DNA of 64,000 bases, taken from the NCBI RefSeq assembly GCF_964019755.1, contig NZ_OZ026469.1, positions 992,001-1,056,000 on the forward strand, written 5' to 3'. Below the pieces are notes generated by a model that was given only the letters and a program-made list of their open reading frames with translations, did no database searches and was not told where the DNA came from. A program made the translations under genes and the position numbers. Numbering within the stretch: the first letter of the stretch is position 1; the number at the start of each line of letters is the position of its first letter. Positions 1-64,000 of this stretch are shown here, one piece after another. Origin of the DNA: Spiroplasma endosymbiont of Polydrusus cervinus (GTDB taxonomy: Bacteria > Bacillota_I > Bacilli_A > Mycoplasmatales > Mycoplasmataceae).

Positions 1-896
1 TTTGCTGTCATGACAACTTTTTGTTGTCCTGTTACTGGATCATATTCATAAATATTATAATCATCTGAACCAAAATACAATTTATTTTTGAAATCAATTC
101 CGCCCCCATGAATTTCACCGTCTGTTCTAATAACAACTTTTTGTTGTCCTGTTACTGGATCATATTCATAAACATTTTTATCTGTTGCACCAAAATAAAC
201 TTTATTATTGAAAACTACACCAGAAGTTTGGACAGCCCCCTCTGCTATAATAACGATTTTTTGTTTTCTTGTTACTGGATCATATTCATAAACATTTTTA
301 TCTGTTGCACCAAAATATAACTTATTATTGAAAACTACACCAGAAAATCAAATTTCCCCCTCTGTTCTAATAACGATTTTTTGTTGTCCCGTTACTGGAT
401 CATACTCATAAACATTTTTATCTCCTGAACCAAAATATAACTTATTGTTTAAGCTTACACCAATGCCAAGAGATCTTATCCAATTACTTGCTGTCATGAC
501 AATTTTTTGTTGTTCTGTTACTGGATCATACTCATAAACATTATGATCATCTGAACCAAAATATAACTTATTATTGAAAACCACACCAGAAGATCAAATT
601 TCCCCCTCTGTTCTAATAACGATTTTTTGTTGTACCGTTACTGGATCATACTCATAAACATTATGATCACTCGAACCAAAATAAACTTTATTATTTAATA
701 TTATTCCAGCAGATCTAATTATTCAATTTGCTTTAATTACAACTTTTGTTTTAATTATATTTTAATTATTGCTTCTTTTTTGTCTTTTATTTATTTTTGA
801 TTTTGTTTCTTTTTGATAAGGACTGGCAGCAATTGTTGTTGGTATAGTAGTTCCACTAATTGTTAATATACTTAATATACTTAAAAGTTTTTTCAT
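1..896 (-). pseudogene. Secreted beta-propeller-repeat surface protein, N-terminal nonsense, cut by window edge
   Basis: The ATG at 896 follows an AAGGAAAC ribosome site that overlaps the end of the upstream gene. The first 44 codons give a signal peptide (MKKLLSILSILTISG, then PTTIAASPYQKE) almost identical to those at 12712, 32408 and 54632. A TAA at 762-764 then interrupts the frame. The same frame continues to the window edge as tandem ~40-aa units with consensus LYFGS-D-NVYEYDPVTGQQ (period 120-126 nt, at least six units). Such short aromatic beta units suggest a propeller-like ectodomain; this is inference. No lipobox cysteine is visible. The ectodomain cannot be exported from this start unless the TAA is bypassed. 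The C-terminus lies beyond the window. Confidence 0.75.
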
Positions 897-898
897 TT

Positions 899-1609
899 TT
901 ATTTGTTTCCTTCTTTTAATTTTAGTTCTATTTCTAAAATTTCTTTTTTTAAGCGTAAATTTTCATTTTCAAGGGTTAAGTCAGGTTTCTTTTCTTGTTG
1001 TGTTTGTATTTCTTTTGCTTTCAATGATTCTAATTCTCTTTTTAATTTTGCAATTTCTGATTTTTGTTTAGTAATATTTTCTTCGTAGTATTTTATTAAT
1101 TTATGTGTTGTTTTAGATGGTTTATCTATTTTATTTCATTTTGTTTTATTTTCACTTTTTCTTCATATTTCATAATATTCTATTTCTTGTTTATAAAGAA
1201 CAAATTTACTTTCATCTTCTTCTAATTCTTTTTCGCGGATTTGAATGCGATATTTGAGAAATGGAATTGCTCCGCTTTTATATTCGTCGTATCATTCTCA
1301 CGCTTGATCTCATCTTATTTGATTATATTCAAATCTTCTGGAATGTAAATTTCCAATACCATCAACTGGTTTTAATCATCGATATTTAGCGGTTGTTGGG
1401 ACACTACGACCAAACTTTTCTAACACTCACATGACATTATTTTTGTCATCATCATTTAATCTATCAATGCTTAGCGGAATATTGATGGATGAACCCCCCC
1501 CGAGTGCATCAATAATTGCAGCATGAATTTCTCGCAAATGTTCTTTATTTTGCATTCTGGCAACGCATTCTCAGTTGACTTCGCCACCTAATAATCGTCA
1601 TAATCCCAT
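899..1609 (-). CDS. Hypothetical 236-aa protein with C-terminal coiled coil
   Basis: ATG at 1609, TAA at 899-901; eight or more TGA codons read as Trp. The N-terminal two thirds are Trp/Arg-rich and globular, with a glycine run near residue 38. From about residue 160 the chain becomes a Lys/Glu-rich coiled coil. It lies downstream of the pilin-like and transmembrane conjugation-like genes, and its stop nearly overlaps the start of the surface protein at 896, so all are probably one transcript. I do not recognise the family. A cytoplasmic structural or DNA-processing role in the same element is possible but not shown. Confidence 0.8.
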
Positions 1610-1673
1610 GATTTATCAATCCTTTTAATTAGATTATACACATATTTATTGTTTTTGTCAGGTGTTTTTTAAA

Positions 1674-3326
1674 TTATGACTTTTTCTTTTCTGCTTTTTT
1701 GGTTGCTTGTTCTGTTCATTTTTTGTTTCTAGTATTTTGTTTTGTAATATGACTACCAATATTTTTATTAAATTTATCTTCTTTTTTATAAACTTTTTTA
1801 ACTGGTTTATTATGTTTTGCTTGTTGCTTATTTTGTGGATTAACAAAAACAAAACTATTATTTGGAATGTTTAATTTATTTTTGACTTTACTTACTTTAC
1901 CTAGTTTTTTATTTAAAGACTCAGTTTTTCAATCACTTAAATCTTTTGTATTTCTTTTGTTTTCTTGATTTCCTTTGCTAGTCAATTGTGGATTAAATCT
2001 TTTACCAATTGCTTTGAATGGTGTTGCAACTCCAATTCCAATTTGGCGGAAGAATCCTTTTGTTCCACCGCCGCGAGCAGCCCCCACTAGTTTACTTGTG
2101 GCAAGTGTTGTGACTCCAAGTCCGAAGCCTGCTAACCCGACAATCCCAGCACGCGAACTCATTCCCTCGGTAGCGTGTCAGAAATGGCGAAAGTCAAGTG
2201 GTTTTTCTTGGCGAGATTGACTGTTTGATGTTTCATTATCCCCTCAATCACCATCGCCATAACCCATCGCATTCATGGTTTTATCTGCCATACTAGTACC
2301 ACCCATTGCCATTGCTCGTTTGGCTCTTTTACTTTTGGCAAATCCGAATGCTTTTCCTGCCATTTTAGCAGCCCCCATTGCCATCATTCCACCAGCAACA
2401 GTTGATTTCATTGAACTCATACCTTCCCGAACACCAGCTGCTTCACCAATTAAGTTGGCAACAACATCCGAAAACGCCATTACTGCCAATCCGCCACCAC
2501 ACATCATCAGAATAACAAACAATGATTTTCCAATTCCCTCAATGCCTAATCCTGCTAAATTAGTGCTTAAAATTGTTTGAATTGTTGTCATAAAAATAAA
2601 ATATCCTGTTAAAGTGGCAGTTGATGCTAGAAATTTTGCAATTACCATATCTTTTCAAATAAATGCTCCTTTACCATTGTCAATAGTCATGGCAACCATT
2701 ACTCATGGTGAAATAATAAATAAGAAAAACAATTCGATTATTTTTTGTACCAAAACAATTCCAATCATAAACATTGCAAATAACATAAATCATACTCCAA
2801 AAACTTCGGCAATCATATTAAAATCACCAATATTATCAGGATAGGAATAATTGCTTGGTATATTATCGCCACCACCATCTCAATTGGCATTTCCAATATT
2901 GTATAGGTAATTGGCAATATTTCCGTTTTCACCCCCAAACCCCGATGTAATCATTTTGGCAATGTTGGCCATTGCAAAATTTGCCAAAAAGAAAAATATT
3001 GGAATGAAAAAAATAAAAACAAACGCTTTACTACCATTTTGTAAAGCAACAATAAATTTTGTTTTTGTTTCGGTAGCATCTTGAAACAAAATTTTAATCA
3101 TGGTAATTGTAAAAATTAAAGCAAATAAACAAACAGCACTAATTACAAAATATCAGAATGCCATTGGGATATTTTGAAAACTAAATTCTTGTTTTGATCC
3201 AAACATTAAATCACCAACCACACCGCCCGTTAAATAATTTAGGACGGTGTTAAATGATGCGATTAATTGCAATGGCCCTTGTACAAAAATTGATCATATT
3301 AATTTATACAGTGCATTAACTATCAT
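1674..3326 (-). CDS. Large multi-pass transmembrane protein, ICE/conjugation-like (Mbov_0396-like)
   Basis: 550 aa. ATG at 3326 follows GGAAGTGAT. Residues 1-300 contain about six hydrophobic segments. A Gly/Ala/Met-rich stretch follows (AVMAFSDVVANLIGEAAGVR, then repeated GGMMAMGAAKMAGKAFG), and the basic, Asn/Lys-rich tail is probably cytoplasmic. This layout (VirB6/TrbL-like membrane block, small-residue region, basic tail), directly downstream of a pilin-like gene, matches the transmembrane protein of mycoplasma integrative conjugative elements. The family call is from memory of that layout, not from a search. A filamentous-phage assembly protein is the main alternative. Confidence 0.6.
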
Positions 3327-3357
3327 TTTTTATCACTTCCTTTCATTTTTATATAAA

Positions 3358-3648
3358 CTATCCGCCAATCGCGGGATTATATCCTTTATAAGCTTGCAGA
3401 AAAACATTAATTATGGCAATTACTACCAAAGAAGCAATAATTCTGACAATTGGTCATTTTAAAGCACCTAGATCATTTGCTCGCGCCTCTGGATTATCGG
3501 CATTTCGCATTATTGAAATTAAAATAATAATTAATTTTCAACCTGCAAATATAACTTGCAATGTTAGAATAACTCCCAAAACAATATTAGTTCACATTAT
3601 GGCAACATCAATTATTCCGCTAAAATCTGCTGTGTTGTTTGCTTTCAC
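3358..3648 (-). CDS. Small two-helix membrane protein, pilin-like (Mbov_0395/VirB2-like)
   Basis: 96 aa starting at GTG 3648, eight bases after a strong AGGAGG. The ATG one base upstream gives a frame that stops quickly, so GTG is the start. Two hydrophobic helices (NIVLGVILTLQVIFAGW and RIIASLVVIAIINVFLQAY) are separated by a short charged loop. This is the topology of VirB2-type conjugative pilins and also of filamentous-phage coat proteins. It ends 32 bases before the large transmembrane gene, the pilin-then-membrane-protein order of mycoplasma ICEs. Which of the two it is cannot be settled here. Confidence 0.6.
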
Positions 3649-3665
3649 ATTTTCGTCCTCCTTTG

Positions 3666-3785
3666 TTATTTTAAAAATTTTCTTTTGTTAAATTTATTAA
3701 TTTTTTTATAAAAATTATTTTTCTTCTTTTGATAATATTGTTGTTGATTATTAAAGTAATTTTTAATATTGTTTTTCTTAGCCAT
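3666..3785 (-). CDS. Very small basic protein (39 aa)
   Basis: ATG at 3785 is preceded by AAAGGAAAGAC. The product (MAKKNNIKNYFNNQ and onward) is made almost only of Lys, Asn, Gln, Tyr and Phe. It overlaps the end of the 63-aa membrane protein gene by eight bases and lies 17 bases before the pilin-like start, so it is probably co-translated. No family is recognised; a nucleic-acid-binding role would fit the charge only. Confidence 0.55.
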   Translation of the reverse strand: MAKKNNIKNYFNNQQQYYQKKKNNFYKKINKFNKRKFLK

Positions 3786-3969
3786 TTTTGTCTTTCCTTT
3801 CGAAAGGTAGAAAAAATAAACGCAATAATAAATCACCTAATATCAGATCACAATCAATTCCAAGGGAAATTAAAAACAAAATAGGGGAAATTACTAGCAA
3901 CAAAATTCCGATTATAATTGTCAAAGGATATAAAATCCATTTTCATCAAACTTTTCTCTTATTTTGCAT
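3778..3969 (-). CDS. Small single-pass membrane protein (63 aa)
   Basis: ATG at 3969 lies just after the methyltransferase stop and has AAAGGAAAAATTAAAG upstream. Two TGA codons near the N-terminus are read as Trp (KVWWKW). One long hydrophobic segment (ILYPLTIIIGILLLVISPIL) is followed by a second weaker one. Its last codons overlap the 39-aa gene. The compact overlapping arrangement is phage- or plasmid-like. Function unknown. Confidence 0.6.
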
Positions 3970-3971
3970 CT

Positions 3972-5231
3972 TTAATTTTTCCTTTCTATTTGAAACATTG
4001 CTGTAAAAATTCTTTCTAGCACATCCACAACAATACTATTGCCAGCTTGTTTATAAAGTTGGGTTTCTGAAACAACTTTGCTTGCTTTATCAAAGTCTTT
4101 ATTACTAAATCCCATTAATAATCAACATTCTTTTGGAGTTAATACTCGCAAAAAATATTCTTTTTCATTAATTAAAAAAGATAGTATTTTACTACTATCT
4201 TGTTGTTGTAATTTATGTTTATCAACGATGATTTTATTGATATTACTTGCTGCGATTGTTCCCATATAGTTATTTTCTGTTTTTCAAAACCGATTATATG
4301 AACCATTAACTAGTAAACCATCTTTTGCTCGTGGTAAAACAATAAAATTTCTATAATTTTTAATTGGAGTTGCAATTTTTGCTGATTTTGAATTTGTAGT
4401 TAATGTATCTAGATATGTATTTTCATTACTAGCATCATATACTCTACTTTCTTGTTGATAAGAATTAAAGTCTATTTCCATTTTGCCACGAGCATTAAAT
4501 TTTATATCATTGGGAATTGCAATAATTCCAGCGTTTCCTCATCGCATTTGTTTTGTTGTAATTGTATAAGCACATTGTTCAATAATTTTAAGTTTATTGT
4601 TTTCAATTGCTTTTTTCATTGATTCTTGTCTAATAAAATATTTTTCATTTACATTATTTTCTAAAATATCTTTTACCAAAAATTTTAAATTACAAGGTTG
4701 GGGATATTGAAATGTAAAATCTTGCTTTAATGTTGAAATCATAAACAATCTTTTCCGATTTTGGGGAACTCCATAATCTTTGGCATTCATTGTAAAATAT
4801 TGGTTATAATATCCTAATTCACCAAGTTGATTTTGAAGATTTTGAAATCCGACAAAAAACTTTTTATTTAATAAATTTGGTACATTTTCCATTAAAAGAT
4901 ATTTTGGTTTAGTTGGCATTGTTTTTATTAAATCAACAACCTTGTAAGCTAAACCACTTCGCTTGCCATTTAATCCTCGCCCATTATTATTGGCATTTGA
5001 TATGTCTTGGCATGGAAATGATCAAGTTATTAAATCAGCATACGGTAAAGTTTCTAGTTTAGTAATATCTCCTAAATTTTGTGTGTCATAATCATTAAAT
5101 ATTGCTCGATATGATTTTTCAGCGTATTTATCGTTATCACAAAATGCAATTACTTTGTGGTTAATTCCAATCTTTTCTAAAGCTTTTCTTTGACTTCCAA
5201 TCCCAGCAAATAATTCAATTATTTTAAGCAT
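3972..5231 (-). CDS. DNA (cytosine-5) methyltransferase
   Basis: 419 aa, start ATG at 5231. Motif I LFAGIGSQRKAL at residues 7-18 binds AdoMet. The catalytic PCQ of SFPCQDIS is at 73-75, ENV at 115-117 and QNRKR at 157-161. A C-terminal GNS...V motif (QAGNSIVVDVLERIF) closes the fold. TGA codons are needed for Trp before SFPCQ. No restriction endonuclease gene is adjacent; the neighbours are tiny overlapping frames and the conjugation-like genes. It therefore looks like an orphan, mobile-element methyltransferase that protects the element or mimics host modification. Target sequence cannot be read from the protein. Confidence 0.93.
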
Positions 5232-5373
5232 AACAAACCATCGTTCTTCTAATTTTTCTTTTATCTAAAATGATTCATGGATTGGGATGCCTATAAGAAC
5301 AAAAAAATAATATTTGGGTATTGTTTTCATTATAAATATGATGGACATATTTACACAACGGACAATTTATCAT
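5224..5373 (-). CDS. Small Cys/His-containing protein (49 aa) overlapping the methyltransferase
   Basis: ATG at 5373 after GAAAGAGGTGC. The product begins MINCPLCKYVHHIY, with C-x2-C and a His pair that could bind zinc, plus a later Cys. Its last eight bases overlap the methyltransferase start (ATGCTTAA), implying translational coupling. No family recognised. Confidence 0.55.
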
Positions 5374-5390
5374 TTCTGCACCTCTTTCTA

Positions 5391-5420
5391 AAAAAACAAG
5401 ATATTAGTTATCTTGTTTTT
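5391..5420. terminator. Hairpin with A/T tails, bidirectional terminator candidate
   Basis: An 11-bp perfect stem (AAAAACAAGAT / ATCTTGTTTTT) around a seven-base loop lies between the small membrane gene and the 49-aa gene. U-tracts occur on both strands. It may attenuate transcription into the methyltransferase. Confidence 0.55.
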
Positions 5421-5712
5421 GTGTTATTTTTATTATTTTTGTTTTGTTTTTTATTTTCAATTAGTTCTCAAATACAAAATAACAAATCAAATATTATTTT
5501 TCCAATAAAAAGAATATCCACAACAACAAGGATAATGTATATAATTAAACGGAAAAAAGCAATCTGTATTCCTCATTCGTTATACTTAAAACTAGATGAT
5601 GGCCATATTTTAAAATAAAAAACAAAAATGTTGTTGTTATTGTTATCAATAAACTCGTTAAACAAATTTTAAAAATATCATTTTTTCCTCCTTTTTTAAA
5701 AAATTTTTTCAC
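5408..5712 (-). pseudogene. Two-helix membrane protein with frameshift in a T6 tract
   Basis: GTG at 5712 (ribosome site AAAGGAAT) opens a 55-aa frame (MKKFFKKGGKNDIF, then a hydrophobic helix) ending at 5545. One extra T in the six-T run (A6 on the plus strand, 5553-5558) would join it smoothly to a second open frame. That frame encodes another helix (RLIIYIILVVVDILFIG) and a Lys/Asn tail ending at 5408. The single-gene reading is inferred. Either the gene is broken, switched by slippage, or miscounted in the assembly. Confidence 0.5.
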
Positions 5713-5803
5713 ATTAAATTTATTCCTTTCTTTTAAAATTTATATATAATTTATTTAGATTTATATTTTAGTATTTTATTAAAATCAAATTAATGGGGTA
5801 AAA

Positions 5804-6227
5804 ATGAAAAAAAGTACTAAGCATTTGTTTGTTTGAATTTTATATTGTATTTTCATATTTTCGAGTTTTATTATTATTGCTGTGCCTTTGTTTTCTATCT
5901 TATTTTCTTTATTATTATTAATTTCAAATTTTTTAATTAAATTAGAAAATCAAAATTGATTATTATATACTATTTCAATAGGAATTCCATTTTTTTTCAA
6001 TATATTGTTGGTTTATAGTAAAGAGTAATTTTGGAATAATAATTGCTAATAAATTTTGAATATTAAATAATCATAAAATATTAACTATTAAACATTTAGA
6101 TATGTATATAGAATTAAAAAATAAAATAAAAAATCAATGTATAGAATATGAAATTAATATTGAAAATCATTATTTTTTAAATAAAATAGATAAAATTATA
6201 ACTAACTATTTAAATTTTTTGAAATAA
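5804..6227 (+). pseudogene. Small multi-pass membrane protein with frameshift in a T8 tract
   Basis: ATG at 5804 gives 74 aa (MKKSTKHLFVWILYCIFIFSS and on), three hydrophobic stretches, stopping at 6028. Deleting one T from the eight-T run at 5990-5997 would extend the frame to 6227. The extension adds a soluble tail with TGA as Trp and normal amino-acid composition. It is one of the few plus-strand genes in this region. Function unknown; state as 5804-6028 CDS or a longer broken gene is uncertain. Confidence 0.45.
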
Positions 6228-6232
6228 AGTAA

Positions 6233-6478
6233 TTACTTATCTTGTTTTATTTTTTTGTTGTCTATAAATTCTGAAATTTCACTCAAAGTAAATACTATAA
6301 ACAAACCAACAAAAGCAGAATTATAACAACAGAAACAAATATATATTGAAAAAATTAATAAGTTTTCACTTGAATATCATTCTCTACATAAAATTAAAAC
6401 TGTGGTCATTAAAACACACATTATAATTGATATGCAACTAAAAAATAATCTTAATTTATTAATTTTATATTTTTTCAC
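6233..6478 (-). CDS. Small membrane protein (81 aa)
   Basis: GTG at 6478 follows GAAAGGAATG. Two hydrophobic segments (LFFSCISIIMCVLMTTVLIL and a Cys-rich second one, IFSIYICFCC) are followed by an acidic/basic tail ending KQDK. TGA is used as Trp once. The context is a run of small envelope proteins next to a lipoprotein gene. Function unknown. Confidence 0.55.
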
Positions 6479-6495
6479 ATTAAATCATTCCTTTC

Positions 6496-7032
6496 TTAAT
6501 TGTTTTTAATTTCATCTAAAATAATTTTTGTATTTTTAAACTTTGTTTGAATTTTTTCTAAATCTTTCTGATCAAAATCACTATTTTTAATTTCGTTTAG
6601 TAAATTTAAAGCACTATTTAAGTTGTTAATTTGGTTTTCTAACAACTTAATTGCTTGTTGTTTTTGTTCCTCAGTAAATTTGTTTTCTTTTTGACATAGT
6701 AAAATTTGATATTCACAATTATTTAGTTCAGACATTTTAATAAATTTTTCTGCTTGTGTTTGTTTTAGTTCTGTTTGATAATCTGTTTCGTTTTCATAAT
6801 CATTTTTACTATTTTCAAATTCTTTAATTATTTCATCATATTCTTTGGTTTCTGCTGTAATTTCTTGTTTTAATTTTTCATAGTAAAAAACATCTTTTAT
6901 TATTGGTTTATTCGGTTTTGTTGGTGGTAAGTATGGTTTGTTGTTATTTGCAATATTACCACAACTAATCAAATTCACCGTGTTTGTATACGATAACAAA
7001 AATATTGATAACAAACTAATTATTTTTTTCAT
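6496..7032 (-). CDS. Lipoprotein with long helical/coiled-coil body
   Basis: 178 aa. The N-terminus MKKIISLLSIFLLSY ends in the lipobox LISC, so Cys24 should be lipidated and anchored outside the membrane. A Pro/Lys linker (PPTKPNKP) follows. The rest is a Glu/Lys/Gln-rich helical domain predicted by eye to form coiled coils. The start overlaps the end of the 155-aa gene by 17 bases. Surface-exposed, function unknown. Confidence 0.75.
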   Translation of the reverse strand: MKKIISLLSIFLLSYTNTVNLISCGNIANNNKPYLPPTKPNKPIIKDVFYYEKLKQEITAETKEYDEIIKEFENSKNDYENETDYQTELKQTQAEKFIKMSELNNCEYQILLCQKENKFTEEQKQQAIKLLENQINNLNSALNLLNEIKNSDFDQKDLEKIQTKFKNTKIILDEIKNN

Positions 7033-7483
7033 ATTTGTTGTATCCTAAATAAAAACCATTATCTCAATAATTGGGGTTATCAATATTTTCTAAATCTTCT
7101 AGTAATTGTTTTAATTGTTCTGATGTTAATTTTTGTTGTGTTGTTTTGTTATCATAATGATTGTTATATTCATTTAGTAAATCATTATTAGCATAATTTT
7201 TGCTTTGTAAATTAAACTGTTTTTCATTTTCTTGTTTTAATTTTTCAAAATATAAAATTAAATTTTTTCCCACAATATTACCATTTTTATTATTAACCCT
7301 ACTATGAACCATATAATTTTTATTTTCATCAATTTCTAAACTAAAATAATTTTGATAACTTGATAAACCTAAACAATTTTTATCTAAAACAACGCAATCT
7401 TTTTGTTTGTTTATTAAAATGTGTGTTTTATTATTTATTTCTTGTGAAATTATATTTTGGTTTAAATAAATTTTTTTTATCAT
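7016..7483 (-). CDS. Hypothetical 155-aa protein
   Basis: ATG at 7483. The frame passes one TGA (Trp) near the C-terminus and ends at TAG 7016-7018 inside the lipoprotein gene, so the two are translationally coupled. The N-terminal half is beta-rich with alternating hydrophobic residues; the C-terminal half is Glu/Gln/Asn-rich and helical. No signal peptide is seen and no family is recognised. Confidence 0.65.
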
Positions 7484-7498
7484 ATTTAATACCTCACT

Positions 7499-7747
7499 TT
7501 ATTTTTTACATTTTTGGCATTTATAGAATTTATTAAGCGTTAATCATTCTGAATTTAAAATAGCGAACTCTTGTTCACATCTAATACAGTCAATAATTAT
7601 ATTTCCATTTAATTTTGCTTTTGGTTTTGAATAATCTTTTTTATGATAATCACCTCGCTTTTTTGCTTTTAATTTTATTTTTCCTAAAATTAATATCCAA
7701 TAGTAGTTTAAAAATAAATAATTAATTAAACCATAGAACCGCTTCAT
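7499..7747 (-). CDS. Small zinc-ribbon protein with N-terminal hydrophobic helix
   Basis: 82 aa, ATG at 7747. A hydrophobic segment (LINYLFLNYYWILILG) precedes a basic linker. A C-x2-C...C-x2-C ribbon (DCIRCE and YKCQKCKK) forms the C-terminus once a TGA is read as Trp. It could be a membrane-tethered zinc ribbon. It belongs to a cluster of small Cys-pair proteins between 7.5 and 8.6 kb. Confidence 0.6.
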
Positions 7748-7759
7748 AACGAACTGGTT

Positions 7760-8083
7760 CTATATTTTTGTCTGGATCTTTTTTCAATTAATATCAGATA
7801 AATGATTTACCACTATATAACCAAATTTATCTTCAACATAATTTTCTATAATTTCATTTCACGATTTTTCTTGTAATTCTTTAAACTTTTTTATTAAATA
7901 TTCATCAATATCTTTTATATTATCTATCATTCCGCTTGATCAACAATATTCCGTTCAATATTGTTCTAAACTAAATTTATATCAAAAGTTTTCTTTTTCT
8001 TAATGATCGGTATTTTTTGAAATTAAATCCGTTATTTTATAATGATCTTTTATATTATCTGAATCTTTTATAACTAAATACAT
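7760..8083 (-). pseudogene. Hypothetical protein interrupted by one TAA
   Basis: ATG at 8083 overlaps the end of the upstream zinc-ribbon gene. After 27 codons a TAA (8000-8002) interrupts the frame. The same frame continues for 79 codons to TAG at 7760-7762, using TGA as Trp at least five times, so the downstream part was recently coding. The acidic/aromatic product has no recognised domain. An internal start after the stop is not obvious. Confidence 0.5.
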
Positions 8084-8394
8084 GTTTTATCCTTCTTACT
8101 AGGTAATCTGTCATATAATGAATTATCTTTTAAATTAATTATTCTTTCTCATCCACAAGTTCGACACTTATTGTCAAAAGGAAATTCTTCACCTCTACAA
8201 TTAATACAATATTTATATACTGTAAAATTTTCTTTATATAATTGTGTTTGTTGTAATTCATATTTATCACATACAAGAATTTCTCATTCTTTTTCTAAAT
8301 TTTTAATTTGTTTATCTTTTTCAACAAGTTCTTTTTTAAGTTTTTCATTTTCTTCTTTAATTTTATCAAATTTAATTGATTCTGTTATATTCAT
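8074..8394 (-). CDS. Coiled-coil plus zinc-ribbon protein (106 aa)
   Basis: ATG at 8394. Residues 1-50 are a Lys/Glu coiled coil. Residues 65-85 carry C-x2-C (CINC) and a second C-x2-C (CRTC), a probable zinc ribbon. It overlaps the next gene by ten bases, and its start overlaps the preceding frame's stop (TAATG). The small regulatory or nucleic-acid-binding architecture is inferred. Confidence 0.65.
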
Positions 8395-8630
8395 TATTTG
8401 AAACCCTCATTTCCAATATAATTATTTTTTGAAAAAAAATAATTATTACTGTATCATAAATCTTTACAATCGTCGTCTATTTTATAAAATATTAAGTTTA
8501 AAAAAATAAAATTTTAATATTCAGTATAATAAACATCTTCAAATCATTCTGTTTTTTCACGATGGTTAACTTTGTGAAACTGATTTGGTGTTCCACATTT
8601 TTTGCATTTAATAAAAGTATTTTCAGACAT
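8394..8630 (-). pseudogene. Small CxxC protein; frame continues past a TAA
   Basis: ATG at 8630 encodes 38 aa with one C-x2-C near the N-terminus (IKCKKCGTPNQFH), ending at TAA 8514-8516. The frame then stays open, with TGA as Trp, to another TAA that overlaps the next start. Either the real product is the 38-aa peptide (8514-8630) or the gene lost its C-terminal half to a nonsense change. Confidence 0.45.
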
Positions 8631-8671
8631 ACTTTTTCATCTCCTTTATTTTTTATTTATCAAAAATAAAA

Positions 8672-8702
8672 AACCAACTAATTTTAATAAATAGTTGGTT
8701 TA
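8672..8702 (-). terminator. Rho-independent terminator downstream of the 50-aa gene
   Basis: Minus-strand stem AACCAACTA / TAGTTGGTT with a 13-base A/T loop, followed by a T run. Confidence 0.7.
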
Positions 8703-8708
8703 ATTTTT

Positions 8709-8861
8709 TTATCTTATTTGATTTAAGATATTTTCAATATTGTTAACTTTGTCAATTAAAGCTTCCATAATTTGTTCTAAATTGCTTAAATTGTTTTCTG
8801 TTGTTGTTTTAATTTCGTTAATTAAATCACTAATTGTATTTTTGATATTATTTTCGAGCAT
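8709..8861 (-). CDS. Small coiled-coil protein (50 aa)
   Basis: ATG at 8861; the product MLENNIKNTISDLINEIKTT and on is a single amphipathic helix with heptad-like hydrophobics. It sits between the structured intergenic block and a terminator. The ribosome site upstream is GAGGAAAGG. Possibly an oligomerising small regulator; no family seen. Confidence 0.55.
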   Translation of the reverse strand: MLENNIKNTISDLINEIKTTTENNLSNLEQIMEALIDKVNNIENILNQIR

Positions 8862-8902
8862 ATATATTTTCCTTTCCTCATTTATTTTTTTGTTATATAA
8901 AA

Positions 8903-8936
8903 TAGAGAGTAAACAATTGTCTTACTCTCTCTCTTT
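8903..8936 (+). terminator. Hairpin AGAGAGTAA...TTACTCTCT with T-rich tail
   Basis: A stem of nine or more base pairs around ACAATTGTC, followed by CTCTTTTCTTTTT on the plus strand. Its orientation would stop plus-strand readthrough; no plus-strand gene is close upstream. Confidence 0.45.
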
Positions 8937-8939
8937 TCT

Positions 8940-9165
8940 TTTTGTTTATCATTAGTTATTTGTTAAATAACTTTATTGCTTTTTCTCATTTAGGTAGAGT
9001 TTCCCTTAGGCATTGGTTTGGTTAATCACTTGCGACTACTCTTCTGCCCCGTGTAGTAATAATTTAATTAGTTGATTAACCTTATCAGATATCCTCCCAC
9101 TTCGTTTATTTTTTAGTGTTCCAGCTTGACCACTTTGTGAAATTTCTTACATCTATATATATTTC
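8940..9165. other. Non-coding, GC-elevated, structured block
   Basis: No convincing frame. A nested inverted repeat at about 9021-9082 has outer arms GGTTAATCA / TGATTAACC and an inner ACTAC / GTAGT pair around CTTCTGCCCC. The tract is clearly richer in GC than its surroundings. Near the end lies AGTGTTCC, whose inverse GGAACACT occurs at about 9517 beyond the 100-aa gene. It could be a small RNA, a replication origin or a packaging site. Confidence 0.4.
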
Positions 9166-9468
9166 CTAATTTTTGATATTAATAATTTTCCATTTATTTT
9201 GTTCAAAAATTAATTTTTTAATAATTTGATGATTATTTTGGCATTGCAAAGTTAAAAATCAAAGTTTAGCATTTATTTTTTGTTTATTAATAAATTCTAA
9301 CCTTGCTAAACAATGCCGAGCATATTTTTTACAATATCAACCACCTTTTCTATTTTTGGTTAATTTTGTAAAGTACTCATTGATATAACACTGACATTTA
9401 TTAATTGATATTGTCTTATTTGCTAATTTAATTTTTAACTCTTTTCAACAGAGTTCTTTTAAAGACAC
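9166..9468 (-). CDS. Hypothetical basic Cys-containing protein (100 aa)
   Basis: GTG at 9468, seven bases after AAGGAGG. The product starts MSLKELCWKELKIKLANKT and contains six or seven Cys and many Lys. Cys pairs (CQC, YCKKYARHC) hint at metal or nucleic-acid binding. Flanked on both sides by structured non-coding DNA, which suggests a replication or regulatory module. Family not recognised. Confidence 0.6.
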
Positions 9469-9479
9469 TTTCAAAACCT

Positions 9480-9817
9480 CCTTATAAATAGTAAGATTTC
9501 TAAATTTTTTTATTGTGGAACACTTACCATTTGACCATTGCAGGTTAAAGATTTATCCCCAAACCACGATAACTCTTTTATATTGCCTAAAAGAATTGCC
9601 TCCATTATGTCGTAGCGGTACGGCCACCCCTATATTGTTTATCCTCGCTTGCTTGGTTTAACGACATTCCAAGTAGGAGAGTTTTATTCGGTTGGTTTTG
9701 CTATTATTTTTTTAAACTAAGCAAGGTTAACGACAATTTTAACCTAATTAAAAAAGACTTATTTTATCTCAGTCTTTTTCTTAGTAGTTTTTTTAAAATT
9801 CTCACCAAACGATTTCT
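9480..9817. other. Non-coding GC-elevated intergenic block at the left edge of prophage L
   Basis: No frame with coding character on either strand. It contains several short inverted repeats and GC-rich islands (for example GTCGTAGCGGTACGGCCACC near 9608) in otherwise very AT-rich DNA. Resemblance in style to 40862-41396 of prophage M suggests an origin, packaging site or structured RNA. Confidence 0.35.
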
Positions 9818-10525
9818 TTATGCGGTCAAATTGAAATTAAAATGGCCAATCTTTAAATTATTAATAAACCTTTTAATTTGTTGTAATTTTTGAATATGTG
9901 GTAATGTTAATTTAATATTTCCTTTTGGATATTTTTCTTTTAATTCTTGTGGTAATCGTTTTTTAATATAATCTCTTAAATGACTAGGTAATCATTTTCT
10001 TAATCAATAACGCCAAAATAAAGTTCCTGCATTAGACACAGCATTACTTAATAATTTTCAAATTTCAACTGGAACACTAGGATAAACATATGGACCATAA
10101 AATTTCGGATGTTTTGCTGTTTTTGTATATATTAAAATAGTTAAATTACCTGTTAAAGTTAACTTATTTGTTATATTAAACATACCACTATTAAGCCAAC
10201 TACTATTTAAAGGTTGTCAATTAGTATTTAGATAATTTTCTTTTTTAAATTGTTCTCTATTTTTAATATTGTTATCTTTTTCTAATTTATTTAATATTTG
10301 CTGTATTTCTTTTTTATGATCTTTTTTAATTAAATTTAAATAAGTATAAGGATTTAATCACTGATAAATATCTTCAATTTTATTTGTAATCTTTTGAAAA
10401 GGATTAGCATAATATGAAGCAAACTTATTAACCTTATTAATTAAATTAACAAACTTATTTATTAAAGGTTTATTTCCTAAATTTTCTGTTAATAAAGTTA
10501 AAATTCGTAATATTAATAAATTCAT
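9818..10525 (-). CDS. Phage late protein downstream of the capsid gene, C-terminally shortened (copy L)
   Basis: 235 aa, ATG at 10525, 7 nt after the capsid reading frame. Near-identical to the first ~232 residues of the 305-aa M copy at 34481 (MNLLILR-LTLL-ENLGNK). The similarity ends at HFNFN, where L has LTA and a stop, and the non-coding block begins. This marks a recombination breakpoint of prophage L. The protein is Lys/Asn/Leu-rich with a Trp/Pro-rich middle (YGPYVYPSVPVEIWKLL). A connector or head-tail adaptor role is inferred only from gene order. Confidence 0.7.
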
Positions 10526-10531
10526 TGTTTA

Positions 10532-11938
10532 TTAAGAATTTTTAATTACTACTTCAATTGACTTTGTTTTACCAGTTGCTTTGTTTTTACCTTCAATTAA
10601 AACTTCAACAATTTTATCATTTGTAATATCAATTGGTCAGTCTTCACCTTTAGGATTAATAGAATAATCAAAATCATTTTCAGTTAAAGAACTATCTACT
10701 GTTTTAACTGCTTTTAAAACAACATCTTTAAATTGTGGTTTTAATTCTTCTGGTGTTGTACTTGCTGTGTTTGCAACATGAATGATTGGTTTGTCTATTT
10801 TATTAATTTTACTAATATCTATTTTAGCAACGTCTGGTGTTAAAATTGCATTAGATTTTGTTGTATTTATTGGTGTAGAAATTTCATAATCAACCGGCAC
10901 TCTAAATGTTTTATTTAAATTACTTTTAGCAGTATTTATTTCTTCTTGTGTTGGTTATTTTTCTAAAATAATCTTACATGTTTTTGGATATAAAATTGTT
11001 GGTGTTGCATATTGTACTTTACCAATTCATTTAGGGTTAGCAGTATCATTATCTAAAACTTGTTGAATAGTATCCATATTAATTGGATATGCTCATACTT
11101 GTTTATTAATAAGTAGACCATTTACATTAGTAAAATTATAACCCTTATCTCGGTTAACTTGTCCTTTTGTATATGTTTTTTCTAAATGAAAACTTTTCGA
11201 TACCGGAATACCCATTGCGGTATTTTCATATAATTCACCATTAACCATTGCTTTTAATTGAGCTTGTGAACCAATTACTTTTAAATAAGCAGGTGTTAAT
11301 CCTAAATAGGCTCTTCGACCTAAAACCATAAAAATTTTATCGGTTGGCAAACCAAAATATAGATTACTAATTTGATTAGTTAATTCAATCAAAGTTTCAT
11401 TTAATGTAAAGAATGCTTTATTTGCTTCATCAGCACTATCGGCTGTATAACTACGAAATGGAATTACTTCATATTGACCATCTGCTAAACAATAATCATA
11501 AATAGCTTGAATTAATTCACATTCTAAGTTAACAAATTTATTCTGTACAATACTAGAAATAGCGTTAGCAATAACACCATTTTTAATATTTTGTTCTATC
11601 ATTGCTAAGTCAAATGCTTCATTCATTAATTTTAAATTAAATCTTTTATTAATAGGCACCGGAATTCTTGTTAATCCCATAGTTTGAGTTGCCCCACCAT
11701 TTGGTAATGAATAATCATCTTGTCATACCACACGATGAGTTAAATTATATAACGCTTGTCCTGCATTAGGTAATCAAGCAACTTGTTCAGCAGTTGCAGT
11801 TGCATATTGCATAATACTTGCATGCTCATTCATTAATGGTCCTCTTAGCATAGCATTAACCATATCAACATAGGCTTTTTGACCTGTTGTATTACCTTGT
11901 AATGTAAAATGTGCTTGTGGCAAATTAATTGTTGCCAT
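10532..11938 (-). pseudogene. Major capsid protein (copy L), in-frame TAA before the C-terminal domain
   Basis: ATG at 11938 with GGAGTGAA upstream. Residues 1-327 are nearly identical to the M copy at 33202, including the LTRIPVPI-KRF and LGRRAYLGLTPAYLKVIG segments. A TAA (10955-10957) replaces the Ala/Val codon after ILEK. The frame then stays open for 141 codons encoding a different C-terminal domain from M (TPEELKPQFK...KNKATGKTK). The capsid call rests on position after a scaffold-like gene, size and conservation among three copies, not on a search. If TAA is a true stop, a 327-aa core would still be made. Confidence 0.65.
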
Positions 11939-11955
11939 AATATTTCACTCCCTTA

Positions 11956-12417
11956 TTATCTAAGGTTTTTAAGTGTATAATCAGTTAATTTTTTAATTTC
12001 CTCAGGAGTATATGCTCCTTTTTCTTTAATAGTTTCAATTTCATCATTCTTATTTTCAACCGAATTTTCAATCATTTCTTTAATAAAATTAGTGGGTGAA
12101 ACTGATTATTGTTCTTGCACAAACAAATCAGGTTTTAATTCTTTTAAAGTTTGCATTTTTTCAGATAAAGAACTACCACTAACTTTTTCTAAATTAGTTT
12201 TAATATCTTCAATTTTAGTAGATGGAACATCTTTAAAGGCTTTTAATTCATCTAATTCATTAGATAATTTAATAAAGTCTTCTTTTGATATAACATCTTC
12301 GCGTTTTTGCACACTTTCTCTAATTTGTTTTGCTTCATTATTAAACTGATTTAAGATATTTTCCGCAATCCCTTCACTTAAACCTTATTCGATTAATTGT
12401 TCTTTTATAAGTGCCAT
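11956..12417 (-). pseudogene. Scaffold-like protein (copy L), two in-frame TAA codons
   Basis: Counterpart of the intact M gene at 32725: same length (153 codons) and Glu/Lys/Ile-rich helical composition. A CAA-to-TAA change lies ten codons from the start, and a second TAA replaces the CCA after QEQ. It lies directly upstream of the capsid gene, the usual place for a capsid scaffold. An internal Met could reinitiate a shorter product. Confidence 0.65.
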
Positions 12418-12505
12418 TTTTATAAACTCCTCTTTTTTTTATTCTTGTTCGATTAACAAGTCAGCATAACTCTTTTTTACGGAAAAAGATTAAACCTATG
12501 AATTA

Positions 12506-12533
12506 ATTATATACTATTATTTTACCAATACAA
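12506..12533 (-). promoter_or_regulatory. Late promoter of scaffold-capsid operon (copy L)
   Basis: TTGTAT, a 16-base spacer, then TATAAT on the minus strand. Hexamers and spacer length are identical upstream of the M (32610) and T (54811) copies. Downstream the leaders share a CTTTTT-ccgta-AAAAAG hairpin and a CTTGTTAATCGAACAAG hairpin before the ribosome site. Confidence 0.65.
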
Positions 12534-12644
12534 TACTTTTTATACATAAATACTAAACTTAATATATTTTATTACCATTTTAGGTCTTAAAACGCGTGAT
12601 AATGGTTATTTAACAAAATAAAATTTTTAAAATAATTCATAATT

Positions 12645-12677
12645 TTGCTTGTATATATATATATATATATATATAAT
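12645..12677 (+). promoter_or_regulatory. Promoter with (TA)n spacer for the L surface-protein gene
   Basis: TTGCTT at 12645-12650 and TATAAT at 12672-12677 are separated by 21 bases made of G followed by TA dinucleotides. The optimum is about 17, so two fewer TA units would create a consensus spacer. The ATG is 35 bases downstream. See the findings for the M and T equivalents. Confidence 0.65.
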
Positions 12678-12711
12678 GTCAATAGAAATTGAAAAAGGGA
12701 GAAATATAAGT

Positions 12712-13800
12712 ATGAAAAAATTACTAAGTTTATTAAGCATATTAACAATTAGTGGAACTGGTGTGCCAATAATGATTGCTGATATTCCTTATCAAAAAAA
12801 TACTATTAAAGATTTATCTGAATTAAATTGAACAGGTTTAAATATAAATAAAAATAAAAGAGACACAAAAAACAATCAAACTAAACATATATTTAAAACT
12901 AATGGAGCTGACAGACCAACTGAAAAACAAATAAAAAATAAAGTAAAAGAATTAAATCCGCAATTAAATATTAATAACATTAATGTTACAAAAATTACTG
13001 AAAATAGCGCGGTAATCACTCTAACTGGTTTTAGTAATACGAAAACAATTAATTTTATAATTGATAAATCTGTTGATTTAAATACTATAATTCCAAATAA
13101 TACTAGTTTAGGTCAAATAATTGATAATGAGGAGGGTAAACAAAATATTGTAAATATAAGTGAAATACAAATTAAAGATAAATTAAAAAAATTATTTCCG
13201 TCATTAAACATTTCAAAAATTAATATTAAACTACTTAGTACACATTCTTCTAAAATTACTTCAAATGATATAAACGTTTATACTGGTGAAACAGATGTTA
13301 AATATACCTTACCACTAGGTTTTTATATAAAAAATAATAATTTGGGTGTAATAAAAACTAATGGTCTAAGTATACCAACAGATAATCAAATTAAAGATAA
13401 AATAAAAGAATTATACCCTATAATGTTAAAAAGTAGCTTTTTAAATTTTTTGAACATTAATATTATAAATTCTACAAATGCAAAAATTAGTTGTAGACCA
13501 AATAATGATACTGTTTCTGATATATTAGATATCAATTTTACAGTTGATAAATCTGTATTACTAAGTACAGTTATTAATAATAATACTTTAGGCGAATTTA
13601 AAACTAATAATTTATCTAACCCAACAGGACAACAAATCAAAAATAAAGTAAAAGAATTAAATCCACGGGTAGATATTGATAAAATAAAAGTTGAAAATAT
13701 TAATAATAACAAAGCAACTATTAATTCTTCTGATTTAACTGTTTATATTGGAAATATAGATGTTAATTATTCTATTTCAATAGATTCACTTAATTGATAA
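12712..13800 (+). CDS. Phage-borne secreted surface protein with ~80-aa beta-type repeats (copy L)
   Basis: 362 aa; ATG at 12712 follows AAAGGGAG, so the signal peptide begins MKKLLSLLSILTISG. The upstream in-frame ATG lies inside the -10 region and is not used here. Four repeats of about 80 aa follow, with the pattern NLG-I-TNGLS-PT--QIK-K-KELNP then I-NN-A-I....Y-G--DV-Y-, alternating polar and beta strands. This resembles mycoplasma lipoprotein-associated repeat domains, though no lipobox Cys is seen. The gene is antisense to the phage late operon. The last sense codon is TGA (Trp) before TAA. Likely host-surface cargo of the prophage. Confidence 0.8.
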
Positions 13801-13815
13801 TAAAAAAATAATTAA

Positions 13816-14349
13816 ATGAAAAAAATATTAGTCTCCTTAATAACAATCACTTTAATTGGAATAAGTACAGCCAGTTTAGTTGCTTGTAATAATGTAGCAG
13901 AATATACACCCGAAGAATTAGCAAAACTAAAAGAAGAAAATCAAATAGACACAACGAATGAAACTGTTAAAAAAAATTTAGAATGAATAGCACCACAAGA
14001 AAAACCATTCAATCAAGTTGATGATAAATGATATTTTGTTGTATGGCGTGTAAATAAAAATGATGATTGAAAAATTATTAAATTTTTAAATGATACTTTT
14101 TTATCTGATGAGCAAACAAAAGAAATAGATTTAAAAAATAATTATGAATTATTTTTATATAAAGCCCCATATTTTCCAATAGATTTAGTGATTGGTAAAA
14201 TTAATAATATTGTTTCTATCGTCCAATGACGAGAATATATAAAAAATAAAACTTACTTTAAATCAATATACCGTTGAAATTTAGAAGAAAATAATTTACC
14301 TTATTTAGTAATTGATAATAAAGGTAATATAAAAGTTAAGGATGAATAG
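13816..14349 (+). CDS. Phage-borne lipoprotein with 'FVVWR...IIKFLND' module (copy L)
   Basis: 177 aa, 15 bases after the preceding gene, so a two-gene cargo operon. The signal MKKILVSLITITLIGIS ends with lipobox LVAC (Cys24). The mature part is Trp-rich with several TGA codons: KWYFVVWRVNKNDDWKIIKF, then about 60 residues ending SIYRW. The first segment recurs in the T tail-fibre gene near 58.9 kb, and the SIYRW-type end recurs in the M lipoprotein at 30574. Ends at T-rich terminator 14351-14382. Confidence 0.8.
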
Positions 14350-14350
14350 A

Positions 14351-14382
14351 AAAAAAGAGATTTAACAATCTCTTTTTTTATT
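14351..14382. terminator. Bidirectional terminator between convergent genes
   Basis: AAAAAGAGATT / AATCTCTTTTT stem around TAACA lies between the lipoprotein gene (plus) and the large structural gene (minus). Each side has a U-tract for its own strand. Confidence 0.8.
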
Positions 14383-14385
14383 TTT

Positions 14386-17300
14386 TTATCTTGGTTTAAT
14401 TGTAATTTTAACTGGGTTAATACTTTTGTTTATAATTCCCAATACATTCGGATTAGAAACATCTATTACAATTTCTTTATCATTACCGAAATTAATTTTA
14501 GTATTTGGTCTTCCTATTAATTTAGCAATCAATACTTTTGAAAATCTAATTTTTAATTTTACATCATTAGTATAATATGCTTGTAAATATGTTTCTTTAA
14601 TTTTATCGTTATCATTATTATATAGTTTTGTTATTTGTAATAAAAAGTAAATTTTTCAAAGCCCCAAAGGAGGTTTATTTTTAGGTTCATAAGTGTTTTC
14701 ATAATATTTTTCTGGTAATCCATTAGTTTTAAAAGTATCAAGCGTTTTAATATCATTAGTTATTTCTTTTGTATCTATTGTAACGGTATTTGGGAAATTA
14801 ACTTTATCAGTTTGTGAATAATTACTTTCTAATAAATTTAAATCTTCTAACAAGCATATTGTTTTATTACAATTTGTATATCCAGTTAATAATTTAACAT
14901 CTCTATTAGGAATAAAATTATCTATATCACATGGTCCACACTCAACTTGTAAATTACCTAAATTACTTATTTCAATAGTTTTATACGCGTCTTGAAATTT
15001 ACTGATATTTTTAATTGTTGGGTCAATTTGTTTTAAATCAATTTCAACCCCATAATAACCTTTATATTCTGTTGTATTATCAAATAAATTAACATCATCA
15101 AATGGTGATGGTGCAAGTTGACATTTTGGAGTTGCAGTAATTTTAGTTTTTAATGGTTGTACTACACCAGCGGGCATAATATCTTTTGTATAAGTTTTAT
15201 AGTTATATGGAGCTGGTGGTAAAACATATTCAGGGTAATTAAATGTTGGTATTTCATAATCGTGCGGTAATAAGAAACTATTTTTATAATTAGTTGTCAT
15301 ATCTCGTAAATAATTATTTAATGTACTTTTTGTTTTACCTCTAAAACTTCATACTGATAATCTTAAATAATCTTCTTCATTATTTGTATATGGGTTATCA
15401 GCATAAAAGATAATTTCAAAATTACCTTTATATAATGCTTGGATTGAAAACATATCAATTATATAACTACAATTTATCCCATCGGGTGTTTGTAAGAATT
15501 CACAATCATTATCTTCTTCACCGTCACTAACTGGTGTTTGAGCATCTACTGCTGTTGTAAGTTCATTAATTAAATAAATTCGGTTAGTTTTTTGATTTAA
15601 TTGTTTTAGATTATATGTTGAATAAACTATATTATTTGTTGGTTTACCATCCTTAGTTAAAACAGTACCTACTAATTTATCAGTTAATAAAGTAGTAAAC
15701 CCAAAGCTAGTGGCATTTGCTCCAAAAATAGCACCAACTTTATCATTACCTTGTTCTCTAAATATTTCAAATGGTAAATAACCTTTACCTTTTGAGTTTT
15801 CAGATCAAAAAGCATAATTATAAAAACTATAAATATTAGCACTCATAAAACCATTTAATCATTGAAAATTAGGTCATGATTTTTCATTTTGATTAATTAC
15901 TCAACCCCAGGGAATACCAAAAGAAATAAAGTTTAAAAATTTACCAACCCCGCCAGGTATCGTAAAAGGATTAAAAACTAATTTTTGTGTATAGTTTAAA
16001 GGTAATATTGTAATTTGACGATTAATAAAATTATTCATATTTAAAATATCTCAAACATTACATGCACCCATTTTATTATATTCAATTTGAACACTACCAA
16101 CAGTATTACCAAATTCATCTTTTCTTCTAAAATATGATGATGCTTGGGTACTAATTATATTATCAACTGTACCACCGTTTGTTTTTATTTTGTTTGGTGG
16201 TTTTATTTTTCAATATTTAGACCAGTAAAACTTAGAATCTTTATCTTCTTTATGAACATATCTACCAACAGTAGAATTAGATTCTGATGTAGTAAAAGGG
16301 TCCGTTATAACGATACCTTCACTATTTTTCTGTTTTCAAAAGCCATACCTACTTTCCATATCTTTTTTTCAACTTTCATAACCAGTTATCATTGTTGGTT
16401 GAATCCCTTGAATGTTATATCAACTTACTTCTGGTGATGCATAAGTATTGACTTTATCGGGTGGACAAGGAAACATATTATACATTAATAAATCTCGGGA
16501 ATTCATTACTTTTTTATTAAACTGACCTTTAATAATTGGTCGCCCAATAACAGGCATATCAAAAAAGATCGGATTACCATAAAATTTAACAGCCATCGCT
16601 CTAACACCGGGGTCTTTTAGTAAAACATTATCTAATTCAATGGTTGATGTATTTGTCTTTTCATTATAAATTATTTTAGGAAAACAATAACCTTCGCCAG
16701 GGGCACTTGTTTGAATAAATTGTCGTACTGATAAACCGCTATTACTAATTTTGTCATTAATACTTGAAAATGTAATTTCTTGTCATAAAAAACTACCATC
16801 ATACGGTGAATAATAATTAATAACACTTGATGGATATAATCATTGTCTATCTTGCGGTGCAATATTTATATTACCACCACCAATATTTAAATCATGGTCA
16901 TTAAAAACAGTATAAAAATTATAATAATCATTAATATTTAATTTATTGACGTCCTCATCTAAAATTAATAAAGTATATTGTCTTTCGGTTGATTGCTGTG
17001 TAAATACTTGCTCAAATTTGGCTTCACCAAATTGAATTGAACTTCTATCATCAATCATATAGGCATCTCAATATTTACCAACTTTAACTTCTTTTGTATA
17101 AAAGTTATCGGCTTTATTATCATTATTAATAAAATAACTTAATTTATATTGCTTTAAGTATTCTAACATTCTATTAATATCATAAATGTTTTCACCATCA
17201 ATTAATTTTCAATAAACATTGCTATTTTCATCTTTTAATTTTATAGCGAGCGGTGTCTCATTATTTGCTCATATCGTTGAGTTAACTGGTTGATTTTTAA

Positions 17301-17604
17301 AATCACTAATCGTTAAGATATTAATTTCTTCACCTTTGTGTTTTTGGACTATTTTTAAATTATCTTGTCATTGAGCAATCGTACTTTCCATGTTATCAAA
17401 TATTCTTGAATAACTACCATAATCACTTGGCTTTGCATTATTAGGTTTTCAACCTGTTTCAGTATCAGGAATATATGAACTATAAACATTAAAAGGAAAT
17501 GCCATTCAATGCCTGTTATCTTTTATGTTTTCTCTGATATCTATTAAAGTATCATTGGCTTGTCTTCTTAATTCTTCTATAACCCCGGGGTTAATTCTAC
17601 TCAT
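14386..17604 (-). CDS. Very large phage structural protein (copy L, intact)
   Basis: 1072 aa, ATG at 17604 two bases after the portal stop. The sequence is rich in Asn, Tyr and Trp (dozens of TGA), mostly beta-like, without signal peptide. Its position immediately after the portal and its size suggest a tail, collar or receptor-binding structural protein. The M counterpart at 27514 is truncated by a nonsense codon and fused to lipoprotein sequence; here the C-terminal third (MTTNYKNSFLLPHDYEIPTF to IKPR) is continuous and complete. No family is recognised by eye. Confidence 0.8.
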
Positions 17605-17607
17605 TTT

Positions 17608-18228
17608 TTAATTCTCCTTAATTTCTGTTCTACCTTGCAAGGCATTTTGATTATTACCAGTTTCATCATATTCTAGTAATTTATTATTATGTTCGATTTC
17701 TTTGGCTTGCATTTTATCTTGTCATTGTTCTACTTTTTCAAAATATTTAGTTGCTTCTAATTCATCAACATTATCATATTCCGTTATTGCTCTTATTGGC
17801 TCCATTGTACCATTCTCTAATCTGGCAGTAATTAATTCATTTTGTCGCATTTGGTCAACTAAACTAGCACTAATAAAATCAAATCCATAAGGGCGTTCAC
17901 CATTTCCATCTCATAAATCATAATATTTTAAAACAGTATCAAACATCTTAGTATAATATTGCTTACGATATGCTTGTAAATATGCTTGTTTTTCTAAGTC
18001 TTTTGTTTTAGTTAATAATGACTGTGTTTTATTCTGGTCATTATCTGATTTATCACCAAAAGGACTAGAAAAATGACATGCTAAATATACTTGCTCAATA
18101 ATTGATTTTTGATCTTCGGTATATGTTTCTAATGTTGGTGCACCTTGTACTACTTGTAAAGATTGTGATGATGTCCCATCTGCTGTCGTTTGACCTGATT
18201 GAATAAAAATATCATCAAATACATTAGA
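17608..18228 (-). pseudogene. Portal-like protein, C-terminal fragment (copy L)
   Basis: Contains the C-terminal half of the M portal-like gene (VFDDIF, LETYTEDQK, SSPFGDKSDNDQ) to TAA 17608-17610. The 5' half is replaced by IS3-type sequence beginning TAGACTGCACCC at 18225. Prophage L therefore lacks terminase and portal 5' sequence and cannot package on its own. Confidence 0.8.
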
Positions 18229-18273
18229 CTGCACCCAAAAAAGTAAGTAAAGAAAAAAAGTCTTTGCTAACTT
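18225..18273. repeat. Solo 5' end of the IS3-type element
   Basis: TAGACTGCACCC and the next ~37 bases of the IS 5' leader, abutting the 3' end of a complete IS copy in opposite orientation. The same ~50-bp 5'-end piece flanks the nested pair at 59018. Confidence 0.7.
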
Positions 18274-18311
18274 TAGACTGCATCCTGTTTAGTAAGTATT
18301 AATAAAAAGGT

Positions 18312-19196
18312 TTACAAACTTTCATTTATTATATATTTTTCTTTTTGGTTTGAATATCATTTATTTCATTTTTTAACATCATTAATATATTCATTATGAG
18401 ATTTATAATTTTTATTATGGATTGTTCCTTTTTTAAGTAATGAATGAAAACTTTCAATAATAATGTTGTCTGCACAATGATAATTTTTACCCATTGAAAT
18501 TATAATTTTGTTATCTAAACATTTACTATTGTAATCTTTAGATGTATATTGATATCCGTGATCTGAATGAATTATTATTTTATTTAAATCTTTTTTTATT
18601 TTTTTAATTTTATTAATTGCATCATTTAAATTATCAATTACAAGTTTGTTATTATTAAATTTTGATCATTTTACATCAATAATTTCTTTAGTATATCCAT
18701 CAAGTATTGTTGATTGATAATGTTTTTTACCATTTCAAATTAAATAAGTTACATCAGTAAATAAAATTGAAAATCTTTCTTTAATATCATTAAAATTACG
18801 ATTTACTAAATCAGGATATTTAATTATATTTTTATTTCTATTTTGTTTTATTAATATTTTTCTACGCATACGCTTTACATATTCAGCTTGAATATTATTT
18901 TCTTTCATAATTCGCAATACTTTCTTAGCATTATAAATAATGCCATAATCTTCTTTTAAATATTTGGTAATTCGACGATAACCAAATTGTTTTAAATTTT
19001 CTTCATAGACTTTTACAATATTTTTTAATGATTCGCTATCCTTACCATTACTTGAATAATTTTTATATTTATCTCAATAACTACGCTTTAAATCTGTTAT
19101 ATCAAGTAATAAATTTAGTGGATATTTATTAATGTTTTCTTTGATAAAAGATACAATTTTTCTTTTATTTAATTGTAAAAGTCATGAAGCTTTTTT
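18312..19196 (-). CDS. IS3-type OrfB, DDE transposase catalytic domain
   Basis: The frame is open from the slippery heptamer at 19196 to TAA 18312-18314 (294 codons) and is expressed as an OrfAB fusion by -1 frameshift. DDE residues are visible in LFTDVTYLIW (D), IIHSDHGYQYTS (D) and IIIESFHSLLKKG (E). TGA is used as Trp. This copy has no disabling mutation seen, so it may be active. Confidence 0.88.
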
Positions 19197-19432
19197 AGTA
19201 ATTCATACCTAACTTTGTAATAGTTTAAATCTCTTTTTTCAAATGATTCTTTTGGACCTTTATTGGTGTTTAAAATTCCTTTCTTAAAATTTTCATACCA
19301 TGAAGCAACAGTTTTTTTATTAATTTGATATTTTTTTGCAATAAAACTTATACTATTATTTTTAACCTCGTGTACTATCATTTTTCGAAAATATGCTGTA
19401 TATTTATTAAATTTTTGTCCTTTTCTTGCCAT
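19169..19432 (-). CDS. IS3-type OrfA (helix-turn-helix)
   Basis: 87 aa starting MARKGQKFNKYT at ATG 19432. The AGGAGG overlaps an upstream GTG, so the ATG is the better start. A helix-turn-helix (ISFIAKKYQINKKTVASWY) binds the IS ends. Before the stop, the minus strand carries A6G (19190-19196), the classical IS3 slippery heptamer for -1 frameshifting into orfB. Confidence 0.88.
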   Translation of the reverse strand: MARKGQKFNKYTAYFRKMIVHEVKNNSISFIAKKYQINKKTVASWYENFKKGILNTNKGPKESFEKRDLNYYKVRYELLKKLHDFYN

Positions 19433-19502
19433 ATAAAAATGCACCTCCTTTAAAGTTTAGCAAAGACTTTTTTTCTTTACTTACTTTTTTGGGTGCATTC
19501 TA

Positions 19503-19850
19503 TACACTAATGAGGTTTTAACAAAATTTAAAGATATGATTGTAAGTAATAATTTAATGGGTAAAATGAAAGGAATAATAACAGACCGCGGGAAAGAATT
19601 TAGTAAGTGAAGAGAAATGGAAATATTTGCTGAAACACAAGTATATTTTTGTGACCCTGCTTCACCACAACAAAAACCATTAATTGAATATATGAATGGT
19701 GAATTTAGACATTGATTTAAAAAAGGAACTGATTTTAATAATGTTAGTCAACAAGAAATAGATTGAGTAGTTGATGTTATAAATGATAAACTTCGACCGT
19801 ATTTAAACTGAGTAAGTGCAAAAGAAATATTTTTACAAAATATTAAGTAA
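19503..19850 (+). pseudogene. IS30-type transposase, C-terminal fragment
   Basis: Frame open from the IS3 boundary to TAA at 19848-19850, with GIITDRGKEFSKW, YFCDPASPQQKPLIE and NVSQQEIDWV. It is clearly homologous to the IS30-type gene at 22758-23702 and retains the second D and the E of the DDE triad. The N-terminal two thirds are missing, replaced by the IS3 copy. Confidence 0.85.
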
Positions 19851-20025
19851 ATTTTTATTAATTAAATTTAATAAATTATTTTTTAGTGTGTCAAAATATG
19901 TTCAAAATAATAACAATTTATAAATAATTTATTTTTTTTAAAAAATAGTTGCATTTATTTTAAATAATGTTATTATCAATTTAACAAGAGATACAAATTT
20001 GGAGCTTGTATCTACACAATGCCCT
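19851..20025. other. Non-coding IS30 3' flank and IS junction
   Basis: Very AT-rich. It includes AAAAAATAGTTGCATTTATTTTAAATAATGT-like sequence that recurs inverted beside the 22.6 kb IS30 end, and a GATACAAATTTGGAGCTTGTATC dyad. No gene. Confidence 0.4.
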
Positions 20026-20935
20026 TTTTTTATTTTTTTAATTTTATTAATTGCATCATTTAAATTATCAATTACAAGTTTGTTATTATTAAATTTTGAT
20101 CATTTTACATCAATAATTTCTTTAGTATATCCATCAAGTATTGTTAATTGATAATGTTTTTTACCATTTCAAATTAAATAAGTTACATCAGTAAATAAAA
20201 TTGAAAATATTTCTTTAATATCATTAAAATTATGATTTACTAAATCAGGATATTTAATTATATTTTTATTTCTATTTTGTTTTATTAATATTTTTCTACG
20301 CATACGCTTTACATATTCAGCTTGAATATTATTTTCTTTCATAATTCGCAATACTTTCTTAGCATTATAAACAATGCCATAATCTTCTTTTAAATATTTG
20401 GTAATTCGACGATAACCAAATTGTTTTAAATTTTCTTCATAGACTTTTACAATATTTTTTAATGATTCGCTATCCTTACCATTACTTGAATAATTTTTAT
20501 ATTTATCTCAATAACTACGCTTTAAATCTGTTATATCAAGTAATAAATTTAGTGGATATTTATTAATGTTTTCTTTGATAAAAGATACAATTTTTCTTTT
20601 ATTTAATTGTAAAAGTCATGAAGATTTTTTAGTAATTCATACCTAACTTTGTAATAGTTTAAATCTCTTTTTTCAAATGATTCTTTTGGACCTTTATTGG
20701 TGTTTAAAATTCCTTTCTTAAAATTTTCATACCATGAAGCAACAGTTTTTTTATTAATTTGATATTTTTTTGCAATAAAACTTATACTATTATTTTTAAC
20801 CTCTCGTACTATCATTTTTCGAAAATATGCTGTATATTTATTAAATTTTTGTCCTTTTCTTGCCATATAAAAATGCACCTCCTTTAAAGTTTAGCAAAGA
20901 TTTTTTTCTTTACTTACTTTTTTGGGTGCAGTCTA
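20026..20935 (-). mobile_element. IS3-family element, 3'-truncated, with altered slippery site
   Basis: The 5' end (GGGTGCAGTCTA at 20924-20935) and orfA (20603-20866) are intact, but the orfB C-terminus, including the last catalytic residues, is gone. The heptamer A6G is changed to A6T (LLKNLHD instead of LLKKLHD), which should lower frameshifting. Defective copy. Confidence 0.85.
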
Positions 20936-20974
20936 GTCTATAGTCTATAACCTGCTTTTTTATTAGAGTTTTTG

Positions 20975-21313
20975 TTATTTTAAATTTTGTAAAATTGATT
21001 CAATACTATTAGCATTATCTAATGAATGATCAAAAATAAATTCTAAATCAGGACAACGATAAATTTCTAATTTATGCGCTAATTTACTACGGATTTCATT
21101 TTTATAATTTTGCACAATAGGATTAAGCTCTGCTTCTGCTTTATTTAATAATGATGAATAATAAACCTTGGCATGGCCTAAATCATTTGATAATTTTACC
21201 GCATGCACTGATAAAGTATTTAAAATCTCATCGCGAATTTCGCGTTGCATAATAATTGTTAAATCACGAGCAATCAAAGATTGTATTCTTTCAACTTTAA
21301 TTTTATTTGCCAT
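20975..21313 (-). CDS. rbfA: Ribosome-binding factor A
   Basis: 112 aa, ATG at 21313 with AAAAAGGTGA upstream. The protein has the RbfA KH-like fold pattern: VERIQSLIARDLTIIMQREI, then LSVHAVKLSNDLGHAKVYYS, then IRSKLAHKLEIYRCPDLEFI. It binds the 30S subunit during late 16S maturation and cold adaptation. Length is typical. Usually near infB/truB; here its downstream side has been replaced by IS debris. Confidence 0.9.
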   Translation of the reverse strand: MANKIKVERIQSLIARDLTIIMQREIRDEILNTLSVHAVKLSNDLGHAKVYYSSLLNKAEAELNPIVQNYKNEIRSKLAHKLEIYRCPDLEFIFDHSLDNANSIESILQNLK

Positions 21314-21486
21314 TGTCTCACCTTTTTTCTAACTTATTAATATTATAGCAAAGCATTTCCTAAAAACAAATAATTTTATTACGAAACAAAATTATTTTAA
21401 AACAAAAAAGGACCCAATGGATTAGTTAGATAATATAACTAAAAAATAATTTTTATGATAATATGTAAATATATCACGGAGGGATT

Positions 21487-22320
21487 ATGAAATGTTGAAA
21501 TTATCGAATTTGATACAAAGATTATCTTTGATATTATAAAGTAATAATTGCTATCTTAGCTTTTGCTTTTTTAACTTATGGTTTTTATATGGATATTTTT
21601 AAAGAATTTTGATATGTTAAAGGAAGAAATTTTACCAGTTTACAAAATTATGATATCTTATTAAGTTTTTATTCAGTGCAAGTTAATATTATAACGATTG
21701 TTTGATTAGTATTAGCCATTTTTAATCATCATCGTGAACAAAAAAGTTTATTTTTCTCCACCAATGCAAAATTGAGTATTCTAAATTGAAACTTATTAAT
21801 ATTTTTTATCTTTTGAATTGGCATTATCATTGGTTATAAAAACGGAGCAGTAATAATTGCCGATTATAGTAAAGCTCAAATTAGTTGTACAATTGTTACT
21901 CATTTTATTATGCCAATTCTCTTTTTTGGTTATACCTTCTTATCATTTGGTGATCATTATTTGAGTTGAACAAAAGAATTTTTGCAAAAAGACTGCTGAG
22001 TTAGTTTAAGTTATCCATTTTTTTATTTAATGTATGTTATTGTCCGAGCAGCCGCTTGAATACAAGATGGAAATATCGATTGGGCTTATCCTTATCCATT
22101 CTTAAATATTCATAATAAACCAATGATTCCGGGCGCATCGCGAGCACAAGCAGCATGCTTTATTGCTTTTATCTTCATTATTGTTTTCACTATTTTTCAC
22201 GTTGGGTTACAAAGTCTTAATAATGCAATGTATCGGGTTTTTAACCATTATCAAGACAAAACACTATGATATGAAAAAGGCTACCAAAGCAAAAATAAAA
22301 ATAAAAAAACAAATCAATAA
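21487..22320 (+). CDS. Multi-pass membrane protein (Pr6Pr-like)
   Basis: 277 aa; ATG at 21487 after CGGAGGG. Six or seven hydrophobic helices, with conserved-looking features: a short N-terminal aromatic stretch, H-F in the middle (TIVTHFIMPILFFGYTF) and YPYPFL-N before the last helix. This matches the Spiroplasma/mycoplasma membrane family annotated Pr6Pr; call made from memory of the pattern. Ten or more TGA as Trp. Ends at a strong hairpin terminator. Substrate unknown. Confidence 0.7.
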
Positions 22321-22362
22321 AATAGTGATTAAATAAATAACTTTATTTAATCACTATTTTCG
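22318..22362 (+). terminator. Strong rho-independent terminator
   Basis: An 18-bp stem, AATAGTGATTAAATAAA / TTTATTTAATCACTATT, around TAAC with a T-rich 3' side. It also contains the stop of the minus-strand hydrolase fragment, so it serves convergent genes. Confidence 0.85.
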
Positions 22363-22551
22363 TTTTGCAGTGGTTATAAAATTGATTATCACCGTTAAAT
22401 ATTCCGTTGGGCTATGATATATGCCCCGCACATGATCACAATCAAATACAATCCGGCGACTAATTTTCTGTTTTTAATATTTCCGTTTATTTTGATAAGC
22501 TTCGCGGCCCATTACATATGGTGTGGCATGATCACGTTTATTTAAAATGTA
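22354..22551 (-). pseudogene. Alpha/beta hydrolase, 3' fragment
   Basis: Frame: YILNKRDHATPYVMGREAYQ, an in-frame TAA (22474-22476), then FDCDHVRGIYHSPTEYL and a TAG stop. DHVRGIYHSP carries the catalytic-histidine loop of serine alpha/beta hydrolases. The upstream part is absent here; the matching 5' part, ending at the same point (LPVLYIL), lies on the same strand at 41930-42608. See finding on prophage M insertion. Confidence 0.75.
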
Positions 22552-22562
22552 TTATGTAAATT

Positions 22563-23840
22563 CAAGCAGCAAATTCTGTCTCTTGTTAGTATGATAATAA
22601 CATCATTTAAAATAAATGCAACTATTTTTTTAAAAAAATTAAAATATTTGTAAATTTAGTCTATTTTAAGCATATTTAAGCACACTGAAAAATAATTTAT
22701 TAAATTTTTAAAATAAAATTATCTAAAATTATTTAAAAATAATTCTTTAGATGTTCTTTAATTTAAACAAGGCCTTAATTTTTCATTTATAACATTAATT
22801 ACTCAATCTATTTCTTGTTGAGTAACATTATTAAAATCCGTTCCCTTAAGGTATCGTTTCCTAAATTCACGGTTCATTCTTTCAATTAAGGGTTTTTGTT
22901 TTGGTGAACCTGGGTCACAATAATAAACATTAGAACCAGTAATCTTTTCCATTTCTTCAAACTTACTAAATTCTTTTCCTCTATCAGTTATAATTCCTTT
23001 AATTTTTCCAACTAAACCATTAATTCTAACTAATTCTTCAAGTTTTTCTAAAACTTCATTAGCAGTATTTTCTTCTAATTTCATTGCAAAATAATTTTTA
23101 CTATTTTGTTCAACTAATACTAAACAACTAGATTGATGGTCTTTACCAACTACCGTATCCATTTCAAATCAACCAACATCAGTCTCTTTATTTTCAATAT
23201 CTCATATTGACCTAAATCTTTCATTTAATTTACCACGATTATCAGGTCTTTTCTTTGTTCTATTTCTTCTGCCACCATTTAATAAATTTTTCTTTAACAA
23301 ACCCAAAAGACCTAAATAAATTCATTTATAAAATGTTTTAAGGCAGGAAGGAAATTTGACACTAAACTTTATTAAAAATCGCTGAATAATTTCTGCTGGT
23401 GAATCACAAAAAATATTAAATCGTAAATTTAAAAATTCTTGTTGTTCTTCTGTAAATGTAGGTAGTTTTTTAATAGATTTTTTACGCTTTTGTTTATAAT
23501 CTTTTTGCGCTTCATATGGATTATAATCTTCTATATTTTTAAATCTATTAATTTCTCTTTTAACAGTATTAACTGCACGACCCGCTTGTCTTGATATTTT
23601 AGATAAATTAAGTATGCCATTTTTCTTTTTACAAGTATCAGATAAAAATAAATCTTTAAACAAATATCGCTCATCAAATTTTACATGTGTATAGTATTGC
23701 ATTTTTCTGTCTCCAATCTTTTAATTTATTTATAACATTAAATTAAAAAAATGAAATTATTATATTGACAAATATTTTTATAGGTATATAATTTAAACAA
23801 TAAACAGTAAGTAAATTCTGTCTCTTAAAGCTGTTTATAA
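22563..23840 (-). mobile_element. IS30-type element
   Basis: A single transposase gene flanked by TAAATTCTGTCTCTT-like sequences in direct orientation at about 22571 and 23815. The exact ends are uncertain, because normal IS30 ends are inverted. It sits at the left border of prophage M, inside the split hydrolase gene. Confidence 0.65.
22758..23702 (-). CDS. IS30-family transposase
   Basis: 314 aa read through several TGA codons. The N-terminal helix-turn-helix region is LSKISRQAGRAVNTVKREI. The DDE domain is visible in VGWFEMDTVVGKDH (D), GIITDRGKEFSKFEEM (D) and SPKQKPLIERMNREF (E). The frame is complete, from ATG 23702 to TAA 22758-22760. Length is typical of the family. A fragment of a close relative lies at 19503. 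Confidence 0.9.
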
Positions 23841-23895
23841 AAAATAAAGTAATTAAGTTTACTTTTTTTTATTTTTATATAAAATATAAATAATA

Positions 23896-23919
23896 AAAAA
23901 GAACCAACTCGGTTCTTTT
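23896..23919 (+). terminator. Terminator at the left edge of prophage M
   Basis: AAGAACC / GGTTCTT stem around AACTC plus T tail. A second A/T dyad (AAAGTAA...TTTACTTT) lies just before it. Insulates the terminase operon from the IS. Confidence 0.65.
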
Positions 23920-23996
23920 ATACATTTCTATTTACTCTTTTATTTAATCATATTCATTAAATAATAGCAATTTTAATATGCAAAAAGGAGTAAAAA

Positions 23997-24377
23997 ATGA
24001 AAGAATTTAATCCAAAAACAGCAAGTTTGGCAACTTTTTATCGTAAAATAGAGCAATTTTGAGAAAATAAATCACCTAATAAACCATATACTTTAAATGA
24101 TTTATTCAATGGATTCAACCTTTCTCGCAAGTGAAGATATGATACTTATGCGAGCAACAAGATAGTTCCTTTGATTGAACGACAAGTTGATAAAATTGAA
24201 AGTGAACTTATTAAACAAATGGTTAAAACGCCTGATGGGGTAAAAACATATTGACAACGAGCATTTAATTATAAATATTCCTTACAAGAAAAAGAACTTG
24301 AAAAAGAATTAAACTTAAATAATCAACAACCAATAATTGTTAATTTACAAACGGATATTAGAGATATTAAAAAATAA
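23997..24377 (+). CDS. Putative terminase small subunit
   Basis: 126 aa, ATG at 23997 with AAAAGGAG upstream. Helical, basic N-terminal half (TLNDLFNGFNLSRKWRYDTY may hold a helix-turn-helix) and a C-terminal oligomerisation-like helix. It lies directly before the large terminase, and the stop is ten bases before that ATG. Role inferred from position; no motif proves it. Confidence 0.55.
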
Positions 24378-24387
24378 AGTGATAATA

Positions 24388-25848
24388 ATGCTTAATCATT
24401 TTACTTATTTATTAGAAACGTCTTATTGGTTATTACAAAATAGTAGTATTGGTAATAAATATCCCTTTGCTAAAAAGTTTGAATTAGTAAGTGAAATTAA
24501 TCAAATTGGGACACGATATAGTGGTAAGACTATATCAAATATTAAAATGTTTGGTGAATTATTAAAAATTAGTTTATTAATTAGAGAACCAATTTGTATA
24601 ATTGCTAGTATGTATTGGAGTAAAGATTTAAAAGATAGTGTCTTTCAAAATATATGAAATATGTTAGATGAAAATAATATACCTTATAGTATTAATTTAT
24701 CAAATTTTACTTTTACTTTATCAAATGGTAGCAAAATATATTGTAAAGGTTTACATTCACCAAGTCGAAAAGAAAAATTAAAAGCATTTGCTGATTTGAA
24801 TAAATATAAATTAGTAATTGATTGAAGAGAAGAATGTGACCAATTTCAACAAAAAGATTTAAGTGATTTAGAATTTGCTATTCGTGGTTATAAAAATAAA
24901 ATAACAATTAATACGTGTAATCCTGAAAGTTTAAAAAGATATATTGTTGGCTATTGTAATGAATTATTAGCTTTTAATGAAGAAATAATGCGTAGTAAAT
25001 ATGAACAAATTAAATATATTGAAAAATGAAATATGAAAATTATTATTCATTATTCTAGTTGAAGACTTAATTATAAATTACCACAAGATAAAGTTAATGA
25101 ACAATTAAGATTAGAACAATTAGATATTGAAAGAGCAAGAGTATGGAGTTGAGGATTGCCCGGTAATACTAGTGGTTCAATTTTTGCAAGATATATTGAT
25201 ATTATGCAAGCAACAGATATTATTCAACCAACGAAATTATTAGGTGGTGTTGATATTGCTAATGCTACTAGTCTAAAAGGACACACTACTGCCGCTAGTT
25301 TTTGACTATATAATTCATTTGATAAAAAAGCATATAAAGTCACAGAATATACTCATTCAAATGCTACACAGCAATTTAAAACTGAATTAGAACAGGTAAA
25401 ATATATTTTAGAGTTTTATAATAATCAATTAAATCAATATTTTAATTTAATACAACAAGGTATATCAATAAATGTTGATGATAGTGCTTATTCAACATTA
25501 CAAAGTTTAAATCGAGAAAAATATAATTATTCTTTTGGTCAATATATGACATTTAAACCAGCACAAAAACAAAAATTTAAAATACGACATCGTATTGAGG
25601 AATTTACAATGTTAATAAATACAAACCAATTAAAATGATTATGAGAAAAATGTCCTGTAAGTAAAACACAATATGAATTAATTCAATGAGAAGATAAGTC
25701 AGATGCCAGAGAAGAAAGAATGTTAGATTTATATGATGATACATTTGATAGTGATTTTTATGCTTTACACTTTGAATTAATACCAATGGTTAAACATAAT
25801 AGTTCAGCAGATTATAAATTATGACAACAAAGGGAGTGAATGACTTAA
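24388..25848 (+). CDS. Phage terminase large subunit
   Basis: 486 aa. ATG at 24388 (an in-frame GTG at 24379 is an alternative). Walker A GTRYSGKT is at residues 41-48. A Walker B-like LVIDWREE is near residue 150. The RuvC-like nuclease domain begins GGVDIANA and has a second acidic motif NVDDSAYS. It couples ATP hydrolysis to DNA packaging and cleaves concatemers. Many TGA as Trp; the last codons E-W-M-T overlap the next ATG. This is the only terminase in the window, so copies L and T depend on M or on another phage. Confidence 0.85.
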
Positions 25849-26126
25849 TGAAAAAATATATTTATGTAATACATGATGAGCGTGTATTAAATGCAAAAAG
25901 ACCTTATATGTCTGTTTGTGGACAAGTTAAAAAAAGACTTTGTCAAGAATTAAAAAAAGATAATATCGCAATATGTAAATTAAGTTTATATAACGAATAT
26001 ATTAAAAAATATCAAAAAATTAAAGTATGTGTACAAGTTTTAGCAAATGAGCCAAATTTATTAACAGTAAATATTATTAATTATGCACTTATCTTAAAAT
26101 TAAAGAAGCAAAATAATCATGAATAA
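25848..26126 (+). CDS. Small phage protein between terminase and portal (92 aa)
   Basis: ATG at 25848 overlaps the terminase stop (TAATG), and its own end overlaps the portal ATG by eight bases. Basic, with several Cys (MSVCGQVKKRLCQEL); no signal peptide. No family recognised; tight coupling suggests a packaging or head-assembly role. Confidence 0.65.
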   Translation: MKKYIYVIHDERVLNAKRPYMSVCGQVKKRLCQELKKDNIAICKLSLYNEYIKKYQKIKVCVQVLANEPNLLTVNIINYALILKLKKQNNHE

Positions 26127-27510
26127 TACTTTCCCCAGTTTACCAAACTTAAATGATATTAATAGTGTTTTAAAATTTTATAACTATGATTGAACAATTA
26201 ATTTAGCAAATATTATTGCTCGCCATCAAATGCGATTAATAAATGGTAAAGATATTTTATTTAAATCGCATCGTAAAGACATTTTAGAAAAATTAAACTG
26301 ATGATATGAAACTTATAAAATAAAAGAAAAATTAGATAAAAATGAATTAACAGCAAGTTTAATGGGTAAAACTATTTTTGGTTTATTAGAAACTAGTGAT
26401 GGAAATATTGATTTATGAATTAACCCTTTTAACTTTACATCTCGTGTAAGTAAAATAAACGAAATTGAACAAGATGCTGATATTTGATTAAATTATCACC
26501 AATCAGACAGTGAATTTATTTTAAATTTAATTTGTACCAAAGATAAAATAGTTATTAAAGGTTGGCCAAAAAATAACGAAATAGTTGTTGGACAAAGCAA
26601 AACACAAATTGAAGATAATGTTAGACCTGTATTAATACAAGAATTTAAAAACAAATTAGGTATTGTACCTTTTTGAGAAATGATTAATGAGCCCAATCCA
26701 TTATTCTTATCAACATCAACTACTTTAAATCCTTGACCTACTATGACAAATTGTTATAAATTACAATTTGATTTAGAAGATAGTTTTAATATTAAATCAA
26801 AAGAAAGATAAGCAAATCGTACCCATTGATATGGTCAATTAGATGAAAGTTTAATGAATGCCTATAACAACGGTAATAAAAAAGCATTACAAGATGTATT
26901 TGATGATATTTTTGTTCAATCAAGTTCATCAACAGTAGATGGTCAATTATCACAATCTTTACAAGTAGTACAAGGGACACCAACCTTAGAAACATATACA
27001 GAAGACCAAAAATTAATTATTGAACAAGTATATTTAGCCTGTCATTTTTCTAGTCCATTTGGGGATAAATCAGATAATGACCAAAATAAAACACAATCAT
27101 TATTAACTAAAACAAAAGATTTAGAAAAACAAGCATATTTACAGGCATATCGTAAACAATATTATACAAAAATGTTTGATGTTGTTTTAAAATATTACGG
27201 TTTATGAGATGGGAATGGTGAACGCCCTTATGGGTTTGATTTTGTTAGTGCTAGTTTAGTAGACCAAATGCGACAAAATGAATTAATTACTACTAGATTA
27301 GATAATCGCACAATGGAGCCAATAAGAGCAATAACTGAATATGATAATGTTGATGAATTAGAAGCAACTAAATATTATGAAAAAATTGAAAAATACTGAG
27401 AAAAAATAGACACAAAAGAAATCGAACATAATAATAAATTAATGGAATATGATGAAACTAGTAATAATCAAAATGCCTTACAAGGTAGAACAGAAATAAA
27501 GGAGAATTAA
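26119..27510 (+). pseudogene. Portal-like protein (copy M) with one in-frame TAA
   Basis: Full frame of 463 codons from ATG 26119 to TAA 27508-27510. A TAA at 26809-26811 (after SKER) divides it into 230- and 232-codon parts. The C-terminal half, shared with copy L, contains HFSSPFGDKSDNDQNKTQ and a long helix. Portal is inferred from its place between terminase and the structural genes and from the helix-rich centre. M would be unable to assemble heads unless the TAA is suppressed. Confidence 0.6.
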
Positions 27511-27513
27511 CAA

Positions 27514-30228
27514 ATGAGTAGAATTAACCCAGGGGTTATAGAAGAATTAAGAAGACAAGCCCACGATACTTTAATAGATATCAGAGAAAACATAAAAGAT
27601 AACAGACATTGAATGGTATTTCCATTTAATGTTTATAGTTCATATATACCTGATACTGAAACAGGTTGAAAACCTAATAATGCAAAGCCAAGTGATTATG
27701 GTAGTTATTCAAGAATATTTGATAATATGGAAAGCACTATTGCTCAATGACAAGATAGTTTAAAAATAGTTCAAAAAGATAAAGGTGAAGAAATTAATAT
27801 CTTAACGATTGATGATTTTAGTAAACAACCAATTAATTCAACAATATGAGCCAATAACGAAACACCTTTTGCAATAAAATTAAAAGATGAAAATAGCAAT
27901 GTTTATTGAAAATTAATTGATGGTGAAAACATTTATGATATTAATAGAATGTTAGAATACTTAAAGCAATATAAATTAAGTTATTTTATTAATAATGATA
28001 ATAAAGCCGATAACTTTTATACAAAAGAGGTTAAAGTTGGTAAATATTGAGATGTTTATATGATTGATGATAGAAGTTCAATTCAATTTGGTGAAGCAAA
28101 GTTTGAACAAGTATTTACTCAACAATCAACTGAAAGACAATATACTTTATTAATTTTAGATGAAGATGTAAATAAATTAAATATTAATGATTATTATAAT
28201 TTTTATACTGTATTTAATGACCGTGGATTAAATATTGGTGGTGGTAATATTAATTCTGCACCTCAAGATAGACAGTGATTATATCCCTCAAATGTTATTA
28301 ATTATTATTCGCCTTATGATGGTAGTTTTTTATGACAAGAAATTACTTTTTCAAGTATTAATGACAAAATTAGTAATAGTGGTTTATCTGTTAGACAATT
28401 TATTCAAACAAGTGCCCCGGGCGAGGGTTATTGTTTTCCTAAAATAACTTATGATGAAAAGACAAATACATCAACTATTGAATTAGATGATATGTTATTA
28501 AAAGATCCTGGTGTTAGGGCAATGGCAGTTAAATTTTATGGTAATCCGATCTTTTTTGATATGCCTGTTATTGGGCGACCAATTATTAAAGGTCAATTTA
28601 ATCAAAAAGTAATGAATTCACACGATTTATTAATGTATAACATGTATCCTTGTCCACCCGATAAAATAAACACTTATGTTTCACCAGAAGTAAGTTGATA
28701 TAACATTCAAGGTATTCAACCAACAATGATAACTGGTTATGAAAGTTGAAAAAAAGATATGGAAAGTAGGTATGACTTTTGAAAACAAAAAAATAGTGAG
28801 GGTATTGTTATAACAGATCCCGCTACTACATCAGTAACTAATCCTACTGTTGGTAGATATGTTAATGAAGAATATAATAATTCTGAATTTTACTGGTCTA
28901 AATATTGAAAAATAACACCACCAAACAAAATAAAAACAAACGGTGGTACAGTTGATAATATAATTAGTACCCAAGCATCATCATATTTTAGAAGAAAAGA
29001 TGAATTTGGTAATACTGTTGGTAGTGTTCAAATTGAATATAATAAAATGGGTGCATGTAATGTTTGAGATATTTTAAATATGAATAATTTTATTAATCGT
29101 CAAATTACAATATTACCTTTAAACTATACACAAAAATTAGTTTTTAATCCTTTTACGATACCTGGTGGGATTGGTAAATTTTTAAACTTTATTTCTTTTG
29201 GTATTCCCTGGGGTTGAGTAATTAATCAAAATGAAAAATCATGACCTAATTTTCAATGACTTAATGGTTTTATGAGTGCTAATGTTTATAGTTTTTATAA
29301 TGATGCTTTTTGAAATGGTGAGGCAAAAGGTAATGGTTATTTACCATTTGAAATATTTAGAGAACAAGGGAATGATAAAGTTGGTGCTATTTTTGGTGCA
29401 AATGCTACTAGTTTTGGTTTTAATACTTTATTAACAGATAAAATACAAGGTACTATTTTAACTAAAGATGGTTCACCAACAAGTGAATTAGTATATTCAA
29501 CATATAATTTAAAACAATTAAATCAAAAAACTAATCGAGTTTATTTAATTAATGAATGTACAAGAGCAGTAGATGCTCAAACACCAGTTAGTGGTAGTGA
29601 AGAAGATAATGATTGTGAATTCTTACAAACACCTGATGGAACAAATTATAGTTATATTATTGATATGTTTTCAATACAAGCATTATATAAAGGCAATTTT
29701 TAAATTATCTTTTATGCTTATAACCCATATACAAATAATGAAGAAGATTATTTACGATTATCAGTATGGAGTTTCAGAGGTAAAACAAAAAGTACCTTAA
29801 ATAATTATTTACGCGATATGACAACTAATTATAAAACTAGTTTCTTATTACCACATGATTATGAAATACCAACCTTTAATTATCCACAATATGTTTTGCC
29901 ACCAAAACCATCAAATCAAAGTAATTGAAAATTAATTGATAAAAATAATTCAATTAATAATGATAAATTTGATAATGAATTTAGTAAAGAAAATGATAAA
30001 TGATATCTATTTAATAATAAAAATGATTTATATCTTAATTATTTAGTAAAAAATAACGGTAATATAAAAAGGTTCAAAAATAATATTTGAACTCTTAATA
30101 CATATAATAATGATTATGCATATTTTAACACAGCAAATATAAAATCAATTTATCGATAAGATAGTAACGGTAAGCCTGAAAAATCAACAATAAACAAAGA
30201 TACTGGTGAAGTTATTGATTGAAAATAA
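27514..30228 (+). pseudogene. Very large phage structural protein (copy M), nonsense codon and chimeric C-terminus
   Basis: ATG at 27514. The first 729 codons match the L protein closely, then a GAA codon of L has become TAA (29701-29703). The frame continues through SVWSFRGKTKSTL to PHDYEIPTFNYPQYVLPP. At about 29921 it switches in frame into lipoprotein-derived sequence (NWKLIDKNNSIN...NDKWYLFN). That part is the left arm of a 314-bp inverted repeat and ends with TAA at 30157 and 30226. The last ~270 residues of the L protein are missing. Confidence 0.8.
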
Positions 30229-30234
30229 ACAAAA
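29921..30234 (+). repeat. Left arm of 314-bp inverted repeat
   Basis: Nearly identical in inverted orientation to 30568-30881, which is the 3' part of the lipoprotein gene at 30574-31032. Two differences noted: TAA at 30157 versus TGA (Trp) in the other arm, and GTAAAG versus GTGAAG. Confidence 0.9.
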
Positions 30235-30299
30235 GAAACCAAATTGGTTTCTTTTACTTTACTTAATAACGCAAAAAAATCTAATTAATTAGGTTTTTT
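30231..30299 (+). terminator. Two consecutive terminator hairpins
   Basis: AAAGAAACC / GGTTTCTTT (30231-30256) and AAAAAATCTAATTAATTAGGTTTTTT (30273-30299). They separate the chimeric structural gene from the convergent lipoprotein gene. Confidence 0.75.
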
Positions 30300-30567
30300 A
30301 ATAATTTTGTTTAATTTATTTATTTATTTTTATTTATAATTTTTATAAAAAAATTGATTTTATTAGATTTTTAATGTCAGCAAATATTTTATACAAAATT
30401 AAAATAATCTTATATAAATTAATTTTCTAATTTAAAATAGTATAATTATTAATTAATAATTTCAAAATTAAAAATATTCTTGTATAATACAAAAATAGAA
30501 TATAAAAAAATTATTAATTGATTTTATTGAATTATATTATAAATTTTAGTAATAAGAAAATTATTTT
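30300..30567. other. AT-rich intergenic spacer of the inverted repeat
   Basis: About 270 bases with no frame of coding character, almost only A and T. I see nothing beyond poly-A/T tracts that could act as terminator tails. Confidence 0.4.
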
Positions 30568-30881
30568 TTTTGTTTATTTTCAATCAATAACTTCACCAGT
30601 ATCTTTGTTTATTGTTGATTTTTCAGGCTTACCGTTACTATCTCATCGATAAATTGATTTTATATTTGCTGTGTTAAAATATGCATAATCATTATTATAT
30701 GTATTAAGAGTTCAAATATTATTTTTGAACCTTTTTATATTACCGTTATTTTTTACTAAATAATTAAGATATAAATCATTTTTATTATTAAATAGATATC
30801 ATTTATCATTTTCTTCACTAAATTCATTATCAAATTTATCATTATTAATTGAATTATTTTTATCAATTAATTTTCAATTAC
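30568..30881 (-). repeat. Right arm of 314-bp inverted repeat
   Basis: Codes for the C-terminal half of the lipoprotein with an intact TGA (Trp) codon; see the left arm. Confidence 0.9.
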
Positions 30882-31032
30882 CATTCTCTGGTGGTAGTTC
30901 TGGTTTAAAATTAGGTTCTTTTTTGCTATCTTTTTTATTTTCTCCGTTAGTAACTTTATCACAAGAAACTAAACTTGTTGTGCTTGTTCCAATTAAAGTG
31001 ATTGCTGCTAAAATACTTAATATTTTTTTCAT
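30574..31032 (-). CDS. Phage-borne lipoprotein, SIYRW module (copy M)
   Basis: 152 aa, ATG at 31032 after AAAGGATAAAT. Signal peptide MKKILSILAAITLIGTSTTS ends at lipobox LVSC (Cys24). A Pro/Glu linker precedes the NWKLIDKNN...NDKWYLF...SIYRW domain. It occupies the place of the L lipoprotein at 13816, antisense to the late operon. TGA is required for several Trp. Its 3' half is duplicated in inverted orientation in the neighbouring structural gene. Confidence 0.8.
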
Positions 31033-31152
31033 ATTTATCCTTTCTTTTTTATATAGTTGTGTTTGATAATTTAATTAAAAATGAAAATAAAATTTGCTTA
31101 TTTTCATTTATTTATGTTTAATAATTGTTTTAATTTACTTATTACTATTAAA

Positions 31153-32408
31153 TTAATTATTTCTAATATCAATATTAATTTGTGTTTCATATGAATTTTG
31201 TTTTTTTTCAGTATTTTCTATTGTTTTATTTATACTTTTTAAAAATTGATCTTGGTCTAATGAAACATATTTAACAGGAATTTTTTTAAATTCCTTTCTA
31301 CAAATCTCTAGTGCTGTCTTAAGTTTATTAATTTGAATTTTATTTTTATTTATTATAGATCTTAAATCTTTATATATATAAACTCCTGAACTTACAAGAC
31401 TTGTTCCAAAATACACATTATCATTATCATCTACAGTTATTGATCTTGACACAGGTATTTTAGTTATTTTTGTTATATTATTTTTTTCTTGATTAAATAT
31501 AAAACCACCTGCTTTATTATCGTTATTTTCTCCTCAAACTGAAAAATAAATTTTATTATTTGAATTAACTGAAATTGAAATAACACTTCCATTACAACTA
31601 ATATGTTTAATAATTTTTAAATCTTTTAATATATAAATATTATTGGTTCCACCGATATAAACAGAATTATCTTTATTATTAAATCATATAAATCATACAC
31701 CTTGCGCAGGAATATCAAGCGACAGAGCAATTGTTTCACCCTTTTTAATAATAAACACACTTTATTAGCACTTAAAAAACCTAAATACAAATTATCATCT
31801 CTATCAATTGCTCGGGCAACAATATCAATATTAACATTATTATATCTTGTTAATACATTATTTTCCCATTTAAATAACCCTCTTGAATAAATAGAAAAAT
31901 AACAAACGTTGTTGATATCTGTAACAACTCAACGAACACTTCCTTCTGTTCCATCAATTTTTGTTGCATTTTGTTCATTTGATTTTAATAAATAAAATCC
32001 TTTATCTGTAGCAAAATACATATCATTATTAATTTTATTAAAAGTAATTGACCAAACATTTGTATTTGGTATTCCATCAATTTTTGTTATATTATTTTCT
32101 TTTAAATTATAAACAAATGCCCCGGCATTTACAGTTCCTAAATAAAGTTCATCATAATTTTTTTCATTAAAACATACAAAATAAATATTATAACCCAATA
32201 ATTTTTCTATTTTTTCAATATAAAAATCATCGTCAATACTTTTTTTGCTTCTTTTTAAATTTCCTAAATTATTTTTTTGTAAAGAATTAATTTTACTATT
32301 TTCTAGATTAATTTTTTCTTCTTTTTGATAAGGACTAGCAGCAATTGTTGTTGGTACAGCAGTTCCACTAATAGTTAATACACTTAATAAACTAAGTAAT
32401 TTTTTCAT
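31153..32408 (-). pseudogene. Phage-borne propeller-like surface protein (copy M), frameshifted
   Basis: ATG at 32408 after ACGGAGAAAAAC; the signal peptide is MKKLLSLLSVLTISG and onward. The mature protein has short beta units of the type NDMYFATDKGFYLLK, DNLYLGFLSANK, DNVYFGTSL, suggesting a propeller. A one-base change near 31757-31765 (AAAGTGTGTTT) shifts the frame. The remainder runs to 31153 and ends in a helical tail. The domain type differs from the L and T genes at the same position, although the signal peptide is the same. Confidence 0.75.
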
Positions 32409-32461
32409 ACTTGTTTTTCTCCGTTTCTTAATCTCTAAACTTTTTATCAAGATTTAATTTC

Positions 32462-32498
32462 ATTATATATATATATATATATATATATATACAAACAA
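32462..32498 (-). promoter_or_regulatory. Promoter with (TA)n spacer for the M surface-protein gene
   Basis: Minus strand: TTGTTT (32493-32498), a 25-base GT-(AT)n spacer, TATAAT (32462-32467). That is four TA units longer than the 17-base optimum and two longer than L and T, so this copy should be off or weak. Confidence 0.65.
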
Positions 32499-32609
32499 AA
32501 TTATCACTTATTTTAATAAATTTATCTTTCCAAATAATTCCTATTACGTTTTTTAACCGCTAAATTAATAATAAAATATATTAAGTTTAGTATTAGTTTA
32601 TAAAAAGTA

Positions 32610-32637
32610 TTGTATTTATAAACTATTGATATATAAT
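32610..32637 (+). promoter_or_regulatory. Late promoter of scaffold-capsid operon (copy M)
   Basis: TTGTAT, 16-base spacer, TATAAT, conserved with L and T. The leader (32640-32724) has a CTTTTT-ccgta-AAAAAG hairpin and a CTTGT...ACAAG hairpin, then AAAGAGGAG before the scaffold ATG. Confidence 0.65.
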
Positions 32638-32724
32638 TAATTTATAGGTTTAATCTTTTTCCGTAAAAAAGAGTTACGCTGACTTGTTAATCTGACAAGG
32701 ATAAAAAAAGAGGAGTTTATAAAA

Positions 32725-33186
32725 ATGGCACTTACAAAAGAACAATTAATCGAACAAGGTTTAAGTGAAGAGATTGCAGAAAATATCTTAAATCAGTTTA
32801 ATAATGAAGCAAAGCAAATTAGAGAAAGTGTGCAAAAACGCGAAGATGTTATTTCAAAAGAAGACTTTATTAAATTATCTACTGAATTAGATGAATTAAA
32901 GGCTTTTAAAGATGTTCCATCTACTAAAATTGAAGATATTAAAACTAATTTAGATAAAGTTAGTGGTAATTCTTTATCTGAAAAAATGCAAACTTTAAAA
33001 GAATTAAAACCTGATTTGTTTGTGCAAGAACAACCATCAGTTTCACCAACTAATTTTATTAAAGAAATGATTGAAAATTCGGTTGAAAATAAGAATGATG
33101 AAATTGAAACTATTAAAGAAAAAGGAGCATATACTCCGGAAGAAATTAAAAAATTAACTGATTATACACTTAAAAACCTTAGATAA
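32725..33186 (+). CDS. Putative capsid scaffold protein (copy M, intact)
   Basis: 153 aa, AGAGGAG ribosome site. Almost entirely charged helix (Glu, Lys, Asp, Ile, Leu), with the C-terminus GAYTPEEIKKLTDYTLKNLR. Composition, size and place directly before the capsid gene fit a scaffolding protein of tailed phages. No protease motif is seen. Copies L and T are broken. Confidence 0.65.
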   Translation: MALTKEQLIEQGLSEEIAENILNQFNNEAKQIRESVQKREDVISKEDFIKLSTELDELKAFKDVPSTKIEDIKTNLDKVSGNSLSEKMQTLKELKPDLFVQEQPSVSPTNFIKEMIENSVENKNDEIETIKEKGAYTPEEIKKLTDYTLKNLR

Positions 33187-33201
33187 TAAGGAGTGAATAT
33201 T

Positions 33202-34467
33202 ATGGCAACAATTAATTTGCCACAAGTACCTTTTACATTACAAGGTAATACAACAGGCCAAAAAGCGTATGTTGATATGGTTAATGCTTTATTGCGCGGA
33301 CCTTTATATAATGAATATGCAAGCATTATGCAATATGCAACAGCAACAGCCGAACAAGTTGCTTGACTGCCTAATGCAGGACAAGCATTATATAATTTAA
33401 CTCATCGTGTGGTATGACAAGATGATTATGCATTACCAAATGGTGGAGCAACTCAAACTATGGGATTAACAAGAATTCCAGTTCCGATTGATAAAAGATT
33501 TAATTTAAAATTAATGAATGAGGCTTTTGATTTAGCATTAATAGAACAAAATATTAAAAATGGTGTTATTGCTAACGCTATTTCTAGTGTTGTCCAGAAT
33601 AAATTTGTTAATTTAGAATGTGAATTAATTCAGGCTATTTATGATTATTGTTTAGCAGATGATCAATATGAAGTAATTCCATTTCGTAGTTATACAGCAG
33701 AAAAAGCAGATGACGCAAATAAAGCATTCTTTACATTAAATGAAACTTTAATTGAATTAACTAATCAAATTAGTAATCTATATTTTGGTTTGCCAACCGA
33801 TAAAATGTTTATGGTTTTAGGACGAAGAGCCTATTTAGGATTAACACCGGCTTATTTAAAAGTAATTGGTTCACAAGCTCAATTAAAAGCAATGGTTAAT
33901 GGTGAATTATATGAAAATACCGCAATGGGTATTCCGGTATCAAAAAGTTTTCATTTAGAAAAAACATATACAAAAGGACAAGTTAACCGAGATAAAGGTT
34001 ATAATTTTACTAATATAAATGGTTTACTTATTAATAAACACGTATGAGCATATCCAATTAATATGGATACTATTCAACAAGTTTTAGATAATGATACTGC
34101 TAACCCTAAATGAATTGGTAAAGTACAATATGCAACACCAACTATTTTATATCCAAAAACATGTAAAATTATTTTAGAAAAAGCACCTACACAAGAAGAA
34201 ATTAATCAAGCAATTAATAACTTAAATAAAACTTATCGTGTTCCTATTGATTATATTAGAACAATAATTACACAACATAATTTAGGAAAAATTATAATGT
34301 CAGGAGAAACTCCTAGTGTTTCTGAATTAGAAACAGCAATTAAAGCAAAAAACATTAATTATCAAAATGGTGATGCAATATTTACTAATATAACAGCTAC
34401 TGGTGCATTAGCAACCGCTAACCCTAATAAATATAGTGAAACCGTTAATTTAACTTATTCAAAATAA
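33202..34467 (+). CDS. Major capsid protein (copy M, intact)
   Basis: 421 aa, ATG at 33202, GGAGTGAA upstream, 15 bases after the scaffold stop. The conserved core (residues ~1-345) is shared with L and T. After the SKSFHLEK to NPKWIGKVQYATPTILYP segments the C-terminal ~75 residues (NLGKII...SETVNLTYSK) are unique to M and resemble the ~80-aa repeat of the L/T surface proteins rather than the L/T capsid tail. Capsid identity is inferred from gene order and high conservation. Confidence 0.7.
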
Positions 34468-34480
34468 GTAATATGTAATT

Positions 34481-35398
34481 ATGAATTTATTAATATTACG
34501 AGCTTTAACTTTATTAGCAGAAAATTTAGGAAATAAATATTTAATAAATAAGTTTGTTAATTTAATTAATAAGGTTAATAAGTTTGCTTCATATTATGCT
34601 AATTCTTTTCAAAAGATTACAAATAAAGTTGAAGATATTTATCAATGATTAAATCCGTTTACTTATTTAAATTTAATTAAAAAAGGTCATAAAAAAGAAA
34701 TTCAACAAATATTAAGTAAATTAGAAAAAGATAACAATATTAAAAATAGAGAACAATTTAAAAAAGAAAATTATCTAAACACTAATTGACAACCTTTAAA
34801 TAGTAGTTGGCTTAATAGTGGTATGTTTAATATAACAAATAAGTTAACTTTAACAGGCAATTTAACTATTTTAATATATACAAAAACAGCAAAACACCCG
34901 AATTTTTATGGTCCATATGTTTATCCTAGTGTTCCAGTTGAAATTTGAAAATTATTAAGTAATGCAGCATCTAATGCTGGAACTTTATTTTGGCGTTATT
35001 GATTAAGAAAATGATTACCTAGTCATTTAAGAGATTATATTAAAAAACGATTACCACAAGAATTAAAAGAAAAATATCCAAAAGGAAATATCAAATTAAC
35101 ATTACCACATATTCAAAAATTACAACAAATTAAAAGGTTTATTAATAATTTAAAGATTGGACACTTTAATTTTAATTTTGCTGGTGAAATTAATAATAAA
35201 AAATGGTATCGAGAGCGAAAAAGCGATGTTAAAAATATTAAGAATTTATATAAAACACCAGTTAAAAGTATGTTTTATAAAACTAATCAAACTATTAAAA
35301 AAATTAAAAAAGTACAAAGAAAAGTTAATAGTTATAAACTATCTAATTTAAGAAATAAATATCGAAATCAATTAAGGGGTGTTTTATATGGAAAATAA
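34481..35398 (+). CDS. Phage late protein downstream of capsid (copy M, full length)
   Basis: 305 aa, starting MNLLILRALTLLAENLGNK. The middle is Trp/Tyr/Pro-rich (TKTAKHPNFYGPYVYPSVPV); the C-terminal 100 residues are very basic and helical, ending RGVLYGK. The end overlaps the next ATG by 11 bases. L has a shortened copy and T a frameshifted one. A connector or adaptor role is only positional. Confidence 0.65.
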
Positions 35399-36562
35399 TT
35401 TAAGTAATTTGTTATTTATAACAGTTGAAGGTGTTAAAGCAAGTAAACTTTGACAACCTATTAATGATCGTAAGCAATCTGCTTATAATGATAATTTAAT
35501 TTATAATGCTATTTTAAAAACTAGTTTATGAATGGATAGATTATCAGGTGGCACAATTTCAGATAAGATTAATAAAAAAGATTTATTTCCCTGAGTGAAA
35601 AAAGATAATACTGGTTTAATTGAATATGATAAATGATTAAGTTATATTCAATCTGCTTGTTTATTAGCAGTTATGAATTGATATTTACCAAAAGGAGTTA
35701 ATGATTTAACTGGTAGTGCTTCATTTTCGCAAGGTGGAGTTGCTTATTCACAAACTAATGACCCCGAAGCAAATGAAAATATTACTAGAGATGTTAAAAA
35801 TGCTTTAAAATTAGCTGGTGAAATAATTGATATTATATCTAGTAAAACGGTTGATAGACCATATAATTATCATTTAGGGAATTATGCTCATCCTTGAGAA
35901 GAAGAATATAAATATATTACGAAAAAAACATTTTATGAAACTTTATTATTTTATTTAAAAGAACGAGTACAAACCGATAATACTATTAATATTACTCATC
36001 CAGAAATTATTGATTATAGCAAAATTGATTATAACGAATATATTAAGCTTATTGTTCCGTTTGATAAGATACTATTTATTATGATAACGGGGTTTGAAAA
36101 TCCCAAAAAAGTTCTGATATTAAGATTGATAATAAAACTATCATTAAAAATGATAATGATGAAATTGTAGTTTCAGATTTTAAACAAGATAAATTAATAA
36201 GCGGATCAAATATTAAAACTATTAATGGTAATTCACTACTAGATAGTGGTGATATTTCTATTAATGGTAATGATTGAGAATTAATTAATTATACAAAAGC
36301 AAACGAAAAATTAACATTTAAAATTCCAGATTATGATTTAACAAAATATTATTATAAAATATCAATTTCAATAACAGATTATGCATCTGCTAATAAATTT
36401 GTAACATATTATTTTGAAACAATATCACAAAAATCAATATTTACATTTTTAGCAGATAATTCTTATAAAAGAATAACAATTAACCAAAATGGTTCAATTT
36501 CAAATGATACAAATAATATTGTTATTAAATATTTAACAATTAAAAGAAAAAAAATAAATTAG
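35388..36562 (+). pseudogene. Tail-fibre/appendage protein (copy M), one-base deletion
   Basis: ATG at 35388 overlaps the previous gene. Residues 1-~225 match the T copy. At 36064-36069 one A is missing (GATAAGATA versus GATAAAGATA), so the frame ends after 260 codons at TAG 36168. Restoring the base extends it to 36562 with SGSNIKTINGNSLLDSGD, a motif common before receptor-binding tips of phage fibres and baseplates. A beta-rich tip with an N-D-W-E-L-I start follows. The C-terminus is entirely different from that of T. Confidence 0.7.
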
Positions 36563-36577
36563 AAAGGATTTTAATTA

Positions 36578-37021
36578 ATGAAACAAGATAAAACAACTTG
36601 ATTAAAGGGTGCATTACCTTGAAATTGATTTAAAAAAGACCCTATTCCAACTTATAATTGAACTCATAAAGATATTAGAGAATGAGAAAGAAAATATAAA
36701 ATTCGTAGCTGAGTAGTTAGTTTTTATACTTTAATATTTTTAGCATTAAATTGTTGATTAGAATATGGAATGATTGATGCAATTAAAGGTAAAATTGATT
36801 GATATAATTATGGTCAATATTGAGGTAATGGAATCGCTATTTTATTAACACCTTTATTTACCCATGGAATTCAAGGAATATTTGTTGCTAGTAGTAAACC
36901 AAAAGTAGATATGAAAATTGATATTCCACGATTAAAAATATCTAAAATGGGATTAGTATTTACAATTTTACCTTTAATTACTTTAATAATTTCTTTAATT
37001 ATTATTTGAATTGATAAATAA
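36578..37021 (+). CDS. Phage membrane protein, holin candidate
   Basis: 147 aa, ATG at 36578 after AGAAAGGATT. Three hydrophobic helices (SFYTLIFLALNCWLEYGM; AILLTPLFTHGIQGIFVA; LVFTILPLITLIISLIIIW) follow a basic, Trp-rich N-terminus. Late position and topology fit a holin, but spiroplasmas have no cell wall, so a release or assembly role is uncertain. The frame after its TAA remains open to 37237 (see next entry). Confidence 0.6.
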
Positions 37022-37237
37022 AAATGAAAAAAAGACCATTTAAGATATTGTTTAGATTGTCGGATTAATCCGCGTGTTATTCAACCACGAATAGCAAAAC
37101 AGTGAAATAATTTAGATGGTATAACAGAAGAAATATTTAAAAATATACAAGATGAAAATATTAAAAAACAAAAGCAAGAAAATAATAAAAAATTAAATAT
37201 AAATAATAATTATGAAACCAATAATTAAATTTTATTA
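37022..37237 (+). other. Open C-terminal extension or small ORF after the membrane protein
   Basis: In the same frame as the gene above, separated only by its TAA, 71 codons with TGA as Trp encode a hydrophilic stretch with CLDC and an NNLDGITEEIF helix. No start codon of its own is convincing. Either a nonsense-shortened tail of the membrane protein or non-coding. Confidence 0.3.
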
Positions 37238-37243
37238 AAATAG

Positions 37244-37287
37244 ACTATATATAGGGGTGGTAGATATTTTTGGGTGGTTATATATAG
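37244..37287. repeat. Hairpin with twin GGGTGGT in the loop
   Basis: Nine-base inverted arms CTATATATA / TATATATAG flank two GGGTGGT motifs. This lies in the untranslated stretch before the gene at 37364. Confidence 0.5.
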
Positions 37288-37363
37288 CTTAATTTATAAA
37301 TTATTTTGTTCCGAAAGAATAGATGGCCACTGTTTGAGTAAGAATAAGAAAGGAAATATAAAA

Positions 37364-37657
37364 ATGGAAATTAGTAATGAATTAGTAATTACTTTACTTG
37401 TATTAGCTGGTGCTGGTGGAATGGATAGTCTTGGGATTCTAGGCTTATCTGCTAAAAAAGTTAAAAAATATAAAGCAGAAATTAGAGAATTAAAAACTGC
37501 TGTTATTGCCCACGAAAAACATTTACGAGGGCCCGATTATGCAACAGAATTAGCCCTTAAAACAGGTCAAATTAAAAACGTTAAAAAACAAGTTAAAGTA
37601 AACGACAAAAAACAAGCACAAAAAGATTCTATTAAAAAATTAACAAATAGTATTTAA
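37364..37657 (+). CDS. Single-pass membrane protein with basic helical tail (97 aa)
   Basis: ATG at 37364 after GAAAGGAAATATAAAA; longer in-frame upstream starts lack a ribosome site. The N-terminal helix LVITLLVLAGAGGMDSLGIL is followed by a strongly charged coiled coil. It is the last plus-strand late gene of M. Spanin- or holin-like roles are possible; none is shown. Confidence 0.6.
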   Translation: MEISNELVITLLVLAGAGGMDSLGILGLSAKKVKKYKAEIRELKTAVIAHEKHLRGPDYATELALKTGQIKNVKKQVKVNDKKQAQKDSIKKLTNSI

Positions 37658-37688
37658 AAAAAATAACCAATTAAGGTTATTTTTTATT
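37656..37688. terminator. Bidirectional terminator between late and early regions
   Basis: AAAAATAACC / GGTTATTTTT around AATTAA, between convergent genes of prophage M. Confidence 0.8.
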
Positions 37689-37863
37689 TTTCTTTGTTGT
37701 GACTTATATAAAAATTAATAAGATATTCTATTCGTTGAGAATAGGTATCAAAGTTAGATAATTGATTTCAAACTTTTTCTTCATTTTTATTTAAGTAAAT
37801 ATTAACATTTCGAATTTTACAAGAATAATATTTTCCTGTTTTTTGATTATATGATTCTTTCAT
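37684..37863 (-). CDS. Small early phage protein (59 aa), possible ribbon-helix-helix
   Basis: ATG at 37863. KIRNVNIYLNKNEEKVWNQL then SQRIEYLINFYI: a beta strand followed by two helices, similar in pattern to small ribbon-helix-helix regulators, though without proof. The last gene of the minus-strand early operon, four bases after the RuvC-like gene. Confidence 0.5.
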
Positions 37864-37867
37864 AATA

Positions 37868-38341
37868 TTAACCTTTATAATTAGCAATAATAATTGCATC
37901 TCTTAAATGATGAGATATTTTCTCATTATTATAAAATCAACCTTTACCATATTGATAAGTTAAATTATTATCTTTATCAAATTTTCATATACAACTGTCA
38001 TTATATTTACTTAAATTTTCCATATTTTTAACAATTGATTTAGTATGTTTTGGTGATACTCAATTAATAATGTTGCGTACTTTTTCTGTATTGTATTTAA
38101 CTGTTCCAATTACTTTTAATAAATCATCCCTATCTTTACTTGGATTAGCAGATGTATATAAACAATCCTCAATATTAATAATTGCATCTTGTATTAATTT
38201 ATATAAAATATTATCAGTTTGTTTAATTCAATCATAATGTATATATTCCATTTTATCTATTAATTTATTGTCTTCATAAACAACAATAGCACTGGTACCG
38301 GTTCCTGATGGGTCAATACCTATTTTTATCAAGTGGTTCAT
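37868..38341 (-). CDS. RuvC-like Holliday-junction nuclease
   Basis: 157 aa, ATG at 38341 overlapping the end of recT by four bases. The N-terminus IKIGIDPSGTGTSAIVVY has the first catalytic Asp of the RNase H/RuvC fold. A C-terminal HHLRDAIIIANY supplies a further acidic residue of the family pattern (D-A). Phages use such enzymes to resolve recombination and packaging intermediates. TGA as Trp. Exact subfamily not determined. Confidence 0.65.
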
Positions 38342-39189
38342 TGCTCATCATTGTTAACTACTGGTACTACATTAGAAATATCATCTTTTTTAACTATATT
38401 ATTGTTTGTGTCCGCTATTTCTCTATAAAATGGGGTATTTATATTATTTGATAAGGGTTCGTCACTTATCTGACCCTGATTTTTGGCGACAGTAATATCA
38501 TTAAAGGGTATATAATCAAAATTACCATCTTCTTTAATTTCTTTTTCATCTAAATCAATGTCAGTAATATCTATACCTAATTCTTGTGCTAATTTACGAT
38601 ATAATTTTGCTTCAACCATTTCTTTTGGTCATTTATTTCAAGGCGAATATTCACTATTTTCACTTGGACTACTATTTTTTAAACGGTTAATGTCTGCTTT
38701 TCTTAATAAAATACCTTTTGTTTCGCCAGTTAAACGATTAATTCCAAAAGCATAAGCGCCAATAATATTTTCATATTGACTTGTATTTGTCATAAAATCT
38801 ATTTCGTGTAATTTTGGTTTTTGTAAATCGGTATCTCATACAAATTTTTCACTTTTATAAATAATTCCTCTTTTTAACATTCAATTTTCTTGTTCCATTC
38901 TTTTTTGAAACACACTACTATCAATAATGGTTGTTAATTTATTTTTGAATGGAATAATATTAAAATCTTTTCCAAAAATTAAACCTTTATTACTTAAATT
39001 AATAATTCCTAAGGCTGTAATTTTTCCATTATCAGCATTACCAATCAAATTAATATAACTTTGATTATTTTTTAATTTTAGTTCTTGTAAAGCAATTAAA
39101 TTATCTTGTAAATATTTAGCATTAACATTTAATTCATATGCTTTAATTGCTGTCGCTACTAATTCTTTTATTCCCATTTGATTATTCAT
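38338..39189 (-). CDS. RecT-like single-strand annealing recombinase
   Basis: 283 aa, ATG at 39189 after GGAGAGAAATA. After one TGA (Trp) it contains SPWNKWPKEMVEAKLYRKLAQELGID, the W...M..K...R/KL pattern of RecT proteins, preceded by beta strands (NIIGAYAFGINRLTG). The C-terminus is acidic and Asn-rich. It anneals single strands during phage replication and recombination. The partner exonuclease is not seen, unless the broken gene upstream supplies it. Confidence 0.75.
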
Positions 39190-39191
39190 AA

Positions 39192-39983
39192 TTATTTCTC
39201 TCCTTTATTTATTTTGAATTTAATTCCATTAACACCAATAGTATTAATATCTTTATTGCTATCTCATTGTTCTTTGATTTCATTTTTAACAACTTGTTCA
39301 TCAACAATTAAATATTTTTTAATAAGATTAATAAGTTCTAATTTATCGGAATTTTGTAAAAAATCATCATTAATACCTAATATTTCAATATCTTTAATTA
39401 ATAATTTTTCTTTAATAAAATTAATTCCAACTTTTTTTAATTGTTTTGGGTCAAGTGATTTATCAATTTATTCAATTTCTTTCATTACACGAACTTGCTC
39501 ATCTTCAATTTGATCAATATTCAGACCCATATCTTCACTTAAATTATTTGCTTGTTCTATTAGTTCTTGTTTTTTTAGTTCTTGTTCTTTAAATAATTCA
39601 TTTTGTTTTTGTATTCGCACTTGATTAATGTTATTTTTAATTTCAATTTTATGATTTTCAATTGATTTTTCAAAATTAATAATATTAGTACGAATTCGAT
39701 TTAAATCATCTTTGAAAGCTTTTATTAATTCCAATGGTTCTCTAAAAACAAAATCAATTTTACTAATAACACTTGGTATATCTTTTAAGCGTACATCTTC
39801 ATAATTCGTGGCTACTCAATGATTTCGATGGCGAAGAATAAATTCTGCTAAATCTTGACCGTTATTATCAAATCATTCTTTAATTGGTAATGCTTTTAAA
39901 CTTAATTCTTTAAAATCATTTCCTTTTAAATAAAATGGATAAGTAATATTTTTAATTTGATTATTTAATGTTAAATCTGCCAT
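39192..39983 (-). pseudogene. DUF1351-like early phage protein with in-frame TAA
   Basis: 263 codons from ATG 39983 to TAA 39192-39194, interrupted by a TAA at 39468-39470 after VMKEIE. The first part is a long coiled coil after a short beta domain; the second part (IDKSLDPKQLKKVGINFIKE) is typical of the C-terminus of the family. A DUF1351-type protein often precedes phage recT/erf genes; the call is from layout and sequence style. Confidence 0.55.
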
Positions 39984-39985
39984 TA

Positions 39986-40132
39986 TTAAATTTCCTCCAA
40001 ATTCATATCCATAATTAAATTATCAATATATTCATAAGCACTTTCTTCTGAATAACATTCTTCTAATGCTATATTAAATAAATCTTCTTCGGTATAAGCT
40101 TTGCCATCTTTATCTTTTCACATATTATTCAT
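39986..40132 (-). CDS. Small acidic early protein (48 aa)
   Basis: ATG at 40132 overlaps the upstream gene's stop; AATTTGGAGG near its end is the ribosome site of the next gene. Sequence MNNMWKDKDGKAYTEEDLFN and on is strongly acidic. Unknown function. Confidence 0.55.
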
Positions 40133-40415
40133 AATTTATCACCTCGTAATCTGCTTCTTCATCTTCTAAATAATCAGTTATTAAACCTTTAACTTCATCA
40201 ATTTCATATCATTTTAAATTTAAGTCAAAATCCGTTGACAATAAAACATTACCTACATGTCTTTCTTCATTACCAAATTTAAGATATAAATTTAATTCTC
40301 AACTCATATCATAATCACTATCAATTTGTGCATAAATAATATCTTTATTACTAATTTTTAATGCTTTATTATTAATTCATTTTTCATTTAAGTAATCACT
40401 AATACAATATGACAT
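40125..40415 (-). CDS. Acidic early phage protein (96 aa)
   Basis: ATG at 40415 with TTAGGAGGAATAAGAAA upstream. Acidic, three TGA as Trp, alternating beta pattern, ending LEDEEADYEVINYE. DNA-mimic-like charge is notable but unproved. Coupled to its downstream neighbour by an eight-base overlap. Confidence 0.6.
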
Positions 40416-40428
40416 TTTCTTATTCCTC

Positions 40429-40560
40429 CTAATTCTTTTTATTGTTTAATGCTCAATATTCATCAGTAATATCATCCGTTGAAACTGGATATAATCTTAA
40501 AATTAATTCATTTAATTTTGTTGTTATTTTTTTATTTAACTTTTTTATAATTACCTCCAT
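40429..40560 (-). CDS. Small early phage protein (43 aa)
   Basis: ATG at 40560 overlaps the stop of the preceding gene (TAATGG). A Lys-rich helix, then LRLYPVSTDDITDEYW. It ends just before the next ribosome site. Unknown. Confidence 0.5.
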
Positions 40561-40841
40561 TAATTTATTTGTTTTATTTTTTTCTCAATTTGTAATATTT
40601 TTCAACCATCTGATGCTAAATCTAAAATATCGTTAATTTTGTAATGTTGCATATAAGAAGCAATAACATCTCATTTATCTTCAAATAAATTTAAGTACAT
40701 TTTTGCTCATTCTAAACACTGTAAATAATAATGATTTTTATGATGAGAAATACGACAATTAACAGGTTGACAATTCACTCAATCAAATAATATTGTTATT
40801 TCATTTCAAGTTTTATTAATATACAAACTTTTATATTCCAT
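40560..40841 (-). CDS. Early phage protein (93 aa)
   Basis: ATG at 40841 after AGGAGGAAAAACA. Aromatic and Cys/His-containing middle (VNCQPVNCRISHHKNHYYLQ) might bind metal; the C-terminal helix is basic. First gene of the run read away from the structured region. Unknown. Confidence 0.55.
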
Positions 40842-40861
40842 TGTTTTTCCTCCTATTTTTA

Positions 40862-41396
40862 ATTCGCTGGCACTCACTCCCACCAAGTGAAAGTGCCAAA
40901 GCGATAATTAGTTATATAAGTATTTATCTATTTATTTACTACGCCATCCGCTTCACTGAGGGTGAGCGGTGGCGATAATATATTTAATATTTATTTATTA
41001 TTAGATAATAGACAGTTGTTTTTTATTGTTTACGCCAGAGAATTCTCTCTTCATCCGCACCATTTCAGGTCAAAACGTTCAGTTTTTAAAATAAATTCAC
41101 TTGCACCTTGAAGAGCCTAGTGCTGACTTTGTGGTTTTTAAACCGCTGCCATCCTCGATGGGACACAATATCTATCGCAAATTTATTTATAAAGTGACCA
41201 TCTCTATATTTATTGTCGTTTGATGTTGACCTTGCACTTATCACGACTATCGCTTAGTTTAAATATAACCAGCGCCGATTTACATGTTTCCTCATACAAC
41301 TATTTCAGTACTTGCCTCGGCTGGCTGTGGGAATGAGCTTAAACTCATGTTCTTATGGAAGCACTTAATTATTTAAAATAACCGTCCCACTATGTA
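40862..41396. other. Hairpin-rich, GC-elevated non-coding region of prophage M
   Basis: No frame with coding character over 535 bases. Clear hairpins include TCGCTGGCACT / AGTGCC-AAGCGA (40867-40907) and CGCCATCCGCT / AGCGGTGGCG (40942-40975), with further GC-rich dyads to 41350. It lies between the 79-aa gene and the early operon, so it may be the replication origin, a packaging site or a structured RNA. Confidence 0.5.
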
Positions 41397-41636
41397 TTAA
41401 GTTGTTTTATAAAATCAAAGTTTAAAAGAACCAGTTTTATCATCAAAGATAATTTTTGAATTTTCTAGTTTTTGATAAAATCGCTTTTGTTTTTTATCTT
41501 TTGTTCGATTTAATAAATCTTTATGTTTTTCACAAGTTCATAAAACTCTATTTGATACAAATTCTTCGGTAATGAATGATATTGATTTATAGCAATTATC
41601 AACATCACATATTGTTTGTTGCGTATTAATTTCCAT
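41397..41636 (-). CDS. Small putative zinc-finger early protein (79 aa)
   Basis: ATG at 41636. C-x4-C (CDVDNC) and later CEKH could form a C2-C-H zinc site; the C-terminal half is basic. Rightmost gene of prophage M, with AAAGGAAGGAGTAAGTA upstream. Possibly a regulator of the early operon. Confidence 0.55.
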
Positions 41637-41697
41637 TACTTACTCCTTCCTTTAATATTAAGTTTTTTCATTTATTAGCCAAATTAATTAACTAAAA

Positions 41698-41856
41698 CAG
41701 AGAAAGGACAGCATCTTAAAATTGGAGAAAAAAAGGTACACTTTGTAAAAATTTATAAGATATTTAATAAATGTGTAATACAACTTAAAGAGGGTATCAA
41801 AAAGTTGTAAAAAAATTTCTATTTTAAGAATTTAAGATGCCGTCCTTTCTCTGAAT
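41698..41856. repeat. 159-bp element with 25-bp terminal inverted repeats
   Basis: The ends CAGAGAAAGGACAGCATCTT and AAGATGCCGTCCTTTCTCTG (plus an A/T extension) match at 24 of 25 positions in inverted orientation. The interior is non-coding and AT-rich. Miniature transposon, or solo ends of a larger IS, near the right border of prophage M. Confidence 0.75.
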
Positions 41857-41888
41857 CAATAAATTAATTAGCAATTATTGTTTTATAA

Positions 41889-41928
41889 ATAAAAAAACAA
41901 CCCTTTTATTTAACAAGAGTTGTTTTTT
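41889..41928 (-). terminator. Terminator hairpin at right border of prophage M
   Basis: AACAAC-CTT / AAG-GTTGTT imperfect stem with T tail on the minus strand. Confidence 0.6.
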
Positions 41929-41929
41929 G

Positions 41930-42608
41930 CCGCTTCATCGTACATGATACAAAATATATAACACTGGTAATTTCGCTAATGGTTCTAAATTTTCCCCTGG
42001 ATTAATTTATTCTGGATCATAACCCCAGGTTTCAATCGCATAGCATCGAATGGCATAATAATGTTCATAATAATTAACTTTTTTTAACATATAATAACGA
42101 TATAAAACATTCAAATTACTAATTGTTGAATTTAATACAGTACTGTTAATTAATTTATTTTTTTCAAAAGCAAACCTTAAATATTCTATAATAATAAAAG
42201 CCCCCATCGATCAACCATAAAAATTAAGTTCTTTTAATTTTGGGTCAATTTTAGCTTGTAAAAAATCAACAACGGCCGCTATCATATTTCTCATAATAAC
42301 CCCCCATTGTAGTCATTTTAGTCGTTGACTCGCCATGATTGCCGTTGGTCAAAAACAAGAATATTATAACCTAAGCGCAAATAAATTAAACCAAAAAATA
42401 TTGCGCAAAACTTATGCGAATTTAAACCATGGACAACAACAAGTTATTTTTTATTGTTATAATTTTTTACTCAGGAGTGAATTGAAACTCCTTTTAACAT
42501 AACATCTTCATAACCAGGAATATCATATTCTTCAATATCTCATTTCTGGTCTAATTCATCTGGCGTTAAGGCCATTGTTTCAAGATGCAATCGTTTTGTT
42601 AAATCCAT
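41930..42608 (-). pseudogene. Alpha/beta hydrolase, 5' fragment, degenerate
   Basis: ATG at 42608 (MDLTKRLHLETMALTPDELD). The oxyanion/HG region VVVHGLNSHK follows a TAA. A frameshift hits FDQR-NHGES. The nucleophile elbow is YGWSMGAF, and another TAA follows GYDPE. The homology ends at LPVLYIL, exactly where the 22354-22551 fragment begins (YILNKRDH). At least two nonsense codons and two frameshifts, so long inactive. TGA as Trp throughout. Confidence 0.8.
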
Positions 42609-42618
42609 AATATATTTT

Positions 42619-42876
42619 TTACAATATGCTTTTTAAATCATTATCCGTTTTCTTCCATCAACTATGATGCGTTAATAAAAAGCGCTTATCATGAAAGTGA
42701 TAAAAGATCTTAATATAAATTGCCTTATTATGCATATACTCTGGTAATTGATCATCATCAACAATTCGATAACTGTGGTCAGTAACTAAATCTTGTTCTG
42801 ATGTTAATGCAAAAGGTTCTTCATTCTGATGTTTTTTAGCCCTAATGTTATTGTAAATTCTCTTTTGTAAAAGCAT
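42619..42876 (-). CDS. Hypothetical 85-aa protein upstream of the hydrolase remnant
   Basis: ATG at 42876; MLLQKRIYNNIRAKKHQNEE, then an acidic/aromatic stretch ending LTHHSWWKKTDNDLKSIL. Eleven bases before the hydrolase ATG, in another frame. It may be the displaced N-terminal segment of a hydrolase-like protein; not recognised. Confidence 0.4.
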
Positions 42877-42901
42877 ACATACGGTAATAAATCTTTGAAT
42901 T

Positions 42902-43136
42902 TGTAAATTGTAAATACCAAATCATAAAAAGTTAACTATTAATTTAGTTAACTTTTTAAGTTAATTATAGGAGGTTGAAATTATGCAAATAAAGCACTAT
43001 TTAATTTTGCGGTCTTAGTGAAAAAGTATGGTAAAGATATTGTTATTAATACTGTCAATAAGATTACAAATGATATTGAAATTAAAAAGTAAAGAATAAA
43101 TTATCCCGCGTAATTTACAATCTTCAATTAACTTTC
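42902..43136. repeat. MITE-like element, copy A (ORF broken)
   Basis: Starts TGTAAATTGTAAATACCAAA and contains the hairpin AAAAAGTTAACTA / TAGTTAACTTTTT, an AGGAGG and an ATG (42983). A missing G (GGTCTTAG versus GGTCGTTAG) creates a stop after 11 codons. Ends TAATTTACAATCTTCAATTA. Confidence 0.8.
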
Positions 43137-43287
43137 AGTTACTTCCAACTGGTGGTTGTTGTGGTTTGGGTTCTGGTTTATTACTCGCCGTTTTCACTAT
43201 TATTTGGTTTTTCGCAACTAATTAACGATGTTGTACACTTGTTGCTGTTAATCCGATTACTCCTAAAATACTTAAAATTTTATAATT
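43125..43287 (-). pseudogene. Lipoprotein signal-peptide remnant
   Basis: Minus-strand KILSILGVIGLTATS, then in a shifted frame TTSLISCEKPNNSENGE (lipobox LISC), then NKPEPKPQQPPVGSN in the first frame. The start Met and the rest of the gene are missing. The first 28 bases are repeated inverted just upstream of the IS30 gene. Confidence 0.6.
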
Positions 43288-43325
43288 ATTGCACATAAAT
43301 TATAAAATTTTAAGTATTTTAGGAG
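43260..43325. repeat. Perfect 28-bp inverted repeat covering the transposase ribosome site
   Basis: CTCCTAAAATACTTAAAATT... (43260-43287) is the exact inverse of 43298-43325, with a 10-base loop. The right arm ends in AGGAG of the IS30 transposase ribosome-binding site. Confidence 0.85.
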
Positions 43326-43332
43326 GTAGGGT

Positions 43333-44319
43333 ATGAAAAAATATGAAAGATTAGATTTTAATGAAAGAGTAAATTTGGAAAAATTAAAAGATAATGAATT
43401 ATTTAAAAAGAAAAATGAAACAATTAATATTCGAAAAATTGCTAAGCAAATGAATAGAGATTATAGAACTATTTGGCAAGAGTTAAATATGTTTGATAAT
43501 ATTAATGATTATAATGCTGCAAAAGCACAAAAAATACATGATAAAAATAAAAAACAATGTCGTAAATATTCAATGTTAAATTCACAAGAATTAAGTCATT
43601 TTTCTAATGAATATAATAATTTTGGTCGTTCGCTACAAAATATTATTACTTCGTATGAATTACAATATAATGTAAAATTTGGTGTATGTTTTAAAACAAT
43701 GTATAAATATATTAAATTAGGTTATTTTAATTTAAAAAAAGAAATGTTATATTTTAAAAATAAAAAAAGAAAAACAAAAAATGGGGAACAAAATGATAAT
43801 CGTGGAAAATTACTTAATATTAGAGATTATAACCAATTTTTAAATGATTATGGAAATGATTTAAGTTTTAGTGGAATTTGAGAAATGGATACTCTTGATT
43901 GTGGTAATTTTTATTTGTTAGTTTTAGTAAATCGTAAATCAAAAATACTTTTTTATCATATTTTATTTAGTAAAAAGGCAAGTATTGTATTAACAATTTT
44001 AATGAAAATGATTAAACAAATTGGTATTAGTAAATTTAGTTGTATTTTAATCGATAGAGAAAAAGAATTTTATAGATGAAAAACAATAGAAAAAAATTTT
44101 AAAATAAGAGTTTATTTTTGTGATCCTGGTAAACTTCGCCAGAAAGCATTAGTAGAAAGAATAAATAGATATATAAGGAGTTGATTAGGTCAAAATGAGC
44201 CATTAATTAATACTCGTAGTAGATTAAAATCTATTTTAGATATATTAAATACCACAATTAGACCTTGCTTGGAAAATTTTACATCAAGACAATATTTTAA
44301 AAAAATTTTTTTAAATTAA
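43333..44319 (+). CDS. IS30-family transposase
   Basis: 328 aa through TGA (Trp) codons. HTH part IRKIAKQMNRDYRTIWQEL; DDE residues in GIWEMDTLDCGNFYLL (D), SCILIDREKEFYRW (D) and LRQKALVERINRYIR (E). ATG at 43333 follows AGGAGGTAGGGT, which is buried in the right arm of the inverted repeat. Divergent from the IS30 gene at 22758, so a separate element. Confidence 0.88.
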
Positions 44320-44430
44320 ATTAGTGTTTGTTAAGATTAGTAAAATTTATTTTTTGTTGTATTTAATTTTATAATTTTAAAAATAAATATTAAAAACAAT
44401 ATTTTTAATTTAATATTTTTGTGATTATTG
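44320..44430. other. AT-rich IS30 downstream flank
   Basis: No gene; long A/T tracts and an ATTTTTAATTTAATATTTTT-type dyad that may be the IS end or terminator. Confidence 0.3.
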
Positions 44431-44493
44431 TTTTTTATTTTTAATTTGTTATAATTTTATTAACTTTTTATGATTTAGTTTTACAGTATACAA
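44431..44493 (+). repeat. Solo right-end repeat upstream of mnmA
   Basis: TTTGTTATAATTTTATTAAC followed by TTTTTATGATTTAGTTTTAC and AGTATACAA. A direct copy lies at 45693-45757 and an inverted one at 63455-63509. The last part is the right terminal repeat of the MITE-like element. It carries TATAAT at about 44450, which could serve as mnmA promoter. Confidence 0.8.
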
Positions 44494-44503
44494 AAGGAAG
44501 TGA

Positions 44504-45643
<1,140 letters not shown>

Positions 45644-45692
45644 GGACGGACTGCGAACATGGCAGGAAAAATACGGGGTTATTTAAAATTAA

Positions 45693-45757
45693 TTTTTTTT
45701 ATTTTTAATTTGTTATAATTTTATTAACTTTTTATGATTTAGTTTTACAGTATACAA
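45693..45757 (+). repeat. Solo right-end repeat downstream of mnmA
   Basis: About 60 bases identical to 44431-44493 in the same orientation, so mnmA is bracketed by direct repeats. The bases 45644-45692 before it have no feature. Confidence 0.8.
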
Positions 45758-45761
45758 TTTT

Positions 45762-45850
45762 TAACCTTTTCTTGCCATATAAAAATGCACCCCCTATAAA
45801 AATTTAGCAAAATATTTTTTTATTTTACTTACTTTTTGGGGTGCAGTCTT
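45762..45850 (-). mobile_element. IS3-type 5'-end remnant
   Basis: Minus strand GACTGCACCCCAAAAAGTAA, leader and GGGGGTGCATTTTTATATGG then CAAGAAAAGG: the end and orfA start of the IS3-type element, truncated after about five codons and divergent in sequence. Confidence 0.75.
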
Positions 45851-45864
45851 CTTAAGCATTCTTT

Positions 45865-47625
45865 TTATTTTTTATTTAGAATTACTGGAATGATTAATGG
45901 ATTACGACGTTTATAGCGATAGATAAACGGTGATAATGATTGTTTAATAGCATTTTTAAGAGTTCCAAAAGTTGGTTTTTGTGTTTTTAAAACTTCATTA
46001 ACTGCTTCAGTTGTTAAACGAATTGATTCATTAATAATATTTCCAGATTCTTTTACATAAAAACTTCCTCTTGAAATAATTCGTGGGGGAGTTAATAATT
46101 GGTTATTTTGCGAATCAATTGAAATAATAACGGCAATTAATCCATCTTTTGATAAAATCTCACGATCACGAACAACAGCAGTTGTTTGACCTGATAAATC
46201 TTTTCCATCAACATAAACCGCTTCAGCTTCAATTCGTTTCCCAATTACCCCAGTTCCATTTAATAATTCAATTTGATCACCATTAGCACAAATAAAGACA
46301 TTATCTTTTGGAACATTAACACTCATTGCTGTTTCACCATGTTGGCGTAACATACGATAATCACCATGCATTGGCATAAAGTATTTTGGTTTTAAAAGGG
46401 TAAATAATAATTTTTGTTCTTCTTGTGAAGCATGACCAGAAGTATGAATTTGATTTAAAGGACTATTTTCTTGGACAATAGCACCAGCACGAACTAGTTT
46501 ATTAATAACTCGTTCAACATCAGCTTGATTGCCTGGAATTGGTGATGATGAAAAAATAACCGTATCACCAGGAATAATTGAAATATGTTGATGTTGATTA
46601 TTTGCAATTCGTGATAAAGCGGCCATTGGTTCACCTTGACTTCCGGTACAAATAATTAATATTTCGTTATCCTTATAGTTTTTAGCATCATTAGCTTTAA
46701 TAAATGCTTTATCAGAAATTTTTAAATGTCCCATTTGGCGAATAATTTTAATAATACGGTCTAAACTACGACCAAAAACTAGAATTTTTCGCCCATATTT
46801 ATTAGCAATTTCAACAATATGTTGAATACGGTGAACATTTGAAGCAAAGGTTGAAATTAAAATTCTTCCTTTCGCTTTAACAAATAATTCTCCAATGTTT
46901 TTAATAATTTTTGTTTCAGTTTGAGTATATCCTTCAACTTCAGCATTTGTACTGTCAGCCATTAATAACATTACGCCTTCTTGTCCCATATTTGCCATTC
47001 GTTCAATATCAGCACGATGTCCTAGGGGTGTTCAGTCAAATTTATAATCTCCAGTTGAAACAACTTTTCCATTTGGAGTCATTACTGAAATTCCAAAGGC
47101 ATCAGGAATACTATGGTTAACAGCAAAAAAGTTAATTTTAAAGTTTTTTGTTTTAATAACACTCATATTATCAACTTCTTTGACAATTGTAGTTTGTTCT
47201 AATTTCGCTTCTTTTAAGCGATCACGAATTAAAGCGGCGGCTAATCGGGGTGCATAAATAATTGGAATAGTTACTTCTCTTAATAAATAAGGAATTCCAC
47301 CAATATGGTCTTCATGCCCATGCGTAATAAATAACGCTTTTATTTTTTGTTGATTTTCTTTTAAATAATTATAATTCGGAATAACAGCATCAACACCAAG
47401 CATTATTGAACTAGGAAACTTAACACCAGCATCAAGCATAATTAATTCTTCATCATGTTCAATACAATATGTATTTTTTCCAACTTCTTCTAATCCTCCA
47501 AGAGCAAAAACTTTTGTTGGGATTTTATTTTTCATAACATTTTGCGTTGGTTGTTTTGTTATCACACTAGTTGGTTTTGTCTCTATTGTTTTATTTTTAC
47601 TTATTTCTTTCTTTTCTTCATTCAT
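45865..47625 (-). CDS. rnj: Ribonuclease J
   Basis: 586 aa; ATG at 47625 is preferred because GAGGTGAT lies nine bases upstream (a GTG 12 bases earlier lies in the ribosome site). A ~35-aa charged N-terminal extension precedes the metallo-beta-lactamase core: LDAGVKFP, HGHEDHIGG at 102-110, and NHSIPDAFG. The beta-CASP part has GSQGEPMAALSRIA and the HTSGHAS motif. One TGA (DYKFDW) requires code 4. It is the 5'-3' exo/endoribonuclease of mRNA decay and rRNA maturation. Confidence 0.96.
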
Positions 47626-47794
47626 TGAAATTATCACCTCATAATTCTAAAAATTAACGCATAGCTTTTTCTTTATTAAATTGATTATTATTACAAAGAA
47701 AAAAATAATTTACTAGTATCCAGAAAATTATAACATAAAGTTTAATAAGATTATAAAAAAATACTTTTTCTAAAAAAGTTAAATAATCTTGAAT
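47626..47794. other. Intergenic region between def and rnj
   Basis: AT-rich; a minus-strand AAGATTATTTAACTTTTTTAG-like dyad may terminate def transcripts, and the rnj promoter is expected here. Nothing else seen. Confidence 0.3.
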
Positions 47795-48379
47795 TTATAA
47801 AATAATTCAGTCACTTTTCTTAGCTCAAGGCTCTTTTTTATTAATTAAATCATAATATATTTTACCTTCTAAATGCGCTTGCTCATGTTGAAAAACAATT
47901 GCTTCATAACTACGTACAGTAATTGTTACTTGCTGTTGTTTTAAGTAATCATAACCTTCAACAATAATGCGAAAACTACGGGGAACTAATCCTTCTTTAT
48001 CATCATTGACACTTAAACATCCTTCGCCTTCTTCAATACAGGCTATTTGATTACTTTTTCCAATAATTTTAGGATTAATCATAGCATGTTCAGTTACTTT
48101 CTTGGTTCCAGTTTCTTCATCTGTATTTTCAATGCGAATATAATACATTTTAATATTATGTCCAATTTGTGGCGCTGCTAAACCAACAGCTGGTCTAATG
48201 GCATCATGGTCACTATTTTTTTGTGGATCTTGGGAATATTTCACAAAGTCAATTAACTTTTTCATCACAAGTTCATTATCAGGTGCTAATGGAAAAGCGA
48301 CTTCCTTTGATGATTTCCGAATTGACGGTGCATTATCAAATACTAATCAGTCTTTAGTTGGTATTTTATTTTGCAACAC
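47795..48379 (-). CDS. def: Peptide deformylase
   Basis: 194 aa. GTG at 48379 (GAGGTGATTTTTA upstream) gives the full N-terminus, MLQNKIPTKDWLVFDNAPSI. All three deformylase motifs are present: GLAAPQIG, EGCLSV (metal Cys) and QHEQAH (HExxH-type; the metal ligands are the two His). A TGA near the N-terminus and two near the C-terminus are Trp. It removes the formyl group from nascent proteins. It has the insert between motifs 1 and 2 typical of type II Firmicutes enzymes. Confidence 0.95.
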
Positions 48380-48447
48380 TAAAAATCACCTCTTAAAAAA
48401 TTATAACATATTAAGCAATTATTAAAGAAAATTCTAAAGTTTTATAT

Positions 48448-48685
48448 TGTAAATTGTAAATACCAAATCATAAAAAATTAACTATTAATTTAGTTAACTT
48501 TTTTAAGTTAATTTTTAAGTTAATTATAGGAGGTTGAAATTATGCAAATAAAGCAATATTTAATTTTGCGGTCGTTAGTAAAAAAGTATGGTAAAGATAT
48601 TGTTATTAATACTGTCAATAAGATTGCAAATGATATTGAAATTAAAAAGTAAAGAATAAATTATCCCGCGTAATTTACAGTATAC
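48448..48685. repeat. MITE-like element, copy B (intact ORF, right end shortened)
   Basis: TGTAAATTGTAAATACCAAA to TAATTTACAGTATAC. Compared with copy C, the segment between two TTTACA sites is deleted. Lies between def and leuS promoters. Confidence 0.85.
48542..48652 (+). CDS. 36-aa peptide of the MITE-like element (copy B)
   Basis: MQIKQYLILRSLVKKYGKDI and on to EIKK. A perfect AGGAGG eight bases before the ATG follows a 12-bp hairpin. Identical product in copy C; broken in copy A. A helix-rich basic peptide; function unknown. Conservation of the frame and strong ribosome site suggest it is translated. Confidence 0.6.
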   Translation: MQIKQYLILRSLVKKYGKDIVINTVNKIANDIEIKK

Positions 48686-48743
48686 AAAATTTGCGAACAA
48701 TGTTATAATTAAAAAAGATAAAAATTTAGAAAGGGTAATAAAG

Positions 48744-51161
48744 ATGGGATTTTCGCATAAAGTAATTGAAAAAAAATGACAGCAATACTGAGAAGAACAT
48801 CAAACTTTTAAAACAACAAATAATTCGGAGCAAAAAGCTTATATTTTAGATATGTTTCCCTATCCGTCAGGATCAGGGTTACATGTTGGTCACCCTAAAG
48901 GTTATGTTGCAACAGACGTTATTAGTCGTATGCGAAAATTACAAGGTTATGATGTTTTACATCCAATTGGTTGAGATGCCTTTGGTTTACCAGCCGAACA
49001 ACATGCCTTACAAACAGGGAATGATCCAGCGGAATTTACATTACAAAACATTGCTAATTTTCGTCAGCAATTAAAAGGACTTGGTTTTAGTTATGATTAT
49101 GATAAAGAGGTTAATACTTCGTCACCATGATTTTTTAAAACAACACAATTAATTTTTGAATTATTATATCAAAATGGTTTAGCTGAAATGCGGGATGTTG
49201 ATGTTAATTGATGTCAAGAGTTAGGAACTGTTTTAGCAAATGAAGAAGTTTTAAATATTGATGGCAAAATGGTTTCAGAACGAGGTCATTATCCAGTTTT
49301 TAAAAAACCAATGCGTCAGTGAGTTTTAAAAATTACGGCTTATGCTGAAAAATTATTGACAGGTTTAGATGAGGTTGATTGACCTGAATCAGTTAAAGAG
49401 TTACAATGAAATTGAATTGGTAAATCAGTTGGTGCGGAAATTAAGTTTGCTGTACAAAATAGTTCAGAAATAATTGAAGTTTTTACAACTCGTGCTGATA
49501 CCATTTTTGGTGTTGAGTATCTTGTTTTAGCTCCAGAGTATCCTTTGGTTTCAAAATTGACAACTTCAGAGTATGCGCCAGCGGTGGAAAAATTTTTAAC
49601 AGCAACAAAATCAAAAAGTGAATTAGACCGCCAAGATAGTAGTAAAGAAAAAAATGGTTTATTCATTGGTAGTTATGCAATTAATCCAATTAATCAAAAA
49701 GTTATTCCAATTTGAATTGCTGATTATGTGTTACCGTTTTATGCAACAGGCGCTGTGATGGCGGTCCCAGGACATGATGAACGCGATTATTTATTTTCCT
49801 TAAAATATCAATTACCAATTAGTTATGTGATTGAAGGAGAACATCATAATAAGTTGCATAATAAAGATGGGAAACATATTAATTCTGATTTCTTAAATGG
49901 TTTAACAACGCAAGCCGCAGCAGAGAAAGCGATTGATGTTTTAACAGCGGCTGGAAATGCTAGAGTTAAAACAACTTATAAATTACGTGATTGATTATTC
50001 TCTCGTCAACGTTATTGAGGGGAGCCATTCCCAATTATTCATTGAGAAGATGGGTCAATTAGTTTAGTTGATGAAGCTGAATTACCATTAGAATTACCAA
50101 AAATGACAAATATTAAACCATCTCAAACCGGGGAATCACCATTAGCTAATGCAAAAGATTGATTAACTGTTGTTGATAGTACTGGGAAAAAAGGGCGCCG
50201 TGAAACAAATACGATGCCGCAGTGAGCAGGTAGTTGTTGATATTATTTGGGTTATGTTTTAATGGAAAATAAGGAAATGTTAGATTTGCGTAGTGCAAAG
50301 GGACAAGCCTTACTTAAAAAATGATTACCAGTTGATTTGTATGTTGGTGGTCAAGAACATGCTGTTTTACATTTATTATATTCTCGTTTTTGACATAAAT
50401 TTTTATATGATCAAAAATTAGTGCCAACTTCTGAACCATTTTATAAGTTAGTTAATCAGGGAATGATTTTCGGGGCTGATGGTTCGAAAATGAGTAAGTC
50501 AAAAGGAAATGTCGTTAATCCCGATGATATTGTTAAATCACATGGGGCTGATACCTTACGGGTATATGAAATGTTTATGGGGCCAATTGATGCATCGTTA
50601 CCGTGAAATCCTAATGGTTTAGATTCAGCTCGAAAATGATTAGACCGAATTTATCGGTTGGTTAAAAATAATAATTTTTCCCAAGTTGATGATCATCAAC
50701 TTGATTTTTTTTATCATAATATGGTTAAAAAAGGAACGGAAATGTTAGAGAAGTTAAGTTTTAATACTGCAATTTCGCAATTAATGGTCTTTATTAATGC
50801 TTGTTATAAAACAACCGGACCAATTTATCAACCATATTTTGAAGGGTTTACTAAGATGTTAAGTTTATTTGCGCCGCATTTAGCAGAAGAAATTTGAGTT
50901 AATTTACAACAACCATCTTCGGTTGCCTTAGCAACTTGGCCAATATATGATGAAAAATATTTAAAAAAAGATGAAGTTACCATTGCTGTTCAAATTAATG
51001 GTAAATTACGAGCTAAATTAGAAGTTTTGGTAGATACACCGGAAGATGAATTATTAGCTTTAGCAAAAACTAATCAAAATGTTCAAGCGTTTTTAGCAAG
51101 CCATGAAATTCTTAAAGAAGTTATTATTAAAAATAAAATTGTTAATTTTGTTGTAAAATAA
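48744..51161 (+). CDS. leuS: Leucyl-tRNA synthetase
   Basis: 805 aa, bacterial type. ATG at 48744 after GAAAGGG. The HIGH-type motif GLHVGH is at residues 45-50, with [14 protein letters not shown] next. The editing domain contains [12 protein letters not shown] and PGHDERD. KMSKS is at about 582-586 ([15 protein letters not shown]). The anticodon-binding domain is C-terminal. Over 20 TGA as Trp (for example PHW positions of the family), which makes it an excellent code-4 indicator. It charges tRNA-Leu. TATAAT at about 48710 is the probable promoter, just after repeat copy B. Confidence 0.97.
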
Positions 51162-51185
51162 TATTATATAATATCACATTAATTT

Positions 51186-51245
51186 GTATACTGTAAAACT
51201 AAATCATAAAAAGTGTCCTAAAAAGGGTTGCCAATCCAAGTATAC
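51186..51245. repeat. Collapsed remnant of the repeat bounded by GTATAC
   Basis: GTATACTGTAAAACTAAATC then ATAAAAAG, then 26 unrelated bases including GGGTTGCCAATCC, then GTATAC again. An inverted right end joined to another GTATAC, perhaps an excision scar. Confidence 0.6.
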
Positions 51246-51278
51246 AATATTAAGAAAAGTGGAATCGAAATATTATAA

Positions 51279-51965
51279 ATGAAAAATTATACTGTAATTA
51301 TTGTTGCGGCAGGAAGATCATCCCGGTTTAATCAAAAGGATAATAAATTATTATATCAAATTAATTATGATAAAACGATTATTGAACAAACATTAATGTT
51401 ATTTTTAAGTGACCCATTTTGTACTGAAATTATTGTGGGAGTTAGTGAAGAAATTCTGTTTTTTTTATTGCAAAAGAATTACCAAACAAAAAAACTACAA
51501 TTTGTGATGGGCGGTAAGGAACGGGTTGATACAATTCATCAATGTTTAATTAATCATAAAATTACTAATGATACAATAATGATTCATGATGGTATTCGCT
51601 GTTTTACTAGTTTAGCTTTTATCAATAAGTTAAACCAAACTTTTCACCACAAAAATTATGAAGTTCTAATTCCAATCGTTCCAATTACTGAAACGCTTAA
51701 AAAAGTTAAAAATAATTTGGTTGAAAAAACATTACCACGAGAAGAATATTTTACAATTCAAACACCACAAATTTTTAAAACCAAGTTATTATCTGTCATT
51801 TATCACGAGTATTTTCAAACGAAAAATACGATAACAATTTATGATGACAGTTATTTGGTTGAGTTATTTTCACCAAAAACAAAAATTCATACAATTTATG
51901 GTGAAAAACAAAACATTAAAATAACTTATCCGGATGATTTAAAATTATTAAAATTAGTGAAATAA
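51279..51965 (+). CDS. ispD: 2-C-methyl-D-erythritol 4-phosphate cytidylyltransferase
   Basis: 228 aa. N-terminal nucleotide-binding loop VAAGRSSRF (residues ~9-17); GGKERVDTIHQCL and IHDGIRCFTS correspond to family motifs GG..R..SV and HD.ARP. C-terminal EYFTIQTPQIFKTKLL and ITIYDDSYLVE complete the signature. It catalyses the third step of the MEP isoprenoid pathway. Somewhat divergent, but motifs and length fit. No other MEP genes in the window. ATG at 51279 has only a weak GTGGAATCG upstream. Confidence 0.9.
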   Translation: MKNYTVIIVAAGRSSRFNQKDNKLLYQINYDKTIIEQTLMLFLSDPFCTEIIVGVSEEILFFLLQKNYQTKKLQFVMGGKERVDTIHQCLINHKITNDTIMIHDGIRCFTSLAFINKLNQTFHHKNYEVLIPIVPITETLKKVKNNLVEKTLPREEYFTIQTPQIFKTKLLSVIYHEYFQTKNTITIYDDSYLVELFSPKTKIHTIYGEKQNIKITYPDDLKLLKLVK

Positions 51966-51968
51966 CTC

Positions 51969-51997
51969 TTACAATTATCGTTAATATACGTTATAAT
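51969..51997 (+). promoter_or_regulatory. Promoter of rpsF-ssb-rpsR
   Basis: TTACAA, 17-base spacer, TATAAT; about 85 bases upstream of rpsF. Confidence 0.6.
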
Positions 51998-52033
51998 AAA
52001 TGACGAGTTAATAATGCTTGAATGAATAATTAT

Positions 52034-52058
52034 TAGCTCCTTGTCCGCATAGGACCTA
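52034..52058 (+). promoter_or_regulatory. Candidate S6:S18-responsive leader hairpin
   Basis: TAG-c-TCCT / AGGA-c-CTA stem with loop TGTCCGCAT, including CCG, immediately before AAAAGGAGG of rpsF. Bacterial rpsF leaders often carry a CCG-containing structure bound by the S6:S18 complex; this match is by eye. Confidence 0.45.
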
Positions 52059-52081
52059 GACCAAAAGGAGGAAAAAATAAA

Positions 52082-52528
52082 GTGCGTAAATATGAAGTTA
52101 TGTATATATTAAATCCTGAAGCAACTAATTTAGATGAATTAGAAAATAAATTACATCAAATTTTAGAAGTTAACGGAGGAAAAATTGAAGAACACGGTAA
52201 ATGAGGAATTAAGGACTTATCATATCCTATTAAAAAGAAAAAAAGGGGATATTATGGAATATTAATTGTTAATACAACATCAGAGAACATTGATGAATTT
52301 GTTCGAATTAGTCATATTGAACAAGATGTTTTACGAATCTTAGTAATTAATACCGAAAAAGAAAAAGGTTATATTCAATCAACTGTTTATGCAAAAACAG
52401 AAGTTAAGAATGATAAACCAGACCGTGATCGTAAACCAGGAAATAAAAGACCAGATTACAAACGTCATGAACAATATTCAGAAGGTGAAGAGCCAAAAGC
52501 AGATAAACCAACTGAAACAAAAGAATAA
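52082..52528 (+). CDS. rpsF: 30S ribosomal protein S6
   Basis: 148 aa with GTG start at 52082 after AAAAGGAGG. MRKYEVMYILNPEA is the S6 N-terminus; LSYPIKKKKRGYYGILIVNT and DVLRILVINTEKE complete the fold. The C-terminus after residue ~105 is an unusual charged tail (DRDRKPGNKRPDYKRHEQYS) ending in Glu/Lys, common in mollicutes. First gene of rpsF-ssb-rpsR; TGA (GKWGIKDL) is Trp. Confidence 0.96.
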
Positions 52529-52546
52529 GAGGAGTGAACAAAAGTT

Positions 52547-52999
52547 ATGTTGAATCGAGTTTCATTAGTAGGAAGACTAGCACGTGATTTAGAATTAAAA
52601 AATTCTGTTAATAATAAACCATTTGTTGCTTTTACATTAGCAGTAAATAATAATTTTAATAATCAAGCCTCATTTATTCCATGCTTTGCTTGGAATAAAA
52701 CAGCTGAAAATATGGCCCGTTATTTAAAAAAAGGATCATTAATCGCTTTGGATGGACGTTTGCAAACTAGAACGGATAATACTAGTGGCCAAATGGTAAC
52801 AATTGTGCAAGTAATCGCTGATATTGTTTCATTCTTAGATTCAAGAGGAACTACAACAGGTGCTCCCTCACCGGCAGCACCTGCGCCAAATACTAATGAT
52901 TTTAATAGCACAACTTTTGATGAACAATTGAAACCACAAGATGATAGCAATAATAATAGTATTAGTTTTGATGGTGATGATGCAATTTTATGAGATTAA
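52547..52999 (+). CDS. ssb: Single-stranded DNA-binding protein
   Basis: 150 aa. OB-fold start MLNRVSLVGRLARDLELKNS, aromatic ssDNA-binding residues and IPCFAWNKTAENMARYLKKG. A Pro/Ala/Asn/Asp-rich linker leads to an acidic tip, FDGDDAILWD, which needs the penultimate TGA (Trp). The usual DDDIPF ending is replaced. AGGAGTGAACAAAAGTT gives the ribosome site. Lies between S6 and S18 as in most Firmicutes. Confidence 0.96.
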
Positions 53000-53017
53000 A
53001 AGGAAAGGAAAATAAAA

Positions 53018-53242
53018 ATGAATCCAAAATTTAAACGTTTTAAAAAACAATGTTATTTTACTAAAAACAAAATAACATATATTGACTATAAAGATATTGA
53101 GTTATTAAAAAAATTAATTTCTGGTAATGGTCAAATTTTACCAAAACGACTTACAGGAACAACAGCTAAAAATCAAAGAATGTTAGCAACAGCAATTAAA
53201 AGAGCTCGTCAAATGGCGTTATTACCATTTGTTATTGATTAA
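53018..53242 (+). CDS. rpsR: 30S ribosomal protein S18
   Basis: 74 aa, AAAGGAAAGGAA upstream. [20 protein letters not shown], the characteristic [11 protein letters not shown] and [15 protein letters not shown]. Binds S6 on the platform. Last gene of the operon; a copy of the MITE-like repeat follows. Confidence 0.97.
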
Positions 53243-53261
53243 AAAAATACTTACTTTTGTG

Positions 53262-53352
53262 GAATGCCCCCTATATAGTAGACACAAAAATAAAAACATT
53301 TGTGTAAACTAGAAATGGGGTGAATTTTATTATGAAAAAAATTCATAGAAAG
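53262..53352. other. Possible transposase 5' remnant
   Basis: Contains CCCCCTATATAGTAGACAC, then AGAAATGGGGTGA and an ATG (53332) starting MKKIHRKCKW before a TAA. Looks like the first codons and end sequence of an IS, cut by repeat copy C. Weak evidence. Confidence 0.25.
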
Positions 53353-53360
53353 TGTAAGTG

Positions 53361-53624
53361 GTAAATACCAAATCATAAAAAGTTAACTATTAATTTAGTT
53401 AAATTTTTTAAGTTAATTTTTAAGTTAATTATAGGAGGTTGAAATTATGCAAATAAAGCAATATTTAATTTTGCGGTCGTTAGTAAAAAAGTATGGTAAA
53501 GATATTGTTATTAATACTGTCAATAAGATTGCAAATGATATTGAAATTAAAAAATAAAGAATAAATTATCCCGCGCAATTTACAATCTTCAATTAACTTT
53601 TTATGATTTAGTTTTACAGTATAC
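53361..53624. repeat. MITE-like element, copy C (most complete)
   Basis: Left end TGGTAAATACCAAATCATAA and AAAGTTAA; right end TTAACTTTTTATGATTTAGT then TTTACAGTATAC. The ends are imperfect ~26-bp inverted repeats (AAATCATAAAAAGTTAA core). Inside: a hairpin, AGGAGG and the 36-aa ORF. Confidence 0.85.
53447..53557 (+). CDS. 36-aa peptide of the MITE-like element (copy C)
   Basis: Same peptide as copy B; one silent change in the Lys codons before the stop (AAA for AAG). AGGAGG spaced eight bases. See the finding on this element. Confidence 0.6.
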   Translation: MQIKQYLILRSLVKKYGKDIVINTVNKIANDIEIKK

Positions 53625-53774
53625 AAGTTTTATCTGTTGTATTTATTTTATTCTTTTCTTTTAGTTCTTTTAATTCTTCGGGTGTATATTCTGCTACATT
53701 ATTACAAGCAACTAAACTGGTTGTACTTATTCCAATTAAAGTGATTGTTATTAAGGAGACTAATATTTTTTCAT
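53625..53774 (-). pseudogene. Phage-borne lipoprotein (copy T), frameshifted and truncated
   Basis: Counterpart of 13816. ATG at 53774, but the A7 run after ATG has lost one A, giving MKKY and a stop. Restored, it reads MKKILVSLITITLIGIST with lipobox LVAC and EYTPEELKEL, and is then cut off by repeat copy C. Confidence 0.8.
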
Positions 53775-53789
53775 TTAATTATTTTTTTA

Positions 53790-54632
53790 TTATCAATTAA
53801 GTGAATCTATTGAATTAGAATAATTAACATCTATATTTCCAATATAAACAGTTAAATCAGAAGAATTAATAGTTGCTTTGTTATTATTAATATTTTCAAC
53901 TTTTATTTTATCAATATCTACCCGTGGATTTAATTCTTTTATTTTATCTTTAATTTGATTATCTGTTGGTATACTTAGACCATTAGTTTTTATTACACCC
54001 AAATTATTATTTTTTATATAAAAACCTAGTCGTAAGGTATATTTAACATCTGTTTCACCAGTATAAACGTTTATATCATTTGAAGCAATTTTAGAAGACT
54101 GTGTACTAAGTAGTTTAATATTAATTTTTGAAATGTTTAATGACGGAAATAATTTTTTTAATTTATCTTTAATTTGTATTTCACTTATATTTACAATATT
54201 TTGTTTACCCTCCTCATTATCAATTATTTGACCTAAACTAGCATTATTTGGAATTATAGTATTTAAATCAACAGATTTATCAATTATAAAATTAATTGTT
54301 TTCGTATTACTAAAACCAGTTAGAGTGATTACCGCGCTATTTTCAGTAATTTTTGTAACATTAATGTTATTAATATTTAATTGAGGATTTAATTCTTTTA
54401 CTTTATTTTTGATTTGTTTTTCAGTTGGTCTGTCAGCTCCATTAGTTTTAAATATATGTTTAGTTTGATTGTTTTTTGTGTCTCTTTTATTTTTATTTAT
54501 ATTTAAACCTGTTCAATTTAATTCAGATAAATCTTTAATAGTATTTTTTTGATAAGGAATATCAGCAATCATTATTGGCACACCAGTTCCACTAATTGTT
54601 AATATGCTTAATAAGCTTAGTAATTTTTTCAT
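53790..54632 (-). CDS. Phage-borne secreted surface protein with ~80-aa repeats (copy T)
   Basis: 280 aa. Nearly identical to the L gene at 12712 but exactly 82 codons shorter: it jumps from the third repeat's KDKIKEL to the NPRVDIDKIKV of the last repeat. ATG at 54632 after AAAGGGAG. Antisense to the T capsid operon. Preceded by the (TA)n promoter at 54667-54699. Apparently intact. Confidence 0.8.
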
Positions 54633-54666
54633 ACTTATATTTCTCCCTTTTTCAATTTCTATTGAC

Positions 54667-54699
54667 ATTATATATATATATATATATATATACAAGCAA
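54667..54699 (-). promoter_or_regulatory. Promoter with (TA)n spacer for the T surface-protein gene
   Basis: Minus strand TTGCTT (54694-54699), 21-base G-(TA)n spacer, TATAAT (54667-54672); same geometry as copy L. Confidence 0.65.
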
Positions 54700-54810
54700 A
54701 ATTATTAATTATTTTAAAAATTTTATCTTGTTAAATAACCATTATCACGCGTTTTAAGACCTAAAATGGTAATAAAATATATTAAGTTTAGTATTTATGT
54801 ATAAAAAGTA

Positions 54811-54838
54811 TTGTATTAGTAAAATAATAGTATATAAT
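54811..54838 (+). promoter_or_regulatory. Late promoter of scaffold-capsid operon (copy T)
   Basis: TTGTAT, 16 bases, TATAAT, as in L and M, followed by the same two leader hairpins. Confidence 0.65.
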
Positions 54839-54926
54839 TAATTTATAGATTTAATCTTTTTCCGTAAAAAAGAGTTATGCTAACTTGTTAATCGAACAAG
54901 AATAAAAAAAAGAGGAGTTTATAAAA

Positions 54927-55380
54927 ATGGTACTTACAAAAGAACAATTAATCGAACAAGGTTTAAGTGAAGGGATTGCGGAAAATATCTTAAATAAGTT
55001 TAATAATGAAGCAAAACAAATTAGAGAAAGTGTGCAAAAACGCGAAGATGTTATATCAAAAGAAGACTTTATTAAATTATCTAATGAATTAGATGAATTA
55101 AAGGCTTTTAAAGATGTGCCGTCTACTAAAATTGAAGATATTAAAACTAATTTAGAAAAAGTTAGTGGTAGTTCTTTAAATGAAAACTTTAAAAGAATTA
55201 AAACCTGATTTGTTTGTACAAGAACAGCCATCAATTTAACCTGGTAATTTTATTAAAGATATGATTGAAAAATCTTCTGAAAATAAAAATGATGAAATTG
55301 AAACTATTAAAGAAAAAGGAGCATATACTTCTGATGAAATTAAAAAATTAACTGATTATACACTTAAAAACATTAGATAA
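54927..55380 (+). pseudogene. Scaffold-like protein (copy T), 8-bp deletion and nonsense
   Basis: Matches the M scaffold up to KVSGSSL. Eight bases are then missing relative to M, shifting the frame; a TAA (TCA changed) follows QPSI in the original frame. The C-terminal DEIKKLTDYTLKNIR is still recognisable. Confidence 0.8.
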
Positions 55381-55395
55381 TAAGGAGTGAATATT

Positions 55396-56764
55396 ATGGC
55401 AACAATTAATTTTCCACAAGTACCTTTTACATTACAAGGTAATACAACAGGGCAAAAAGCCTATGCTGATATGGTTAATGCTTTATTGCGTGGACCTTTA
55501 TATAATGAATACGCAAGTATTATGCAATATGCAACTGCAACAACCCAACAAGTCGCGTGATTACCAAATGCTGGTCAAGCATTATTATATAATTTAACTC
55601 ATCGTGTGGTATGACAAGATGATTATGCATTACCAAATGGTGGAACAACTCAAACTATGGGATTAACAAGAATTCCAGTTCCTATTGATAAAAGATTTAA
55701 TTTAAAATTAATGAATGAAGCATTTGATTTAGCATTAATATAACAAAATATTAAAAATGGTGTTATTGCTAACGCTATTTCTAGTGTTGTACAGAATAAA
55801 TTTGTTAACTTAGAGTGTGAATTAATTCAGAGGATTTATGATTATTGTTTAGCAGATGGTCAATATCAAGTTATTCCATTTCGTAGTTATACAGCAGAAA
55901 ATGAGAATGATGCAAATAAAACATTCTTTACATTAAATGAAACTTTGATTGAATTAACTAATCAAATTAGTAATCTATATTTTGGTTTACCAAGATAAAA
56001 TGTTTATGGTTTTAGGACGACGTGCATATTTAGGGTTAACACCTGCTTATTTAAAAGTAATTGGTTCACAAGCGCAATTAAAATCAATGGTTAATGGTGA
56101 ATTATATGAAAATACAGCAATGGGTATTCCTGTATCTAAAAGTTTTCATTTAGAAAAAACATATACAAAAGGACAAGTTAACCGCGATAAAAGTTATAAT
56201 TTTACTAATGTAAATGGTTTACTTATTAATAAACAAGTATGGGCATATCCAATTAATATGGATACTATTCAACAAGTTTTAGATAATGATACTGCTAACC
56301 CTAAATGAATTGGTAAAGTACAATATGCTACTCCAACTATTTTATATCCAAAAACATCTAAAATTATTTTAGAAAAAGTACCAACACAAGATGAAATTAA
56401 TGCTGCAAAAAGTAATCTAAATAAAACTTTTAGAGTTCCTGTTGATTATGTAATTCCATCATCAAATAAAGTTAATATTAGTAAAATTAATAAAATTGAA
56501 CAACCTAATATTAAAGTAAATAATCCTGTTAGTGTTTCACAAGAAGAATTAAAACCACAATTTAAAAGTGTTGTTTTAAAAGCAGTAAAAACAGTAGATA
56601 ATTCTTTAACTAAAAATGATTTTGATTACTTTATTGAAAGTAAAGGTGAAGAATGACCAATAAATATTACAAATTATAAAACTGTTGAAGTTCAAATTAA
56701 AGGTAAAAACAACGCTACTGGTAAAACAAAGCCTATTGATATAGTAATTAAAAATTCTCAATAA
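55396..56764 (+). pseudogene. Major capsid protein (copy T), broken
   Basis: Same start as M. There is an inserted TTA codon (ALLYNL), a GAA-to-TAA change after LALI (near 55741), and a frameshift at FGLPR near 55993. From 55998 on, the frame is clean, with the L-type C-terminal domain (EELKPQFKSVVLKAVKTVD...GKTKPIDIVIKNSQ). Confidence 0.85.
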
Positions 56765-56767
56765 AAA

Positions 56768-57687
56768 ATGAACTTATTAATATTACGAGTTTTAACTTTA
56801 TTAGCAGAAAATTTAGGCAATAAACTTATAATAAATAAGTTCGTTAATTTAATTAATAAAGTTAATAAGTTTGCTTCATATTATGCTAATCCTTTTCAAA
56901 ATATTACAAATAAAATTGAAGATGTTTATAAGTGATTAAATCCTTATACTTATGTAGATTTAATTAAAAAAGGTCATAAAAAAGAAATTCAACAAATATT
57001 AAGTCAATTAGAAAAAGATAATAATATTAAAAATAGAGAACAATTTAAAAATGAAAATTATCTAAATACTAATTGACAATCTTTAAATAGTAGTTGACTT
57101 GATAGTGGAATGTTTAATATAACAAATAAGTTAACTTTATTAACAGGTAATTTAACTATTTTAATATATACAAAAACAGCAAAAAATCCTAAGTTTTATG
57201 GTCCATATGTTTATCCTAGTGTTCCAGTTGAAATATGAAAATTATTAAGTAATGCTGTATCTAATGCAGGGACTTTATTTTGGCATTATTGATTAAGAAA
57301 ATGATTACCTAGTTATTTAAGAAATTATATTAAAAAAGATTACCACAAGAATTAAAAGAAAAATACTCAAAAGGAAATATTAAATTAACATTATCAACAG
57401 TTCAAAAATTACAACAAATTAAAAGGTTTATTAATAATTTAAAGATTGGGCATTTTAATTTTAATTTTGCTGGTGAAATTAATAATAAAAAATGATATCG
57501 AGAGCGAAAAAGTGATGTTAAAAATATTAAGAATTTATATAAAACACCAGTTAAAAGTATGTTTTATAAAACTAATCAAACTATTAAAAAAATTAAAAAA
57601 GTACAAAGAAAAGTTAATAGTTATAAACCATCTAATTTAAAAAATAAATATCATAATCAATTAAGGGGTATTTTATATGGAAAATAA
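56768..57687 (+). pseudogene. Phage late protein downstream of capsid (copy T), frameshifted
   Basis: Homologue of 34481. One C is missing in AAAAAAGATTACC (near 57336; M has AAAAAACGATTACC), giving a stop shortly after. The remainder, including the basic C-terminus, continues in the other frame to TAA 57685-57687. Confidence 0.8.
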
Positions 57688-59017
57688 TTTAAGTAATTTG
57701 TTATTTATAACAGTTGAAGATGTTAAAGAAAGTAAATTTTGACAACCTATTAATGACCGTAAGCAATCTGCTTATAATGATAATTTAAAAACTAGTTTAT
57801 GAATGGATAGATTATCAGGTGGAACAATTTCAGATAAAATAAATAAAAAAGATTTATTTCCCTGAGTAAAAAAAGATAATACTGGAATAATTGAATATGA
57901 TAAATGATTAAGTTATATTCAATCTGCTTGTTTATTAGCAGTTATGAATTGGTATTTTATTTACCAAAAGGAGTTAATGATTTAACTGGTAGTGCATCAT
58001 TTTCACAAGGTGGAGTTGCTTATTCACAAACTAATGATCCTGAATCAAATGAAAATATTACTCGTGATGTTAAAAATGCTTTAAAATTAGCTGGTGAAAT
58101 AATTGATATTATATCTAGTAAAACAGTTACAAGACCATATAATTATCATTTAGGGAATTATGCTCATCCTTGAGAAGAAGAATATAAATATATAACTAAA
58201 AAAACATTTTATGAAGTATTATTATATTATTTAAAAGAAAGAGTGCAAACTGACAATGCTATTAATATTACTCATCCAGAAATTATTGATTATAGTAAAG
58301 TTGATTATAACGAATATATTAAGATTATTGTTCCGTTTGATAAAGATACTATTTATTTTGATAGTGGAGTTTGAAAAGGCATCATGTGCGATGAAGCCGA
58401 TATTAAAGAATTAAATATTGTTTTGTTAAATTATTTAACATATCGTTATAATTATGACCGTAAATTTCAAGGTGCAAAATACGATGAAAAAGGTAATCCT
58501 AGCAATAAAGCGGCTGAATTACGTCAAAAATTCGAAGATGTTATTGGCGGTTTATTTGAAAACTGAAAATTAGATAATTTTACTTCTTTAAATGATAATG
58601 CTGTCAAAAGATTTAAACAAGTGATATACATGTTATCAAATTATACATATAGTAAATATGCGATTAATAAAGGTTATAATGATGATGTTAAATTGTTTTA
58701 TCCTTATTATTTTGAATTAATATCTAATCCACGAGAATTAGAAACTGGATATTGAATTTTTGAACATTACAAAGTTAAATTAAATTCATCATATTTTAAT
58801 TTTACTGGTGGGGACCTGCTACGCTAACTCCAATAAATTATTGAGAAAAGGTTTATTCTGATGATCAACCATTTAAAGAAGTTTATATTAAATATTGTTT
58901 TGTAGTTTGGCGTAGTGATACAAGTAATAATTGAAGAATTATTAAATTTTTGAATGATACAAATAGTAAAAAAGAATTAGATAGTTATGGTAGATATAAA
59001 CTTATTTTTAAAGATAT
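57677..59017 (+). pseudogene. Tail-fibre/appendage protein (copy T), frameshifted and IS-truncated
   Basis: Matches the M fibre to AVMNWY, where a short insertion (near 57955) shifts the frame. It is clean again from LPKGVNDLTGSASFS through YIKIIVPFDKDTIYF. It then has a T-specific C-terminus: GVWKGIMCDEADIKELN, a TGG to FELISNPRELETGYWIF region, and after another shift near 58815 the module CFVVWRSDTSNNWRIIKFLND shared with the L lipoprotein. The gene is cut by the IS3 end at 59018. Confidence 0.8.
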
Positions 59018-59067
59018 TAGACTGCACCCAAAAAAGTAAGTAAAGAAAAAAAGTCTTTGCTAAACTT
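59018..59067 (+). mobile_element. 5' end of an interrupted IS3-type copy
   Basis: TAGACTGCACCC and the following leader to TAAACTT. The rest of this copy resumes at 60297, after the nested full-length copy. Confidence 0.85.
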
Positions 59068-59137
59068 TAGACTGCACCCAAAAAAGTAAGTAAAGAAAAA
59101 AAGTCTTTGCTAAACTTTAAAGGAGGTGCATTTTTAT

Positions 59138-59401
59138 ATGGCAAGAAAAGGACAAAAATTTAATAAATATACAGCATATTTTCGAAAAATGATAGTACAA
59201 GAGGTTAAAAATAATAGTATAAGTTTTATTGCAAAAAAATATCAAATTAATAAAAAAACTGTTGCTTCATGGTATGAAAATTTTAAGAAAGGAATTTTAA
59301 ACACCAATAAAGGTTCAAAAGAATCATTTGAAAAAAGAGATTTAAACTATTACAAAGTTAGGTATGAATTACTAAAAAAGCTTCATGACTTTTACAATTA
59401 A
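59138..59401 (+). CDS. IS3-type OrfA
   Basis: 87 aa, ATG at 59138, nine bases after AGGAGGTGC. HTH as in the 19169 copy. Slippery heptamer A6G at 59374-59380 directs -1 frameshifting. Confidence 0.88.
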   Translation: MARKGQKFNKYTAYFRKMIVQEVKNNSISFIAKKYQINKKTVASWYENFKKGILNTNKGSKESFEKRDLNYYKVRYELLKKLHDFYN

Positions 59402-60258
59402 ATAAAAGAAAAATTGTATCTTTTATCAAAGAAAACATTAATAAATATCCACTAAATTTATTACTTGATATAACAGATTTAAAGCGTAGTTATTGAGATA
59501 AATATAAAAATTATTCAAGTAATGGTAAGGATAGCGAATCATTAAAAAATATTGTAAAAGTCTATGAAGAAAATTTAAAACAATTTGGTTATCGTCGAAT
59601 TACCAAATATTTAAAAGAAGATTATGGCATTGTTTATAATGCTAAGAAAGTATTGCGAATTATGAAAGAAAATAATATTCAAGCTGAATATGTAAAGCGT
59701 ATGCGTAGAAAAATATTAATAAAACAAAATAGAAATAAAAATATAATTAAATATCCTGATTTAGTAAATCGTAATTTTAATGATATTAAAGAAAGATTTT
59801 CAATTTTATTTACTGATGTAACTTATTTAATTTGAAATGGTAAAAAACATTATCAATCAACAATACTTGATGGATATACTAAAGAAATTATTGATGTAAA
59901 ATGATCAAAATTTAATAATAACAAACTTGTAATTGATAATTTAAATGATGCAATTAATAAAATTAAAAAAATAAAAAAAGATTTAAATAAAATAATAATT
60001 CATTCAGATCACGGATATCAATATACATCTAAAGATTACAATAGTAAATGTTTAGATAACAAAATTATAATTTCAATGGGTAAAAATTATCATTGTGCAG
60101 ACAACATTATTATTGAAAGTTTTCATTCATTACTTAAAAAAGGAACAACCCATAATAAAAATTATAAATCTCATAATGAATATATTAATGATGTTAAAAA
60201 ATGAAATAAATGATATTCAAACCAAAAAGAAAAATATATAATAAATGAAAGTTTGTAA
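59374..60258 (+). CDS. IS3-type OrfB, DDE transposase domain
   Basis: Intact frame from the heptamer to TAA 60256-60258, with LFTDVTYLIW, IIHSDHGYQYTS and IIIESFHSLLKKG carrying D, D and E. Functional-looking; produced as OrfAB. Confidence 0.88.
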
Positions 60259-60296
60259 ACCTTTTTATTAATACTTACTAAACAGGGTGCAGTCTA

Positions 60297-61474
60297 CTTT
60301 AAAGGAGGTGTATTTTTATATGGCAAGAAAAGGACAAAAATTTAATAAATATACAGCATATTTTCGAAAAATGATAGTACACGAGGTTAAAAATAATAGT
60401 ATAAGTTTTATTGCAAAAAAATATCAAATTAATAAAAAAACTGTTGCTTCATGGTATGAAAATTTTAAGAAAGGAATTTTAAACACCAATAAAGGTCCAA
60501 AAGAATCATTTGAAAAAAGAGATTTAAACTATTACAAAGTTAGGTATGAATTACTAAAAAAGCTTCATGGCTTTTACAATTAAATAAAAGAAAAATTGTA
60601 TCTTTTATCAAAGAAAACATTAATAAATATCCACTAAATTTATTACTTGATATAACAGATTTAAAGCATAGTTATTGAAATAAATATAAAAATTATTCAA
60701 GTAATGGTAAGGATAGCGAATCATTAAAAATATTGTAAAAGTCTATGAAGAAAATTTAAAACAATTTGGTTATCGTCGAATTACCAAATATTTAAAAGAA
60801 GATTATGGCATTGTTTATAATGCTAAAAAGTATTGCGAATTATGAAAGAAAATAATATTCAAGCTGAATATGTAAAGCGTATGCATAGAAAAATATTAAT
60901 AAAACAAAATAGAAATAAAAATATAATTAAATATCCTGATTTAGTAAATCGTAATTTTAATGATATTAAAGAAAGATTTTCAATTTTATTTACTGATGTA
61001 ACTTATTTAATTTGAAATGGTAAAAAACATTATCAATCAACAATACTTGATGGATATACTAAAGAAATTATTGATGTAAAATGATCAAAATTTAATAATA
61101 ACAAACTTGTAATTTATAATTTAAATAATGCAATTAATAAAATTAAAAAAATAAAAAAAGATTTAAATAAAACAATAATTCATTCAGATCACGGATATCA
61201 ATATACATCTAAAGATTACAATAGTAAATGTTTAGATAACAAAATTATAATTTCAATGGGTAAAAATTATCATTGTGCAGACAACATTATTATTGAAAGT
61301 TTTCATTCATTACTTAAAAAAGGAACAATCCATAATAAAAATTATAAATCTCATAATGAATATATTAATGATGTTAAAAAATGAAATAAATGATATTCAA
61401 ACCAAAAAGAAAAATATATAATAAATGAAAGTTTGTAAACCTTTTTATTAATACTTACTAAACAGAGTGTAGAC
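60297..61474 (+). mobile_element. Remainder of the interrupted IS3-type copy, degenerate
   Basis: Starts at CTTTAAAGGAGGTG and includes orfA (60320-60583) with an intact A6G heptamer. orfB has single-base losses (TTAAAAATATTG near 60731 and GCTAAAAAGTATTG near 60820) that break it. The right end is altered (GAGTGTAGACTGC). Confidence 0.85.
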
Positions 61475-61478
61475 TGCA

Positions 61479-62141
61479 AGTAGTAATCAAAAAAATGACA
61501 AAGCAAGCATTACTAATTTTATAGATAAAATTTTTAAATTAATGGATACTTATGAAATTAACGAAGATACTAAAATTTTAATATTACGCGATGGTGACCG
61601 TTGAATTAAAAAAATTTACAAAGCAATAAAAGAAAAATACAAAAACAGGATTCTATCATATAGTTTGGATAAATTTCATTTAATAAATAGATTTAAACAA
61701 TTATTTCCCTATCGTAGAAGAAATAAAATTCACAGATTAAAATATAATTGAGCAAAAAAATTTTTCTTTGCTGGATATCATGAAGCATTATTAAATTTAT
61801 TAAATTCTAATTTACCTTATGTTTTTGGAAATAAAAAGGGATTTTTATTACAAACTATTAAATTAATTGAAAATAATGAAGCGGGTGTTAAAAACCAAGC
61901 ATTAGAATATAATATTGGTTGTCACATGGAAGGTGATATTTCACATTACATTAAAGCTGTTAAAGGGCGTGGAGCAAAAATATATTGTAAAGAAACATTT
62001 AACAATATGTTAATTGTTTCAATATTAAGACTTAATAATAAAGCTAATAAAACTAATGAAGAAGAAATTGAATTTAATATTTTTAATTTAAATCAACTTC
62101 AAAGTTTAAATTATTTTCAAAACAAGTTTTTATTTATTTAA
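61479..62141 (+). pseudogene. UPF0236/ISLre2-like transposase, C-terminal fragment
   Basis: 221 codons open from the IS3 border to TAA 62141. ILRDGDRWIKKIY, YSLDKFHLINRFKQLFPYRR, a helical stretch, then the Cys/His-type EYNIGCHMEGDISHYIKAVKGRGAKIY. This is the pattern of the transposase-like protein found in mycoplasma ICEs (Mbov_0401 type); family call from memory. The N-terminal half is missing. Confidence 0.65.
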
Positions 62142-62391
62142 TCAAAAACTTTAAAAAATTAATTAATGTAATTTAAAAAAGTATTTTTTTAGTTTGTCAA
62201 AATTCATAATTTTAGAAAATATTTTTTAACTAAAAATTATATTTTTAAAAAAGTTGAATTTTTTATAAATTTTGTTATCATTTAAGTATAAACGAAACTT
62301 AATTTGTTTCTAATTGTTTATTTTTTTATTAAAACCTCAAAATAATATATACTACCTTTTTTATTTTTTGGTGTAGAATTAATATTGATGT
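62142..62391. other. Non-coding AT-rich region downstream of the transposase remnant
   Basis: Poly-A/T tracts; TTTTTAGTTTGTCAAAATTC resembles an element end. No frame supported. Confidence 0.3.
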
Positions 62392-62526
62392 ATAACAGAG
62401 GCTAAAAAGTTACGGGATGACATATTATGAAATAAAAACCAAGATTTATTAATTTTTTTGGAGCAGAAGCAAGGGAAAAAGATAGCAAAGAATTGGTTGC
62501 AAAATGTATACTGTAAAAATTTCTAG
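62392..62526 (+). pseudogene. C-terminal gene remnant ending in the repeat
   Basis: Frame with TGA as Trp: ITEAKKLRDDILWNKNQDLL, then an acidic-basic stretch to NWLQN, running into TGTATACTGTAAAAA (the repeat end) for its last codons and stopping at TAG 62524. No start; probably the tail of a lost chromosomal gene. Weak. Confidence 0.3.
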
Positions 62527-62544
62527 CGAAAGGAGGAAAAGAAG

Positions 62545-63465
62545 GTGACAACAAATATTCATTGATTTCCTGGCCATATGGCAAAAGCAATTAAAAAAAT
62601 TGACGAACAAAGTAAATTGATTGATTTGGTGATTGAAATTGTTGATAGTCGCATTCCGTTTTCCTCGTCAAATCCGTTAGTTGATAACTTACGTGGTTCA
62701 AAACCAAAGTTAGTTATTTTAAATAAAAAAGATTTAGCAGATCCAGTTACTATTAAGTCATGACTTAATTATTATCAGCAACAACAAATTTCCGTTTTAC
62801 CGTTAGATAGTAAACATGCTAATATTACAAAATTAATTATTGAAAAAATTAATTTTATTTGTGCCCCAAAAATGGAACGCGATAAAAAATGGGGAATTAA
62901 GACTCCTAAAGTAAAAGTATTAGTAATCGGGATTCCAAATGTTGGGAAATCTACTTTTATTAATGCCTTAGTGAAGCGAAATTCCGCCCGGATTGGAAAT
63001 AAACCGGGTGTAACAAAAGGGCAACAATGATTAAAATTAAATCAGCAAATTGATTTAGTTGATACCCCAGGGATTTTATGACCAAAAATTGAAGATTCAC
63101 AAGTAGCATTAAATTTAGCTTTTACCCGTTCAATTAAAGACGACATTTTGCCAAAAGAAGAAATTTGTTTAGCAGCAATTAAATGAATGCAGCAACATTA
63201 TTTTTCCTTATTGGTAAAAGAGTATCATTTGACAACAAGGGATAATTTTGTAATAACAGATGAAAGGGACCTTTTTCAATTATTATTAATAATGCAACAA
63301 AATCGCTTTCATAAAGTTGATGAGGGCAATGTCAATAACATTGTTACTGACTTTCTCAACAAGTTATGAAATAACAAATTTGGGTTAATGTCGTTTGAAT
63401 TTCCCCCAGCAAGCGGAGCAACCAACACCTGATGAATAAATTTGAACAAGAGGTATATACTGTAA
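62545..63465 (+). CDS. rbgA: Ribosome biogenesis GTPase RbgA (YlqF)
   Basis: 306 aa. GTG at 62545 after [28 protein letters not shown] is the family N-terminus. Circularly permuted GTPase: NKKD (G4) at residues 60-63 precedes GIPNVGKST (G1, residues ~133-141) and DTPG (G3). Needed for late 50S assembly. The last residues (RYILYC) and the stop lie inside the GTATACTGTAAAAC repeat, so the original C-terminus may have been replaced. TGA is Trp throughout. Confidence 0.95.
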
Positions 63466-63509
63466 AACTAAATCATAAAAAGTTAATAAAATTATAACAA
63501 ATTAAAAAT
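63455..63509 (-). repeat. Solo right-end repeat between rbgA and the permease, inverted
   Basis: GTATATACTGTAAAACTAAATC... through TTATAACAAATTAAAAAT; inverse of the repeats around mnmA. Supplies the rbgA stop codon. Confidence 0.8.
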
Positions 63510-63523
63510 GGAGGAAAAAATTA

Positions 63524-64000
63524 ATGGAAAAAAATAAAAAGCATGTTAAATTTTTTGAATTTCTGACTGTTTTTTCAACCGCCGTTGGAATTACAATCGG
63601 AATTGGAATTTATTTGAAAAATGATAATTCAGAAGGCCATGTTTTATATTTTACCCAAAATCCTTATTTAGCAATCGGGTTATGAGTCTTAGTTGGGATT
63701 TTAGGAATGGCAATGATTATGGTTTTTATTGAAGTCACATCTGTCAAAACAAAAAGTGGTCATGGCACCCTTGCATCGTGGGCGAATGTTTTAATTGGCC
63801 GCAAAGTTGGCAGTTTAATATCGTTGTTTTATATCTTTTTTTATTTTCCAATTTTATTAGGCCTTTTTCCAATTTTTAGTATTAATGCGATGTTTGATGC
63901 ATTAGCAATTGAAAGTATTAGTAAAGGAACACAAAACATAATTTCCGTTAGTGTTGGTCTTGTTATTTTAATTTTGTTTTTCTTATTAAATATTTTCTTA
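63524..64000 (+). CDS. Amino-acid permease, APC superfamily (partial, 3' end outside window)
   Basis: ATG at 63524 after ATGGAGGAAAAAATTA. The first 159 residues show TM1 with VFSTAVGITIGIGIYLKND (the G-I/V-G-I helix break typical of APC transporters) and two more complete helices, with an HGTLASWANVLIGRKVG loop. Membrane amino-acid transporter; substrate unknown. Confidence 0.8.

Follow-up and report, generated by a model that had tools for sequence, protein, structure and literature searches.

Plectroviruses of the SpV1 type, which include SpV1-C74, SpV1-R8A2B and SkV1, form the genus Vespertiliovirus (Plectroviridae). According to the ICTV, members of Vespertiliovirus replicate by transposition, and a circular intermediate of this process is packaged (PMC8295915). 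The genomes of Citri-clade Spiroplasma contain many dispersed plectrovirus fragments (PMC3563533, PMC8140453). The window analysed here is a stretch of 64,000 bases, corresponding to bases 992001-1056000 of a single-contig genome of 1,120,781 bp, in which TGA is read as Trp. Congeners include Spiroplasma poulsonii (NZ_CM020866.1) and S. phoeniceum (CP110830.1). The window holds three related copies of a repeated element, A, B and C, starting at 42902, 48448 and 53353. These copies are very probably internally deleted proviruses of SpV1-type plectroviruses that move, or have moved, as an IS30-like transposon.

The elements share with Vespertiliovirus the same ORF14, the surrounding gene order and a lipoprotein remnant before the transposase, and transposon-like integration is common to both. 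However, ORF12 through ORF1 are absent from them, a loss of about 6.1 of 7.7 kb that makes virions impossible, and the elements represent a derivative rather than a member virus. Dispersed viral pieces are also typical of the Citri-clade genomes, whereas here one discrete deleted form has been amplified to at least 40 copies. Copy A resembles the IS30 family in its IS30-type DDE transposase, which scores above the curated cut-off, and in its terminal inverted repeats; in addition, the parent virus displays joined ends with a short spacer, seen as a tandem R-TTC-L junction between right (R) and left (L) ends. It differs from this family in being 1.6 kb long and carrying a phage gene and a lipoprotein remnant. 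The window's copies are furthermore without a clear target duplication, while the parent virus has one of 3 bp (TTC). Copies B and C are similar to MITEs in that they are short, inverted-ended and transposase-free, and their ends are shared with copy A, i.e., they are the ends of an autonomous partner. Unlike MITEs, each of them is single-copy, has a different deletion and contains a coding frame; many copies of one short form were not found.

Copies, ends and private deletions

The features of the window are as follows.

42902-44492, + strand: copy A, full-length mini-provirus (1,591 bp) with L, frameshifted ORF14, lipoprotein-gene remnant, IS30-family transposase and R
42902-42935, + strand: L end of copy A; bounds the complete S. 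phoeniceum virus (locus L092) with one base different
42983-43092, + strand: ORF14 remnant in A; a 1-base deletion, also present in six other copies, breaks the frame
43100-43135, + strand: junction of the founding deletion, where the left half of the ORF14 terminator meets the region preceding the transposase
43260-43325, + strand: near-perfect inverted repeat with the transposase ribosome site paired in the stem (fold -31.7 kcal/mol, z -9.85)
43333-44319, + strand: IS30-family transposase, 328 aa (TGA as Trp); NCBIfam NF033563 with 133.7 bits (cut-off 80), Pfam rve
44447-44455: candidate extended -10 TGTTATAAT just inside the R end of copy A, directed outward toward mnmA (44510)
44460-44492, - strand: R end of copy A; matches the R end of the complete S. 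phoeniceum virus
45724-45756, - strand: R end standing alone between mnmA and the following gene
48448-48686, + strand: copy B, 239 bp; private internal deletion with TTTACA microhomology, intact ORF14, without transposase
48542-48652, + strand: ORF14 in B, 36 aa, intact
53353-53625, + strand: copy C, 273 bp; private internal deletion with TTAACTTT microhomology, intact ORF14, without transposase
53447-53557, + strand: ORF14 in C, 36 aa, intact
63454-63486, + strand: solitary R-type end before the gene starting at 63525

All three copies contain the L-end hairpin, AGGAGG and a frame beginning with MQIKQYLILRSLVKKYGKDI..., in which one glutamine codon is different in A. The 36-aa peptide is the same in B and C, while the frame of A is one base short. 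In these points, and in recognising a mobile repeat whose inverted ends are imperfect, the preliminary description was accurate: L and R share a core of 17 identical bases within ~34 bases, most of which match. Its limits for these repeats had to be redrawn to TGTAAATTGTAAATACC... (L) and ...GTTTTACAGTATACA (R), and it is from these true ends that the extent of copy C given above follows. In copy A, the L end is TGTAAATTGTAAATACCAAATCATAAAAAGTTAA, and the R end, in inward reading, is TGTATACTGTAAAACTAAATCATAAAAAGTTAA. With up to 2 mismatches allowed, the window contains the core AAATCATAAAAAGTTAA 8 times compared to 0.8 expected, and with up to 1 mismatch the genome contains it 317 times compared to 0 for the reversed control. 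An Rfam search of the window returned no matches.

The proposed family of ~260-bp coding MITEs did not hold up, as A is 1,591 bp long and B and C are private deletions of the 1.6-kb mini-provirus. Relative to A, the deletion in B lies between TTTACA repeats, with ...AATTTACA joined to GTATACA, and the deletion in C lies between TTAACTTT repeats, with ...CAATTAACTTT joined to TTATGATTT. The right end of B is ...AATTTACAGTATACA, that of C ...TTCAATTAACTTTTTATG..., and this difference indicates two separate deletions instead of copies of one miniature element. Neither right end was found in any other of the 42 copies aligned. Copy B is inserted just before the leuS promoter; five relatives match in the leuS promoter and have no element before leuS. 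Copy C is located at the edge of a provirus-like gene cluster (window 53626-58827), to which clusters near 9828-13965 and 32291-35981 are related (three copies in all). The product of 55982-56764 shares 80% identity with a protein that Spiroplasma phage MaM-2019a from S. poulsonii encodes (OL689226/OL689230; annotated as capsid in OL689227).

Other repeats are present in the window as well. The stretches 18264-20926 and 59068-61486 contain near-identical repeated IS-like elements in tandem or adjacent copies, which are probably of the IS3 type.

The complete virus and the founding deletion

The genome of S. phoeniceum contains, at locus L092 (CP110830), a complete SpV1-like virus in the form of two tandem 7.7-kb units, each with the gene order ORF14-12-7-4-13-11-10-2-5-9-1-transposase. 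In each unit, L is found at the start, just before ORF14, and R at the end, just after the IS30-family transposase. The units are joined as R-TTC-L, and TTC is also present at both outer flanks of the pair. This arrangement is the signature of transposition with a 3-bp duplication and of units joined end to end. The transposase of this virus is 89% identical to that at window 43333-44319, and its L end is nearly the same as that of copy A, with one base different. In the reference genomes of C74, SkV1 and R8A2B, the L and R ends of the window elements were not seen.

Copy A aligns with virus positions 1-218 (of 7,705) at 95% identity and with positions of about 6,327-7,705 at 81-92%, the right 1.23 kb reaching 92%. 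Between the aligned parts, ~6.1 kb of the virus, ORF12 through ORF1, are missing. The element is thus collinear with the virus, having ORF14 on the left, the transposase on the right and the same L and R ends, while a complete virion gene set was not found in the window elements. A complete plectrovirus was likewise not found in the window's genome, which contains ORF1 remnants only; the parent is therefore deduced from the sister species.

The founding junction yields at least 40 scored matches in the window's genome. In nine related Spiroplasma genomes no match spans it, and only one side or the other is found. A single founding deletion therefore gave rise to the 1.6-kb form, which subsequently multiplied. 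The form consists of L, ORF14, lipoprotein remnant, transposase and R; at least 40 copies exist, of which many have decayed. Genome-wide, the transposase occurs in many pieces, nearly all with stops, and among the best 150 matches listed no transposase of this kind other than that of copy A is full-length and uninterrupted. The inverted repeat before the transposase is similar in other copies (L003-L030), where it is perfect or near-perfect; its arms covary between copies and in some copies mirror the lipoprotein side. A second group of transposases (~35% identical) has nearly intact frames of ~320-335 aa (G000:C1:106207-107175, 238399-239361, 703177-704139) and is possibly the currently active IS30 family in this genome.

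ORF14 in viruses and resident copies

By sequence identity, the 36-aa peptide is ORF14 of the SpV1-type Spiroplasma plectroviruses, a known small phage gene. In tblastn searches against phage records it was 89% identical to ORF14 of SpV1-C74 and 81% identical to that of SkV1, in both cases over all 36 residues. A diverged ORF14 with an ATT start is still recognisable in R8A2B, and PHROG 21884 covers residues 1-36 of the peptide. Relatives sought in Pfam, NCBIfam and PDB were not found, so homology assigns no function to it. ORF14 occurs 49 times in the window's genome and is found in 9 of 13 other genomes of the genus. Elsewhere among 60 relatives it is essentially absent; the single marginal match (E = 8e-4) comes from another family. 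Among the congeners, ORF14 is mostly located directly before ORF12 and ORF7, i.e., it lies within virus genomes or pieces thereof. The earlier suspicion that the peptide frame is a real gene was thus justified, and the gene is that of a phage.

Among the viral sequences, ORF14 is under purifying selection, with a pN/pS of about 0.30 (codon bootstrap 0.13-0.70). The 42 resident copies comprise 24 that keep the 36 aa, 17 with one-base indels and one that has lost the stop. Two broken classes have multiplied to 8 and 7 copies and account for most of the frameshifts; since frameshifted copies multiplied, ORF14 is not needed in cis. Substitutions among the 42 copies (S=20, N=53) agree with the expected synonymous fraction of 0.25 (P = 0.69), and the substitution rate in ORF14, 1.6%, lies within the 0.9-2.6% of its immediate neighbours in the aligned segments. 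An uncurated rate comparison had hinted at a slower ORF14 than flanks, a hint that disappeared once the comparison was restricted to aligned segments. A maintained function of the peptide in the resident copies, as first envisaged, is contradicted by the frameshifts, the neutral substitutions and a rate like that of the neighbours; the frame changes as often as its flanks, which is the pattern that the preliminary description itself had set against such a function. ORF14 matters, or mattered, to the virus; the remnants show no visible constraint, although a weak one could be masked by redundancy among the copies. In the mini-elements, ORF14 is most likely a passenger on which selection is undetectable.

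Mobility, alternative origins and meaning

In the proposed mechanism, an IS30-like transposase, supplied by copy A or by earlier sources, would act on L and R and thereby mobilise the copies. The deleted 1.6-kb form would move like an insertion sequence, while B and C, as later private deletions of this form, would be movable only in trans. For copies A, B and C, no matching target duplications were found. Over 32 paired ends in the genome, 6 duplications were seen compared to 3.0 expected, and 34 of 500 shuffles were as high, so that target duplications are at most weakly above chance. Insertion into terminator hairpins was considered as well; inverted-repeat-like flanks were seen, albeit not above shuffled pairings.

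Single ends are found as palindromes too, with about thirty 80-bp L-L forms, perfect or near-perfect, in the window's genome (e.g., G000:C1:88013-88058 and 212478-212523) and none in the nine related genomes tested. Their variant bases sometimes change together on both arms. The R-R forms are mostly near 190 bp; in L047, L052, L056, L059, L062 and L063, the two arms match each other better than they match other copies. Identical 60-base arms were found in 6 of 8 R-R forms, compared to 3.6% identical among between-palindrome comparisons (0 of 2,000 shuffles), which points to an origin by fold-back copying of single ends or to arms that are held equal.

The R end of the virus contains a TTGATT-16-TATAAT pair with an extended -10, directed outward and thus toward ORF14 at joined ends, although promoter-like matches are common in AT-rich DNA, with 8 found compared to 5.1 expected in the virus stretch. 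It is proposed that ORF14 is expressed when the ends are joined. In the virus, the R promoter would cross the R-L junction and make ORF14 an early gene transcribed from the circle or dimer, whereas in single integrated copies ORF14 would be cut off from it. In copy A, the candidate extended -10 of the R end faces outward (window 44447-44510); it stands directly before mnmA and may drive this gene.

Several other readings were weighed against that of a deleted provirus. A coding MITE in its own right, with a peptide that is kept because it helps the element or the host, would account for the good ribosome site, the identical frame in B and C and the 36-aa frame kept in 24 of 42 copies. It is opposed by the 17 frameshifted copies with broken classes grown to 8 and 7, by an N:S ratio as under neutrality with an ORF rate like that of the neighbours, and by the origin of B and C as single-copy deletions of a longer element; this reading is largely refuted and the least probable of all. 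An ordinary IS30 element that came first and captured the phage gene ORF14 later would be in line with the IS size and IS30-family transposase of copy A, and the IS30-type annotation of ORF3 in R8A2B implies a transposase pool shared with insertion sequences. Yet the mini-element follows the complete virus collinearly in gene order, in both ends, in the lipoprotein remnant and in ORF14, the middle alone being missing, and the common deletion junction was found in the window's genome and in none of the nine relatives compared. Had ORF14 been captured, both viral flanks would need to have been restored by chance, which makes such a composite most improbable.

Equally improbable is a domesticated immunity, in which intact ORF14 blocks plectrovirus superinfection and favours hosts with many copies. 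The 24 intact copies, the lack of any complete plectrovirus found in the window's genome and the conservation of ORF14 in viruses are compatible with it. Against it, no selection is visible among the copies, though redundancy could hide it, and sister genomes with dozens of ORF14 copies are also rich in plectrovirus sequence. The more specific idea that ORF14 is a phage immunity or repressor peptide expressed from the joined R-L ends of the circle, with intact copies protecting this Spiroplasma from plectroviruses, is very unlikely.

As a deleted provirus, the element is neat but mostly ordinary genome junk: a phage remnant that has lost most genes and kept its jumping ends, with a decaying peptide gene. 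With exact ends and breakpoints, it documents how a filamentous phage of 7.7 kb was reduced step by step to an IS-like element of 1.6 kb and then to scraps of 240-270 bp. A further lesson is one of caution, as short frames that are conserved in what look like MITEs can turn out to be hitch-hiking phage genes. For the viruses, it provides the integration ends and the 3-bp duplication of an SpV1-like virus, a member of a group that had earlier been proposed to replicate by transposition.
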